From Limosilactobacillus kribbianus (GTDB taxonomy: Bacteria > Bacillota > Bacilli > Lactobacillales > Lactobacillaceae): DNA of 47,524 nt. The notes below the pieces were generated by a model. The model worked only from the letters and a program-made list of their open reading frames with translations. It was not told the DNA's origin and did not search any database. A program made the position numbers and the translations under genes. The stretch is taken from assembly GCF_026413145.1 (NCBI RefSeq), contig NZ_JAOVYZ010000010.1, forward strand, positions 1-47,524. The letters run 5' to 3'. Of the stretch, positions 1-47,524 are shown one piece after another (positions within the stretch are counted from its first letter, which is position 1; the number at the start of each line of letters is the position of its first letter).

Positions 1-60
1 CGTCATTTGACGGACATCCTTTCATATAGGTTTGATTCACTTAATATGATACCTGATGTC

Positions 61-77
61 ACGCCGAATGGCGTTTT
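61..77 (+). terminator. Small hairpin with T-run, possible terminator
   Basis: ACGCC and GGCGT pair around a GAAT loop and are followed by TTTTT on the plus strand. It would end a plus-strand transcript entering from outside the window. The stem is short, so this is tentative. A second small hairpin (CCACC/GGTGG) lies at about 88-102. Otherwise bases 1-163 show nothing I can name. Confidence 0.35.
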
Positions 78-163
78 TGCATTTACCACCAATTAGGTGG
101 CTAACTTCATTCTATAATCTACCGAATTAACTTCCTTTTCATTTTTACTATTTAACGAAGAAA

Positions 164-508
164 TTAGATTAGATTAGATAGCCTCAAAATGTCATTTTTA
201 TTAGTATATGAAAATTTAGGATTTGATATCTCGCTCTGTACCTTTTCAAAAAGCACTTCATCTGGCACATAAGTGAACAAGTATTCAACAACTTGATAAT
301 AATTAAGAAATTGCACTAATGGATCATCATGCCAATTACCAGCAGTATAGATATCTAACATATCGTGATTATAAGTCATATGAGGTGACTCCATATGTTC
401 TCCAGTTATACTTTGTATATTATTAGCACTAGTAATTGCACTTAGTGGCTTCTCCGGATTCGTCAAGCTTCTCTTCAAAGTTTCTTCATAAATTGCGTTT
501 TTGATCAC
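164..508 (-). pseudogene. Hypothetical protein remnant, 114 codons
   Basis: I do not recognise this product. It would start at a GTG at 506-508 that lies directly behind the terminator of the HxlR gene. The nearest purine run (AAGGA) is only about 3 bases from the start, so initiation looks poor. The AT-rich composition is unlike the neighbouring genes. The C-terminal part (about residues 60-110, hydrophobic and aromatic, with LNYYQVVEYLF) resembles the helical parts of uncharacterised HEPN-like proteins, but only vaguely. The reading frame ends in a CTAAT tandem. The lack of promoter and ribosome site suggests the 3' remnant of a larger gene, though a real small gene cannot be excluded. Confidence 0.3.
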
Positions 509-521
509 AAATCCTTAAAAA

Positions 522-550
522 AGGCGACCTTTCGCTGAAAAAGGTCGCCT
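522..550 (-). terminator. Rho-independent terminator of the HxlR gene
   Basis: An 11-bp perfect stem (AGGCGACCTTT / AAAGGTCGCCT) with a 7-base loop is followed on the minus strand by a T6 run. It sits 8 bases after the HxlR-family stop codon. Confidence 0.85.
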
Positions 551-558
551 CATTGGAA

Positions 559-960
559 TTACTTAATGTATTCTTGCAGGAACTTGTTGTACTTTACTAG
601 TTCGCTGAGCTTGGCGTTCGACTCCGGTTCGACAATTAAGTTTGAGATCTTATCCTCATCATCGTTCATCTGTTGCTTTCCCCAGATGCTCAAAGACATC
701 ATGATTTGCCGGAAATTGCCACCCTCATCAGTCAGCGAGTAGCAATCCGCCGTGTCCTTAACCGGATTCGCAATCCGCAAGTTTTGCAGTTTCGCTAATT
801 CGACGCGCAGCTGCTCCGTCGTTAGCTTAGGAATCAATTTACCCAGCTCGTCCAACGTCAGCGGCCGAAAGCCTAGCCAAAAGATTAGGGTCGGCTGCCA
901 CTTCGCTTGCAGCACGTTCAGTGCATAATCAATTCCGTTATGAAACTTCTTGTCTGTCAT
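559..960 (-). CDS. HxlR-family winged-helix regulator
   Basis: A 133-residue DNA-binding protein of the HxlR family (MarR-like winged helix, usually a dimer controlling a nearby stress or metabolic gene). The typical opening is visible: a short N-terminus, then YALNVLQAKWQPTLIFWL, which matches the family's conserved GKW..LIL.L helix, followed by LTLDELGKLIPKLTTEQLRVEL as the recognition-helix region and a wing near YSLTDEGG. The ATG at 958-960 is preferred because GGAG lies 9 bases upstream. An in-frame TTG five codons earlier overlaps that ribosome site. Most HxlR proteins have a Cys in the first 15 residues for redox or aldehyde sensing; none is present here. It is a single-gene unit with its own terminator, and the target is unknown. 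Confidence 0.8.
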   Translation of the reverse strand: MTDKKFHNGIDYALNVLQAKWQPTLIFWLGFRPLTLDELGKLIPKLTTEQLRVELAKLQNLRIANPVKDTADCYSLTDEGGNFRQIMMSLSIWGKQQMNDDEDKISNLIVEPESNAKLSELVKYNKFLQEYIK

Positions 961-1033
961 CGTCAACAGCTCCAATCTATTGATGTCGTCCCTGTCACCA
1001 CCCTTATTATTAGACTAATGTTTAGCATTTGTA

Positions 1034-1771
1034 TTAAAGATCTGGCTTTATCAGCCGCTTTAACTTATCAATTGCCTGTTGCTGCTCCTCTTCGCTGCAA
1101 TATTCAAAGCAGGTCTGGCGGAGCAGCTCCATCATCACCGCGTACCTGATGTCGTGACAGTCCTGGCGATACCGCTGACCGTCATGGAAGGTCCGGACCC
1201 CGCGCCGCTCCTCAAGGGCATCATCCCCAAAGTTGTGCTTATCCCAGGTCAGCTTCCCCAGCTGCAAGGACGCAACCCGATCCGCTGCTCGAATTAGCTG
1301 GCTAAAGGTCTGCGCGCTCGTGTCGAAATAAACGGAATAAGCCTGGCCCTCACTGACGAAGGTCGCCAGCTCCATGTCCCGGTGCTTACAATGAAAATGA
1401 TTGTCAAGACAGTCGGCCATGTAATAGGCCACGTGCGTGTTTGTCTTGCCGTGTGTCGGCACCAAGCGGTTGTTGCCGGCAATGTAACCCCGTCCCTTAT
1501 GCTGACCGATCATTCCGTACAGTGCCCGCATGATGTAGTCGTCGACATCATTATCGTTGGCAAACTTAATTAGGGTTTCTTGGAGCGGCCGCCCCAGTAC
1601 TAAGTAGCGGCCGTCGCTCGTCAGGACGAACGTCCGCTGCTGATCGTAGGCTACCAGCAGGATTGTGTTGTCCCACCGGGGCTGAAAGCCGTCTGTTTCC
1701 GCATCGATCTGCACTTCTGTCAGCCGGCTTAGGTCTAAAATTTCTTTACTATGTTTATTCACTTGATTCAC
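1034..1771 (-). CDS. comK: ComK-like competence transcription factor
   Basis: A 245-residue protein that fits the ComK family (the competence master activator of Bacillus, with shorter or variant homologues in lactobacilli). The supporting region is about residues 85-190: GRGYIAGNNRLVPTHGKTN followed by THVAYYMADCL corresponds to the ComK core in which a G-R-x-x-G segment precedes a P-T motif and an aromatic strand. SEGQAYSVYFDTSAQTFSQL matches the Bacillus segment NGKTMELPISYNSFENQ in layout. The start is GTG with a weak upstream ribosome site, implying low translation or another start. It is divergent from a SigX-like sigma factor 210 bases away, which strengthens the competence assignment. 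The call rests on remembered family features; a profile search for PF06338 would settle it. Confidence 0.6.
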   Translation of the reverse strand: MNQVNKHSKEILDLSRLTEVQIDAETDGFQPRWDNTILLVAYDQQRTFVLTSDGRYLVLGRPLQETLIKFANDNDVDDYIMRALYGMIGQHKGRGYIAGNNRLVPTHGKTNTHVAYYMADCLDNHFHCKHRDMELATFVSEGQAYSVYFDTSAQTFSQLIRAADRVASLQLGKLTWDKHNFGDDALEERRGVRTFHDGQRYRQDCHDIRYAVMMELLRQTCFEYCSEEEQQQAIDKLKRLIKPDL

Positions 1772-1941
1772 CAGGTTTCTGGGTCAAATCCCAAAGTATT
1801 ACGTAAACGCCTAAAATAGTAAGCGCTTCCTTAGAATATAGAATACCGAACTATTTCTGCCCCGTCAACGACTATTTTGATCAAATATATAGACAACTAA
1901 TCGTTCGCTAAACTAATTGTTCAGCTGTTAAACTACAAGTA

Positions 1942-1957
1942 CTCAAGGGCCCTTGAG
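1942..1957. promoter_or_regulatory. 16-bp perfect palindrome before sigX
   Basis: CTCAAGGGCCCTTGAG is a perfect palindrome 26 bases upstream of the sigma-factor start codon. Its position suits an operator or an mRNA hairpin controlling the sigma gene. The 203-base comK-sigX gap also holds an AAGCGCTT core at about 1823-1830 that resembles a partial cre site. Confidence 0.4.
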
Positions 1958-1983
1958 AATTTTAGACCGATTGGATGATTCTC

Positions 1984-2553
1984 ATGAATACTATCAAAGC
2001 GACCGAGGGTTTGACCTATCTTTTCTCGAACGATCAGCGAATTCGACTAATTCACGGTGTCCTAAAGGGGCTGGGCGTGGCACCCTCCCGTGATGACTAT
2101 CCCGACCTGGTCCAAGAAGGCTGCCTGATCTTTGCCCAAGTCTATGCCGCCTACCCGCAGCCGGTGACACCGGCAAACGAGCGGCAGCTGATGACCTACG
2201 CCTATCGGCAGATTCGCTGGCGCCTCCTCGACCAGCTGCGGCGGGGACAGCACCGGGTTACCCTTCGCCAATACTCCCTTGACGATGATCTGGCCGGGGG
2301 TAGCCAGCTCGCCGATCCGCAAGCTGGAGCGGCCTTCGTGCAATTGGAACGAAAAGCCTTTTTTGCCGAGTTACGGTCCCAGAGCAGCGGGACGGCGCGC
2401 AAGTATCTAGATCTGGTTCTTTCCGGGCGCTTCCAGAACGACGCCGCCATTGCCCGGCATTGCGGGGTCAGCCCGCAAGCCGTTTACCAGTGGCGCCGGC
2501 AATTGGTAGCGACCGGGCGGCGGATCCGCCGTGCGAACCCGGACATGCTATAA
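1984..2553 (+). CDS. SigX/SigH-like alternative sigma factor
   Basis: A 189-residue sigma-70-family protein of the small two-domain type. A region-2-like segment lies near residues 20-90 (YPDLVQEGCLIFAQVY, then QLMTYAYRQIRWRLLDQL, the expected core-binding and -10-recognition helices). A region-4-like helix-turn-helix lies near residues 150-180 (DAAIARHCGVSPQAVYQWRR). In lactobacilli such ComX/SigH-like factors direct late competence genes. The ATG at 1984 has GGA eight bases upstream; an in-frame ATG at 1975 would overlap that site. It is divergent from the ComK-like gene. The last codons overlap a TGCTATAAT extended -10 for the next gene. It could instead be another ECF-like factor. Confidence 0.65.
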   Translation: MNTIKATEGLTYLFSNDQRIRLIHGVLKGLGVAPSRDDYPDLVQEGCLIFAQVYAAYPQPVTPANERQLMTYAYRQIRWRLLDQLRRGQHRVTLRQYSLDDDLAGGSQLADPQAGAAFVQLERKAFFAELRSQSSGTARKYLDLVLSGRFQNDAAIARHCGVSPQAVYQWRRQLVATGRRIRRANPDML

Positions 2554-2576
2554 TTGATCCATCTGAGGTGAAAGAC

Positions 2577-2816
2577 ATGCATAAAGTTACAATTGATGGG
2601 GACTGGTTCAACGACCGCTACCGAGGGGAAGAACGCGACGACGGCTGTGCTAACGAGCTCAGCCTTTATCACGATCCCGCCACGGACCAGTTAGATATTT
2701 TGCTGACGAATGTTGACTTTGACGGCGTCGGCCACGACAATACCTTTGCTCTAAACCGCGCGGATGCCCAGCAGCTCTGTGATTATTTACAGGATTGGCT
2801 CAAACAGAAGCAATAA
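2577..2816 (+). CDS. Small acidic hypothetical protein
   Basis: A 79-residue product that I do not recognise. It has GAGGTG seven bases before the ATG, and an extended -10 box (TGCTATAAT) overlaps the stop of the sigma gene 24 bases upstream, so it probably has its own short transcript. The protein is acidic, predicted alpha/beta, with a C-terminal helix (NRADAQQLCDYLQDWLKQ) and no membrane segment. An in-frame extension upstream to 2460 is possible but would run inside the sigma-factor gene without a ribosome site. A strong terminator follows immediately. Confidence 0.6.
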   Translation: MHKVTIDGDWFNDRYRGEERDDGCANELSLYHDPATDQLDILLTNVDFDGVGHDNTFALNRADAQQLCDYLQDWLKQKQ

Positions 2817-2867
2817 AAAAGAGGATGAAGGCTCACTACCATGGTAGGAGGTTCTTCATCCTCTTTT
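2817..2867. terminator. Bidirectional terminator between convergent genes
   Basis: 14-bp arms AAAAGAGGATGAAG and CTTCATCCTCTTTT enclose a loop that holds a smaller palindrome. It has A and T runs on both sides, so it serves the small plus-strand gene and the minus-strand HAD gene. Confidence 0.85.
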
Positions 2868-2874
2868 GTCTTCT

Positions 2875-3519
2875 CTACTGTTTATCCTCCCAGACCTTCT
2901 CCAGCATCTGGTAGCGCAGGTCGCCCACCAGACTGACCTGGTAGTCGGCCCCATGCAGCTCCTGGGCATCCCCGACGCCAATCGTCGTCAGCCCGGCTAT
3001 TGCCGCTTGTTGCAAGTCTGCCGCCCCGGTTGCGACGGCAATGCTGCCAGCGGCCGGCACTTCCAGCTGATCCACCAGGGCCGTGTACGGGTTCTCACCC
3101 GTATCAGCTTCCGGTCCCACCAGATCCACGTAGCCGTCCAGCTTCAGCTGCTTGACCAGGTCCGCGGCGTGGCCATCCGTGTCGCGGACTCCCACCTTGA
3201 CGTAGTGGTCATAGAGGCTGATCACCAGTTGTTGGGCATTCGGCAAGAGCTTGGTCTCATCCACCGTCGTCAGTGTTTTTTCGTAGAACTTGTCCTGCTC
3301 GTCCAGGATCTCCTGGCGTTCCGCGGGCGTGGCCATCTGCTTAAAATGGTCTAAGACCGCGTCCAGCACCTGGTCGCGACTTTGGCCCTTCAGCCCCGCC
3401 GCCATTTTGCCCGGCAGGCCCATGCCGTATTCGTACATTGCCAGATCGCGCCAGGCCGCAAATTGCAGCTGGTCAACGTCAACCAGAATATTATTTACGT
3501 TTAAGATTGCACCCTTCAT
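2875..3519 (-). CDS. HAD-fold protein, beta-phosphoglucomutase-like, catalytically degenerate
   Basis: A 214-residue protein with the length and layout of a subclass I HAD phosphatase or beta-phosphoglucomutase, but the catalytic motifs have decayed. Motif I, normally FDLDG, reads LNVNN at residues 6-10, so both catalytic aspartates are Asn. Motif II (normally A-S-A-S) reads GVRDT near residue 112. The motif III K-P region reads GENPYT near 140, and the motif IV E-D-S segment reads ATGAADLQQA near 163. The fold therefore seems kept while phosphoryl transfer should be lost. GGAGG lies 8 bases before the ATG, inside the last codons of the upstream gene, so translation is coupled to the glpK transcript. 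A regulatory or ligand-sensing role is inference. Confidence 0.75.
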   Translation of the reverse strand: MKGAILNVNNILVDVDQLQFAAWRDLAMYEYGMGLPGKMAAGLKGQSRDQVLDAVLDHFKQMATPAERQEILDEQDKFYEKTLTTVDETKLLPNAQQLVISLYDHYVKVGVRDTDGHAADLVKQLKLDGYVDLVGPEADTGENPYTALVDQLEVPAAGSIAVATGAADLQQAAIAGLTTIGVGDAQELHGADYQVSLVGDLRYQMLEKVWEDKQ

Positions 3520-4032
3520 TTATTTTTCCTCCAGGTCCTCATCAATCAGCGCGGTGATCGCGTCCCAGTACTCCATCAGCAGCTGGCCGTCCACCGGCGA
3601 CAATTCCTGTGTGTCCAGCAGTTCCGCCAGCCGCTGCACCTCCATCTTGAGTAAGCGCGGAAAGCTATTCAGCGGAATCACCGTCCGCGGGCCGTGGGCG
3701 TCCAGCGACTCCACGGCATCGAGCGCATCATCCTGAGCCGCATCAAGCGTGTCCAAGAAGATGGTGTGCATCACCGGCACCCCGATTGCGTCCGCCACCA
3801 GAATCTGGTTGCGGGCGTCCATAAAGTGCTGGTGCCAGGTCTGCATCCGCCGCCAGTAGCAAGCATAGAGCTGGCTGCTTTCCGAATCCGCCCAGGTCAC
3901 CCCCGGCCGGTTGAGACGCTGCCACTGATCGAGCATCATCAGGTAGAGCGAGTCCGCCGGGGCCAGCTCGTCTTCGTGGTTGGCGTGGATAAAGTCAGTC
4001 AGGTCGGTAATCATCTGTTGGTTATCTGTCAT
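3520..4032 (-). CDS. Conserved-looking hypothetical protein in glpK operon
   Basis: A 170-residue product that I do not recognise. It is soluble, acidic and mostly helical, rich in Trp, Gln and Leu, with no signal peptide. Its ribosome site (GGAG, 9 bases upstream) consists of the last glycerol kinase codons, and only 4 bases separate it from the glpK stop. Its own stop codon is adjacent to the start of the HAD-like gene. The tight coupling on both sides indicates that the three proteins are made together, so a role linked to glycerol phosphorylation or its regulation is a reasonable but untested inference. Confidence 0.65.
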   Translation of the reverse strand: MTDNQQMITDLTDFIHANHEDELAPADSLYLMMLDQWQRLNRPGVTWADSESSQLYACYWRRMQTWHQHFMDARNQILVADAIGVPVMHTIFLDTLDAAQDDALDAVESLDAHGPRTVIPLNSFPRLLKMEVQRLAELLDTQELSPVDGQLLMEYWDAITALIDEDLEEK

Positions 4033-4036
4033 TTAA

Positions 4037-5605
<1,569 letters not shown>

Positions 5606-5612
5606 TCAAAAT

Positions 5613-5798
5613 TTAGTTATCGCTAACCATCTTACCGCCAACACTGTAGCGATCCTTTTGCATTTCGTTCAGAACAATGTGCACCCGTTCAGCTGGAACA
5701 TTAGCGTTCTTGCAGATGGCAGCCGTAACGTCCTTTACCAGGCCCTTGAGTTGTTCTTCGCTCCGGCCCTCGATCAGGTCGATGTGTACTAATGGCAT
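5613..5798 (-). CDS. 4-oxalocrotonate tautomerase family protein
   Basis: A 61-residue member of the tautomerase superfamily, with the right length for a 4-OT monomer, which normally forms hexamers. The ATG at 5796-5798 has a perfect AGGAGG and yields Pro as residue 2, the catalytic N-terminal proline after Met removal. PLVHIDLIEGRSEEQLKGLV is a classic 4-OT opening. The exact substrate of such proteins in lactic acid bacteria is unknown. It is monocistronic with its own terminator and divergent from the Rpn gene. Confidence 0.9.
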   Translation of the reverse strand: MPLVHIDLIEGRSEEQLKGLVKDVTAAICKNANVPAERVHIVLNEMQKDRYSVGGKMVSDN

Positions 5799-5953
5799 GA
5801 CAATGCCCTCCTTTATTGCTTTCCTTAATTTTACCATAGAAAGGTGCGGGCGGACAGTTCTTCCGGATTTATCTAGCAGAAGGTAAAATTTAAATTCTTG
5901 CATGCATTTGCCGAATTCTTCCGTATTTAAAGGGTAGAAGGAGGAATTTTGCA

Positions 5954-6820
5954 ATGAACAGAATTCAACAAGCCGCCGCCAACTGGCGCAAGGCGGGGCT
6001 CGAAAACGACTTTGTCTTCAGCAAAGTGATGACCGATCCCGCGATCTGCCTGGAGATCATCCAGAGCATTCTGCCGGAGCTGACCATCAAAAGCATCAAG
6101 CCGCCCCGGGCGCAGGAGGAGATCAATCCCAGCAACGATGCCAAGGGTGTTCGTTTCGACGTCTACACCACGGACGATGCCAACAATCACTACGACATCG
6201 AGATGCAGGTGGCCGAAAGCCCGAATCTCTTCAAGCGCGTCCGCTATTACCAGTCGCTGAACGCCTTCGCTTCGTACGAGCGGGGCGAGAACTACAACTA
6301 TGCCCATAATTCCTACGTCATCTTCATCTGCTGCTTCGATCCGATGGGACTGGAGCGGCAGTACTATTCGGTCAATAAGCGCCTCAACCAGGATCCGACC
6401 TTCTTAGTTTGGGACGAGGCCACGGACATCTACCTCAACGTCACCAGCGAGCGCCACGAGGTCCCGGCAAAGCTACAGACTTTTCTCGACCAAATTGCCG
6501 GGCGTTCCAGTGGGCAGGAGGACGCATTTGGGTTAAAATTAAGACAAAAGATCACGGAAGTTAAACACAACAAGAAATGGAGGGCGGATTTTATGCGAAT
6601 GTCATTGATGGAAATGGACCACCAGTATGAGTTAGATCAGGCCGTCAAACAAGATCGGATTCAGCTAGTTAATGGGTTACGCAAACAGGGGCAATCTAAA
6701 GATGAAATTCTCACGTTTCTTACCACCGTAATGAATCTTACCGAAGAACAAGCACAAAACTGTTATCAAGAAGCACGCTCTAATAAATCGTCCTTGAAAG
6801 ATAATCTACTTCACAGATAG
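5954..6820 (+). CDS. Rpn-family PD-(D/E)XK nuclease / putative transposase
   Basis: A 288-residue member of the Rpn (recombination-promoting nuclease, formerly transposase_31-like) group. It has a strong AGGAGG ribosome site and a nuclease core with residues D69 (RFDVYTTD) and E83-x-Q85 (YDIEMQV), followed by FKRVRYYQSL, as in the PD-(D/E)XK fold. Residues 20-50 (NDFVFSKVM...ILPEL) are the family's opening. Full-length Rpn proteins cleave DNA and some act in phage defence. The gene is mosaic: bases up to about 6520 are GC-rich and the remainder AT-rich. The C-terminal module (from residue 214) has its own strong start site and recurs as the next gene. Confidence 0.85.
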   Translation: MNRIQQAAANWRKAGLENDFVFSKVMTDPAICLEIIQSILPELTIKSIKPPRAQEEINPSNDAKGVRFDVYTTDDANNHYDIEMQVAESPNLFKRVRYYQSLNAFASYERGENYNYAHNSYVIFICCFDPMGLERQYYSVNKRLNQDPTFLVWDEATDIYLNVTSERHEVPAKLQTFLDQIAGRSSGQEDAFGLKLRQKITEVKHNKKWRADFMRMSLMEMDHQYELDQAVKQDRIQLVNGLRKQGQSKDEILTFLTTVMNLTEEQAQNCYQEARSNKSSLKDNLLHR

Positions 6821-6892
6821 CAAGAAATGGAGGGCGGATTTTATGCGGATGTCATTGATGGAAATGGATCATCAGTATGAACTGGATCAGGC
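6571..6892 (+). repeat. Direct repeat: ribosome site and start of the Rpn C-terminal module
   Basis: Bases 6571-6597 recur exactly at 6821-6847 (27 bases, containing GGAGGG and ATG). Similarity continues with few changes through about 6642/6892 and as protein similarity to the end of both genes. The spacing is 250 bases, which is one tandem duplication of the C-terminal module. Confidence 0.9.
6593..6820 (+). CDS. Predicted intragenic RpnS-type small protein
   Basis: This is an in-frame internal start inside the nuclease gene. GGAGGG at 6579-6584 lies 8 bases before ATG 6593, as good a ribosome site as any in the window, although it is buried in coding sequence. The product would be 75 residues: a charged helix (MRMSLMEMDHQYELDQA) followed by a small helical hairpin (SKDEILTFLTTVMNLTEEQAQ). 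In enteric Rpn genes, separately translated C-terminal products dimerise with the full-length nuclease and restrain it. The same role is inferred here and is untested in lactobacilli as far as I know. Exact duplication of this ribosome site and start in the next gene supports real use. Confidence 0.6.
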   Translation: MRMSLMEMDHQYELDQAVKQDRIQLVNGLRKQGQSKDEILTFLTTVMNLTEEQAQNCYQEARSNKSSLKDNLLHR

Positions 6893-7064
6893 AGAGATCA
6901 AGGGACGGAACCAAGGGATTGAAAATGATCGACTCAGCTTAATTAACGGCCTTATCAAGCAGGGCCAATCTAAAAATGAAATCATTCATTTCCTAACAAC
7001 CGTGCTAAGCCTTTCTGATGAACAAGCACGCGCCTACTATCATAAGGCAACAACAAAAGCCTAG
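6843..7064 (+). CDS. Stand-alone Rpn C-terminal module (duplicated small partner)
   Basis: A 73-residue protein. Its first 17 residues are identical to the internal module of the nuclease gene, and its later part is a diverged version (GLIKQGQSKNEIIHFLTTVLSLSDEQA). It keeps an extra segment, IKGRNQGIEN, typical of Rpn C-termini, which the long protein lacks, so the two copies differ in linker length. GGAGGG lies 8 bases upstream of its ATG, and only 22 bases separate it from the nuclease stop, so both share a transcript. It has no nuclease domain. The likely role is binding and restraining the nuclease or its own paralogue. Confidence 0.75.
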   Translation: MRMSLMEMDHQYELDQAEIKGRNQGIENDRLSLINGLIKQGQSKNEIIHFLTTVLSLSDEQARAYYHKATTKA

Positions 7065-7086
7065 CCACCGTCATTTTACCGACCAA

Positions 7087-7121
7087 AAAAGCCTTCGCAA
7101 GTCAAAATTGCGAAGGCTTTT
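7087..7121. terminator. Bidirectional terminator
   Basis: 14-bp arms AAAAGCCTTCGCAA / TTGCGAAGGCTTTT with a 7-base loop serve both the Rpn unit and the convergent antiporter gene. Confidence 0.9.
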
Positions 7122-7139
7122 CTTCTATTATAATAGGCA

Positions 7140-8969
7140 TCAATTCTTCCGCCGCAGCTGGGCCCGGACCTCCTCGGCATCGGTGTGGTTTCCGGTGAAG
7201 AGAATGTGGTCGCCCAGCTCGATGATCGTGTCACCGTGGGGCGAAATCGGCTTGTGGTTGCGGTAGATCCGGCTGACCGTGATCCGGTCGATAAATGGCA
7301 AGGAATGCAGTTCCTGACCGGTGTAGCGCCGGTTGCGGACCGTGGCTTCGAACAGCCCGGCCTCGGTATCCGTCAGCATTTCTACAATCGACGGGCTCTC
7401 GATCATCGCCCGCATCACACTGATCTGGACGTTGAAGATGTTATAAATTTCAATCCCCTGGGCCGTCAGTTCGTCGATCCGCCGGTGATCCGTCTTCGGG
7501 TTCTGCTGGCTGGCAATCACCCGGGGCACCCCGTGGCGTTTGGCAATCCGCGCCAGCTTGGCGTTTTTGTGGTCGTTCTTGAAGGCCGCTACCAGGATAT
7601 CCGTGTCGAAGAAATCATGTTCATCCAGCGTCGTCTCATCCACCTTTTCCAGGTAGGTCAGGTCCCGAACCTCGCTGTTGTAGGTCTTGTAATTATCCTG
7701 CGAGTCGGACACCATCCGGACGACGTACCAGTTTTTCGACAATTGCTGCTCGACCGGGACCGTCGCGGTGTTGGCGCCAAGAATAACGACCCGCTGCTTG
7801 ATCATGTCAGCCGGCCCTAGCTTGTAAACCGAATTGAAGACGATCGGCCCGAGAATGCAGACAATCACCGCCGCCAGGATAAAGGCATCCGACTGCGTGC
7901 TGGTGATGGCGTGCAGGTTGCGCGCCACCTGTAGCGATGGCAGGACCAGGGTGATCGTTGTCACGGTCAGAAAACCGCCGGCAAAGGAGTTCCGCTTCGA
8001 GAAGCGCCGCGAAAAGATCAGCACGGTCGGCATCTTCGCCAGGATAAAGCCGGCTACCAGCACCGGGATCAGTGCCAGGGCCCGTGGATTGGCGAAGAGC
8101 TGCTTGATGTCCAGCTTTACCCCGGTCATGATGAAGAAGAACGGGATCAAGAAACCGTACCCGATCGAGGTCAGCTTCTGCTGGGTGTCCTCGCTGGGCT
8201 CGAGCAGCTTCATGACCATCCCCGCCAAGAAGGCCCCGAGGATGTTTTCGGCCCCGACTCGCTCGGCAATCGCCACCAGGGTGAAGATCAGGAAGAAGGC
8301 TAAACGGATGTCCAGTTGGGTCGTTGCCTTCGAAATCTTGTTAAACCAGATGAAGGGCTGCTTGAACCGCCGCAAGAGGATGATCGCCGCTAAGAAGAGC
8401 AGGACGATCAGCCAGAGCCGGCTCGCGTTGCCCCCGTTGATCGAGGCGTAGACGGTCAGCGATAGCATCGGCACGACCTCCCCCAGGACCGCCGTCAGCA
8501 GGATCGTCTGCCCCGCCGGCCGGCCCAGGATTTCCTTTTCTTTCAAGGTCGCAATCACTACGCCGAGGGCGACCGTCGAAAAGAGGATCGTGGTCAGGAA
8601 AATATCGTTGAAGAGCCCCAGCCACTTTAGGATTAGGCCGAGGACCGCCGCGGTGATAAAGACCAGGCCGAACGCCTGCATTGCCAGATTGACCGGCGAT
8701 TTCGGGTTCGGTGCCGCTCCGGCCTGCCGCTTGAAGAGGTCGAAGTTGATTTCCATCCCGGACAAGAACATCAGCATCATCGTCCCCAGGGTCGCCATCA
8801 TGTTGAGTCCCTGAGTCGGGGTCACCCAGCCGAAGACGCTCTTGCCGATAATGATGCCGGTGACGATCTCGGCCACCGCGGTCGGCACACTGGCGATCTT
8901 GAACCGCGCCATCGCGATTGGAATCACCAGGGCCGCTAACATTACAATCAGGAAAGATAATCTTTCCAT
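7140..8969 (-). CDS. CPA2-family cation:proton antiporter with RCK domains
   Basis: A 609-residue membrane protein. Residues about 1-385 form roughly 12 hydrophobic segments of the Na+/H+ exchanger fold, with FLSGMEINFDLFKRQ and GAFLAGMVMKLLEPSE typical of KefB/CPA2 members. A cytosolic RCK (TrkA-N-like) domain begins near VVILGANTATVPVEQQL, and a TrkA-C domain follows (RRYTGQELHSLPFIDRITVSRIYR...GDTIIELGDHILFTG). Such proteins exchange K+ or Na+ for protons under nucleotide control. The first glycine motif of the RCK domain is G-A-N-T rather than G-x-G-x-x-G, so nucleotide binding may be altered. The start has GGAG 9 bases upstream. It is monocistronic. Confidence 0.85.
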   Translation of the reverse strand: MERLSFLIVMLAALVIPIAMARFKIASVPTAVAEIVTGIIIGKSVFGWVTPTQGLNMMATLGTMMLMFLSGMEINFDLFKRQAGAAPNPKSPVNLAMQAFGLVFITAAVLGLILKWLGLFNDIFLTTILFSTVALGVVIATLKEKEILGRPAGQTILLTAVLGEVVPMLSLTVYASINGGNASRLWLIVLLFLAAIILLRRFKQPFIWFNKISKATTQLDIRLAFFLIFTLVAIAERVGAENILGAFLAGMVMKLLEPSEDTQQKLTSIGYGFLIPFFFIMTGVKLDIKQLFANPRALALIPVLVAGFILAKMPTVLIFSRRFSKRNSFAGGFLTVTTITLVLPSLQVARNLHAITSTQSDAFILAAVIVCILGPIVFNSVYKLGPADMIKQRVVILGANTATVPVEQQLSKNWYVVRMVSDSQDNYKTYNSEVRDLTYLEKVDETTLDEHDFFDTDILVAAFKNDHKNAKLARIAKRHGVPRVIASQQNPKTDHRRIDELTAQGIEIYNIFNVQISVMRAMIESPSIVEMLTDTEAGLFEATVRNRRYTGQELHSLPFIDRITVSRIYRNHKPISPHGDTIIELGDHILFTGNHTDAEEVRAQLRRKN

Positions 8970-9090
8970 TATTCATCGCTCCCTATTCATTGAAATCATT
9001 CTTCCTATTATATACTTGCATTTTCCTCTTGCAAACCAGGAAATTTCTATAGTAAACTTATCTAACATCGTAATTCAAAGCGAAAAGCGT

Positions 9091-9117
9091 TATAATTTAA
9101 TTATGTAAACGTTATCA
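9091..9117 (+). promoter_or_regulatory. pepD promoter with perfect cre site
   Basis: A TATAAT box at 9091-9096 is followed by TGTAAACGTTATCA at 9104-9117, which fits the cre consensus TGWNANCGNTNWCA at every position. A site just after the -10 box is classical for CcpA repression. The -35 element is weak. Confidence 0.7.
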
Positions 9118-9143
9118 ATCTACTTTTTGGAGGAGTTTTTGAT

Positions 9144-10550
9144 ATGGCTAATAAACTATCCGCTTGTACCAGTATTTTAATTGGTAAAAAAGCCAGCATC
9201 GACGGCACAATCATGATCGGGCGCAACGAAGACGCCAAGGCCGCCTGGCCGAAGCACATGGTTGTTCATCAGCACGGCGAGATGCCGACCCACTTTATTT
9301 CCAAGGAAACGAAATTGGAACTCGACCTGCCGAGCGACAGTGCCCGCTACACCGCCACGCCGGAATGGACCGACAAGGCCGGCCTGTTCGAAGAAGACGG
9401 GATCAACGAGTACGATGTCGCCATGAGCGCCACCGAGAGTGCCTACTCTAACCCACTGGTTCTTGGTTACGACCCGCTGGTGGACAATGGGCTCAACGAG
9501 GAAGCGATGGTCACCGTCGTCCTGCCATACATCAAGTCCGCACGCGAAGGAGTCCAGCGGCTCGGCAACCTGATCGCCAAGTACGGGACCGGCGAAACCA
9601 ACGGCATCCTCTTCGCCGACAATGATGAGGCCTGGTACTTTGAAACCGGGGCCGGTCACTACTGGGTTGCCCAGAGGATCCCGGACGACTCCTACGCCGT
9701 GGTTGCCAACCAGTTAGCCATCCAGAACATCGACTTCACCGACACGAAGAACTTCATGTTCCATCCCGAGATCCAGGCCTTCGTTGACAAGCACCACCTG
9801 AACCCAGACCCGGACCACTTTAACTTCCGCAAGATCTTTGGGACGGCTGACCGTTCCGACGCGATTTATAGCGAGCCGCGGGTCTGGATCGGCCACCAGC
9901 TCTTCAGTCCCAAGAAGGCCGCAGACGAGACGTCGGAATCAACCGAGTTGCCATTCTTGATGAAGCCGGACCACAAGCTCTCCATCTTCGACGCCCAGCG
10001 CTACCTCAGCAACCACTACGAGGGCACCGAATTTGACCCGATCGGCCACGGCAAGGGCGCACACAAGTACCGGCCGATCAGTCTGGCCAAGACCCAGGAA
10101 TCGCATATCCTGCAGATGAACCGGCAGCCGGGCGCCAACATCCACTGGCTGGCAATGGGCGTCGCCGCCGAGAGCACCTACGTTCCGTTCTTCAACGGGA
10201 TCACCGAGGTACCGGCACCGTACAAGCGCGGCAAGCTGCCGGCCCAGCTGAATTCCGCCTACTGGATCTTCAAGCACGCCAGCGTCCTGGTCGACAGTCA
10301 CCTTCACGAATTCCTGCCATTACTGCGGGAAGTTCAAAAGGAGCGCAACAACGCCGCCATCAAGATGATCGCCGAGACCGACCGCGAATGCCAGACGATG
10401 AACGGCGAGTCGCGGAGCTCCTACCTGACGATGCAGAGCAACGGATACGCTATCGACACCCTGAACGCTTATAAGAAGCTGTCCCTCGACCTGATCACTA
10501 AGATGACCGACTACTGCGCACTGAACTTTAAGACGGATGAGAATCTGTAA
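9144..10550 (+). CDS. pepD: C69-family dipeptidase
   Basis: A 468-residue N-terminal-nucleophile dipeptidase of the PepD/C69 family, the usual length. The N-terminus MANKLSACTSILIGKKAS carries Cys8, the expected nucleophile after removal of a short propeptide, followed by TIMIGRNED. NGILFADNDEAWYFETGAGHYWVAQRIPDDSYAVVAN is also a family signature region. It hydrolyses a broad range of dipeptides in the cytoplasm, supporting peptide nutrition. The ribosome site GGAGGAG is strong, and a cre site in the promoter predicts carbon catabolite control. It is a single-gene transcript closed by a strong terminator. Confidence 0.9.
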   Translation: MANKLSACTSILIGKKASIDGTIMIGRNEDAKAAWPKHMVVHQHGEMPTHFISKETKLELDLPSDSARYTATPEWTDKAGLFEEDGINEYDVAMSATESAYSNPLVLGYDPLVDNGLNEEAMVTVVLPYIKSAREGVQRLGNLIAKYGTGETNGILFADNDEAWYFETGAGHYWVAQRIPDDSYAVVANQLAIQNIDFTDTKNFMFHPEIQAFVDKHHLNPDPDHFNFRKIFGTADRSDAIYSEPRVWIGHQLFSPKKAADETSESTELPFLMKPDHKLSIFDAQRYLSNHYEGTEFDPIGHGKGAHKYRPISLAKTQESHILQMNRQPGANIHWLAMGVAAESTYVPFFNGITEVPAPYKRGKLPAQLNSAYWIFKHASVLVDSHLHEFLPLLREVQKERNNAAIKMIAETDRECQTMNGESRSSYLTMQSNGYAIDTLNAYKKLSLDLITKMTDYCALNFKTDENL

Positions 10551-10620
10551 AATAATTGTTGGAGCATGGCTTGAGGATTTTGCTGAAGCTGTGCTTTTTG
10601 ATTGCCGAAAAAATGCCAAA

Positions 10621-10656
10621 TGAGACCCGATAAACCCACAAATTTATCGGGTCTCA
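10621..10656 (+). terminator. pepD: Terminator of the dipeptidase gene
   Basis: A perfect 14-bp stem TGAGACCCGATAAA / TTTATCGGGTCTCA is followed by TTTTTG. Confidence 0.9.
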
Positions 10657-10779
10657 TTTTTGCATTTTTCAATATTGCGGAGTACCGCAGCGGACTGAGC
10701 CGAGTGCCAGGCCGCCAGCTCACGCGACCAGAGAGTCACAGCCGGAAAGCGTTTTCAACTGCGGCTCGCCCATAAAAAA

Positions 10780-10821
10780 CGCCCCGCAGTTGTTAGAATT
10801 TCATCTAACAATTACGAGGCG
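10780..10821 (-). terminator. Terminator of the surface-protein gene
   Basis: 18-base arms (10780-10797 and 10804-10821) pair with few mismatches and a 6-base loop. On the minus strand a T6 run follows. It starts 18 bases after the stop codon. Confidence 0.85.
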
Positions 10822-10839
10822 CCTCCTCTCAATCATCAA

Positions 10840-13800
10840 TTAGTGCCGACGCAGCGTAATTCCAATTGTCATGCTCAGCATCATCAGACCCAGTGCCAAT
10901 AAGGCGAGGTCGTCTTGATTGCCGGTTTGTGGCAGTTGGCCTTGGCCGTGTCCCGGAGTACCAGGTTGTCCCGGCTTCCCTGGAACGTTTGGCGTTTCAG
11001 GGACGTTTGGTGTCTCCGGCGTCGTTGGCGTTTCAGGAGTTGTCGGCGTTTCAGGCGTCGTTGGTGTATGCGTGTTGGTAATCGTGTCACCATCGACTTG
11101 AGAAGTGTAGCCAGCAGGGACGTTGACTTCCTCCCAGGTGTAGGTAATCGCCTTACCATTGGCATTCTCAGCTAAGCCATCAACCGTTGCCGTCCAGTTA
11201 TCAGCGGCACTCAGCGTGATTGTCTTGACAACTTGACCGTTAGCTAACAGATTGACCGTGATCGTTTGCGGACGCAGGCCATCTTGGTTGTTACCGTCAA
11301 CCCACTGCTTCGTCACAGCCTTTGCGATCGTAACTGGCGTGTGGGTGTTGGTAATCTCGTTGCCGTCCACTTGAGATGTGTAACCAGCAGGAACGTTGGC
11401 CTCTTCCCAGGTGTAAACAATCTTTTGACCATTGGCATTTTCGGCTAAACCATCGACCGTGGCCGTCCAGTTGTTTCCGGCACTCAAGGTAACCGTCTTA
11501 ACTACTTGGCCGTTAGCCAATAAGTTAACCGTGATGTTCTGCGGACGCAGGCCATCTTGGTTATTACCATCAACCCATTGCTTCGTTACGCTCTTACTGA
11601 TCGTAACTGGCGTGTGAGTGTTGGTAATCTCGTTGCCGTTCACTTGAGATGTGTAACCAGCAGGTACGTTGGCTTCTGCCCAGGTGTAGGTAATCTTTTG
11701 ACCATTGGCGTTTTCAGCTAAACCATCAACCGTAGCGGTCCAGTTGTTGCCAGCACTCAAGGTAACCGTCTTAACTACCTGGCCGTTAGCCAGCAGGTTA
11801 ACCGTGATGTTTTGCGGACGCAGGCCATCTTGGTTATTACCATCATTCCACTGTTTCGTCACGGTCTTGGCAACCGTAGCTGGCGTGTGGCTGTTGGTAA
11901 TTTCATCGCCATTCACTTGAGATGTGTAACCAGCAGGTACGTTGGCTTTCTCCCAAGTGTAGACGATCTTTTGACCATTAGCGTTCTCGGCTAAGCCATT
12001 AACTGTGGCGGTCCAGTTGTTGTCAGCACTCAGCGTGATTGTCTTGACAACTTGACCATTAGCTAACAGGTTGACCGTGATCGTTTGCGGACGCAAACCA
12101 TCTTGGTTATTGCCGTCATTCCACTGCTTCGTCACGGTCTTACTGATCGTAACTGGCGTGTGGGTATTGGTAATCGTGTTGCCGTTCACTTGTGAAATGT
12201 AACCAGCAGGAACGTTGGCCTCCTCCCAGGTGTAAACAATCTTTTGTCCATTGGCATTTTCAGCCAAACCGTCAACCGTGGCGGTCCAGTTGTCAGCGGC
12301 ACTTAAGGTAACTGTCTTCACAACTTGGCCGTTAGCTAACAGGTTAACCGTGATGTTTTGCGGACGCAGACCATCTTGGTTATTACCGTCGACCCATTGC
12401 TTCGTCACCGTCTTGGCGATCGTAACTGGCGTGTGGTTGTTGGTAATTTCATTGCCGTTCACTTGTGAAGTGTAGCCAGCAGGGATGTTGGCTTCTGCCC
12501 AGGTGTAAACAATCTTCTGACCATTGGCATTTTCAGCTAAACCTTCAACCGTGGCGGTCCAGTTGTTGTCAGCACTTAAGGTAACCGTCTTCACAACCTG
12601 GCCGTTGGCTAACAAGTTAACCGTGATTGTCTGTGGACGCAAGCCGTCTTGGTTATTACCATCATTCCACTGTTTCGTTACAGTCTTACTGATCGTAACC
12701 GGCGTGTGAGTGTTGGTAATCTCGTTGCCATCCACTTGAGATGTATAACCAGCGGGTACGTTGGCCTCTTCCCAGGTGTAAACAATCTTTTGACCATTGG
12801 CATTTTCAGCCAAACCTTCAACCGTGGCGGTCCAGTTGTTGGCGGTATTTAACGTAACCGTCGTGACAACCTGACCGTTGGCTAACAGGTTGACCGTAAT
12901 TTTCTGTGGACGCAGACCATCTTGATTGTTACCGTCGACCCACTGCTTCGTGACGGTCTTGCTGATCGTAACTGGCGTGTGGCTGTTGGTAATTTCATTG
13001 CCATTCACTTGAGAAGTATAACCAGCAGGAACGTTGGTTTCTTCCCAGGTGTAGACGATCTTCTGGCCATTAGCGTTTTCAAATAAGCCGTCAACCGTCG
13101 CCGTCCAGTTATTTCCGGCACTCAAGGTAACCGTCTTCACAACCTGACCGTTGGCTAACAAGTTGACCGTAATCGTCTGTGGACGCAGACCATCTTGGTT
13201 ATTACCGTCAACCCATTGCTTCGTCACGGTCTTGGCGATCGTAACTGGCGTGTGGGTGTTAGTAATCTCGTTGCCATCCACTTGTGAAGTGTAGCCAGCA
13301 GGTACGTTAGCTTCCTCCCAGGTATAGGTAATCACTTTACCATTGGCATTCTTAGCTAAGCCATCAACCGTGGCCGTCCAGTTGTTGGCGGCACTCAAGG
13401 TAACCGTCTTCACAACCTGACCGTTGGCTAACAGATTGACCGTGATGCTCTGTGGACGCAGGCCATCTTGGTTATTACCGTCATTCCACTGTTTCGTTAC
13501 ACTCTTACTGATTGTAACTGGCGTGTGAGTGTTGGTAATCTCGTTGCCATCCACTTGAGATTCATAACCAGCAGGAACGTTGGCTTCCTCCCAAGTATAG
13601 ACGATCTTTTGACCATTAGCGTTCTCGGCTAAGCCATTAACCGTGGCGGTCCAGTTGTTGGCGGCACTTAACGTAACCGTCTTGACAACTTGACCGTTAG
13701 CCAGCAGGTTAACCGTGATCGTCTGTGGACGTAAGCCGTCTTGGTTATTACCATCATTCCATACCTTCGTTACAGCCTTGCTGATTGTAACTGGTGTGTG

Positions 13801-16800
13801 GGTGTTAGTAATCTCGTTACCATCCACTTGTGAAGTGTAACCAGCTGGGACGTTGGCTTCCTCCCAAGTGTAAACGATCTTCTGACCATTGGCATTTTCA
13901 GCCAAACCGTCAACCGTGGCGGTCCAGTTGTTGGCGGCACTCAAGGTAACTGTCTTAACTACTTGACCGTTAGCCAATAAGTTAACCGCGATCGTTTGCG
14001 GACGCAAGCCGTCTTGATTATTACCATCATTCCACTGCTTCGTCACTGTCTTATCAATAGTGGCCGGCGTGTGGCTGTTGGTAATCGTGTCACCATCAAC
14101 CTGAGAAGTGTACCCAGAAGGTACATTTGGTTCTTCCCAAGTGTAGGTGATCTGGTGACCATTACTGTATGCCGGCAGGTTGGACTGCGTGGCAGTCCAG
14201 TTATGAGCGGCATCAAGCGTTACCTGTGTTGTCGAGACAACAGCGTTGCCTACCTTACCAACCAGGTTAACCGTAATGGTACTTGGACGAGTTCCATCTT
14301 GGTTATTGTGGTCGTCCCACGTCTTCGTCACTGTCTTAGAGATAGTGGCCGGCGTGTGGCTGTTGGTAATCGTGTCACCATTAACTTGGGAAGTGTACCC
14401 AGAAGGTACATTTGGTTCCCTCCAAGTGTAAGTGATCTGGTGACCATTCTGATATGCCGGCAAGTTGGACTGAGTAGCGGTCCAATTTTCAGATGCTTTT
14501 AGCGTTACCGGCGTAGTTGAGACAACGGTGTTGTCAACCTTACCAACCAGGTTAACCGTGATGGTACTTGGACGAGTTCCATCTTGGTTATTGTGGTCGT
14601 CCCACGTCTTCGTCACTGTCTTAGAGATAGTGGCCGGCGTGTGGCTGTTGGTAATCGTGTCACCATTAACTTGGGAAGTGTACCCAGAAGGTACATTTGG
14701 TTCCTCCCAAGTGTAAGTGATCTGGTGACCATTCTGATATGCCGGCAAGTTGGACTGAGTAGTGGTCCAATTTTCAGATGCTTTTAGCGTTACCGGCGTA
14801 GTTGAGACAACGGTGTTGTCAACCTTACCAACCAGGTTAACCGTGATGGTACTTGGACGAATTCCATCTTGGTTGTTGCTATCATCCCACGTCTTCGTCA
14901 CTGTCTTAGAGATAGTAGCTGGCTTGTGACTGTTGGTAATCGTGTCACCATCAACCTGAGAAGTGTACCCAGAAGGTACATTTGGTTCCTCCCAAGTGTA
15001 AGTGATCTGATGACCATTCTGGTATGCCGGCAGATTGGGCTGCGTGGCAGTCCAGTTGTGGTCCGCACTCAAGGTGACCCGCGTGGTTGAGACAACAGTG
15101 TTGCCAACCTTACCAACCAGGTTAACCGTGATGGTACTTGGACGAGTTCCATCTTGGTTGTTGCTATCATCCCATGTCTTCGTCACTGTCTTAGAGATAG
15201 TGGCTGGCTTGTGGGTGTTGGTAACCGTGTCACCATCAACCTGAGAAGTGTATCCAGAAGGTACATTCGGTTCTTCCCAAGTGTAAGTGATCTTTTTACC
15301 ATTAGAATATTCTGGTAAGTTTGACTTAGTAGCTGTCCAATTTTCGGATGCTTTTAGCGTTACCGGCGTAGTTGAGACAACGGTGTTGTTAACCTTACCA
15401 ACCAGGTTAACCGTAATGGTACTTGGACGAGTTCCATCTTGGTTATTGCTGTCATCCCACGTCTTCGTCACTGTCTTAGAGATAGTAGACGGTTGGTGAG
15501 TGTTGGTAATCGTATCACCACTGACTTGAGCAGTGTATCCGGCAGGAACCGTCGGTTCTTCCCAAGTGTAGGTAATCTTTTCACCGTTAGAATATTCCGG
15601 CAGGTTTGACTGAGTGGCAGTCCAGTTATGATCGGCACTCAACGTTACCGGCGTGGTCGAAACAACGGTATTTCCAACCTTACCAACCAGGTTAACCGTA
15701 ATGGTACTTGGACGAGTTCCATCTTGGTTATTGCTGTCATCCCACGTCTTCGTCACTGTCTTAGAGATAGTGACCGGCGTGTGGCTGTTGGTAACCGTGT
15801 CACCATCAACCTGAGAAGTGTATCCAGAAGGTACATTCGGTTCTTCCCAAGTGTAAGTGATCTTTTTACCATTAGAATATTCTGGTAAGTTTGACTTAGT
15901 AGCTGTCCAATTTTCGGATGCTTCCAGCGTTACCGGCGTGGTTGAGACAACGGTGTTGTCAACCTTACCAACCAGGTTGACCGTAATGCTCGTTGGACGA
16001 ATCTTGTCTTGGTCATTATCATCATTCCACTGCTTTGTCACCGTCTTGCTAATCAGGCGATGATCTACAACTGTCTTAATCAAAGCTTCTCCAGTAGCTA
16101 ATTCACCGGCTGAGATTTCCACTTTCTCAGCTTTCTGGTAACCTGCTGGTGCATTGATTTCAATCAAAAGGTAGTAGTCACCACGGACTAAGTTAGTAAA
16201 CGTAACAGTCCCGGCAGCGCCTGTCGTTTGGGTACCAACTAATGAGTTATCATCCTTCTTACGAAGTTCGAAAGTAGCACCCTTCAAAGGAGCACCATCG
16301 TCATCTATCTTCTCAACAGTTAACACAAAATGCTTAACGTCAATTTCACCCTTGCTTTTATTAATTACCATTGTTTGCGGATAATTAATTGGCTGGGTGT
16401 TTGAACGTTCTAATTGTGCAGTATTCTCAATTTTTGTTCCGACAAGTTTTTGCTGTTCATCATCAGAAAGCGTATTTACCGGTCTGCCATTATACAGAAG
16501 CCGATAAAAGATAACATAACCATCGAGATCGTTCATATTCGGCGTGACAAAGCTCATCGTAAAACTCCGGTCATCGCTACTAAACGTCAGTGTATAGCCC
16601 TTTACATTTAAGAGTGAACCATTGCTCCAATTATTATCCTTATAAGTCCATGTTGTCTTATAAAGGAGAAAACTGTTCTCATCATAGGTAAAACCAGCAG
16701 TTTTCAAAGCATCTGTAATCGTAGCAGTTGTACTTGCGGTCTCGCCATGATTAATTATCCGAAGCGCATAAGTCAGGTTCCCTTTAGTAATATCATCAGG

Positions 16801-17781
16801 CGTATAATTATTTGGATCCGTATCTTTAGGATTCGATTTATCCGGTCCTAAGGTATTATTGTAACTGTACTTACTAAATTCTTCGTTTGGATTGACAGTT
16901 CTGGAAACATACTTAATCGTAACCTGTGGTTGGCTAATGTTAGGTGCTATTACCTTAACAGGAATCTCTTTACTATCACCAGCTTGACTAGCATCGACTG
17001 CCAAAGTAAATTCAAAATATCCTTTAGCATCGCTACCATTTTCAGCCAAGGTGACTTTGCCAGCAATCTGTTTATCCTTAATAACTGTTAAAGTGGCCGT
17101 TCCTAGCTGGTTGTTTCCATCCATCAAAGGAATCGTCACACTTTGACCATCAGCTAATTTAAGATAATTATTTGGATTGTCGATTGTAAAGTTGAAATAG
17201 TCACCATTTTGAACGTTTTGACCTTGAAAATCAAAAGCAAACTGAAGCTTCAACGGAGTATACTGATCAATTGTCTCACCATTGTATTCTTTTCCGGTGC
17301 TCGTGTTAATCACTTTGACCGTTGTGCTCGTTGGCGTCACCTCCCCCGGTGCAGTTGCCTTTGCCTGGGGTGCCGCGGCCAGCCGAACAGTTGGCTGCTG
17401 ACTAGCAGTTGACTTAGCTTGCTGCGTGTCGGCAGCAGTTGTGGTCGTACTTGTCGTCGTTGCTTTTGATTGCTGACTATCAGTAGACTTTTCCTGTTGC
17501 GTGTTAACAGTAGTCGTGGTCGTGCCTGCCGTCGTTGGCTTTGATTGTGACTGAGCATTTTCTTGGTCCAATTGCTGATTCTGCTTATCATTTGATTGGA
17601 CCGTTCCAATGGCGGTTGACGCATTCAGCGCATTAGCTTGCTGAACAGTGCTGATCGCTGATACTGCGGTGTTCGAATTAGTGTCGGCGTAGGCCGGCCT
17701 AATAAAGAAAATCGCCGCAGCAAGCGCTAACAATGTTACAAAAACAGCTTTAAACCAATTTCTTTCCATCTGTAATTTCAT
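10840..17781 (-). CDS. LPQTG-anchored surface adhesin with 18 Cna-B repeats
   Basis: A 2313-residue secreted cell-wall protein. Order: signal peptide 1-32 ending PAYA; Ser/Thr/Gln-rich stalk to about 145; a fibrinogen-binding-like (SdrG/Cna A-region type) adhesive part to about 480; a SpaA-like prealbumin domain to about 575 (VEKIDDDGAPLKGATFELRK); 18 Cna-B domains (about 577-2242); a Pro-rich wall-spanning segment of TPETP units; then LPQTG (about 2283), a hydrophobic helix and RRH for sortase A. Each repeat keeps the Lys of VTKxW, the TWEE Glu and the ITN Asn that form isopeptide bonds in this family. The ATG with AGGAGG 8 bases upstream is preferred over a GTG three codons earlier. A host mucus or matrix ligand is likely but unidentified. 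Confidence 0.92.
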   Translation of the reverse strand: MKLQMERNWFKAVFVTLLALAAAIFFIRPAYADTNSNTAVSAISTVQQANALNASTAIGTVQSNDKQNQQLDQENAQSQSKPTTAGTTTTTVNTQQEKSTDSQQSKATTTSTTTTAADTQQAKSTASQQPTVRLAAAPQAKATAPGEVTPTSTTVKVINTSTGKEYNGETIDQYTPLKLQFAFDFQGQNVQNGDYFNFTIDNPNNYLKLADGQSVTIPLMDGNNQLGTATLTVIKDKQIAGKVTLAENGSDAKGYFEFTLAVDASQAGDSKEIPVKVIAPNISQPQVTIKYVSRTVNPNEEFSKYSYNNTLGPDKSNPKDTDPNNYTPDDITKGNLTYALRIINHGETASTTATITDALKTAGFTYDENSFLLYKTTWTYKDNNWSNGSLLNVKGYTLTFSSDDRSFTMSFVTPNMNDLDGYVIFYRLLYNGRPVNTLSDDEQQKLVGTKIENTAQLERSNTQPINYPQTMVINKSKGEIDVKHFVLTVEKIDDDGAPLKGATFELRKKDDNSLVGTQTTGAAGTVTFTNLVRGDYYLLIEINAPAGYQKAEKVEISAGELATGEALIKTVVDHRLISKTVTKQWNDDNDQDKIRPTSITVNLVGKVDNTVVSTTPVTLEASENWTATKSNLPEYSNGKKITYTWEEPNVPSGYTSQVDGDTVTNSHTPVTISKTVTKTWDDSNNQDGTRPSTITVNLVGKVGNTVVSTTPVTLSADHNWTATQSNLPEYSNGEKITYTWEEPTVPAGYTAQVSGDTITNTHQPSTISKTVTKTWDDSNNQDGTRPSTITVNLVGKVNNTVVSTTPVTLKASENWTATKSNLPEYSNGKKITYTWEEPNVPSGYTSQVDGDTVTNTHKPATISKTVTKTWDDSNNQDGTRPSTITVNLVGKVGNTVVSTTRVTLSADHNWTATQPNLPAYQNGHQITYTWEEPNVPSGYTSQVDGDTITNSHKPATISKTVTKTWDDSNNQDGIRPSTITVNLVGKVDNTVVSTTPVTLKASENWTTTQSNLPAYQNGHQITYTWEEPNVPSGYTSQVNGDTITNSHTPATISKTVTKTWDDHNNQDGTRPSTITVNLVGKVDNTVVSTTPVTLKASENWTATQSNLPAYQNGHQITYTWREPNVPSGYTSQVNGDTITNSHTPATISKTVTKTWDDHNNQDGTRPSTITVNLVGKVGNAVVSTTQVTLDAAHNWTATQSNLPAYSNGHQITYTWEEPNVPSGYTSQVDGDTITNSHTPATIDKTVTKQWNDGNNQDGLRPQTIAVNLLANGQVVKTVTLSAANNWTATVDGLAENANGQKIVYTWEEANVPAGYTSQVDGNEITNTHTPVTISKAVTKVWNDGNNQDGLRPQTITVNLLANGQVVKTVTLSAANNWTATVNGLAENANGQKIVYTWEEANVPAGYESQVDGNEITNTHTPVTISKSVTKQWNDGNNQDGLRPQSITVNLLANGQVVKTVTLSAANNWTATVDGLAKNANGKVITYTWEEANVPAGYTSQVDGNEITNTHTPVTIAKTVTKQWVDGNNQDGLRPQTITVNLLANGQVVKTVTLSAGNNWTATVDGLFENANGQKIVYTWEETNVPAGYTSQVNGNEITNSHTPVTISKTVTKQWVDGNNQDGLRPQKITVNLLANGQVVTTVTLNTANNWTATVEGLAENANGQKIVYTWEEANVPAGYTSQVDGNEITNTHTPVTISKTVTKQWNDGNNQDGLRPQTITVNLLANGQVVKTVTLSADNNWTATVEGLAENANGQKIVYTWAEANIPAGYTSQVNGNEITNNHTPVTIAKTVTKQWVDGNNQDGLRPQNITVNLLANGQVVKTVTLSAADNWTATVDGLAENANGQKIVYTWEEANVPAGYISQVNGNTITNTHTPVTISKTVTKQWNDGNNQDGLRPQTITVNLLANGQVVKTITLSADNNWTATVNGLAENANGQKIVYTWEKANVPAGYTSQVNGDEITNSHTPATVAKTVTKQWNDGNNQDGLRPQNITVNLLANGQVVKTVTLSAGNNWTATVDGLAENANGQKITYTWAEANVPAGYTSQVNGNEITNTHTPVTISKSVTKQWVDGNNQDGLRPQNITVNLLANGQVVKTVTLSAGNNWTATVDGLAENANGQKIVYTWEEANVPAGYTSQVDGNEITNTHTPVTIAKAVTKQWVDGNNQDGLRPQTITVNLLANGQVVKTITLSAADNWTATVDGLAENANGKAITYTWEEVNVPAGYTSQVDGDTITNTHTPTTPETPTTPETPTTPETPNVPETPNVPGKPGQPGTPGHGQGQLPQTGNQDDLALLALGLMMLSMTIGITLRRH
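11056..14058 (-). repeat. Cna-B repeat array, subtype B: 11 units of 273 bp
   Basis: Eleven tandem 91-codon units whose core reads NNQDGLRPQ, ITVNLLANGQVVKTVTL, NWTATVDGLAENANGQ. They are very similar at the DNA level and differ at a few positions (K/V/N after VTK, D/N before GN). This is the C-terminal, wall-proximal part of the stalk. Confidence 0.9.
14059..16053 (-). repeat. Cna-B repeat array, subtype A: 7 units of 285 bp
   Basis: Seven tandem 95-codon units with VNLVGKVDNTVVSTTPVTL and NLPAYQNGHQITYTWEEPN in place of the shorter subtype-B strands. They are more variable than subtype B and distal from the wall. The switch in subtype occurs cleanly at about 14058. Confidence 0.9.
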
Positions 17782-17895
17782 TAGTCTCACCTCCTTTCGT
17801 TGTATTTTTAATTATTAAGTTTTCGTTACATTGGTGGCTTTTAAAAAACTACTAATTTCAAAATTTTAAACAAAAATCGTTCAAAAGTTTATCTT

Positions 17896-17924
17896 ATTAT
17901 AAGTTTAACGATTAACCATACTAA
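17896..17924 (-). promoter_or_regulatory. Likely promoter of the surface-protein gene
   Basis: On the minus strand TATAAT (17896-17901) stands 17 bases after TTAGTA (17919-17924), inside a strongly AT-rich stretch with a leader of about 100 bases. The -35 box is weak. Confidence 0.45.
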
Positions 17925-17927
17925 AAA

Positions 17928-17958
17928 AGCACCACCGAAACTTTAATCCAGTGGTGCT
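17928..17958 (-). terminator. Terminator of the reductase gene
   Basis: AGCACCAC / GTGGTGCT arms with a 15-base loop, followed on the minus strand by TTTTTTAG. It ends the ahpC-reductase unit. Confidence 0.75.
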
Positions 17959-17971
17959 AAGTAGTTTGTGC

Positions 17972-19633
17972 TTAGTTTTGGCCGTGCTTTTCAACGGCGC
18001 TGACCAATTCTTCCAGTGACTGGCTGCCGAAGATGACCGGGTCATTTCCAATTATCGTCGCCGGCACGGACATAATCTTCCTCTCTTTGCGCAGATCCGG
18101 GAAGTGTTGAAGGTCAATCATCGTTGCCGTGATCCCCGGGTTCAACGAGGCCATCCGCTGACAGGCCGCCACCACGTCCGGACAGAAGTGGCAAGTCAGT
18201 GAGACCCCGATCCGGATATCGGTCGCTGGCAGCTGCTTGATCCTGGCAGCCATTTCCGGTGCGATCGTCTGGCCCGGACCGGCCACGTTGTAGACACCTA
18301 GAACGAGTGAATTCAGCTCGTGGCCGGTCGGAATCCCGGCGTAATGGAGCCCCGTATCGTTGCCCTCGCCGTCTAAGAGCTTCAGCATCGGCAGGTATTG
18401 ACCAGTGCCCTTAACTGTCGTCATCGTGAAATGGTCGTCCAGGCCGACGAATTCATTGACAAAGCTAACCAGCTGCTGGCTGAGTTCTCCGTCCGTCGTG
18501 TTGACCTGGAAGATGACCGGCTTAGTCAGGCGGGTAAAGATCGGCTTAAGTTGGGCATCAATGTCGGCCGTCAGCCAAGTTCCCTGGTGCGTGCTGACCG
18601 CTTCCTGTTCGTTCAGCTGACTAGTCTGGCCAACCGGCTTAGCGGGTTGCTTGGCCGTCGCGGGATGAATCGGGATCCCTTGCCGCTGCTTCTGGGCAGT
18701 GACACAGGCTTCCGCAGCCGTAGCGGCAGTGGCCCCGTCCGCCGCGGCGGTGATGATCTGCCGCAGTGGTTTGACGATCACGTCCCCGGCTGCATAAACG
18801 CCGGGAACATTGGTGGCACAGTTTTCGTCGGTCTTGATATAACCGCGATCGTCTAATTCGACCAAGCCCTGCAAGTTTTGCGTGGCTGGTTGGGTCCCGA
18901 TGTAGATGAACATCCCAAAGGTGTTATCACCCTCATCAACATGGTAAACGGTCTCTTTCCCCGTTTGGTTGTTGACCAGGGTGGCACTGGTGAGGTAGTC
19001 ATCCCCGTCGACGCGCTTCACCTCGGTGTTGTACTTGACGCTGACCTTGGGATTGTTCAACGCCCGGGCTGCCGTCAGTGGTGGACAGGTGAAGTGATCG
19101 CCCCGGACCAGAACCGTGACGTGCTTGCCGAAGCGACTCAGGTAGTCGGCCTCCTCGGCAGCCGCGTAGCCACCGCCGACCACGAAGATCTGCAGGCCAG
19201 AGAAGAGCTCGCCGTCGCAGGTCGAACAGTAGGCAATTCCCCGTCCCCGAAACTCGTCCTCGCCGGGGAAACCAACCTTGCGCGGGTTAGCTCCAGTGGC
19301 AATGATCACGCTCCGGGCCTGGTAGGTTTGACCACTCTGGCCGGTCAGCGTTTTGACCTCGTCACCAAGGTCGTATTTTTCAATCTGGTCGTGCTTAATT
19401 GTGACCCCGAAATCGGTCACCTGGCGCTGCAGCTGATTCATCAGCTGGGTCCCGTCGACCTTTTCCACCGCCGGATAGTTGTAAACCACCGAGGTCGTGG
19501 TGACCTGGCCGCCAACCGTGTCGCCCTCGATGATCAGGGTATCCAGGGTCACCCGGCCGGCGTAGAGTCCGGCGGACAAGCCAGCCGGCCCGGCACCAAC
19601 CACAATCAGATCGTATAGATGTTGCTCACTCAT
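17972..19633 (-). CDS. AhpF-like flavoprotein with C-terminal thioredoxin domains
   Basis: A 553-residue NAD(P)H disulfide reductase, probably recycling AhpC. Residues 1-310 are a thioredoxin-reductase module: FAD-binding VVGAGPAGLSAG, redox Cys136/Cys139 in CSTCD, nucleotide-binding VVGGGYAAAEEA, and NVPGVYAAGDV. A linker leads to tandem thioredoxin-like folds at about 345-553, with CHFC (about 481-484) and the cis-Pro of SVPATII. Enterobacterial AhpF has these folds at the N-terminus, so this is a circular permutation of the domain order. The start at the second ATG (19631-19633) is preferred because GGGGG is 7 bases upstream. It lies 14 bases after ahpC and ends at a terminator. It was named from architecture, not a search. 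Confidence 0.85.
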   Translation of the reverse strand: MSEQHLYDLIVVGAGPAGLSAGLYAGRVTLDTLIIEGDTVGGQVTTTSVVYNYPAVEKVDGTQLMNQLQRQVTDFGVTIKHDQIEKYDLGDEVKTLTGQSGQTYQARSVIIATGANPRKVGFPGEDEFRGRGIAYCSTCDGELFSGLQIFVVGGGYAAAEEADYLSRFGKHVTVLVRGDHFTCPPLTAARALNNPKVSVKYNTEVKRVDGDDYLTSATLVNNQTGKETVYHVDEGDNTFGMFIYIGTQPATQNLQGLVELDDRGYIKTDENCATNVPGVYAAGDVIVKPLRQIITAAADGATAATAAEACVTAQKQRQGIPIHPATAKQPAKPVGQTSQLNEQEAVSTHQGTWLTADIDAQLKPIFTRLTKPVIFQVNTTDGELSQQLVSFVNEFVGLDDHFTMTTVKGTGQYLPMLKLLDGEGNDTGLHYAGIPTGHELNSLVLGVYNVAGPGQTIAPEMAARIKQLPATDIRIGVSLTCHFCPDVVAACQRMASLNPGITATMIDLQHFPDLRKERKIMSVPATIIGNDPVIFGSQSLEELVSAVEKHGQN

Positions 19634-19647
19634 TGGCATGCCCCCGA

Positions 19648-20211
19648 TTAAAGCTTACCGACAAGGTCCAGGCTTGGCTTGATGGAATCCTGCCCTGGCT
19701 TCCAGTTAGCTGGGCAAACCCGATCGCCGTGTTCACGAACGAACTGTGCCGCCTGCAGAGTCCGCAGAATCTCGTCCGCGCTCCGGCCAATTCCCATGTT
19801 GTTGATGGTGTAGGATTGGATCTTGCCATCCGGGTCCACGATGAAGACGCCCCGGTAAGCCTGACCGGCATCCTCGTCTAAAACATCAAACATCCGGGCC
19901 AGCTTGCCGGCCGGGTCGGCGAGCATGTGGTACTTGATCTTGCCAATCTTGTCAGAAGCTTCCGCCCAAGCCTTGTGCACGAACTCCGTGTCCTCGGAAA
20001 CGGAGTAGATCTCGGCATTGGCCTGCTTGAAGTCTTCATACTTGTCCTGCAAAGCCTCCAGTTCAGTTGGGCAAACAAAGGAGAAGTCCGCTGGGTAGAA
20101 GAAGAAGATACTCCACTTGCCTAAAACATCCTTCTTTGATACTTCCACGGTTTTGCCATCTTGATATGCGTTCACCTTAAAGTCGCCGATTTCATGTCCA
20201 ACAAAATTCAT
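19648..20211 (-). CDS. ahpC: Alkyl hydroperoxide reductase peroxidatic subunit
   Basis: A 187-residue typical 2-Cys peroxiredoxin that reduces hydrogen peroxide and organic hydroperoxides. The peroxidatic Cys47 lies in FSFVCPTELEAL and the resolving Cys166 in RVCPANWKPG. HMLADPAGKLARMFDVLDEDAGQAYRGVFIVDPDG is characteristic. The ATG at 20209-20211 follows GGAGGAG with a 7-base gap; upstream codons have no ribosome site. It is first in a two-gene unit with the AhpF-like reductase, the natural electron donor. The promoter carries two Per-box-like sites, so induction by peroxide through a PerR-type repressor is likely. Confidence 0.95.
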   Translation of the reverse strand: MNFVGHEIGDFKVNAYQDGKTVEVSKKDVLGKWSIFFFYPADFSFVCPTELEALQDKYEDFKQANAEIYSVSEDTEFVHKAWAEASDKIGKIKYHMLADPAGKLARMFDVLDEDAGQAYRGVFIVDPDGKIQSYTINNMGIGRSADEILRTLQAAQFVREHGDRVCPANWKPGQDSIKPSLDLVGKL

Positions 20212-20228
20212 GAATATCTCCTCCTTAA

Positions 20229-20303
20229 TTAGAATCATTCTCAACTACACCTACATTATAGCAATGTTGAAAGATAATTCAAGGCTCTTTAGAATTATTT
20301 AAA
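20229..20303 (-). promoter_or_regulatory. ahpC promoter flanked by two Per-box-like operators
   Basis: On the minus strand TTGAAT, a 16-base spacer and TATAAT (-10 at 20255-20260) form a good promoter. TTAGAATCATTCTCA at 20229-20243, near the transcription start, matches the PerR consensus TTANAATNATTNTAA except for one base. TTAGAATTATTTAAA at 20289-20303, just upstream of the -35, also has one mismatch. Two sites bracketing the promoter suggest cooperative repression. Confidence 0.7.
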
Positions 20304-20307
20304 ACAA

Positions 20308-20341
20308 AGGCGATTGAGAAAGACATTTTCCCAACCGCCTT
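20308..20341 (-). terminator. Terminator after the hypothetical gene
   Basis: AAGGCGATTGAGA pairs with TCCCAACCGCCTT with two G-T or mismatch positions. On the minus strand it is followed by a T-rich stretch. The stem overlaps the stop codon of the upstream gene. Confidence 0.65.
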
Positions 20342-20963
20342 ATTTCCGCCCCAGTCCAAGGCTCTGCTTCAATCCGTGCCAGATTGCACGCCAGGCCGAC
20401 TGATGACGATTTACATTCTGTTGTTCTTGGTGCTCCTGTTCTTTTGGTGTCGGGACAACGTGAGCCGGGTAGAAGGTGAGCGTCGCCTGCCCAGCCGGGT
20501 AAAAGGTAATTGTGGGCGCGGGTCCAAGCGATGTGGATTGCTCCTTTTCGTCGCGGAGCGGAACCGTAGTCGCCTTGGCAGTGAAGACCGGCACTGATGC
20601 TTGCTCCTCTTGGGCCGTGGACTGTTCTGCTTGTTTCGAAGATTGTTGAGGGGCTTTGCTCGGCTGGGAACTCGCCTTGCTCGCCTTGGCAGCCGGCTGC
20701 TCGGCCGCGTTCTCCGCTACCGGTACACTTTTCCCGTTGAGCGTCCGCTTGGCATTGTTAATTGTCTGAATGGTCAGTTCCGCCATAATCTTCGGGTGCA
20801 GCTGCTCTTCCTGGGCGTCCAGGACTTCCTGGCCCATGGCAATCGCGCGATCATAGAGATCCTTTAAGTGGGAACTTGCATTCCGATAGCGCTCAGTTTG
20901 GCGAACCTTTTCGCTCTCGTCCACTAATTGCTGCAAATTCTTAAATTGTGCCTCAATGCTCAT
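20340..20963 (-). CDS. Hypothetical protein with helical head and low-complexity linker
   Basis: A 207-residue protein that I do not recognise. Residues 1-75 are a charged helical region (AQFKNLQQLVDESEKVRQTERYR...), possibly two or three helices. Residues 80-130 are Ala/Ser/Gln/Lys-rich and probably disordered. Near 148-168 a short repeat occurs (TITFYPAG / TLTFYPAH). The C-terminus is basic with Trp (SAWRAIWHGLKQSLGLGRK) and may contact membrane or nucleic acid. There is no signal peptide. It is separated from ahpC by a terminator, so it is an independent unit. Ordinary high-GC codon use argues for a resident gene. Confidence 0.6.
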   Translation of the reverse strand: MSIEAQFKNLQQLVDESEKVRQTERYRNASSHLKDLYDRAIAMGQEVLDAQEEQLHPKIMAELTIQTINNAKRTLNGKSVPVAENAAEQPAAKASKASSQPSKAPQQSSKQAEQSTAQEEQASVPVFTAKATTVPLRDEKEQSTSLGPAPTITFYPAGQATLTFYPAHVVPTPKEQEHQEQQNVNRHQSAWRAIWHGLKQSLGLGRK

Positions 20964-21080
20964 CTATTCTCACCTAATTTTCCGTTCCGCGTTTTTACCT
21001 TTAGTATAACAGCTATTTTCCGGCCCGCAGCGAAAAAAAAGATCCTGGCAGCCACCAGAATCTTTTTAAAATCAATTTAA

Positions 21081-21350
21081 TTACCAACTGGCCTTGCGAA
21101 CACCCGGAATCTGTCCCTTATGCGCCAAATTCCGGAAGTTGATCCGAGACATGCCAAACTTACGCATGTAGGCGTGCGGCCGGCCATCGTAGCGGTCCCG
21201 GTTGTGCAGACGCACCGGGCTGGAGTTACGGGGCAGCTTTGAGAGGGCAATATAGTCACCCTTGTCCTTTAATTCCTTGCGTTTTGCAGCGTACTTCTTT
21301 ACCAATGCTTCCTGATGATGTAATTTAGCAATCTTTGACTTCTTAGCCAT
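21081..21350 (-). CDS. rpsN: 30S ribosomal protein S14, zinc-independent form
   Basis: An 89-residue S14 of the C-minus type: the CxxC pairs of zinc-binding S14 are absent, and the body is the longer form ([28 protein letters not shown]...). The C-terminal [33 protein letters not shown] is diagnostic. In Firmicutes such a copy outside the ribosomal operon replaces the zinc form under zinc limitation and is usually repressed by Zur. Here it stands alone with its own promoter. The start ATG follows AGGAGG at a rather long spacing of 13 bases. An in-frame upstream extension lacks support. Confidence 0.95.
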
Positions 21351-21430
21351 GTATCGACTCTGTCCTCCTTGGGTTATTCTTTTGATCATCAACTGCAACA
21401 ACACTTTTTAAAACATCTGCGAATATCATT

Positions 21431-21467
21431 CGAGAATCATTATCGCAGGCTTTCTAACTTTTTACAA
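21431..21467 (-). promoter_or_regulatory. rpsN promoter with Fur-family-like operator on the -10 box
   Basis: On the minus strand TTGTAA (21462-21467), a 17-base spacer and GATAAT (21439-21444) form the promoter. The dyad CGAGAATCATTATCG (21431-21445) covers the -10. Its AATNATT-type centre and 7-1-7 layout are those of Fur-family operators. By context a Zur-type repressor is expected, although the bases match the generic Fur layout better than Bacillus Zur boxes. Confidence 0.55.
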
Positions 21468-21481
21468 GTAAAAGGGCTTGC

Positions 21482-22339
21482 CTATTTCTTTAATTTTTTC
21501 TTAAAGCGCCGGTACTGGTCCGCGTACCCGTACCGCTGGTTCTGGGCGTTGAGCAGGGCATCGTCGTGGGTGTAGGCATTGCCCGTGTCCATCATCTTCT
21601 GGTAAAGCGCCAGGTACGGCAGGTCGGTCAATCCCGCCTGCTCTTTTTCGTGCGCCCGGTCATAGGCGACGTGGCGGAAAGTGGTGGCGGCCAGCCCCAG
21701 TTCATCGACCTCCAAAATCAGGTAGTGCGCCCGCAGATCCTTGTGCAGACCCGGCCAATGGTTAAAGGGCTCTCCCACCGCACCGGGGTTCAACACCAGC
21801 CGTTCGTCCGTGCCGTAGCGCAGCAGATCGTGGTGGACGTGAGCATAGATCGCCACGTCCAGGGACGGCGCACCGGCCTTTTGTTCAAAGAGTCGGTCAA
21901 AGTTGGCCGAGTCATTCGTCGGAAAAAGGTCCTGGCCCATATTGAGGTCCGGCAGGTTGTGGGAAATGCCAAAGTTCAAACCACCAACCTGGCGGGTCAC
22001 CCGCAGCGGCCAACTGGCCAGTTCATCGATGATCCCCGGCTGAGCATGTTCGGTCACGTACTGCGCCAGCCGGCCAAAGTAGACGTGGGATGGCTTTTTG
22101 GTATCGATTATTCCGCGGGAGCCGACCACCACGAGATCATCCCAGTTACCCCGCACCTTAACCGTCGGCGCCATCTCCCGCATCAACTGCCAAATCCCGT
22201 TGATGCTTGGGCCCGGCATCAGCAGATCCCCAATGAACCAGTACTCATCAACCCCTTGGTCCAGGCTATCCTGATACATTGTCTGGAGCGCGCTCAGGTT
22301 ACCGTGGACGTCTGAAAAGACCGCAATTTTCTTTTTCAC
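21482..22339 (-). CDS. Calcineurin-like metallophosphoesterase
   Basis: A 285-residue cytoplasmic phosphoesterase with the conserved metal ligands in order: SDVHGN at residue 9, FIGDLL (GD motif) near 35, GNWDD (GNHD motif) near 64, then AHVHHD and LNPGAVGEP near 170-190. Members of this YfcE/YmdB-like group hydrolyse phosphomono- or diesters; the substrate here is unknown. The third motif has Trp in place of the usual His in GNHD, which could slow catalysis. The start is GTG at 22337-22339 with an upstream GAGGGGG. It is monocistronic and divergent from the MFS transporter gene. Confidence 0.85.
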   Translation of the reverse strand: MKKKIAVFSDVHGNLSALQTMYQDSLDQGVDEYWFIGDLLMPGPSINGIWQLMREMAPTVKVRGNWDDLVVVGSRGIIDTKKPSHVYFGRLAQYVTEHAQPGIIDELASWPLRVTRQVGGLNFGISHNLPDLNMGQDLFPTNDSANFDRLFEQKAGAPSLDVAIYAHVHHDLLRYGTDERLVLNPGAVGEPFNHWPGLHKDLRAHYLILEVDELGLAATTFRHVAYDRAHEKEQAGLTDLPYLALYQKMMDTGNAYTHDDALLNAQNQRYGYADQYRRFKKKLKK

Positions 22340-22405
22340 CGCTGTTTCCCCCTCTTTTCATTTCTATCATAGCAAATTTTGCCGGCCTTGCCACCTAAAT
22401 TGTTC

Positions 22406-22436
22406 TTGACCGTAAGCGCTTGACCGGTGCTAGACT
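22406..22436 (+). promoter_or_regulatory. Possible long-spacer promoter of the MFS gene
   Basis: TTGACC (22406-22411) and TAGACT (22431-22436) are separated by 19 bases that include the palindromic core AAGCGCTT and ACCG/CGGT ends. A 19-base spacer with an internal dyad is the hallmark of MerR-activated promoters, common for drug pumps. AAGCGCTT could equally be a cre remnant. Confidence 0.35.
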
Positions 22437-22470
22437 AGAAGACGGCATTATTATCAGAAAGGACTTTGTC

Positions 22471-23838
22471 ATGGCTCAAAATCACTCTGTCAAAATTTCA
22501 CTGCGAACGCGGCGAATCATCACCGCGATTCTCTTGCTTTCGGCCTTCGTCAGTCTGGCCAGCCAGACGATGATGGTCACCGCGCTGCCGGTCATCTCCA
22601 GCGACCTCCACGTCTCGCTGAACACCGCCCAGTGGCTGACGACCGGCTACACCCTGATTATCGGGATCGTTACCCCATTGTCATCGAACATGTACGATAA
22701 GTTCACCAACCGTCACCTCTTCCTCGGTACGATCGGAACCTTCATCGTTGGGACCTTGCTGGGGTGCTTTGCGACCAACTTCGCGACCCTGCTGGCGGCC
22801 CGGCTGATCCAGGCCTGCGCCGGGGGGATGCTGATGTCATTTCAGATGACCACCATGATTTCGATCTACCCCATTGAAAAGCGGGGCTCGATTCTCGGGC
22901 TCTCCAGCTTGGTCATTTCGGCCGGGCCGGCCCTGGGACCAACCCTGGCCGGATTCATCCTCCAGGTTCTGCCCTGGCGGTGGCTCTTCATCCTGGTGCT
23001 CCCACTGATGGTCATCATCTTCATCATCGGCTACTTCAAGCTCGCCAATTTCTCGACGCCACGCGACATTAAGATCGACTATCTGTCCGTCTTCATTTCC
23101 CTGGTTGGCTCGGCCCTGACCCTGGGCTGCTTGACTGCCTTTCAGAAAAACTTCTGGGTCGGCCTGGCCATGCTAGTCGTCGGTCTGGCAATCATCGCCG
23201 TCTTCGTCAAGCGTCAGCTCCGGCTCAAGAACCCGATGCTCAAGGTTCAGATTTTCAAGTACTCCTCCTTCCGGCTGATGACTTTGGTCGGGATCTTTGC
23301 CTTCATGGTTCTGCTGGGGACCGAACAGCTCCTGCCGATCTTCACTGAAAACGTCCTTCACGTCGGCAGCTTCATGTCCGGGCTGATCCTTTTGCCGGGA
23401 GCCATCTGCAACGCCATCACCGCCTCAATCGTCGGCCGGCTCTACGACCAGTACGGGCCAAAGTGGCTGATCATCACCGGTGGGGTCATCATGCTGTTAG
23501 CCTCAATTCCACTGGTCACGATCTCCGCTCACTCCTCCCTGCTCATCCTGACGCTTGCCTACGCGGTCCGGATGATCGGGAACGCCTGCGTCTTCAGCCC
23601 GGCCCTGTCCGAGGCCTTCTCCCAGCTGTCGCAGAGTGAAAACAGCCACGGGACCGCGCTCAACAACACCCTGCGCCAAGTCTTCGGAGCCGTTTCCGTC
23701 ACCATGGTCGTTGTCATCTCCGGACTGCCCGCATCCCTGACAACCGGGGTTCAGATTGCCATGTGGGTCACCGTTCTCTTGGTCGTCTTTATGCTGGTAA
23801 CCTTTGTCCATTACCTGGCAACCAAGCAGAAAGGTTAA
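22471..23838 (+). CDS. MFS multidrug efflux transporter, DHA2 type
   Basis: A 455-residue drug:proton antiporter of the EmrB/QacA group with about 14 hydrophobic segments. Early motif C-like and D-like segments read TALPVISSDLHVSLNTAQWLTTGYTL, a clear DHA2 signature, and LAARLIQACAGGMLMSFQ follows. The ATG at 22471 has AAAGGA at suitable spacing. A longer frame upstream lacks a ribosome site and would overlap the promoter. The second pump follows 56 bases downstream with its own ribosome site, and the two are probably co-transcribed. The substrate is unknown. Confidence 0.85.
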   Translation: MAQNHSVKISLRTRRIITAILLLSAFVSLASQTMMVTALPVISSDLHVSLNTAQWLTTGYTLIIGIVTPLSSNMYDKFTNRHLFLGTIGTFIVGTLLGCFATNFATLLAARLIQACAGGMLMSFQMTTMISIYPIEKRGSILGLSSLVISAGPALGPTLAGFILQVLPWRWLFILVLPLMVIIFIIGYFKLANFSTPRDIKIDYLSVFISLVGSALTLGCLTAFQKNFWVGLAMLVVGLAIIAVFVKRQLRLKNPMLKVQIFKYSSFRLMTLVGIFAFMVLLGTEQLLPIFTENVLHVGSFMSGLILLPGAICNAITASIVGRLYDQYGPKWLIITGGVIMLLASIPLVTISAHSSLLILTLAYAVRMIGNACVFSPALSEAFSQLSQSENSHGTALNNTLRQVFGAVSVTMVVVISGLPASLTTGVQIAMWVTVLLVVFMLVTFVHYLATKQKG

Positions 23839-23894
23839 CTTTTCGGCCAATTATCGCTATGGTTAAGATAAGTACTATTTAAGGAGGCTTTTGA

Positions 23895-25115
23895 ATGGAT
23901 TCCGCCGTTGCTGCCGGCAAATTTCCGCACGGGTGGCACCGCACTTTTTACACGCTTTGGCTAGGGGCATTTATCACGGGGATGGGCTACTCAATGACGA
24001 TGCCCTTCATCTCGCTGTTCATCAACGAACTCGGCTCCTTTAGCCACTTTCAATTGAACTTTTACTCCGGGCTGGCCTTTGCCGTCACCTTTATTTCCCA
24101 GGCAATTGTTTCCCCGTTTTGGGGCAGCCTGGCCGATCGGAAGGGCCGCAAATTGATGTGCATGCGGGCCTCCGGGGTGATGGCCTGCACCATCTTCATC
24201 ACCGGGCTCTCGCAAAGTGTCTGGATGATCATCGCCATGCGGACCCTCCAGGGGATCTTCTCGGGCTACATCAACAACGCAACCGCCCTGATGGCTGGAG
24301 AAACACCCCACAGCCGCTCTGGTTGGGTAATGGCCGCCATGTCCACGGCGGGCGTGGCCGGCAACCTGGTCGGCCCCCTGCTCGGTGGTTTGCTGTCCGG
24401 GGCATTTGGCTACCGGATCCCCTTCTTCATCACCGGGCTCTTGATGCTGAGCGTCTTTTTGGCAACCTGGCTGCTGACGGTCGAGCACTTCCGGCCGATC
24501 AAGAAGGCCGCCATGAAGCCCCTCGGTGAAATCATCCACGAGCTGTCGAACCCGCGGTTGATCTTCGTGATGTTTTTGACCACCATGATCGTCACTGCCT
24601 CCACGATGTCGATCGACCCGATCATCAGTCTCTACGTCCGTTCGCTGATGCATAACCGTGGCAACGTGGCCTTCGTCGCCGGGATTGTGGCGGCGACCCC
24701 CGGACTGGGGACGCTAATCGCGGCCTCCAAGGTTGGCCATACAATGGACCAGGTCGGGCCGGAACGAATCCTGCGCATTGGGTTGGCAGTTGCTTTCGTA
24801 CTTTTCATCCCGATGACCTTTACCCACTCACCCTGGTCGCTGGCTTTCTGGCGATTCCTCTTGGGATTAGCCAACGCGGCACTAATGCCCGCCGCCCAGA
24901 CGGTCCTGACCCTGGATGTGCCGGCCGAAGCCTTTGGGCGGATCTTCAGCCTGAACCAATCCTTCCAGGCCGGTGGCGCCGTTCTCGGTTCGCTCCTCGG
25001 CTCGTTGATTTCCGGCCTGTCCAGCTACCAGATGGTCTTTGCCGTCACCGGCTTGACCCTGCTGATTAACTTGGTACTGGTACTGGCCGTTCGAACCCCC
25101 AAAACTGCAGAATAA
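23895..25115 (+). CDS. MFS multidrug efflux transporter, DHA1 type
   Basis: A 406-residue 12-segment major facilitator. The loop 2-3 motif A is GSLADRKGRKLMCM, preceded by QAIVSPFWG. Motif C-type glycines occur in GVAGNLVGPLLGGLLSGAFGYRIPFF. It resembles NorA/Bmr-like or PatA-type antiporters that expel hydrophobic cations and quinolones; the true substrate cannot be read from sequence. It has a perfect AAGGAGG 8 bases before the ATG and a terminator right after the stop. Confidence 0.85.
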   Translation: MDSAVAAGKFPHGWHRTFYTLWLGAFITGMGYSMTMPFISLFINELGSFSHFQLNFYSGLAFAVTFISQAIVSPFWGSLADRKGRKLMCMRASGVMACTIFITGLSQSVWMIIAMRTLQGIFSGYINNATALMAGETPHSRSGWVMAAMSTAGVAGNLVGPLLGGLLSGAFGYRIPFFITGLLMLSVFLATWLLTVEHFRPIKKAAMKPLGEIIHELSNPRLIFVMFLTTMIVTASTMSIDPIISLYVRSLMHNRGNVAFVAGIVAATPGLGTLIAASKVGHTMDQVGPERILRIGLAVAFVLFIPMTFTHSPWSLAFWRFLLGLANAALMPAAQTVLTLDVPAEAFGRIFSLNQSFQAGGAVLGSLLGSLISGLSSYQMVFAVTGLTLLINLVLVLAVRTPKTAE

Positions 25116-25116
25116 A

Positions 25117-25151
25117 AAAACTCGCTGCCTCAATATGAAGTAGCGAGTTTT
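25117..25151. terminator. Bidirectional terminator
   Basis: AAAACTCGCT / AGCGAGTTTT arms with a 15-base loop lie between the second MFS gene and the convergent transaldolase-like gene. Confidence 0.85.
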
Positions 25152-25154
25152 TTG

Positions 25155-25790
25155 TTAAGCTAGTTGAATTTGTTGACTATCAACTTGGCAGGTCATCCCC
25201 TGGACGGAGCGCCGCAGAAAGGGCAGCAAGCTGTCACCCACCGCTACTCCATCGAGCGCCAGGCGATTCACCATGCAGAGATCGTTGAGGCTCTCCGCGG
25301 TGGCAATTAACTGGATCTGCGGTACCAGCTTGGCAAGGGCGGAACCAACAATCAAATCGTAGTAGCTCGTCGCCCCGGCCATCAAGAAGAGCATGTCGGC
25401 GACCGGATTGAGGCCGTCGAGCAATTGCCGGACCATCTGGCGGGTCGCAATCCCGCTAAGGGCCAGTGGGATCCCCTCCTGCGTCAGCTGCTGGATCAGT
25501 CGCAGGTTTAACTGCCCATCTGACATGGTCGGCACTTGGACGTAAACATTGTCGCCCAGCAGCGTCAGTCGTTCCGCCGCTGCTTGTATCTGTGACGGTG
25601 TGCCTGCCAAAAGCGGGAGCACCAGGCGATTGGCGCTGACCGTCTTGGCCAATTGGGCCAGTGCGGCCGCCCCCTTTGCCGGTGTTGCAGTCAAGACCAG
25701 GTTACTATTTGGCACCTGGACCGCTGCTTGTGTTAGGACTCGTGGTTCACTACTTTTGATAAACAAACCGCCAGAGATTAATGATTTCAC
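25155..25790 (-). CDS. Transaldolase/fructose-6-P aldolase-like protein lacking the Schiff-base lysine
   Basis: A 211-residue protein with the length and strand-helix rhythm of small transaldolases (FSA/TalC type, about 215-220 residues). GDNVYVQVPTMSDGQLNLRLIQQLTQEGIPLALSG aligns with the family's [23 protein letters not shown] segment, but the catalytic Lys is Gln. The next conserved T-x-V-x-S segment reads LALSGIAT. QLIATAESLNDLCMVNRLALDGVAVGDSLLPFL matches the late S-F/S-I-K segment and phosphate loop only loosely. A sugar aldolase activity is therefore unlikely. No clear ribosome site is obvious before the ATG at 25790. It is monocistronic, and bases 25791-25958 beyond it hold only AT-rich sequence. 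Confidence 0.6.
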   Translation of the reverse strand: MKSLISGGLFIKSSEPRVLTQAAVQVPNSNLVLTATPAKGAAALAQLAKTVSANRLVLPLLAGTPSQIQAAAERLTLLGDNVYVQVPTMSDGQLNLRLIQQLTQEGIPLALSGIATRQMVRQLLDGLNPVADMLFLMAGATSYYDLIVGSALAKLVPQIQLIATAESLNDLCMVNRLALDGVAVGDSLLPFLRRSVQGMTCQVDSQQIQLA

Positions 25791-25958
25791 AAAAAACGCC
25801 TCACTTTTCGACTAGACCACTCAAGTACATTTCCTATAATGCACCATTTAATCACTATGGTCAATGACTTTTATTAAAACTATACCAATTTGTAAGGTGC
25901 GTAAATCGAATAACCAAAAATAGGCCGCCGGTTAATTTTTACCGAGCAGCCTTTTCTA

Positions 25959-26309
25959 TTATGCCGTTGTAATTTCGACCAGCAGTGGGTTTTCAGCCTT
26001 AGTCAGGGTCGTTGGATCATCCTGGTAACCATCGTAAACCTTGCTGATTTTGCCACTGACCGGGGACTTGAAGGTTTCAACCGCCTTGCCGCCCTCGATG
26101 TCGATCAGCTGGTCGGCCTTTTGGATTGCCTCATCAACCTGGGGCGTTTCCAAAAAGGTAATGTCGCCCAGTTCCGCGATCACCTTGCTGTCGAGGCCCA
26201 CCTTGACCAGGTTATTATCCTGTTGCCACCAAAGGCCATTGTCCTCACGGTGGACTGGGGCCTCGTGACTGAAGAGACGCTTAAACCAATTTACAATTCG
26301 TTGCCACAT
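25959..26309 (-). CDS. gcvH: GcvH-like lipoyl carrier protein
   Basis: A 116-residue lipoyl-domain protein with glycine-cleavage H architecture. Lys75 in DIEGGKAVETFKSPVSGKI is the expected lipoylation site. An N-terminal basic amphipathic stretch (MWQRIVNWFKRLFSHE) precedes the domain and is unusual for canonical GcvH. No gcvT or gcvP is in the window. Such GcvH-like proteins in Firmicutes pathogens and lactobacilli are paired with a dedicated lipoate ligase and, in some, with SirTM/macrodomain ADP-ribosylation genes, none of which is present here. It lies 11 bases after lplA, with a GGGGGG ribosome site overlapping that gap. Confidence 0.85.
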   Translation of the reverse strand: MWQRIVNWFKRLFSHEAPVHREDNGLWWQQDNNLVKVGLDSKVIAELGDITFLETPQVDEAIQKADQLIDIEGGKAVETFKSPVSGKISKVYDGYQDDPTTLTKAENPLLVEITTA

Positions 26310-26320
26310 CAGAATCCCCC

Positions 26321-27346
26321 CTAGTCTGCGAGAATCAGGTCAGCCAGATCTTCGGCGCTGACCTTGCCTAGGTTAGCGGCCGGGTCGGCAGCGTTGAAGG
26401 CTTTGACCAGGCTGTCACGGTCCAGCTTGGCGCCAAGCAGGTGCTGTTCAACGACGTGCGGATCGCCGGCCGTGAAGAAGTCACCATAGATCTTGACGGC
26501 CGTAATCTGACCGTCCTTTTCATTGAAGTTGAAGGAGACGGTTCCAATTGGGTAGTGCTTAGAAACGTAGTGCTTGAAGCCCGGGTTCTTACCGTAGTTC
26601 CATTCGTCGGTCCGGTATTGTTCAACCAGACGGGAGTCGATGATGTCCCAATCGTGGTCGGTCAGGTGGTAGGTCTCGACCTCGTCCATGGAGTCAACCC
26701 CGAACATGTGGCAGAGCAGGTAGTTCTTGAAATCCTCCGTCGTCCAGTCTTGGTATTTCTCCGGCAGGTAAGGTTTGATGTTCGTTACCCGGGCATTGAC
26801 GGACTTAACCCCCTTGGAGGCCAGCTTGTCCTTTTCCGGCGTCAGCACTTCACTGGCGGCCTCCATGTTCAGATCAAACATAACGGTCCCACCGGCAGCG
26901 TAGGAGTTGTCACCCTTGACGATTGCCATCCCGGAGAACTTCTTGCCGTCAATCGTCATGTCGTTTCGACCACTGACCTCGGCGGATTCAATCCCCAGGT
27001 CGTGGAGGGCATCGACGACTGGATCGCCAATGGCATGGAAGTCACCGAACTTACTCATGTCACCGACGACGATGTTTTCAAAGACCAGGTTGCCAAAGTC
27101 GTGGTAAACCGCGCCACCACCACTAGAACGGCGGACCAGCTCGATGTTGTGCGACTTCAGGTATGGCAGGTCGATCTCGGCGTAGGCGTTCTGGTTAACG
27201 CCGACGATAACGGATGGCTGGTTGATGTAGCAGATCAGGCCGTGACCCTTTAGGCGCAGGTCATTGATCAGGTAGTTGTCCAGGGACTGGTTAACGAGGG
27301 CGTCGTGAACCGGCTTCCCGTTCCGACTAGTATCGATAAAGAACAT
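26321..27346 (-). CDS. lplA: Lipoate-protein ligase
   Basis: A 341-residue ligase that activates lipoate with ATP and transfers it to carrier lysines. RRSSGGGAVYHDFGNLVF is the lipoate/AMP-binding signature. GRNDMTIDGKKFSGMAI carries the catalytic Lys loop, and a C-terminal accessory domain follows residue 250. The first gene of a two-gene unit with the GcvH-like protein, its most probable substrate. A ribosome site GAGGTG precedes the ATG. It is of full length, so no separate accessory subunit is needed. Confidence 0.92.
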   Translation of the reverse strand: MFFIDTSRNGKPVHDALVNQSLDNYLINDLRLKGHGLICYINQPSVIVGVNQNAYAEIDLPYLKSHNIELVRRSSGGGAVYHDFGNLVFENIVVGDMSKFGDFHAIGDPVVDALHDLGIESAEVSGRNDMTIDGKKFSGMAIVKGDNSYAAGGTVMFDLNMEAASEVLTPEKDKLASKGVKSVNARVTNIKPYLPEKYQDWTTEDFKNYLLCHMFGVDSMDEVETYHLTDHDWDIIDSRLVEQYRTDEWNYGKNPGFKHYVSKHYPIGTVSFNFNEKDGQITAVKIYGDFFTAGDPHVVEQHLLGAKLDRDSLVKAFNAADPAANLGKVSAEDLADLILAD

Positions 27347-27606
27347 GAAAAAACACCTCTAACTAATTGCATTCAAAGTTTAGTTGCTGTATGCGATTTC
27401 AGTATATACCGTAATCAGGTTAATTAACAGTAGTTTATCTTCCGTCGATTAGCTCAGCATTTCACTTTTACTTTAGGTGCTCTCTCATTGGAAAAGAGAA
27501 GTGATTGCTTAAGCGCTGACGGTATGTCAAAATTAAGTTGAAGAAATTTGGAGGTCACTAATTTGATGCTAGTAAAATAACTATTTTTTGAAAGGATATC
27601 AAAATT
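27347..27606. other. AT-rich intergenic region upstream of the two-gene islet
   Basis: 260 bases between the divergent lplA and the DUF6978-like gene. A GGAGG at about 27549-27553 precedes only a tiny frame that stops after five codons. A segment reading TTAGCTCAGC near 27446 resembles a tRNA D-arm, but no acceptor or T-arm is present. Promoters for both sides must lie here; I cannot assign boxes with confidence. Confidence 0.5.
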
Positions 27607-28035
27607 ATGGATAATGAAACGTATCAACAATTGCACGACTTACCCAAAGAATTAGATAATCCCAATGTCAGTATTGCTGCCCCTTTTTCACAAGCTGTTT
27701 TCCCTGGTCGAGGCAAATTTGTTCCTAAGAAAAAGTTTATCGTAATTCAAAATCGTAAAGGTCATCATCGAAAAAATAATCTTTCATACTTACTACGTAG
27801 CAATAATGGTACACTGATTCGAATTGATATTAACGGGAAAACTCATTCTCATGTGCCCACACCGCATGTCCATATTTTTGATGAAGCGCACCATAATGGT
27901 GTTGACGTTATTCCACTTTCTAAGCTTAGAAATTATTTGAATCAATCCACTGATGTTTCAGAATCACTACTAGCCTTTCTGGATTATAATAATTTTGAAA
28001 CTAAAAATTTGCTTTTTTCAAAGAATCTTGTCTAG
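27607..28035 (+). CDS. DUF6978-like protein
   Basis: A 142-residue protein of unknown function. After a variable N-terminus it reads LIRIDINGKTHSHVPTPHVHIFDEAHHNGVDVIPLSKL, where the P-H-x-H-I-F-D-E segment and I-P-L-S resemble the DUF6978 family as I remember it; the His cluster could bind metal. The gene is far more AT-rich than its neighbours, a sign of acquisition. AAAGGAT lies 10 bases before the ATG. Its stop codon forms part of the ribosome site of the next gene, so the two products are co-translated. A paired function, such as toxin-antitoxin or phage-response, is inference only. Confidence 0.6.
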   Translation: MDNETYQQLHDLPKELDNPNVSIAAPFSQAVFPGRGKFVPKKKFIVIQNRKGHHRKNNLSYLLRSNNGTLIRIDINGKTHSHVPTPHVHIFDEAHHNGVDVIPLSKLRNYLNQSTDVSESLLAFLDYNNFETKNLLFSKNLV

Positions 28036-28049
28036 GAGGTGACCAGTTC

Positions 28050-28820
28050 ATGGAAACCACAAAACAGTTGCTCGATGATTACTATCATTTTTTGAGCAAG
28101 AGCTATCAAATTAATAAATTAGATGATGCCGATGAAATCGTCACCCCGTTTACTGATAATCTTGGTGATAATATTACGATTTATTTATCACAGATTAATG
28201 ATACTAAAATCAAACTCGACGATGATGGTTATACGCTTGATAACTTAGAAATGATGAACATTAACTTATCGGACACGCGACAACAAATTCTGAAGCGGAT
28301 CTGCAATCAGTATAGTGTCAATCTCTCTGAGGAAGGTATTTTATTTAATTCCGGCTCACCAGCTGAGTTTTCAAGGATGAAGTTAAATCTAACGTCAGCG
28401 ATCCTTAAAATTAGTGATCTCTCCTTTACACAGCATTCTCATATCAAAAAGATGTTTGTAGATGACGTTATTTCGACTTTAAATCAAAGTGACCTGGGGG
28501 GACTCCCAAGTCACTTCATCGGCCGCAGTGGCGTTAAATATGATTTCCCATATGTCGTTGCCCAACACAAGACTCATCCTCTCAAAATAGTTGATGTCAC
28601 CAACCACATCAACAACGGAAATGTAATGCAAACCGCATTCCAGTTTACAGATATCCAAAACAATGCCACCTTTCAATTTGTTTCCCCTGTATTTCTATTA
28701 ATTTACAATGATAAATTATCAAGTCCAAGCAGTCAGGCGTTAAAGATTGCTGAAGATACCGGTTTTCTCACTATGCCATTTAGTAAATTCGATAACATCA
28801 AGCAAACATTAATTGCTTAA
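28050..28820 (+). CDS. DUF1828/DUF1829-domain protein
   Basis: A 256-residue protein. The N-terminal half (about 1-110) carries the DUF1828 pattern: LLDDYYHFLSKSY, VTPFTDNLGDNITIYLS, KLDDDGYTLDNLEM, then RQQILKRICNQYSVNLSEEGILF. The C-terminal part (about 155-250: GLPSHFIGRSGVKYDFPYVV..., VSPVFLLIYND) fits DUF1829. The function is unknown, and the family often occurs in prophages and genomic islets. AGGAGGTG precedes the ATG, spaced 14 bases from the upstream gene. It has the same AT-rich composition as its partner and is followed by a strong terminator. Confidence 0.7.
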   Translation: METTKQLLDDYYHFLSKSYQINKLDDADEIVTPFTDNLGDNITIYLSQINDTKIKLDDDGYTLDNLEMMNINLSDTRQQILKRICNQYSVNLSEEGILFNSGSPAEFSRMKLNLTSAILKISDLSFTQHSHIKKMFVDDVISTLNQSDLGGLPSHFIGRSGVKYDFPYVVAQHKTHPLKIVDVTNHINNGNVMQTAFQFTDIQNNATFQFVSPVFLLIYNDKLSSPSSQALKIAEDTGFLTMPFSKFDNIKQTLIA

Positions 28821-28833
28821 ACCCTACTTAATC

Positions 28834-28874
28834 AAAAACAGCTAGGTCCTCGTGCAGAGCATCTAGCTGTTTTT
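28834..28874. terminator. Bidirectional terminator
   Basis: AAAAACAGCTAG / CTAGCTGTTTTT arms with a 17-base loop close the AT-rich islet and the convergent uronate operon. Confidence 0.9.
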
Positions 28875-28909
28875 GTGACTTATTCATTTTATACAAGGAG
28901 TGAATGTGT

Positions 28910-30415
28910 TTACTTGGTCAGGCCCGTCTTGAAGATGGCGATTCCGTGAACGTTGTACTTCTCGTTATTGGTCTTCTTCCCACTGGCCACATCGATAATG
29001 AATTGGATGAACTTATCGGCAAGGCTGTCCATCGATTCATTCATCAATTGTCCAGCATCAAAGTCGATCCAGCGTGGCTTCAGGTTGGCAATGTAGGAGT
29101 TTGAGGAAACCTTAACCGTTGGCACGTAGGTTGCAAACGGCGTCCCCCGTCCCGTCGTGAAGAGGACCATCTGACAATCGGCGGATGCTTCCGCGGATGA
29201 TGAAACCAGGTCGTTCCCCGGTGCCTGCAGAAGGTTCAGGCCCCGCGTCTTGATCTTGTCACCATACATCAGAACATCGTTCACGCTGGAAGTACCAGAC
29301 TTCTGCGTACAACCAAGCGACTTGTCTTCCAGAGTTGAGATCCCCCCGGCCTTGTTACCAGGAGATGGGTTTTCGTAGATTGGCTGGTGGAAGCGTTCGA
29401 AGTATTCCTTAAAGTTGTTGATCAGGTGGACAATCTTGTCAAAGGTGGCCTGGTCCTTGGCCCGGGACATCAGGATTGTCTCCGCACCAAACATTTCTGG
29501 CACTTCTGACAAGACCGTCGTCCCGCCCTGGGCAGCAACAAAGTCAGACAGGCGTCCCAGCAGTGGATTGGCCGTCACACCGGAAAGACCGTCGGAGCCC
29601 CCGCACTTCAAGCCAATCTTCAGTTCACTAAGTGGTTGTGGAGTACGGTGGTCATCCTTGACCGCTTCGTTCAGTTCCTCGAGCATTGCCAAGCCATCGG
29701 CAATCTCGTCATCACTGTCAGCAGAAGAAAGGAACTTGACCCGCTTCGTGTCGATTGGGCCATTGGCTTCTTCCAAAAGCTCCTTCATCTTCTTTAGTTC
29801 GTCATCGTCCGTGCAACCCAATCCACAGATCAGAACTGCACCGGCGTTTGGCTGCATGGCGGCGTCGACTAAGATCTTGCGCGCCCGCTCATAGTTGTCC
29901 TGCGGGGTTTCAATCCCGTAGGTGTGCTTGAGCGGAACCACATTGTCGAAATTGCCGTCATCTGGGTGGAGGGCCTTGAATTCGGTAACCAGTGGGTCAA
30001 GCAGTTCGCTGACCGAGCCCACTACCGGGATAATGTAGAGGTCATTCCGGATGCCAACCTTGCCGTTTGGCCGCTTGTAGCCCATGAACTTCCGGTCGTC
30101 CTTTTTCCCCTTGGCGGGAACTTTGATTGGATCGTAGTGGTAAGACAGCTCACCGGACAGGTTCGTGGCAATGTTATGGATGTGGACATGCTCACCGCGC
30201 TTGATGTCCTGGGTGGCATGACCAATCGGGTAACCATACTTGATCACGTCGGCGCCCTTCTTGATATCCTCCAGGGCAATCTTGTGTCCCCGGGTAATGT
30301 CTTCGATGGTGGTGACGTCACCATGGTCCCGCGTCTTCAGTACCGTGCCTTCAGGAATATCCTGGAGGGCCACCGCGACTGAATCGTGGTCATCCAAAAT
30401 AATGAAATTATTCAT
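28910..30415 (-). CDS. uxaA: Altronate dehydratase family protein, copy 1
   Basis: A 501-residue UxaA-family protein. Altronate dehydratase converts D-altronate to 2-keto-3-deoxygluconate (KDG). The N-terminal SAF-type domain keeps HVHIHN (76-81). The C-terminal part keeps CGGSDG (271-276), NPSPGNKAGG (349-358), SLGCTQKSG (366-374) and TGRGTP (421-426), all family-conserved. The central motifs are altered: the usual TVGC reads VVGS (131-134), YGCSQLG reads YGIETPQ (166-172), and GLGCENNQ reads GLGCTDDD (198-205). Copy 2, at 32009-33499, keeps exactly these and lacks the others. It is the last gene of the uxaB operon, with AAAGGAG 9 bases from the ATG. Confidence 0.88.
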   Translation of the reverse strand: MNNFIILDDHDSVAVALQDIPEGTVLKTRDHGDVTTIEDITRGHKIALEDIKKGADVIKYGYPIGHATQDIKRGEHVHIHNIATNLSGELSYHYDPIKVPAKGKKDDRKFMGYKRPNGKVGIRNDLYIIPVVGSVSELLDPLVTEFKALHPDDGNFDNVVPLKHTYGIETPQDNYERARKILVDAAMQPNAGAVLICGLGCTDDDELKKMKELLEEANGPIDTKRVKFLSSADSDDEIADGLAMLEELNEAVKDDHRTPQPLSELKIGLKCGGSDGLSGVTANPLLGRLSDFVAAQGGTTVLSEVPEMFGAETILMSRAKDQATFDKIVHLINNFKEYFERFHQPIYENPSPGNKAGGISTLEDKSLGCTQKSGTSSVNDVLMYGDKIKTRGLNLLQAPGNDLVSSSAEASADCQMVLFTTGRGTPFATYVPTVKVSSNSYIANLKPRWIDFDAGQLMNESMDSLADKFIQFIIDVASGKKTNNEKYNVHGIAIFKTGLTK

Positions 30416-30430
30416 TATTCATAACTCCTT

Positions 30431-31084
30431 TTACTTTTCGTTCCGAATCCGCAGCAGTTCTTCGTGGAACTTCTTAGCATTTTCGGTTACTTGATCGTAG
30501 TCACCATCAGCACCAGGGCCAACCAGGCTACCACCGGCACCAACACAGAAGGCACCAGCTGCGAACCAGTCCTTCATGTTGTCCAGGGAAACACCACCAC
30601 TTGGCATAATGTTAGCCTGCGGGAATGGTCCTTGCAGTTCTGGGATCATCTTGACACCAGCAATGGCACCAGGGAAGATCTTGACAACATCGGCCCCGGT
30701 CATCAGTGCTTGCTGAACTTCGGTTGGCGTGAAGCAGCCTGGCATGTAAGGAACGGCGTAAAGGTTACAGATCTTAGCAACTTCTTCATTGTAAGAAGGA
30801 CTAACAATGAACTTGGCACCGGCAACCATCGCCATCCGGGCAGTTGCTGGGTCCAGAACCGTTCCGGCACCAACAACAACGTCAGGGTCATCCGCGAATT
30901 CTTCGTTCAGGTGCTTGATCGTGACGTCGGCATTTGGTGACGTGAAGGCTAATTCGATTGCCTTAACTCCACCCTTGATGCTGGCCTTGGAGGTCTTGTA
31001 GGCATTTTCTTCGCTCCGGCCACGAACAACGGCTAAAATACCGGCCTTTTCAACTGCTTTCAGTGCTTCATACTTTGGTAACAT
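30431..31084 (-). CDS. kdgA: KDPG/KHG aldolase
   Basis: A 217-residue class I aldolase cleaving 2-keto-3-deoxy-6-phosphogluconate to pyruvate and glyceraldehyde 3-phosphate, the last step of the locus. The Schiff-base Lys sits in ADVVKIFPGA. The general base Glu is in KAIELAFTS, and PSGGVSLDNM is the phosphate-binding segment. The N-terminus GILAVVRGRSEENA is characteristic. It is the fourth gene of the operon uxaB-uxaA2-galM-kdgA-uxaA1, with AAGGAG 7 bases from the ATG. Confidence 0.95.
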   Translation of the reverse strand: MLPKYEALKAVEKAGILAVVRGRSEENAYKTSKASIKGGVKAIELAFTSPNADVTIKHLNEEFADDPDVVVGAGTVLDPATARMAMVAGAKFIVSPSYNEEVAKICNLYAVPYMPGCFTPTEVQQALMTGADVVKIFPGAIAGVKMIPELQGPFPQANIMPSGGVSLDNMKDWFAAGAFCVGAGGSLVGPGADGDYDQVTENAKKFHEELLRIRNEK

Positions 31085-31110
31085 AACTTTTCTCCTTCTT
31101 TTCTTATCGC

Positions 31111-31992
31111 TTATGACAAATGCATTTCGTATTGGGAAACCTTGCTGCTGTGGGCTGGCAGGATTTCATTGCCTGGCTTTTCCATCCAGTCAACTGGTTC
31201 ACCCAAGACATCCGGCAGGCCATCGAATGGTTCCATGCACAGGAACTTGCAATCCAGGTCTTCCTTGGTCCACAGGCACAGATTCTTAAACTGGCTGACG
31301 TCCATTTCAACCGCGTGCGTCGTCTGTGCTGAGGATAGTTTAACACTCTTGATGCCTGGGTTGCTAATGATCCGCAGGCCTGGCTTGAAGACGTCGTAGT
31401 TCAAGGTCAGCTTACCATCCTTAGCGCCGGCTAGTTCCTCTTCCTTCCCGGTCCGGTAAGGATTTGGCGTCTTGACGATCTCATAAACCTTGATTGGGTC
31501 TTTCAGGCCGGTGAACTGAACTTGGTAATCAGCAAACTTGCCGTCGCCATTGATCGGCACGTTGAATGCTGGGTGAGAACCCAGGGAGTATGGCATTTCC
31601 CGGTCAGAATCATTTTCAACCGTAAAGCTGACGGAAAGGCCGGTGCTGAGCAGGGTAAAGACCACCGTCAGCTTAAAGTCGAATGGGTAGAGGGCCTTCG
31701 TCTCATCGTTGGCCACCAGCTGCAGGGCCAGGGCATTTGGCGTGTGGTAGCTCACCGTGAAGTCCTGATCGCTGACAAAACCGTGCTGAGGCATCTCATA
31801 GGTCTTGCCGTCCAGAACGTACTTGTCCTGGTTGGAACGACCGATTGCCGGGAACAGCACTGGGGCATGTTTCCCCCATTCCTTACCGTTCCAAATGTAA
31901 TCAAAATCAGCTTTCTTATTTACCAGGTGCGTTAATTGCGCCCCGTGCTCGTCGATTTCTGCACTAAAGACATCATTTTCAATTTTTTGCAT
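31111..31992 (-). CDS. Aldose 1-epimerase family protein
   Basis: A 293-residue galactose-mutarotase-fold protein of the LacX/YihR-like group. FPAIGRSNQDKYVLDGKTYEMPQHGF and SLGSHPAFNVPI carry the conserved Arg and His positions, and a catalytic Glu is likely near FLCMEPFDGLPD. In this operon it probably equilibrates anomers of imported uronates or their ketoses, speeding entry to UxaC; the sugar is inferred from context. The ATG at 31990-31992 follows AAGGAAG. An upstream in-frame extension of 46 codons overlaps uxaA copy 2 and is rejected. Confidence 0.85.
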   Translation of the reverse strand: MQKIENDVFSAEIDEHGAQLTHLVNKKADFDYIWNGKEWGKHAPVLFPAIGRSNQDKYVLDGKTYEMPQHGFVSDQDFTVSYHTPNALALQLVANDETKALYPFDFKLTVVFTLLSTGLSVSFTVENDSDREMPYSLGSHPAFNVPINGDGKFADYQVQFTGLKDPIKVYEIVKTPNPYRTGKEEELAGAKDGKLTLNYDVFKPGLRIISNPGIKSVKLSSAQTTHAVEMDVSQFKNLCLWTKEDLDCKFLCMEPFDGLPDVLGEPVDWMEKPGNEILPAHSSKVSQYEMHLS

Positions 31993-32008
31993 TTTGGTAA
32001 CTTCCTTA

Positions 32009-33499
32009 CTATTCAGTGACCCCGATCTTGAAGATTGCCAGGCCGTGCAAGCCGGCCTTTTCATTGCTGGTTTCCTTACCGCTGGCAATCGCGATAATGT
32101 CGTCAACAAATTCCTTGGCCAGTTCGTCAAACGGCTTCGTCAACGCCTGGCCACCATCAAAGTCAAACCAACGCTGCTTCTTAGCTGCCAAGGCGGAATC
32201 AGCCGCCACCTTCACGGACGGAACAAAGCTGGCGTATGGCGTCGCAACTCCCGTGCTGACAACGACCAGCTGACAGTCAGCAGCGGCCTCAGCCGAGGAA
32301 TCAATCAGGTCGTTGGCCGGTGCTTCCAAGACATTTAAGCCGGCAGCGCTAACCTTTTTGCCATAGCTGATTGCACCGCTGATTGCGGCATCCCCAGCCG
32401 TTTGCAGGGTATTAACTGCCAATTCCTTGGCGGTCGTGATTCCCTTCGCTTGTTCCTTAGCACTTGGCTCGCTAACCAATTGCTGGTCAAATTCAGCGTA
32501 GTAATCACGCATGTGACCAAAGACGTGTTGAACATCTGCGGCCGCCTCTTGGCTTGCGCTTTGCTTGACCAGCTCGTCTTCTGCGGCGGCCAGGTTCGGC
32601 AGTCCCGTCAGAACGGTGCTGCCGCCATTGGCGTTGATCACATTTGCCAGGTGACCCAGCAGGCGGTCAGCGGTCAGCGGCGAAACAGCGGCTGGCTGAA
32701 CGCTTTGCAGACCGACCTTCAACTCGCTCAATGGCACCGGTTCACGGTGGTCATTAGCGGCAGCGGTATTCAATTCCTCCAGCATTTCTTGGGCCGTGGC
32801 AAATTCGTTCTTGACCTCCTGGGCAACCAAGAACTTCATCCGGTCCGGATCAATACCGGCCATCTTTTCGATGGTTTCCTTCATCCCATCCATCTGGTTA
32901 TTCTCACAGCCCAGGCCGAATACTAAGACACCACCAGCATTGGGATGCAGTGCGGCATCACACAGGATCTGCCGCGTTTGTTCAAAGTCCTCACCCAGCT
33001 GTGAACAGCCATAAGGGTGCTTTAACAAGATGATATTGTCAAAGGAACCATTATCGGGGTGAGCAGCCTTGAATTGTTGCACCATCACGTCCATCAATGG
33101 GGTAATGCAGCCAACGGTCGGCACAATGAAGAGATCGTTGCGGATCCCGACCTTGCCGCTCTTCCGTCGGTAACCCATAAGGGTTTGCTTGGTCAGGTAC
33201 TTGGACAGGTCCGCTGCTGGAGAAGTCGATTTAGCATCGTCTTCAGCCGCGTCACTCAAATTATGCTCATCAACCAACTGGCCAGCCTTAACGTCCGCCG
33301 TCAAGGTTCCAATGTGCTGCCCAAATTTGACGATGGGTTCGCCAGCAGCCAGGTCCGTCAAGGCAACTTTATTGCCAGCCGGAACCGCGGCTAATAAATT
33401 CAGTTGACGTTCGTTAACATTAACAGTATCTTTGGCAGCTAAGTCCGTCGTGGCAATTGCCACATTGTCGCTGTCGTTTAAGATAACCAGTTTTTCCAT
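32009..33499 (-). CDS. Altronate dehydratase family protein, copy 2 (complementary motif loss)
   Basis: A 496-residue UxaA-family paralogue. It keeps the central motifs PTVGC (127-131), YGCSQLG (163-169) and GLGCENNQ (195-202). It lacks those elsewhere: the HVHxHN motif reads LVDEHN (75-80); CGGSDG is replaced within LQSVQPAA (264-271); SLGC-T-Q-K-x-G reads AVNTLQTAG (361-369); and TGRGTP reads TGVATP (416-421). Alone it should be unable to catalyse dehydration, yet the frame is intact and the central half is highly conserved. It sits in the same operon as copy 1, whose losses are the mirror image. A heteromeric enzyme is the most economical reading. GAGGAG precedes the ATG. Confidence 0.85.
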   Translation of the reverse strand: MEKLVILNDSDNVAIATTDLAAKDTVNVNERQLNLLAAVPAGNKVALTDLAAGEPIVKFGQHIGTLTADVKAGQLVDEHNLSDAAEDDAKSTSPAADLSKYLTKQTLMGYRRKSGKVGIRNDLFIVPTVGCITPLMDVMVQQFKAAHPDNGSFDNIILLKHPYGCSQLGEDFEQTRQILCDAALHPNAGGVLVFGLGCENNQMDGMKETIEKMAGIDPDRMKFLVAQEVKNEFATAQEMLEELNTAAANDHREPVPLSELKVGLQSVQPAAVSPLTADRLLGHLANVINANGGSTVLTGLPNLAAAEDELVKQSASQEAAADVQHVFGHMRDYYAEFDQQLVSEPSAKEQAKGITTAKELAVNTLQTAGDAAISGAISYGKKVSAAGLNVLEAPANDLIDSSAEAAADCQLVVVSTGVATPYASFVPSVKVAADSALAAKKQRWFDFDGGQALTKPFDELAKEFVDDIIAIASGKETSNEKAGLHGLAIFKIGVTE

Positions 33500-33506
33500 G
33501 AAACTA

Positions 33507-34928
33507 CTACTCCTCTGCATTAATTTCCTGGACAATTGCCCGGGTGCCCTTTTCGGCAATTTCGTTGTAGTACTTGGTTACCAAGTCTTCCAGTCCTGGA
33601 ATCTTGGTGAGGTCTTCACCCCAGAATTCTGGGTTAGAGAGAGCCTCGTGAATAAAGTTGTCGTCGCCCTGGATCTTCTTGAAGCCCGCCGTGACATCAG
33701 CCGTATCGTTGATTTCAAATTCGGACTTGCCGTTGTAAATCCACATGTAGGCAGCCAGTGCCAAGGTCATCCGTTCTGGCAGCTTGTTGTACTTAGCGTA
33801 GTAACGCTTGTAGTTTGGCAGCAGCCGTGCGGCGTACTTGGAAATACTGTTCAGTGCCAGGGCACTCAGTTGGTGCTTAACGTAAGGATTTTCAAACCGT
33901 TCTTGGATCCCCTTAGCGTAGCTGTCCAGTTCTTCCTTCGGCAACGGAACGACCGGAATGATTTCCTTGTGCATTTCGTCGTCAATGAACTTGTAGAAGT
34001 CCTTGTCGGCCATTACCTGACCAACCGTCTCCAGACCAGCCAGCCGGCCAATTGGTGACATCGTAGTGTGCGGGCCATTTAAGATGGAAACTTTCCGGTT
34101 CCGGTATGGCTGCATGTCGTCAGTGACAACCAGGTTGATCCCGGCTTCCTTGAGTGGCAGGACCTTTTCGATTCCCTTGTCCCCTTCAATGACGAAGATC
34201 AGGAATGGTTCGGTCTTAACCATGTTTTGGTCCTTGTAGCCCCATTCCTTTTCCAGATCAGCAGCCCGGTCGCGTGGGTAGCCCGGAACGATCCGGTCAA
34301 CCAGTGTGGAGTAGAACTTGTTGTCGTTGTTGATCCAGTCAACAAAGTCTTGGCCCAGCTTCCAAAGATCAGCGTACTGCAGAATGGCCTTCTTCAGTGC
34401 ATCCCCGTTGTGGTTAATCAGTTCACACGGAATGATGTGGAAGCCCTTCTTGCCTAATTCGAAGCGGTGGTAAAGCAGTGCCGTTAATTTGGCCGGGTAA
34501 GAACTCTTTTCACCCTTCTTCAATGCTTCCAGCGTGTCTTCAGGAACGAATTCAATCCCCGCTTCGGTCGTGTTGGAGAAGATCACTTCAATGTTGTCAT
34601 CTTCAGCCAGTGCCAGGTACTTATCGTAGTCAGTGTAGGGGTTAACAGTTCCGTTAATCGATTCAATAATTTCGTGGCTTTGAATCTTCTTACCGTCCAG
34701 AATTCCTTCCAGCAGAACGGTGTAGAGGTCGTCCTGTTCGTCGAGTTCCTTAATCCGGCCCTGTGGCAGCGGTTGAACAACCTGAACGCCACCCTTGAAG
34801 AGGCCCTGCTTATTCATCTGGTGAATCTGCCAGTCGATGAAGGCCCGCAGGAAATTCCCTTCACCAAATTGAATTACCTTGTTTGGATATTGCGGCAATT
34901 TACGAAAACTGTTATTAAGTCTATCCAT
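33507..34928 (-). CDS. uxaB: Tagaturonate reductase (altronate oxidoreductase)
   Basis: A 473-residue long-chain polyol dehydrogenase family enzyme that reduces D-tagaturonate to D-altronate with NADH. VIQFGEGNFLRAFIDW is the nucleotide-binding opening. LNGPHTTMSPIGRL and VKHQLSALALNSISKYAARLLP carry catalytic Lys/Asn/His positions typical of UxaB rather than UxuB. The ATG at 34926-34928 follows GGAGG by 9 bases; codons further upstream belong to the leader. It is the first gene of the five-gene operon ending at uxaA copy 1, with a leader of about 165 bases behind a dyad-containing promoter. Confidence 0.93.
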   Translation of the reverse strand: MDRLNNSFRKLPQYPNKVIQFGEGNFLRAFIDWQIHQMNKQGLFKGGVQVVQPLPQGRIKELDEQDDLYTVLLEGILDGKKIQSHEIIESINGTVNPYTDYDKYLALAEDDNIEVIFSNTTEAGIEFVPEDTLEALKKGEKSSYPAKLTALLYHRFELGKKGFHIIPCELINHNGDALKKAILQYADLWKLGQDFVDWINNDNKFYSTLVDRIVPGYPRDRAADLEKEWGYKDQNMVKTEPFLIFVIEGDKGIEKVLPLKEAGINLVVTDDMQPYRNRKVSILNGPHTTMSPIGRLAGLETVGQVMADKDFYKFIDDEMHKEIIPVVPLPKEELDSYAKGIQERFENPYVKHQLSALALNSISKYAARLLPNYKRYYAKYNKLPERMTLALAAYMWIYNGKSEFEINDTADVTAGFKKIQGDDNFIHEALSNPEFWGEDLTKIPGLEDLVTKYYNEIAEKGTRAIVQEINAEE

Positions 34929-35103
34929 CTTAGAAAACCTCCAGATTAAACAACATTTATCAATCAACCAAACCCAGCCCTTTGAAGCAAGTCGCATCTG
35001 TGAGAGGGGTGATGTGCATTCCGTATCAAAAACGGCCGGGAGTTAAGAGCGTAGCCACCATTGCTTAACCTCAAATGGATGGATGCGCTATCAATATATT
35101 TTC

Positions 35104-35132
35104 ATTATAGAATGTTAACGTGAAACATTCAA
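35104..35132 (-). promoter_or_regulatory. uxaB operon promoter with dyad in the spacer
   Basis: On the minus strand TTGAAT (35127-35132), a 17-base spacer and TATAAT (35104-35109) form a strong promoter. A 21-bp dyad at 35110-35130, with GAATGTT and AACATTC ends and a CG near the centre, occupies the spacer. A regulator bound there would exclude RNA polymerase. Candidates are the GntR, IclR or CcpA proteins. The 34929-35100 leader holds a GTTAAG/CTTAAC hairpin near 35042-35068 and no gene. Confidence 0.7.
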
Positions 35133-35176
35133 TCCTTTTTATGAATTTGTTTGGAATTGATCAAAGAATTCCTGAA

Positions 35177-35205
35177 GAAAAGCCGCCTTTACAGCAGCGG
35201 CTTTC
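35177..35205 (-). terminator. Terminator of the small-peptide gene
   Basis: AAAGCCGC / GCGGCTTT arms with an 8-10-base loop, followed on the minus strand by TTTTCTTC. It starts a few bases after the 57-residue frame. Confidence 0.75.
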
Positions 35206-35211
35206 CTTGGT

Positions 35212-35385
35212 TTACTTGGTAAATTGTTGGTCAGTGGCCTCGTTGTTCTTGTTGACAACGTTGACCATCTGTTGGGTTAATCTGTGGCTATTCGTGGCAC
35301 TGGAGTAGATGGAACTGGCACTAGCGACTCCCATCAGCGCGATACTAGCAACGGCAAAGATAACAAAAGTTTTTACGAAATTCAT
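35212..35385 (-). CDS. Small secreted or membrane-anchored peptide, 57 residues
   Basis: I do not recognise this peptide. It starts MNFVKTFVIFAVASIALMGV, with a hydrophobic core and then ASASSIYSSA, consistent with a signal peptide cut after ASA, leaving about 33 residues; alternatively it stays as a membrane anchor. The mature part is polar, without Cys, rich in Asn, Gln, Ser and Thr. It has AGGAGAG 8 bases before the ATG, a good promoter and its own terminator, so it is a complete single-gene transcript. It lies between the galacturonate operon and uxuA, with cre-like and dyad sites in its leader. A peptide signal, stress peptide or envelope factor are all possible. Confidence 0.7.
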   Translation of the reverse strand: MNFVKTFVIFAVASIALMGVASASSIYSSATNSHRLTQQMVNVVNKNNEATDQQFTK

Positions 35386-35409
35386 TGAAATTCTCTCCTC
35401 TCACAGATC

Positions 35410-35481
35410 CGTTAACAAATTATGTTAACGTGAACAGCAAATGAACAATTTTCATTGTACTATGATTAATTCGTGATGCAA
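35410..35481 (-). promoter_or_regulatory. Small-peptide promoter with leader dyad and cre-like site
   Basis: On the minus strand TTGCAT (35476-35481), a 16-base spacer and TACAAT (35454-35459). Downstream, TGTTAACGTGAACA (35423-35436) matches cre in all but one position. Overlapping it, CGTTAACA and TGTTAACG form a perfect 8-5-8 dyad (35410-35430). The sequence ATGTTAACGTGAA also occurs in the uxaB promoter with one extra A. Confidence 0.6.
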
Positions 35482-35530
35482 GGATTTTCTCTTACTTTTT
35501 AGAAGTAACCGTTTTCAATGCCGGCCGATC

Positions 35531-36613
35531 TCAATCGTGCTTCTCAGTCCCCTTTTGGATGGCCTCCCACAGGCCGTTGAGGTAAGTAATTCCCAGGGCC
35601 CGATCGTAGAGGCCATATCCCGGCCGACCGTGCTCACCCCAGATATCGCGTCCATGGTCCGGCCGGATGTAGCCGTCAAAGCCAGTATCATAGAGGGCCT
35701 TCATAATTTCGTACATGTCCAGCGACCCTTCGGAAGAAAGGTGGGCTGCTTCATGGAAGTCACCGTTGCCCATCCATTTAATGTTTCGCGCGTGAATAAA
35801 TGGCGCCCGGTCTTTTTTCACAAATTCACGGATGATTGCCGGGACATCATTTGCGGGGTTCTCCCCCAGGCTTCCGGTACAGATGGTAAAACCGTTGTAT
35901 CTTGATTCGTGCAGCTCCTCAATTTTGACCATGTCCTCCCGGTTCTTATAGATCCGTGGCAAGCCAAATAACAGCATCGGCGGATCGTCCGGGTGTATTG
36001 CCATTCGGACGTCATACTTTTCGCAGGTTGGAATAATTGCGTCCAGGAAGTATTTCAGATTCTCCCGCAGCTTTTGCTCGTCGACGCCCTTGTAAGCCGC
36101 AAACAAACGCTTCACTTCCGCCAACCGTTCTGGCTCCCAACCCGGTAAAACATAACCGTTGGAGTTTTCTTCAACGGATTTGATGATGTCTTCCGGCGCC
36201 CCCTCAACGTAGCGGTGCTGAAAAGCCATGTCGGTCGACCCATCCGGGAGCGGATAATGCAAATCGGTCCGCACCCAGTCAAAAATCGGCATAAAGTTAT
36301 AACAAATGACCTTGATCCCGTAAGCAGCCAAGTTCTTGATCGTTTCCTTGTAGTTTTCAATGTAGCGATCCCGGCTTGGCAGGCCGATCTTGATGTCGTC
36401 GTGAATATTGACCGACTCAATCACCTCAAGCTTGAGGCCCGCATCTTCAACTTCTTTTTTCAGTGCTGCGATTCGCGACTTTGGCCACACTTCGCCAACT
36501 GGAATATCAAAAAGTGCCCCGACGACCTGCGTTGTTCCTGGAATTTGGCGAATATCCGCTAGTTTAACCGAGTCATTATTATCGCCATACCAGCGAAAAC
36601 CCATATTTTTCAT
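35531..36613 (-). CDS. uxuA: Mannonate dehydratase
   Basis: A 360-residue xylose-isomerase-fold enzyme converting D-mannonate to KDG, using Mn2+ or Fe2+. MGFRWYGDNNDSVKLADIRQ, CYNFMPIFDWVRTDL, MAIHPDDPP, FTICTGSLGENPAND and YIRPDHGRD are family signatures holding the His/Cys/Asp metal ligands. The length is that of the shorter Gram-positive form. It lies 16 bases after uxuB in the same unit. The ribosome site (AGAAAGAAG) is modest, and M4 is an alternative start. Confidence 0.95.
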   Translation of the reverse strand: MKNMGFRWYGDNNDSVKLADIRQIPGTTQVVGALFDIPVGEVWPKSRIAALKKEVEDAGLKLEVIESVNIHDDIKIGLPSRDRYIENYKETIKNLAAYGIKVICYNFMPIFDWVRTDLHYPLPDGSTDMAFQHRYVEGAPEDIIKSVEENSNGYVLPGWEPERLAEVKRLFAAYKGVDEQKLRENLKYFLDAIIPTCEKYDVRMAIHPDDPPMLLFGLPRIYKNREDMVKIEELHESRYNGFTICTGSLGENPANDVPAIIREFVKKDRAPFIHARNIKWMGNGDFHEAAHLSSEGSLDMYEIMKALYDTGFDGYIRPDHGRDIWGEHGRPGYGLYDRALGITYLNGLWEAIQKGTEKHD

Positions 36614-36629
36614 TTATTCATTCTTCTTT

Positions 36630-38261
36630 CTAATATTTACCGTACTTGCGAATAATTGCTTGAAGCGCTGCCCAGACTGCCCCCGGGCCGCTAATCATTT
36701 GCTTAAAGTCATTTTCGATCTTTTCTCCCAGGCCAATGGTATACAAATCATTAGCAAAAATTGCCCGGTTGCTTAGGATCGGCCGCAACTTGGCATGGAC
36801 ATCAATCTTTTCGCCCAGCTTAACGCCAGCAAGGTATTCATGCAGCTGGCCATAGAGTGGATCCGGACTCGGGGTAAAGGCCGCGCCCTGGTCATCAATC
36901 GCCATCAAGTACCGACACCAGCCGGCAATCACCAGGGGAATAAATTCCAGGTCCGCCGGGTCGCGCTTGGGATCGGCAACGCAATGCTGCAGGGTGACCC
37001 CATAGCGAATCCCCATTTTTTGTGACGTGTCCGTCGCAATCCGCTGGGGCGTATCCGGGATGTTTTTATTTGGCAGGCGCTTGGTGATTAAGGTCTCGAT
37101 AAATTCCTGCGGGTTAATGATTCCCGGATCCTTGACCACCGGCAGGTCTTCCCCGTAGCCAAGATTTTTAATCAGCTTTAGGAGATCATTGTCAGCTACT
37201 TCTGCCGCAATCGAGTGAAAGCCGAGCAGGCAACCAAAAATTGCCAGTGAAGTGTGCAGTGGGTTGAGGCAAGCCGTGACCTTCATCTGGTCGGCATCAT
37301 TCACGGTTTCCCGATCGGTTAAGATCACACCGGCCTTTTCCAGAGCCGGCCGGCCATTTGGAAAATGATCTTCGATGACCAAATAATGAACTTCTTCAGT
37401 GTTGCCAAACGGTGCAATCTTCGTCTGTTTGCGGGTCTGAATCAGCGCCGTATCCTCAAAACCATCAGCTTCTAGCTGTTGAGCGACCGCAGCTGAAGGA
37501 TTAGGGGTAATCCGGTCGATCATGCTCCACGGAAAACTGACCTTTTGTGGATCACGCAGGTAAGCGAGAAAGCCTTGATCAACGAAGCCATTCGCTAACC
37601 AACCCTTGGCCATCAGCATTATTGCATCCTGGAGGCGCTGGCCATTTTGCGAAAAGTTGTCGGTGCTAACCAGCGCAAGCGGTGCCTGGTTAGCCTGGTA
37701 GCGGGCCAGCAAGAGGCTCGCCACCAAGCCGATGTTGGTGAGCGGGTTGGCCGGTCCCTTGGCCAGATCGGTCACTGCTTCTTTGGTTAAGTTACCATTC
37801 AGATCGCGCAATGCGTAGCCCTTCTCCGTGATTGAGAAGGTTACCAGCTGTAGCGACTGCTTAGTAAAAATCTCAGCCAGCCGTTTTCGCCCTTCTTGAT
37901 GATCGGCACCTGCATAAATGCTTTCGGCCACGCTAGCAACTAGTTCCTTTTCAAACGTGCCATCGCTCTTCATCTCAACCGCCAGGAAACGGTTGTTAAA
38001 GGGATGATAAACGTGGTTAATCACTTCATCGTCGTACGTTTCGGCAACAATGATGCCACTCTTCATTTCACCACTGTTCAGCAGCCGCTGGGCGATGATT
38101 GAATGAAAGCAGCGAAATAGATTTCCGCCCCCAAAGTGAACCCAAACCGGTTTTTCGGCCGTCTGCTTGATCATTTCGTTTTGATTAAACTGTGGAACGG
38201 CAATTCCGGCTTGGTGAAATTGCTCTGCCTTTGCTTGATAGTCGTCCAATAATTTCACCAT
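36630..38261 (-). CDS. uxuB: Fructuronate reductase (mannonate oxidoreductase)
   Basis: A 543-residue polyol dehydrogenase of the mannitol dehydrogenase family, reducing D-fructuronate to D-mannonate. VWVHFGGGNLFRCF is the NAD-binding motif. STDNFSQNGQRL and KVTACLNPLHTSLAIFGCLLG contain the conserved catalytic Lys and the N-x-x-H motif of UxuB. AGGAGGGG precedes the ATG. It is first in uxuB-uxuA and divergent from the GntR regulator, whose operator-like palindromes lie in the shared gap. Confidence 0.93.
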   Translation of the reverse strand: MVKLLDDYQAKAEQFHQAGIAVPQFNQNEMIKQTAEKPVWVHFGGGNLFRCFHSIIAQRLLNSGEMKSGIIVAETYDDEVINHVYHPFNNRFLAVEMKSDGTFEKELVASVAESIYAGADHQEGRKRLAEIFTKQSLQLVTFSITEKGYALRDLNGNLTKEAVTDLAKGPANPLTNIGLVASLLLARYQANQAPLALVSTDNFSQNGQRLQDAIMLMAKGWLANGFVDQGFLAYLRDPQKVSFPWSMIDRITPNPSAAVAQQLEADGFEDTALIQTRKQTKIAPFGNTEEVHYLVIEDHFPNGRPALEKAGVILTDRETVNDADQMKVTACLNPLHTSLAIFGCLLGFHSIAAEVADNDLLKLIKNLGYGEDLPVVKDPGIINPQEFIETLITKRLPNKNIPDTPQRIATDTSQKMGIRYGVTLQHCVADPKRDPADLEFIPLVIAGWCRYLMAIDDQGAAFTPSPDPLYGQLHEYLAGVKLGEKIDVHAKLRPILSNRAIFANDLYTIGLGEKIENDFKQMISGPGAVWAALQAIIRKYGKY

Positions 38262-38280
38262 CTCGCATCCCCTCCTAAAG

Positions 38281-38302
38281 TAGTATACTAATATATCAGT
38301 TT
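38281..38302. promoter_or_regulatory. Palindromes between uxuB and gntR, likely GntR operator
   Basis: TAGTATACTA (38281-38290) is a perfect palindrome with the GTATAC core common in FCD-type GntR operators. It overlaps the near-palindrome CTAATATATCAG. CTAATATATCAGTTT (38288-38302) recurs exactly at 39127-39141, after the regulator gene. Confidence 0.55.
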
Positions 38303-38391
38303 GTTTAAATAGTAAGTGTTTCCAAATTACCTGTCAAGCTTGCCCAGCAAAAGTGCGGAGAATGCTATAATTAAAAATGGAGGAATTATCC

Positions 38392-39084
38392 ATGGATAAC
38401 AGACAAACAAACAATTTAACTGGCCAGGCCTATCGAATTCTTACCAAGAAGATTATTCATGCCGACTATCAGCCCGGCCAAAAAATCTCAGAAAAAAAAG
38501 TCGAGAACGATATTAATATTGGCCGCACTCCGGTCCGCGAAGCCCTTTTACAGCTTCGACAAGAGAAACTATTAAATGTCATCCCCCAGTCGGGAACCTA
38601 TATTTCCAAAATCGATATGAAAGAAGTTTTGGATGCGCGCTTTGCACGGGCAAGCATTGAACAACGAATTATGCGCAACGTGACCGCCATTAATCTAACG
38701 GCCACCCAGCAGGCCCACTTTCGCGAAATCTTAGACGAGCAGCAAAGGCTCATGCAAGCAAACAATATTTTCCAGTTTCTAACCAGTGACGATCAATTTC
38801 ACCGCTACTTCTACGAAATCACCGATCACATCCGAATCTGGGAATGGCTGAAGAAGATTAATATCCAGTTCGATCGCTTCCGATTCCTGCGTCTCAAGGT
38901 CGAGGGCTTGTCGTGGGAGGGACTCATCGAAGATCATGAAGCGATTCTCAAGGCCGTCATAACCAAGGATATCAATGAGGTCGAGCGGCTCACCGCCAAT
39001 CACATGCACCGCACGCTGACGGAAGAGAGTAAGCTCATCAAGAATTTCCCCGATTACTTTACCAATTATCAAAAGACAAAATAA
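38392..39084 (+). CDS. GntR-family regulator with FCD domain
   Basis: A 230-residue transcription factor. The winged helix is at about 10-75 (LTKKIIHADYQPGQKISEKKV, INIGRTPVREALLQL, SGTYISKI), followed by an FCD effector domain (about 85-215) with Asp/His metal-ligand candidates in DQFHRYFYEIT, EDHEAIL and NHMHRTL. UxuR and ExuR belong to this group, and uronates or KDG are likely effectors. The start at ATG 38392 has GGAGG 8 bases upstream. An ATG at 38377 overlaps that site. An extended -10 (TGCTATAAT) is at about 38363. It is the only plus-strand gene in the uronate locus, divergent from uxuBA. Confidence 0.9.
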   Translation: MDNRQTNNLTGQAYRILTKKIIHADYQPGQKISEKKVENDINIGRTPVREALLQLRQEKLLNVIPQSGTYISKIDMKEVLDARFARASIEQRIMRNVTAINLTATQQAHFREILDEQQRLMQANNIFQFLTSDDQFHRYFYEITDHIRIWEWLKKINIQFDRFRFLRLKVEGLSWEGLIEDHEAILKAVITKDINEVERLTANHMHRTLTEESKLIKNFPDYFTNYQKTK

Positions 39085-39120
39085 ATGGCAGTTAAGCTAG
39101 CAAAAGCCTAACTGCCATTT
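39083..39120. terminator. Bidirectional terminator
   Basis: AAATGGCAGTTA / TAACTGCCATTT arms with a 14-base loop lie between the convergent gntR and kdgK genes. Confidence 0.85.
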
Positions 39121-39126
39121 TAGCAT

Positions 39127-39141
39127 CTAATATATCAGTTT
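39127..39141 (+). repeat. Second copy of the 15-bp operator-like sequence
   Basis: CTAATATATCAGTTT is identical to 38288-38302. This copy lies between the 3' ends of two convergent genes, where no promoter is expected. Confidence 0.6.
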
Positions 39142-39161
39142 CTGATTAAGCAAGTTTCACT

Positions 39162-40187
39162 TTACCGGGAAACGCGAACACCCGCGCCGCCGTCCATCAC
39201 GGCCCGAACGTCGGCTTCGGTCGTAACGTTAAGGTCACCGAGCACCGTCAGCTTCAGCACGCTGGCTGCAATCGCGTGGTCAATTAATTCTTGATCCGCA
39301 AAGTCATTCAAGATCCCATGCATCAGGCCGGCACCAAAGGCATCCCCGGCGGCAACCCCTTCTAAGACGTCGACCTGGTAGGCCGGACTTTCGGTGAACT
39401 TGCCATCCCGGTAAACCAGTCCCATCCAGGTGGACTTGTCGACAGACTGAATGTTCCGCAGCACGCTGGCAACCACCTTGACGTTTGGATAACGCTTGGT
39501 GATTTCCTTCATCCCGTCTTCAAAGGTTGAGCGCTGTTCGATCCCATGGGACATGTCGCCATCAAAGGCGTGGATGCCCAGTGACTGTTCAAAGTCCTCA
39601 TCGTTGGCAATGCAGATCGTCACGTATGGCATCACCTTTTGCATGAATTCCTGGGCTTCCTCAGTCGTCCAGAGCTTGCCCCGGAAGTTCAGGTCACAGG
39701 CAACCTGAATACCGTGTTCACCGCAGTATTGGCAGGCATTCAGAACCGCTTGACGTAACTCGGCGGACAGGGCCGGCGTAACCCCGCTGAAGTAGAAGTA
39801 ATCCGCTCCCGCAAGCAGCTTGCTCCAGTCATATTCATCCGCGCGGGAGATTGCGAAGGAACTGCCGGCACGGTCGTAGGTCACGTTCGTGGAACGAACA
39901 CTGTGGCCCTTTTCAAACACGTACATTCCCAGCCGGGGACCGCCCCGCAGGATCAGCGAGGTATCAACGCCGAATTGCCGCAGCTGGTTGATAGCCGCCT
40001 GCCCCAGGATGTTTTCCGGCAACTTGGAAACGTAGGCAACCTGATCGCCAAACATGCTCAGCGAAACGGCAACGTTAGCTTCGGAACCACCATAGTTCAC
40101 ATCAAACTGGTCGGCCTGAAGGACCCGCTTCATGTTGGATGGCTTCAAGCGCATCATCATCTCACCAAAAGTAACAACTTTTTTCAT
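39162..40187 (-). CDS. kdgK: 2-keto-3-deoxygluconate kinase
   Basis: A 341-residue PfkB/ribokinase-family kinase phosphorylating KDG to KDPG, the step that joins all branches of the locus. NYGGSEANVAVSLSMFG is the sugar-binding opening. ACDLNFRGKLW and GVAAGDAFGAGLMHG are present, the latter with the catalytic Asp and anion hole. AAAGGAG precedes the ATG. It lies 23 bases after the acyltransferase gene and is probably co-transcribed with it. Confidence 0.93.
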   Translation of the reverse strand: MKKVVTFGEMMMRLKPSNMKRVLQADQFDVNYGGSEANVAVSLSMFGDQVAYVSKLPENILGQAAINQLRQFGVDTSLILRGGPRLGMYVFEKGHSVRSTNVTYDRAGSSFAISRADEYDWSKLLAGADYFYFSGVTPALSAELRQAVLNACQYCGEHGIQVACDLNFRGKLWTTEEAQEFMQKVMPYVTICIANDEDFEQSLGIHAFDGDMSHGIEQRSTFEDGMKEITKRYPNVKVVASVLRNIQSVDKSTWMGLVYRDGKFTESPAYQVDVLEGVAAGDAFGAGLMHGILNDFADQELIDHAIAASVLKLTVLGDLNVTTEADVRAVMDGGAGVRVSR

Positions 40188-40210
40188 TATTCTTTTCTCC
40201 TTTTATGTCT

Positions 40211-41431
40211 TTATTCTGCGTATTCAAGGGCGTAATTGGTCAGCAGGTCGCGCATGATCAGCATGACGTTTTTGCCTAAGCGAGCCTCTTCGTCGTTGCC
40301 GAGCATCGCGTAGGCAAAGATCAACTGACCGTCGTAGGTGCTGACTGCGACCTGGAACATCGGCGCGCGCCGGTAGCTTCCCAGCATGTCAAAGTCAGTC
40401 ACCTGACAACCGGCAAAGTGGAATTTAGCTTTGTCGACAATTCCAAAATTGGTATAGGAAATCGTCCGGACGTGGTAATTTTCCTCACAGATCTGCTGGA
40501 GCTGGGCCAGCGAGTAGTTGGCGTAATTATCAACCAACGTTTTGACCGATTCAAGGCACCGAAACTGCTCCTTATTGGCCGCCATTGCGCGGTGAACAGC
40601 CTGAACGACGGTCGTAAACGGTGCCGCCGGGTCGGAAACAACACTAATATTATAACGCGAAGTATGATTGGCAACCCGTAATTCTGGCGGACCCGCAATA
40701 AACTTCCGCATGTCGGTTGGGCAGGCTAGTGAGATGCGCTCGGTAGCCGAGAAGCGCTGGACGGCCTGCCCATAGGCTGCCATGAAGAGGTCATTTAAGG
40801 TGACCCCGGTGGCATGACCCGCTTCAATCAACTTGGGCAAAACTTTTTTGTCCAGGTGCAGGGTTCCCGTCCGGTAATGCTGGTCGTGGGAGTCGGCAAG
40901 CTGGGGCATTGTCAGTGGGTCGGCTGGGTGATCGGCCCCCTTTTTGACCTCAACCGGATGCTGGGCCAGCAGGTCGTGCAGCCAATCGATATCGGTATGA
41001 TTTTCAACCGCACTCAGATCGCCGCCATTGTATGCCCGGGCCAACAGGGTCATGAACTGCTTAGCACCGGCCCCGTCGGTCAGGATGTGGCTGAGATAGA
41101 TCGTCACGTCCTGTCTTGTTTCTACTTGATTCAGGTAAACACGCAACTGAGGATCGCGGAACAGGTCCCACTTGGCCCAGTCCGCGTCTGGATCAATCCC
41201 CTGAAAGAGGACGCCGGTTAAATCATCAGTCACGGTCACAAAGCTGTTGTCGGCAAGAACATACTTGCAAAACAATTCTGGAATTGCTCGGCCGCACGCC
41301 AGCAGGGCCGCCCGAAACCGTTTCAGATCAAAGTCCCCGGTCAAGACAAAGTGAATCCGGACAATCGGGTAGAGTTCATCCATCCCAATCGTATGCAAAA
41401 TATTCAACGGATTCCCGCGATATACTACCAT
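40211..41431 (-). CDS. Condensation-domain/alcohol acyltransferase-like protein
   Basis: A 406-residue CoA-dependent acyltransferase-superfamily protein. The catalytic motif HILTDGA (His115, Asp119, Gly120) matches HxxxDG. GVTLNDLFMAAYGQAV and ISLACPTDMRKFI match the mid-domain elements of condensation and alcohol O-acetyltransferase families. The protein is soluble. No carrier protein or NRPS module is nearby, so a free acyl-CoA donor and a small acceptor, perhaps a sugar acid or alcohol, are likely. Its place directly ahead of kdgK in a uronate locus is unexpected. The ribosome site is GGGGG, and a terminator-like hairpin stands 20 bases upstream. Confidence 0.7.
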   Translation of the reverse strand: MVVYRGNPLNILHTIGMDELYPIVRIHFVLTGDFDLKRFRAALLACGRAIPELFCKYVLADNSFVTVTDDLTGVLFQGIDPDADWAKWDLFRDPQLRVYLNQVETRQDVTIYLSHILTDGAGAKQFMTLLARAYNGGDLSAVENHTDIDWLHDLLAQHPVEVKKGADHPADPLTMPQLADSHDQHYRTGTLHLDKKVLPKLIEAGHATGVTLNDLFMAAYGQAVQRFSATERISLACPTDMRKFIAGPPELRVANHTSRYNISVVSDPAAPFTTVVQAVHRAMAANKEQFRCLESVKTLVDNYANYSLAQLQQICEENYHVRTISYTNFGIVDKAKFHFAGCQVTDFDMLGSYRRAPMFQVAVSTYDGQLIFAYAMLGNDEEARLGKNVMLIMRDLLTNYALEYAE

Positions 41432-41447
41432 TCTAAAAGCCCCCTAA

Positions 41448-41481
41448 TAAAAAAGAGACAGGGAATTAACCTAGCCTCTTT
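41448..41481 (-). terminator. Terminator-like hairpin before the acyltransferase gene
   Basis: AAAGAG / CTCTTT arms with an inner GG/CC pair are followed on the minus strand by TTTTTTATT. No room for a promoter remains before the acyltransferase ribosome site, so acyltransferase-kdgK expression may depend on read-through from uxaC. Confidence 0.55.
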
Positions 41482-41516
41482 GCTGTTACATAGCCTATAA
41501 ATGCTACAGCGCAGTA

Positions 41517-41621
41517 GCTGGCTGGATTCCGAATGTTGATAAATCAACGTCCGGAACGCCTAGCCAGCCTTGCGGGGGTGGGAAGACGAACTCGCAAGCG
41601 AGTTCTGTCCCACTCCCCCTG
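41517..41621. repeat. Two-hairpin structured intergenic element
   Basis: Hairpin 1 (41520-41569) pairs GGCTGG with CCAGCC, TTCCG with CGGAA, and GTTGAT with ATCAAC around an AA loop. Hairpin 2 (about 41574-41621) pairs GAACTCGC with GCGAGTTC around AA, extended by a GGGGGTGGGA / TCCCACTCCCCC outer stem. The pattern resembles interspersed intergenic repeats that I remember from lactobacilli; I cannot verify copies elsewhere. Confidence 0.5.
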
Positions 41622-41638
41622 ATATCCAATTCAATCAA

Positions 41639-43108
41639 TTAGTATTGGAAAGGATTCTCGTGTGCATCGAACAGCTCATCTGGCTTAGCGTCGCCAAAGA
41701 AGCCGAAGTATTCGTAAGCATTGTTGTAGGCAATGTCTTGGATAATCTTGCCCAGGTATTCTTCATCTTCTGGTGCCCGACCTTGTTCAACCAGTTCACC
41801 AAAGAAGTTGCACAGAACCCGACGGAAGTATTCGTGCCGTGGGTAGGACAGGAAGCTCCGGGAGTCGGTCAGCATACCGACAAAGTTTGGCAGCAGACTT
41901 TGTTGAGCAAAGTCACGTAGTTGAGTCGTCATCCCTTCAGCGGTGTCGTTGAACCACCATGCAGCACCCAGTTGCATCCGTTGCTTGCCACCTTCAAGGA
42001 AGCAACCCATCAAGGTTACTAATTGCATCCAGTCGTTTGGATTCAGGGAGTAGAAGATAGTCTTTGGAATGTTGTTGGAGTCACGCATCGTGGAGTAGAG
42101 CTTTTGAATCTGGTCAACAATGTCTGGCTGGGTCCCCATCGCGTCGTAACCGGTATCCTGACCCAGCTGCTTGAACATTGGGTGGTTAAGGTCACGGATG
42201 GAGTTGATGTGGAACTGCATCGTCCAGTTGTACTTGGTGTTAAGCTTCATCATTTCTTCCAGGAACATCGTCAGCCACTTGTCGTATTCAACGCCGGTAA
42301 CTTCTTCGTTAGCTTCAGCCTTCTTCATGATGGCGTCCAGCTCTTCGTCGGTTGCTTCGGCGAAGTGGTAAGTCAGAAGAGAGTGGTCGGACAGACGACC
42401 GCCCATGTCGTTGAAGTATTGGAACCGTTGCTCCATAGCCTTGATCAGGTCACGGAAGGAGTTGATTTCAACGCCAGAGATTTCACTCAATTGCTTGATG
42501 TATTCAGCAAAAGTTGGCTTGTTGATCTGAATCAGGTTGTCTGGCCGCATTGCAGGCAGAGTCCGGAAGCCGTTTTGCCGTTCTTCCTTCTTCAAAAGCT
42601 TGTGGTAGTGCAGGTCAGAAGCTGGGTCATCCGTGGTGCAGACAGCCTTAACGTTGGACAGCTTGATCAGGTTGCGTGGCTTGAAGTCATCAGTTTGCAG
42701 AAGTGCGTTGGCCTTCTTCCAAACTTCCGGAGCGTTCTTGGTCGTCAGTGGTTCGTCAATGCCAAAGAAACGCCGTAATTCCAGGTGCGTCCATTCATAA
42801 ACCGGGTTACCAACGGCCTTTTCAATCGTGCCGGCCCAAGCCATGAACTTGTCGTAATCATCGGCGTCGCCAGTGATCAGGTCTTCTGGAACACCGTTGG
42901 CACGCATCAGACGCCACTTGTAGTGGTCACCATAGTGATCTTCGTTGATCCAAATCCGGGTAATGTTGGCGTAGTTCTTGTTCTCATAGATTTCCTCTGG
43001 GTTCAGGTGACAGTGGAAGTCGATGATCGGCATGTCCTTTGCATAGTCGAAGAAGAGCTTCTTGGCCCATTCATTGGTTAACAGAAAATTCTTGTCTAAT
43101 AAAGTCAT
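41639..43108 (-). CDS. uxaC: Uronate isomerase
   Basis: A 489-residue amidohydrolase-fold isomerase converting D-glucuronate to D-fructuronate and D-galacturonate to D-tagaturonate, feeding both branches. [10 protein letters not shown] near residue 34 is the metal-binding opening. [15 protein letters not shown] and [21 protein letters not shown] are further signatures with active-site Asp/His/Arg. The length is as expected. It lies 28 bases after the transporter gene, with a GGAGGAA ribosome site. Confidence 0.95.
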
Positions 43109-43136
43109 AGTATATTCCTCCTAAGCAAAGTTAAAA

Positions 43137-44606
43137 CTACTTAACGTCAGCATCACCGATAACACCGTGTTCCCAACGACCGTTATCCAGGTCAGTAGCG
43201 ATTTGCTTGAACTTGGCATCGCTGATCTTGTACAGGAAACCAATGATGATGGCAGCCATGATCAGGCAGAAGCCTGGGTAGAGGGTCATTGCGGCCTTGA
43301 TCCCTTGGAGGGTCTTAGCGGATTGTTGAGCGTTGGCAACGTAGCCAGTAATGGCCAGCACACCGGAACTAACCAGGGCAGCCAGTGACTGAGCAAGTTT
43401 CCGTGAGAAGTTGAAGGCGGCGTAGGTAATACCTTCCTTCCGCATCCCGGTGTGCCATTCACCGTAGTCAATGGCATCGGAAACCATGGCCCAGGTAATC
43501 CCGTTTGGAATAGCCAGGGCGGTGTAACCGATCGTAACTAAGACGATGAAGGTTACCACGTTGGTTGGCAGGAAGAAGTTGACCAGGTTGGCAACGGCAC
43601 CGACAACGAATGACCACATTGCGGTCCGCTTCTTACCAAAGTGCTTGGTCAGAGTAGGGATCATGAAGACACCGACGATTGAGCAACCCATCATAACGGC
43701 GTTGATGATTGGCTGCAGACCAATGTTACCCAGGTTGTATTGAGCGTAGAAGACCATCATTTGGTTGTTAGTGTTCATTGCGGAAATCGTGAACAGGGTC
43801 ATCAGAATCAAAGCACCCAGTGGGCCGTTCGTGAAGACAACCTTGATGTAGTCCTTGAAGCCTTCCCGCTTAGCATTCTGGTCACGGTGAACCTTAACGT
43901 TTTCCTTCGTCCCGAAGTAGCAGACGGCAAACATCAGGACACCCATGATGGCGAAGACGGCGGAAGCGAAGAAGTAACCATGCATCTGGTCCTTACTACT
44001 CATCCCACCACCGACTAATTCCATCAGTGGAATGAAGGCAACCCCGGCGATAAACTGAGCACCAACGGAACCAACCTGCCGGGAAGTAGCCATAAAGCTA
44101 CGGTCCTCAGGGTTCCGCGACATGACCGACGCTAGCGAGCCATACGGGTCATTGGTAAATGAATAAACAACACCCCAGATCATGTAAACGGCATATGCGT
44201 AGATGATCTTTTGGCCGGTGGACAGGCCCAGTGGCATCGTAAAGGTAACAACCGTCATGATCCCCAGGATAATGGCGGAGATCATCATGACAGGACGGAA
44301 CTTCCCTTGCTTACCAATATGCTTCCGACCATCGACGAATGAACCAGCGATTGGGTCCATGAAGGCATCGAAGATCTTGGTGAAGGCAAAGATTCCGGCA
44401 ACGGCACCGGCACCAATTCCGGCGGCATCAATCCAGAACTTCGTCAGGTATGCCTGACCAAGGTCAAACATGAACCCGTTCCCAAAGTCACCAAAGCCAT
44501 AAAAGACTTTTTGGTGTGTTGGGATTTTCTTGTTATAGTTATCTACTTTTTCAACCGTATCTTTCTTTGCTTTAACAGCAGTATCCGGTGACTGTTGATC
44601 ACTCAT
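43137..44606 (-). CDS. GPH-family glycoside/uronide:cation symporter
   Basis: A 489-residue membrane carrier of the GPH (MFS_2) family with about 12 hydrophobic segments. VFYGFGDFGNGFMFDL, FDAFMDPIAGSFVDGRKHIGKQGKFRP and AMVSDAIDYGEWHTGMRKEGI are GPH motifs, as in UidB-, YicJ- and LacS-like carriers. There is no C-terminal EIIA domain. Context makes it the uronate or oligouronide importer. The ATG at 44604-44606 has AAGGAGG 9 bases upstream; the 84 upstream codons cover a promoter and leader and are rejected. It is the first gene of the unit with uxaC, with a leader of about 170 bases. Confidence 0.9.
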   Translation of the reverse strand: MSDQQSPDTAVKAKKDTVEKVDNYNKKIPTHQKVFYGFGDFGNGFMFDLGQAYLTKFWIDAAGIGAGAVAGIFAFTKIFDAFMDPIAGSFVDGRKHIGKQGKFRPVMMISAIILGIMTVVTFTMPLGLSTGQKIIYAYAVYMIWGVVYSFTNDPYGSLASVMSRNPEDRSFMATSRQVGSVGAQFIAGVAFIPLMELVGGGMSSKDQMHGYFFASAVFAIMGVLMFAVCYFGTKENVKVHRDQNAKREGFKDYIKVVFTNGPLGALILMTLFTISAMNTNNQMMVFYAQYNLGNIGLQPIINAVMMGCSIVGVFMIPTLTKHFGKKRTAMWSFVVGAVANLVNFFLPTNVVTFIVLVTIGYTALAIPNGITWAMVSDAIDYGEWHTGMRKEGITYAAFNFSRKLAQSLAALVSSGVLAITGYVANAQQSAKTLQGIKAAMTLYPGFCLIMAAIIIGFLYKISDAKFKQIATDLDNGRWEHGVIGDADVK

Positions 44607-44693
44607 ACGGTAAAACCTCCTTAAAACACACGTGAACAATTGCAACAAAAATAAAAATGGTACTCTTCTAACTAGTAAAGAACCCATAAAACC

Positions 44694-44714
44694 GCAATGA
44701 AACGATTGCTTTGC
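44694..44714 (-). promoter_or_regulatory. 9-3-9 dyad in the transporter leader
   Basis: GCAATGAAA and TTGCTTTGC form a 9-3-9 imperfect dyad (7 of 9 pairs). The AATGAAAC half resembles KdgR (IclR) sites of enterobacteria. Assignment to the resident IclR protein is tentative. Confidence 0.3.
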
Positions 44715-44786
44715 TAAAAGGATAGGACTAACACCATTAAGTTTTGGCCGATCACCTTTAACACAATCAATAATATCACATAAATC

Positions 44787-44800
44787 TGAAAACGTTAACA
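44787..44800 (-). promoter_or_regulatory. Perfect cre site upstream of the transporter
   Basis: On the minus strand TGTTAACGTTTTCA matches TGWNANCGNTNWCA fully. It overlaps a candidate -35 (TTAACG) that is 17 bases from TATTAT. This predicts CcpA repression of uronate uptake and UxaC. Confidence 0.7.
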
Positions 44801-44863
44801 TTTTTTGTGAAAATAATAACGTTTTTTTGCGATTTTTTTCTGACAGGCACACGGACAAAAAAG

Positions 44864-44898
44864 AACCGACTACCTCGCTGGTGGGCGAGTAGCCGGTT
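44864..44898 (-). terminator. Terminator of the kduI-kduD-iclR unit
   Basis: AACCGACTACCTCG pairs with CGAGTAGCCGGTT with one bulge. It is followed on the minus strand by CTTTTTTG. Confidence 0.85.
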
Positions 44899-44906
44899 GT
44901 AAATCG

Positions 44907-45665
44907 TTATAAATGCTGTTGAATTAGCTTTTGTATCCGCTTTCCGAGTTTGACAAAGGTCGCACGCTTATCAGCGGTCAGCCGGAACTCCGGGGTACTA
45001 ATGCTGAACGCCCCGTATGTCCGATGATGAGCAACGATTGCAAAGCCGAGGCAATAAACCCCGGATTGGTTTTCAACATTGTCAATCGCATACCCGCGTT
45101 CTTTGATCGCTGCCAGGTCCTTTCGCAAGGTGGCCTGGTCCACAATCGTGTTCGGCGTTAGCTTTTCAAAATGCACACGTTGGAAATAATCAGCCAAGCG
45201 CGGTGCCGAATAGGTGGCAAGGATCGCCTTTCCCATTGCCGACGAGTACATGTTCATCGTCCCGCCAATCACGGAAACCAGCTTGATGCTATGCGTGCTC
45301 TCCATCTTGGACAGGAGTACGATTTTATCATCCTGTTCAATCCCGAGGTTGACTGTTTCCGCGGTCTGGTCGCGCAGTGTTTTGAAAAACGGAGTCGCAA
45401 TCTCCACAATGTCGACCGAATCATTGACCGCCTGGGCGTATCGCAGAAAGACGGTCCCCAAACGATAGGCCTTTTGATCACCCGTCTCAATTGTCCGGAC
45501 GTAGCCACAATACTCGAGCGTTTGGATAATCTTATAAATGGTCGGCTTGGAGATATCAAGGTGGTGAGCAAGCACGCTTAAGGTCGGTGCTTCCGGTGTC
45601 TGTGCAAGGTAGTCAAGAATCTGTTTTGCCTTTAGCAAAACCGTTCCGTAAAGCTTTTCGGCCAT
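44907..45665 (-). CDS. kdgR: IclR-family regulator, KdgR-like
   Basis: A 252-residue IclR-family transcription factor. The N-terminal winged helix reads KAKQILDYLAQTPEAPTLSVLAHHLDISKPTIYKIIQTLEYCGYV. The effector domain carries GTMNMYSSAMGKAILATYS, the IclR signature region, and NQSGVYCLGFAIVAHH. By position with kduD and kduI, its effector is probably KDG or a related keto sugar acid. The start at ATG 45663-45665 has AAGGG upstream. A GTG three codons earlier lies within that ribosome site. It is the last gene of the kdu unit, followed by a terminator. Confidence 0.88.
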   Translation of the reverse strand: MAEKLYGTVLLKAKQILDYLAQTPEAPTLSVLAHHLDISKPTIYKIIQTLEYCGYVRTIETGDQKAYRLGTVFLRYAQAVNDSVDIVEIATPFFKTLRDQTAETVNLGIEQDDKIVLLSKMESTHSIKLVSVIGGTMNMYSSAMGKAILATYSAPRLADYFQRVHFEKLTPNTIVDQATLRKDLAAIKERGYAIDNVENQSGVYCLGFAIVAHHRTYGAFSISTPEFRLTADKRATFVKLGKRIQKLIQQHL

Positions 45666-45676
45666 TGGTACCACCC

Positions 45677-46492
45677 TTAACGGACAAGGTAGCCACCATC
45701 AACAGGCATGATCGTGCCGTTGACGTAATTGGCCGCGTCACTCGCCAAAAAGACCGCCGCCCCCATCAGTTCGTGGGGCTCGGCCCAGTGCCCCGCCGGA
45801 ATCCGACTCAGGATCTCCTGGTTGCGGGCCTTGTCGGCACGGATCGGGGCCGTATTGGCCGTCTTAATGTAGCCGGGTGCGATCGCGTTGACCTGGACGC
45901 CATAGGTCCCCATCTCGCTGGCAAAGGCCTTAGTCAGCCCGGCAACACCATGCTTGGCCGCCGTGTAGGACGGAATAAACTTGCCACCCTGGAACGACAG
46001 CATTGAACCGATGTTGATGATTTTGCCATGCTTTTGCTTAGCAAAGACCTTGGCGGCCGCCATTGACAGGTGGTAGACGGCATTTAAGTTAATGTTAATC
46101 ACCGCGTCCCAGTCCTCATCCGTGGACTCCAGGAGCGGATTGCGCCGAATCATCCCGGCGTTATTAATTAGAATGTCAATGTGGCCAAAGGTTGCCAGGG
46201 CCTTGTCAACAACCTGCTGGGCAGCGCCATGAGCGGTCAGGTCAACCTGCATAAAGGCCACCTTTCTCCCCCGCTTTTCAATCATTTGCCGCGTGCTTTC
46301 CCAGCCAACCTCATGGTGCGCCGGGATAAAGATGTCGGCGCCAGCCTCGGCAAGCGCAACCGCGTAGCCCTGCCCTAGGCCGGTATTGCCGCCGGTGATG
46401 ATAGCGACTTTACCAGTCAGATCGAAGGCGGACATCTTAAATTTATCCAGTGCTGCTTCGTTTTGTCGAATCTCTTCTTGTGATTGTGCCAT
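45677..46492 (-). CDS. kduD: 2-deoxy-D-gluconate 3-dehydrogenase
   Basis: A 271-residue short-chain dehydrogenase reducing 3-deoxy-D-glycero-2,5-hexodiulosonate to KDG with NADH or NADPH. It shows the TGGNTGLGQG cofactor loop, the NNAG motif in ILINNAGMIRRNP, and the catalytic Ser/Tyr/Lys in GSMLSFQG and YTAAK. The N-terminus is about 15 residues longer than most KduD proteins. It lies 11 bases after kduI. Confidence 0.92.
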   Translation of the reverse strand: MAQSQEEIRQNEAALDKFKMSAFDLTGKVAIITGGNTGLGQGYAVALAEAGADIFIPAHHEVGWESTRQMIEKRGRKVAFMQVDLTAHGAAQQVVDKALATFGHIDILINNAGMIRRNPLLESTDEDWDAVININLNAVYHLSMAAAKVFAKQKHGKIINIGSMLSFQGGKFIPSYTAAKHGVAGLTKAFASEMGTYGVQVNAIAPGYIKTANTAPIRADKARNQEILSRIPAGHWAEPHELMGAAVFLASDAANYVNGTIMPVDGGYLVR

Positions 46493-46503
46493 TCAAATCG
46501 CCC

Positions 46504-47352
46504 CTATTTCAAATCATGCATGTCGACCATGTCCATATCATCGTACGTCTGGTTTTCACCACACATTGCCCAGATGAAGGCGTAGTTGCTGGTACCAACG
46601 CCGCAGTGAATTGACCAGCTCGGGTTAACAACCGCCTGTTCCGGCTCCAAGACAATGTGCTTGCTCTCGTCCGGCTTCCCCATGAAGTGGAAGACCCGGG
46701 CATCCGGACTGCCGAATTCACAGTACATGTAGGTCTCCATCCGCCGGGCATGAGTGTGGCATGGCATCGTGTTCCAGGAGTTCCCCGGTTCCAGTACCGT
46801 GTAGCCCATCTGCAGCTGACAGGTGTCCATGCTGGAGGCGTCGATGTATTTATAGATTGTCCGCTTGTTCATGTGCGCTTGGTCGCCCATCGGCATCGCG
46901 ATTGCGTCCGCAAACGGCAGCTTCTTGTTCGGGTAGGTCTTGTGGGCCGGGGTTGAAACGACGTAGAATTTCGCCGGATTCTGGGAATCATCAGAACCGA
47001 AGACGACCTGCTTGGTCCCCATGCCAATGTAGTAACCGTCATGGGCAACAATCGATTCCTTGTGACCATCAATCGTCACAAAACCACTGCCGCCAATGTT
47101 AATAAAGCCAAGTTCCCGCCGCTGCAGGAAAAAGTCTACGCCGAGCTCCCGATCCAGCTTGATCTCCAGCGGCTGACCAGCTTCGGGGGTCACCCCACCG
47201 AAGATCATCCGGTCATTGTAAGTATAGGTCAAGAGAATATCACCAAGCGAAAAAATCTTTTCCATCAAGAACTCTTGGCGGAGCTCCGTCGTGTCATAGT
47301 GTTGAATGTCTTTGGGACTGTGTGCATAACGCGTTACCATCTTAAAAGTCAT
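46504..47352 (-). CDS. kduI: 5-keto-4-deoxyuronate isomerase
   Basis: A 282-residue cupin-fold isomerase converting 5-keto-4-deoxyuronate, from unsaturated uronides, to 3-deoxy-D-glycero-2,5-hexodiulosonate. The zinc-binding motif is HTHARRMETYMY, with a further His in SWSIHCGVGTSNY. GGAGGA precedes the ATG. It heads the kduI-kduD-iclR unit. No polysaccharide lyase or unsaturated glucuronyl hydrolase is in the window, so the unsaturated substrate must come from elsewhere or from partner bacteria. Confidence 0.94.
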   Translation of the reverse strand: MTFKMVTRYAHSPKDIQHYDTTELRQEFLMEKIFSLGDILLTYTYNDRMIFGGVTPEAGQPLEIKLDRELGVDFFLQRRELGFINIGGSGFVTIDGHKESIVAHDGYYIGMGTKQVVFGSDDSQNPAKFYVVSTPAHKTYPNKKLPFADAIAMPMGDQAHMNKRTIYKYIDASSMDTCQLQMGYTVLEPGNSWNTMPCHTHARRMETYMYCEFGSPDARVFHFMGKPDESKHIVLEPEQAVVNPSWSIHCGVGTSNYAFIWAMCGENQTYDDMDMVDMHDLK

Positions 47353-47372
47353 CTTTAATCCTCCGTTTCGAT

Positions 47373-47393
47373 ATAAGAAATGCTATTTCTTAT
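47373..47393 (-). promoter_or_regulatory. Perfect 9-3-9 palindrome before kduI
   Basis: ATAAGAAAT and ATTTCTTAT surround a 3-base spacer, 21 bases upstream of the kduI start. The size and A/T-rich GAAAT half-sites suit an IclR-family operator, most simply autoregulation by the co-transcribed KdgR-like protein. Confidence 0.55.
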
Positions 47394-47448
47394 TTATAAG
47401 TGGCAGATTGTAAAATTTAAGTTGAACATTTAAGTGGACAGAAAAACC

Positions 47449-47504
47449 CATCAAGGTCTTTAATGGTGTTACCACACAATCCATTAGAAAGAAGGACCTT
47501 GATG
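47449..47504. repeat. Inverted repeat sequestering the start of the terminal ORF
   Basis: CATCAAGGTC (47449-47458) pairs with GACCTTGATG (47495-47504), with further AATGG/CCATT pairing inside. The right arm contains the start codon at 47502 and follows AGAAGGA, so a read-through transcript would fold and block translation, as is common for transposase genes. Confidence 0.6.
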
Positions 47505-47524
47505 AGCACCACTATTTTATCATT
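47502..47524 (+). mobile_element. Start of a probable insertion-sequence gene, truncated by the window
   Basis: Only MSTTILS is visible. AGAAGGA gives a ribosome site, and the start lies within a hairpin. Both features and the position at the end of the segment suggest an IS transposase. The family cannot be named from seven residues. Confidence 0.4.

Follow-up and report, generated by a model that had tools for sequence, protein, structure and literature searches.

Why should a bacterial genome keep two paralogues of the altronate dehydratase UxaA at one locus, when each of them lacks conserved residues that the other retains? The question is raised by the window analysed here, a stretch of 47,524 nucleotides from Limosilactobacillus kribbianus (contig NZ_JAOVYZ010000010.1), in which the two copies, C1 and C2, lie on the minus strand (Table 1). 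A first-pass annotation of these letters had read them as intact genes that have lost complementary halves of the family motifs, and had proposed a split enzyme in which each subunit supplies part of the active site. Both frames are indeed intact with one terminal stop each, and all eight motifs named for C1 as well as all seven named for C2 are found verbatim.

Two UxaA paralogues and their neighbourhood

No PF20629 protein other than C1 and C2 was found in the genome, and an intact uxaB adjoins them, being located directly upstream of C2 with a gap of 7 nt. A purine-rich stretch precedes the uxaB start. The pair is encoded together with this tagaturonate reductase gene and with KDG-processing genes, and it is this operon context that suggests altronate as the probable substrate. 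Since galM and kdgA separate them, C1 and C2 are not translationally coupled. Promoter and terminator scans of the locus gave consensus matches only, to which no weight is given.

Both copies score above the curated cut-offs of PF04295 (the middle domain, D2) and PF20629 (the C-terminal domain, D3), and because they match the same dehydratase domain models, an annotation based on domains only would call each of them complete. The SAF domain of C1 is matched with 48.7 bits (cut-off 21), while C2 is unreported by the SAF profile at E 0.001, though it aligns across the SAF region. The NCBIfam equivalog model of GarD, TIGR03248 (cut-off 730.85 bits), is not reached by C1 (280.9 bits) or by C2 (192.5 bits). 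Identity to lactobacillar UxaA is 62-72% for C1 and 45-51% for C2.

Table 1. Features of the locus, by position in the window
Feature	Coordinates	Strand	Evidence or state
C1, UxaA paralogue	28910..30415	-	ORF 501 aa; Pfam SAF, PF04295, PF20629
C1 C-terminal domain D3 (PF20629)	28922..29632	-	0/56 invariant columns damaged
C1 Cys271 of CGGSDG, fourth conserved Cys, kept	29603..29605	-	
C1 middle domain D2 (PF04295)	29660..30082	-	8/20 invariant columns damaged
C1 Cys201, third conserved Cys, kept; Ser in 1/10 orthologues	29813..29815	-	
C1 Ile168, in place of second conserved Cys	29912..29914	-	alignment
C1 Ser134, in place of first conserved Cys	30014..30016	-	alignment
C1 SAF domain with HVHIHN	30170..30379	-	Pfam match and motif search
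kdgA, KDPG aldolase	30431..31084	-	PF01081
galM, aldose 1-epimerase-like, between C1 and C2	31111..31992	-	PF01263; start located
C2, UxaA paralogue	32009..33499	-	ORF 496 aa from ATG; Pfam PF04295, PF20629
C2 C-terminal domain D3	32018..32731	-	33/56 invariant columns damaged
C2 Ser266, in place of fourth conserved Cys	32702..32704	-	alignment
C2 middle domain D2	32759..33175	-	1/20 invariant columns damaged, in one orthologue
C2 Cys198, third conserved Cys, kept	32906..32908	-	alignment
C2 Cys165, second conserved Cys, kept	33005..33007	-	alignment
C2 Cys131, first conserved Cys, kept	33107..33109	-	alignment
uxaB, tagaturonate reductase	33507..34928	-	NCBIfam PRK03643, 583.5 bits (cut-off 359)
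uxuA, mannonate dehydratase	35531..36613	-	Pfam and NCBIfam matches
uxuB-like, mannitol dehydrogenase family	36630..38261	-	domain match; fructuronate reductase model matched weakly
PfkB-family kinase, probable KDG kinase	39162..40187	-	profile matches
uxaC, glucuronate isomerase	41639..43108	-	profile match
GPH-family (glycoside-pentoside-hexuronide) symporter	43137..44858	-	profile match

Domain-wise loss of invariant residues

To describe the losses we used a strict set of 86 columns that are invariant in UxaA and GarD-like proteins (10 in SAF, 20 in D2 and 56 in D3); six fragments or oddly covered sequences were left out before the count, among them L126, which is probably a whole GarD-like protein. 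In C1 the middle domain is altered and the SAF and C-terminal domains are intact. C2 has an intact middle domain, and its SAF and C-terminal domains are altered: the His of SAF is gone, as are most of the motifs of D3, and 4 of the 10 SAF columns are damaged. Each copy lacks different invariant residues, which its partner keeps. No D2 or D3 column is damaged in both, where 3.6 would be expected (p = 0.007), and a Fisher test of the bias between domains gives p = 6.7e-6 for C1 and 1.6e-5 for C2, both tests assuming an independence of columns that is only approximately true. The loss is thus reciprocal, as had been claimed, but it does not fall into equal halves: it goes by domain, in D2 for C1 and in D3 plus SAF for C2. 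One SAF column (C1 position 76, Trp in the family) is altered in the two copies alike. The same picture, less clean, is given by 164 columns chosen more loosely, for invariance in UxaA only, with damage at 17/40 D2 and 1/107 D3 columns in C1, at 5/40 and 68/107 in C2, and at one D2 column and 2/17 SAF columns in both.

Such departures lie outside the range of the family. Across the 86 columns, ordinary UxaA proteins (n = 56) show 0-2 deviations each, with a median of 0, and GarD-like proteins (n = 12) show 0-4; the orthologues of C1 deviate at 6-8 and those of C2 at 26-32. The alignment that the first-pass annotation had called for finds the losses co-occurring in every C1 (n = 10) and every C2 (n = 9) orthologue read, and the motif forms which it took to be ancestral are those of ordinary UxaA in other lactobacilli.

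The cysteines show the division most sharply. Four cysteines conserved in the superfamily have been proposed as iron ligands (PMC6336799), and the UxaA and GarD-like proteins aligned here share four Cys columns and no more, in matching order and with spacing similar to the published four. At these positions C1 has Ser, Ile or Phe, Cys (Ser in 1/10) and Cys, and C2 has Cys, Cys, Cys and Ser (Arg in 1/9). C1 therefore keeps at most the last two in 10 of 10 sequences and C2 exactly the first three in 9 of 9, so that neither copy has all four by itself and the two have them jointly. Here the earlier account needs correction in one respect: the GLGC motif of C1 is altered, yet its Cys is kept, hence two of the three D2 cysteines are lost and not all three.

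Fixation, selection and a parallel case in Bacilli

Among 50 genomes of the genus, nine carry both copies and one (G409) carries C1 alone. The run uxaB-C2-galM-kdgA-C1 is inherited together in eight of the nine two-copy genomes, and in the ninth (G421) the contigs break between the copies. The losses are fixed across the species, and the pair is retained in both main clades of the species that bear it. An artefact of a single genome or assembly is rejected, as 10 genomes show the pattern, in 10 C1 and 9 C2 sequences. In G409 C1 is intact and C2 is absent from the assembly; no uxaB was found there, in a search without a positive control. The contig stops immediately upstream of galM, where C2 would start, in a sequence that is also present at three further contig ends of the same genome; the pieces read at those three ends hold none of the operon genes. 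The C1-only state may be a real loss or an assembly gap, and since no uxaB was found and the contig ends at the position of C2, G409 is no clear counter-example to an obligate pair.

C1 and C2 each form one clade, and both lie within the lactobacillar UxaA clade with support of 100/100, from which an unequal ancestry, for example the acquisition of C2 from elsewhere, is not supported. A tree of D2 only places C2 with the lactobacillar clade at a weak support of 43, and direct sisterhood of C1 and C2 has an AU p of 0.30. Between the window and G417, dN and dS are 0.0036 and 0.205 for C1 and 0.0046 and 0.181 for C2, which gives a whole-gene dN/dS of about 0.02 for each; judged by these substitutions, purifying selection is acting on both copies. 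Compared over the same nine species (36 pairs), the rate of D2 is 0.155 in C1 and 0.084 in C2, that of D3 is 0.046 and 0.366, and that of SAF is 0.154 and 0.422, with 0.179 for D2 and 0.148 for D3 in ordinary lactobacillar UxaA (n = 15). The domain rates cross over between the copies, in accord with the domain-wise losses. That C2 is simply turning into a pseudogene after duplication, as the many changes in its D3 and SAF, where dN/dS reaches its maximum of 0.19, might suggest, is scarcely credible and we reject it, because its frames are open without stops in 9/9 genes, dN/dS is near 0.02 in the close pair, D2 is strongly conserved and both main clades retain the pair.

A similar partition is found in another family of Bacilli, f150, among the best-scoring matches listed in searches of the phylum and the class, which may miss rarer pairs elsewhere. 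There an alpha paralogue has none of the three D2 cysteines and keeps the fourth, the SAF domain, with HxHN, is encoded by a gene of its own, and a beta paralogue has all three D2 cysteines, lacks a Cys where the fourth would align and has a shortened D3, being about 311 aa in all. The partition into alpha, SAF and beta holds in 15 of 15 fully read loci; outside this count stand L245 (alpha beyond the piece), L251 (beta cut by a contig end) and L252/L253 of G581, a less strict case split over two contigs. Beta subunits occur in 15 genomes at 16 loci, and two short matches resembling fragments turned out to be beta subunits. In a D3 tree C1 falls among lactobacillar UxaA with a support of 100, and alpha among SAF-less proteins with a support of 90; the 10 SAF-less proteins include two UxaA fragments (L091, L116), which were excluded from the D2 and D3 trees. 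From these groupings, f150 seems to have come to this partition independently. When sequences were typed by cysteines, leaving out two UxaA fragments without a readable D2, those with the fourth Cys and without the D2 cysteines were the ten C1 and six f150 alphas. A paralogue with the D2 cysteines is encoded near 8 of 10 C1 and 6 of 6 alphas, the exceptions being G421, with its contig break, and G409.

A probable heteromeric enzyme and its relatives

We consider that C1 and C2 are probably the two subunits of an altronate dehydratase that works only as a heteromer; its live site would be made of SAF and D3 from C1 and D2 from C2. The fixed, co-occurring losses and the same partition in a separately derived family thus lend support, at the level of sequence, to the split enzyme that had been proposed. 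The pair would derive from an ordinary lactobacillar UxaA. C1 would supply SAF and D3, and with them the fourth Cys (C271) as well as the motifs of D3 taken as the putative substrate site; C2 would supply D2 with the first three cysteines, which are proposed to hold iron together with the fourth Cys of C1. One chain shows joint decay of SAF and D3 and the other shows decay of D2, and the predicted association is therefore most simply pictured with a site between the chains, where the SAF and D3 of one subunit would be completed by the D2 of its partner. The GarD structure study reportedly describes a dimer. A homodimer with such a site between its chains would have two equal sites, and in a C1-C2 heterodimer one site would be complete and the other dead, the latter made of the C1 D2 with the C2 SAF and D3.

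This geometry is read from the pattern of losses, and the partnership could be right and the geometry wrong if domains are swapped, or a larger assembly is formed, with the canonical site within one chain; we hold this to be unlikely, since a partner could not rescue a simple within-chain site and swapping is an extra assumption. It is more doubtful still that C1 is a self-sufficient enzyme with a changed metal site, its SAF and D3 working metal-free or with a different metal, and that C2 is a paralogue with a regulatory role or no activity. The undamaged D3 of C1, its 62-72% identity to ordinary lactobacillar UxaA and its persistence alone in G409 fit such an enzyme, but a bystander would not conserve exactly the part that C1 has lost, while the D2 of C2 varies less than that of C1 and keeps its three cysteines in 9/9; f150 repeats the pattern, and G409 has yielded no uxaB (again in the search without a positive control). 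Two separate homomeric enzymes with different substrates or reactions, complementary by coincidental specialisation, would agree with two intact frames under purifying selection in a region that encodes mannonate enzymes too; the loss from C2 of most D3 motifs and of the His in SAF, the complete non-overlap of losses, which would be unexpected, and the regular presence of a D2-Cys paralogue near C1 and alpha make this very improbable.

Returning to the proposed heteromer, its loss pattern predicts a site between subunits, and the pair offers a natural dissection of an enzyme family with a poorly settled metal site, in which SAF would act with D3 and D2 apart. We lean towards a more general reading, in which the UxaA/GarD site is shared between chains and at least two lineages have separately replaced a symmetric enzyme with two sites by an asymmetric heteromer with one, through gene duplication and reciprocal loss, giving an iron-cysteine (D2) paralogue and a substrate (SAF and D3) paralogue, with the discarded halves serving as scaffold. 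The recurrence in f150 would make it a usable case of how obligate heteromers arise by complementary loss, and if the pair is obligate, pathway prediction or engineering with a single gene would fail.

No description of a pair like C1/C2 was recognised in the consulted parts of the open-access literature searched. Ordinary UxaA (EC 4.2.1.7), such as the lactobacillar protein encoded downstream of uxaB, has the three domains and the kind of neighbourhood seen here; however, it carries all four cysteines and all motifs in one polypeptide, which C1 and C2 divide between them. GarD galactarate dehydratase (PDB 6U7L), homologous to both copies over nearly the whole length and with all four cysteines present in the alignments, is likewise one gene product as against two. 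In sulfolactate sulfo-lyase SuyAB, SuyA is the SAF domain. SuyAB and a heteromeric L-fuconate dehydratase belong to the same superfamily, the four cysteines are not conserved in SuyAB (PMC6336799), and SuyA is a short protein with SuyB a separate one (PMC12421959); unlike C1 and C2, which are both full-length and align over SAF, D2 and D3, these are not full-length paralogues with reciprocal losses. Heterodimeric aconitase X is an iron-sulfur dehydratase with parts on two chains, but it belongs to another superfamily, that of aconitase, its small subunit is the detached domain 4, and the portion of its description consulted mentions no reciprocal loss between paralogues (PMC8184944). A further likeness is to alpha, SAF and beta of f150 (e.g. 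L181), where the four cysteines and the D3 motifs are also partitioned between two paralogues, although SAF is there a third gene, the beta D3 is shortened and the ancestry is separate.

The uronate region and its two UxaA copies

ORF, Pfam and NCBIfam reading of the minus strand of the window gives a uronate-catabolism region running from a GPH symporter through the UxaA paralogue called copy 1 (see table). By their domains, i.e. SAF, a middle domain (D2, PF04295) and a C-terminal domain (D3, PF20629), copies 1 and 2 belong to the UxaA/GarD family, and all 15 motifs that the first-pass annotation had quoted for them are present in the translations. The genes from uxaB to copy 1 likely form an operon, since they lie on one strand with gaps of 7-26 nt and a purine-rich stretch precedes the start of each.

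Genes of the uronate region (window positions) and three-gene modules of f150, a second Bacilli family
Feature	Location	Strand	Remark
GPH symporter	43137-44858	minus	
uxaC	41639-43108	minus	
condensation/acyltransferase-like gene	40211-41431	minus	PF00668 34.4 bits, cut-off 30.6
PfkB kinase	39162-40187	minus	
uxuB-like gene	36630-38261	minus	
uxuA	35531-36613	minus	
uxaB	33507-34928	minus	
copy 2	32009-33499	minus	
galM-like gene	31111-31992	minus	
kdgA	30431-31084	minus	
copy 1	28910-30415	minus	
alpha/SAF/beta modules	L181 7094-9616; also L182-L186, L241-L251		f150

The acyltransferase-like gene inside the region has a counterpart in loci of the reuteri group too, where it lies between uxaC and uxaB. 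The uxuB-like gene scores 105.4 bits, far below the cut-off of 603 of the fructuronate reductase model, and is about 70% identical to its relatives against 87-94% for the adjoining uxuA; judged from its sequence, it may have a different specificity. A 2316-aa ORF lies on the same strand at 10840-17790.

Reciprocal loss at invariant positions

We aligned 56 full-length ordinary UxaA, 12 GarD-like, 10 SAF-less, 10 copy 1 and 9 copy 2 proteins, and took as invariant the 86 columns kept in at least 95% of UxaA and at least 90% of GarD-like sequences (10 in SAF, 20 in D2 and 56 in D3). Ordinary UxaA sequences differ from these at 0-2 columns and GarD-like ones at 0-4, copy 1 at 6-8 and copy 2 at 26-32. 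Damage in copy 1 falls on 8 of the 20 D2 columns (5 in every sequence, 3 in some) and on none of the 56 in D3, and damage in copy 2 on 33 of the D3 columns (19 in every sequence, 14 in some) and on a single D2 column, in one sequence only. The domain bias is significant for both (p = 6.7e-6 for copy 1, 1.6e-5 for copy 2), and the two copies have no damaged D2 or D3 column in common, where 3.6 were expected (p = 0.007). The reciprocal loss is not chance. The pattern is imperfect, as both copies are changed at one SAF column. With a looser set of 164 columns invariant in UxaA alone, damage amounts to 17/40 in D2, 1/107 in D3 and 2/17 in SAF for copy 1, and to 5/40, 68/107 and 7/17 for copy 2, one D2 and two SAF columns being shared.

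The same division is found at the metal site. Four conserved cysteines have been proposed as iron-binding sites, with SuyAB as an exception to their conservation, and iron EPR signals were reported for one member of the superfamily (both in PMC6336799). In our alignment, UxaA and GarD-like sequences have exactly four conserved Cys columns in common, three in D2 and one in D3, which we equate by order and spacing with Cys134, 173, 208 and 276 of that paper. At these positions copy 1 has Ser first, Ile or Phe second, and Cys third (Ser in 1 of 10) and fourth, and copy 2 has Cys, Cys, Cys and Ser (Arg in 1 of 9); neither copy alone holds all four, which the pair supplies jointly. Copy 2 has further lost H44 and Y60 of SAF, in all nine sequences, and most D3 motifs.

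Mean protein distances over the same nine species (36 pairs) are 0.155 for D2, 0.046 for D3 and 0.154 for SAF in copy 1, and 0.084, 0.366 and 0.422 in copy 2, ordinary lactobacillar UxaA (n = 15) having 0.179 for D2 and 0.148 for D3; each copy is therefore least variable exactly where its partner is altered. Between the window and its close relative G417, dN/dS is about 0.02 for both copies, and in five reuteri-group genomes (10 pairs) it ranges from 0.004 (D3 of copy 1) to 0.19 (SAF of copy 2), with synonymous sites near saturation and as many as 7 of the 10 pairs giving no defined ratio. Neither copy has the look of a pseudogene.

Distribution and ancestry in lactobacilli

Both copies occur in 9 of 50 genomes of the genus; of the others, one has copy 1 only (G409), one a copy 1 remnant with a stop (G410) and 39 no match, these absences being soft because several genomes are incomplete. 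Eight of the 9 genomes carry the two copies as one linked block that encloses galM and kdgA, and in the ninth (G421) the assembly breaks within that stretch, leaving each copy close to the end of a contig of its own. In G409, genome searches found neither copy 2 (positive controls: the window's genome and G411) nor uxaB (run without a positive control). The G409 contig (L060) runs out a short way upstream of galM, at the place expected for copy 2, and its end sequence (9712-9769) recurs at three other contig ends, four in all; this repeat is possibly a mobile element, so either such an element with a deletion or an assembly gap explains copy 1 without copy 2.

In the wider survey, 24 of the 397 family genomes and 25 of the 395 order genomes had a match. 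Among the matches listed, full-length second copies outside the genus all have D3 scores of at least 285 bits, against 149-183 for copy 2, and lower scores belong to split or partial frames. One Lactobacillaceae genome, G363, has five PF20629 matches on separate contigs (L003, L026, L177-L180), at least three of them UxaA-like. In eight UxaA loci of other lactobacilli (L037-L044), uxaB lies immediately upstream in seven, within about 30 nt in six and about 0.6 kb in L043, and none was seen at L037; hence copy 2, not copy 1, is in the customary UxaA place. In the full-length tree each copy forms one clade (100/100 each) inside the lactobacillar UxaA clade (100/100), and the two subtrees show the same main split of species; whether the copies are sisters is undecided by the tree test (AU p = 0.30).

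A second divided pair and the proposed shared site

The class sample and the control loci supplied another 35 UxaA-type sequences. All four cysteines are present in 29 of them; the other six, alpha subunits of family f150, lack the three of D2, keep the fourth, and each has a paralogue (beta) with the three D2 cysteines a few hundred bases away. Searching 41 f150 genomes with the beta subunit gave full-length matches (E < 1e-97) in 15 genomes, at 16 loci since G1492 has two, plus a contig-split match in one further genome; the tally of 35 out of 41 takes in cross-matches to ordinary UxaA. In the 15 loci with alpha and beta both fully read (L245, L251 and G581 standing outside this count), alpha has E, [ILTV], [HNS] and C at the four positions, beta has C, C, C and a non-Cys residue at the aligned fourth, and SAF is a separate gene with HxHN. 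L251 agrees as far as readable, with G at the third alpha position, and L245 gives beta only. Among listed matches from 239 phylum genomes, the only other near-full-length beta match is in G581 (36% identical), a looser case with a beta-like protein holding the three D2 cysteines on one contig (L252 139-1035) and, on another (L253 1908-3366), a SAF gene and an alpha-like protein whose D2 is altered and whose D3 motifs are altered in part.

Over 62 invariant columns also kept by at least 80% of SAF-less proteins (14 in D2, 48 in D3), alpha (n = 15) has lost 4-6 in D2 and 1-3 in D3, and beta (n = 16) 0-2 and 35-42. Pfam matches beta to D2 and the second half of D3, which makes it a paralogue whose D3 has shrunk rather than a domain split off on its own. 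In quick trees, D3 joins copy 1 to the lactobacillar UxaA (support 100) and alpha to the proteins without SAF (support 90), the matching D2 supports being only 43 and 75; from the D3 placement the Limosilactobacillus and f150 cases look separately derived. Next to the L181 module lie enolase-family, FAH and IlvD/EDD genes (by Pfam) and SDR and aldehyde dehydrogenase genes (by reading of translations), neighbours which make some sugar-acid pathway likely for it.

The first-pass annotation had proposed a split enzyme, and an obligate heteromeric altronate dehydratase is the reading we favour. Limosilactobacillus has intact SAF and D3 on one chain and intact D2 on the other, and two chains would be needed to build one site. 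The separate SAF gene of f150 suggests that SAF is able to act in trans. GarD reportedly forms dimers whose interface includes D2. If D2 of one chain completes SAF and D3 of its partner, a geometry we infer, a homodimer would have two equal sites and a copy 1-copy 2 dimer one live and one dead, whose residues, D2 of copy 1 and SAF and D3 of copy 2, would be free to be lost. A heteromer with another geometry was weighed as well. That copy 1 is self-sufficient with copy 2 a bystander, that the two are separate homomeric enzymes, or that the genes are decaying is in each case unlikely, because exactly the missing part is conserved, twice over.

Altronate would be the substrate of the favoured heteromer, as the adjoining uxaB points to it and the UxaB product would otherwise be without a dehydratase of this kind, copies 1 and 2 being the only PF20629 proteins in a domain search of the genome; in the canonical pathway, as outlined in PMC6978723 and PMC6353982, the step after UxaB is that of altronate dehydratase. 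Heteromeric members of the superfamily are known already, SuyAB and a named L-fuconate dehydratase being given in PMC6336799; within the open-access literature searched, where we found no description of such a pair, the element that looks new is the reciprocal loss in two paralogues that would share one site.
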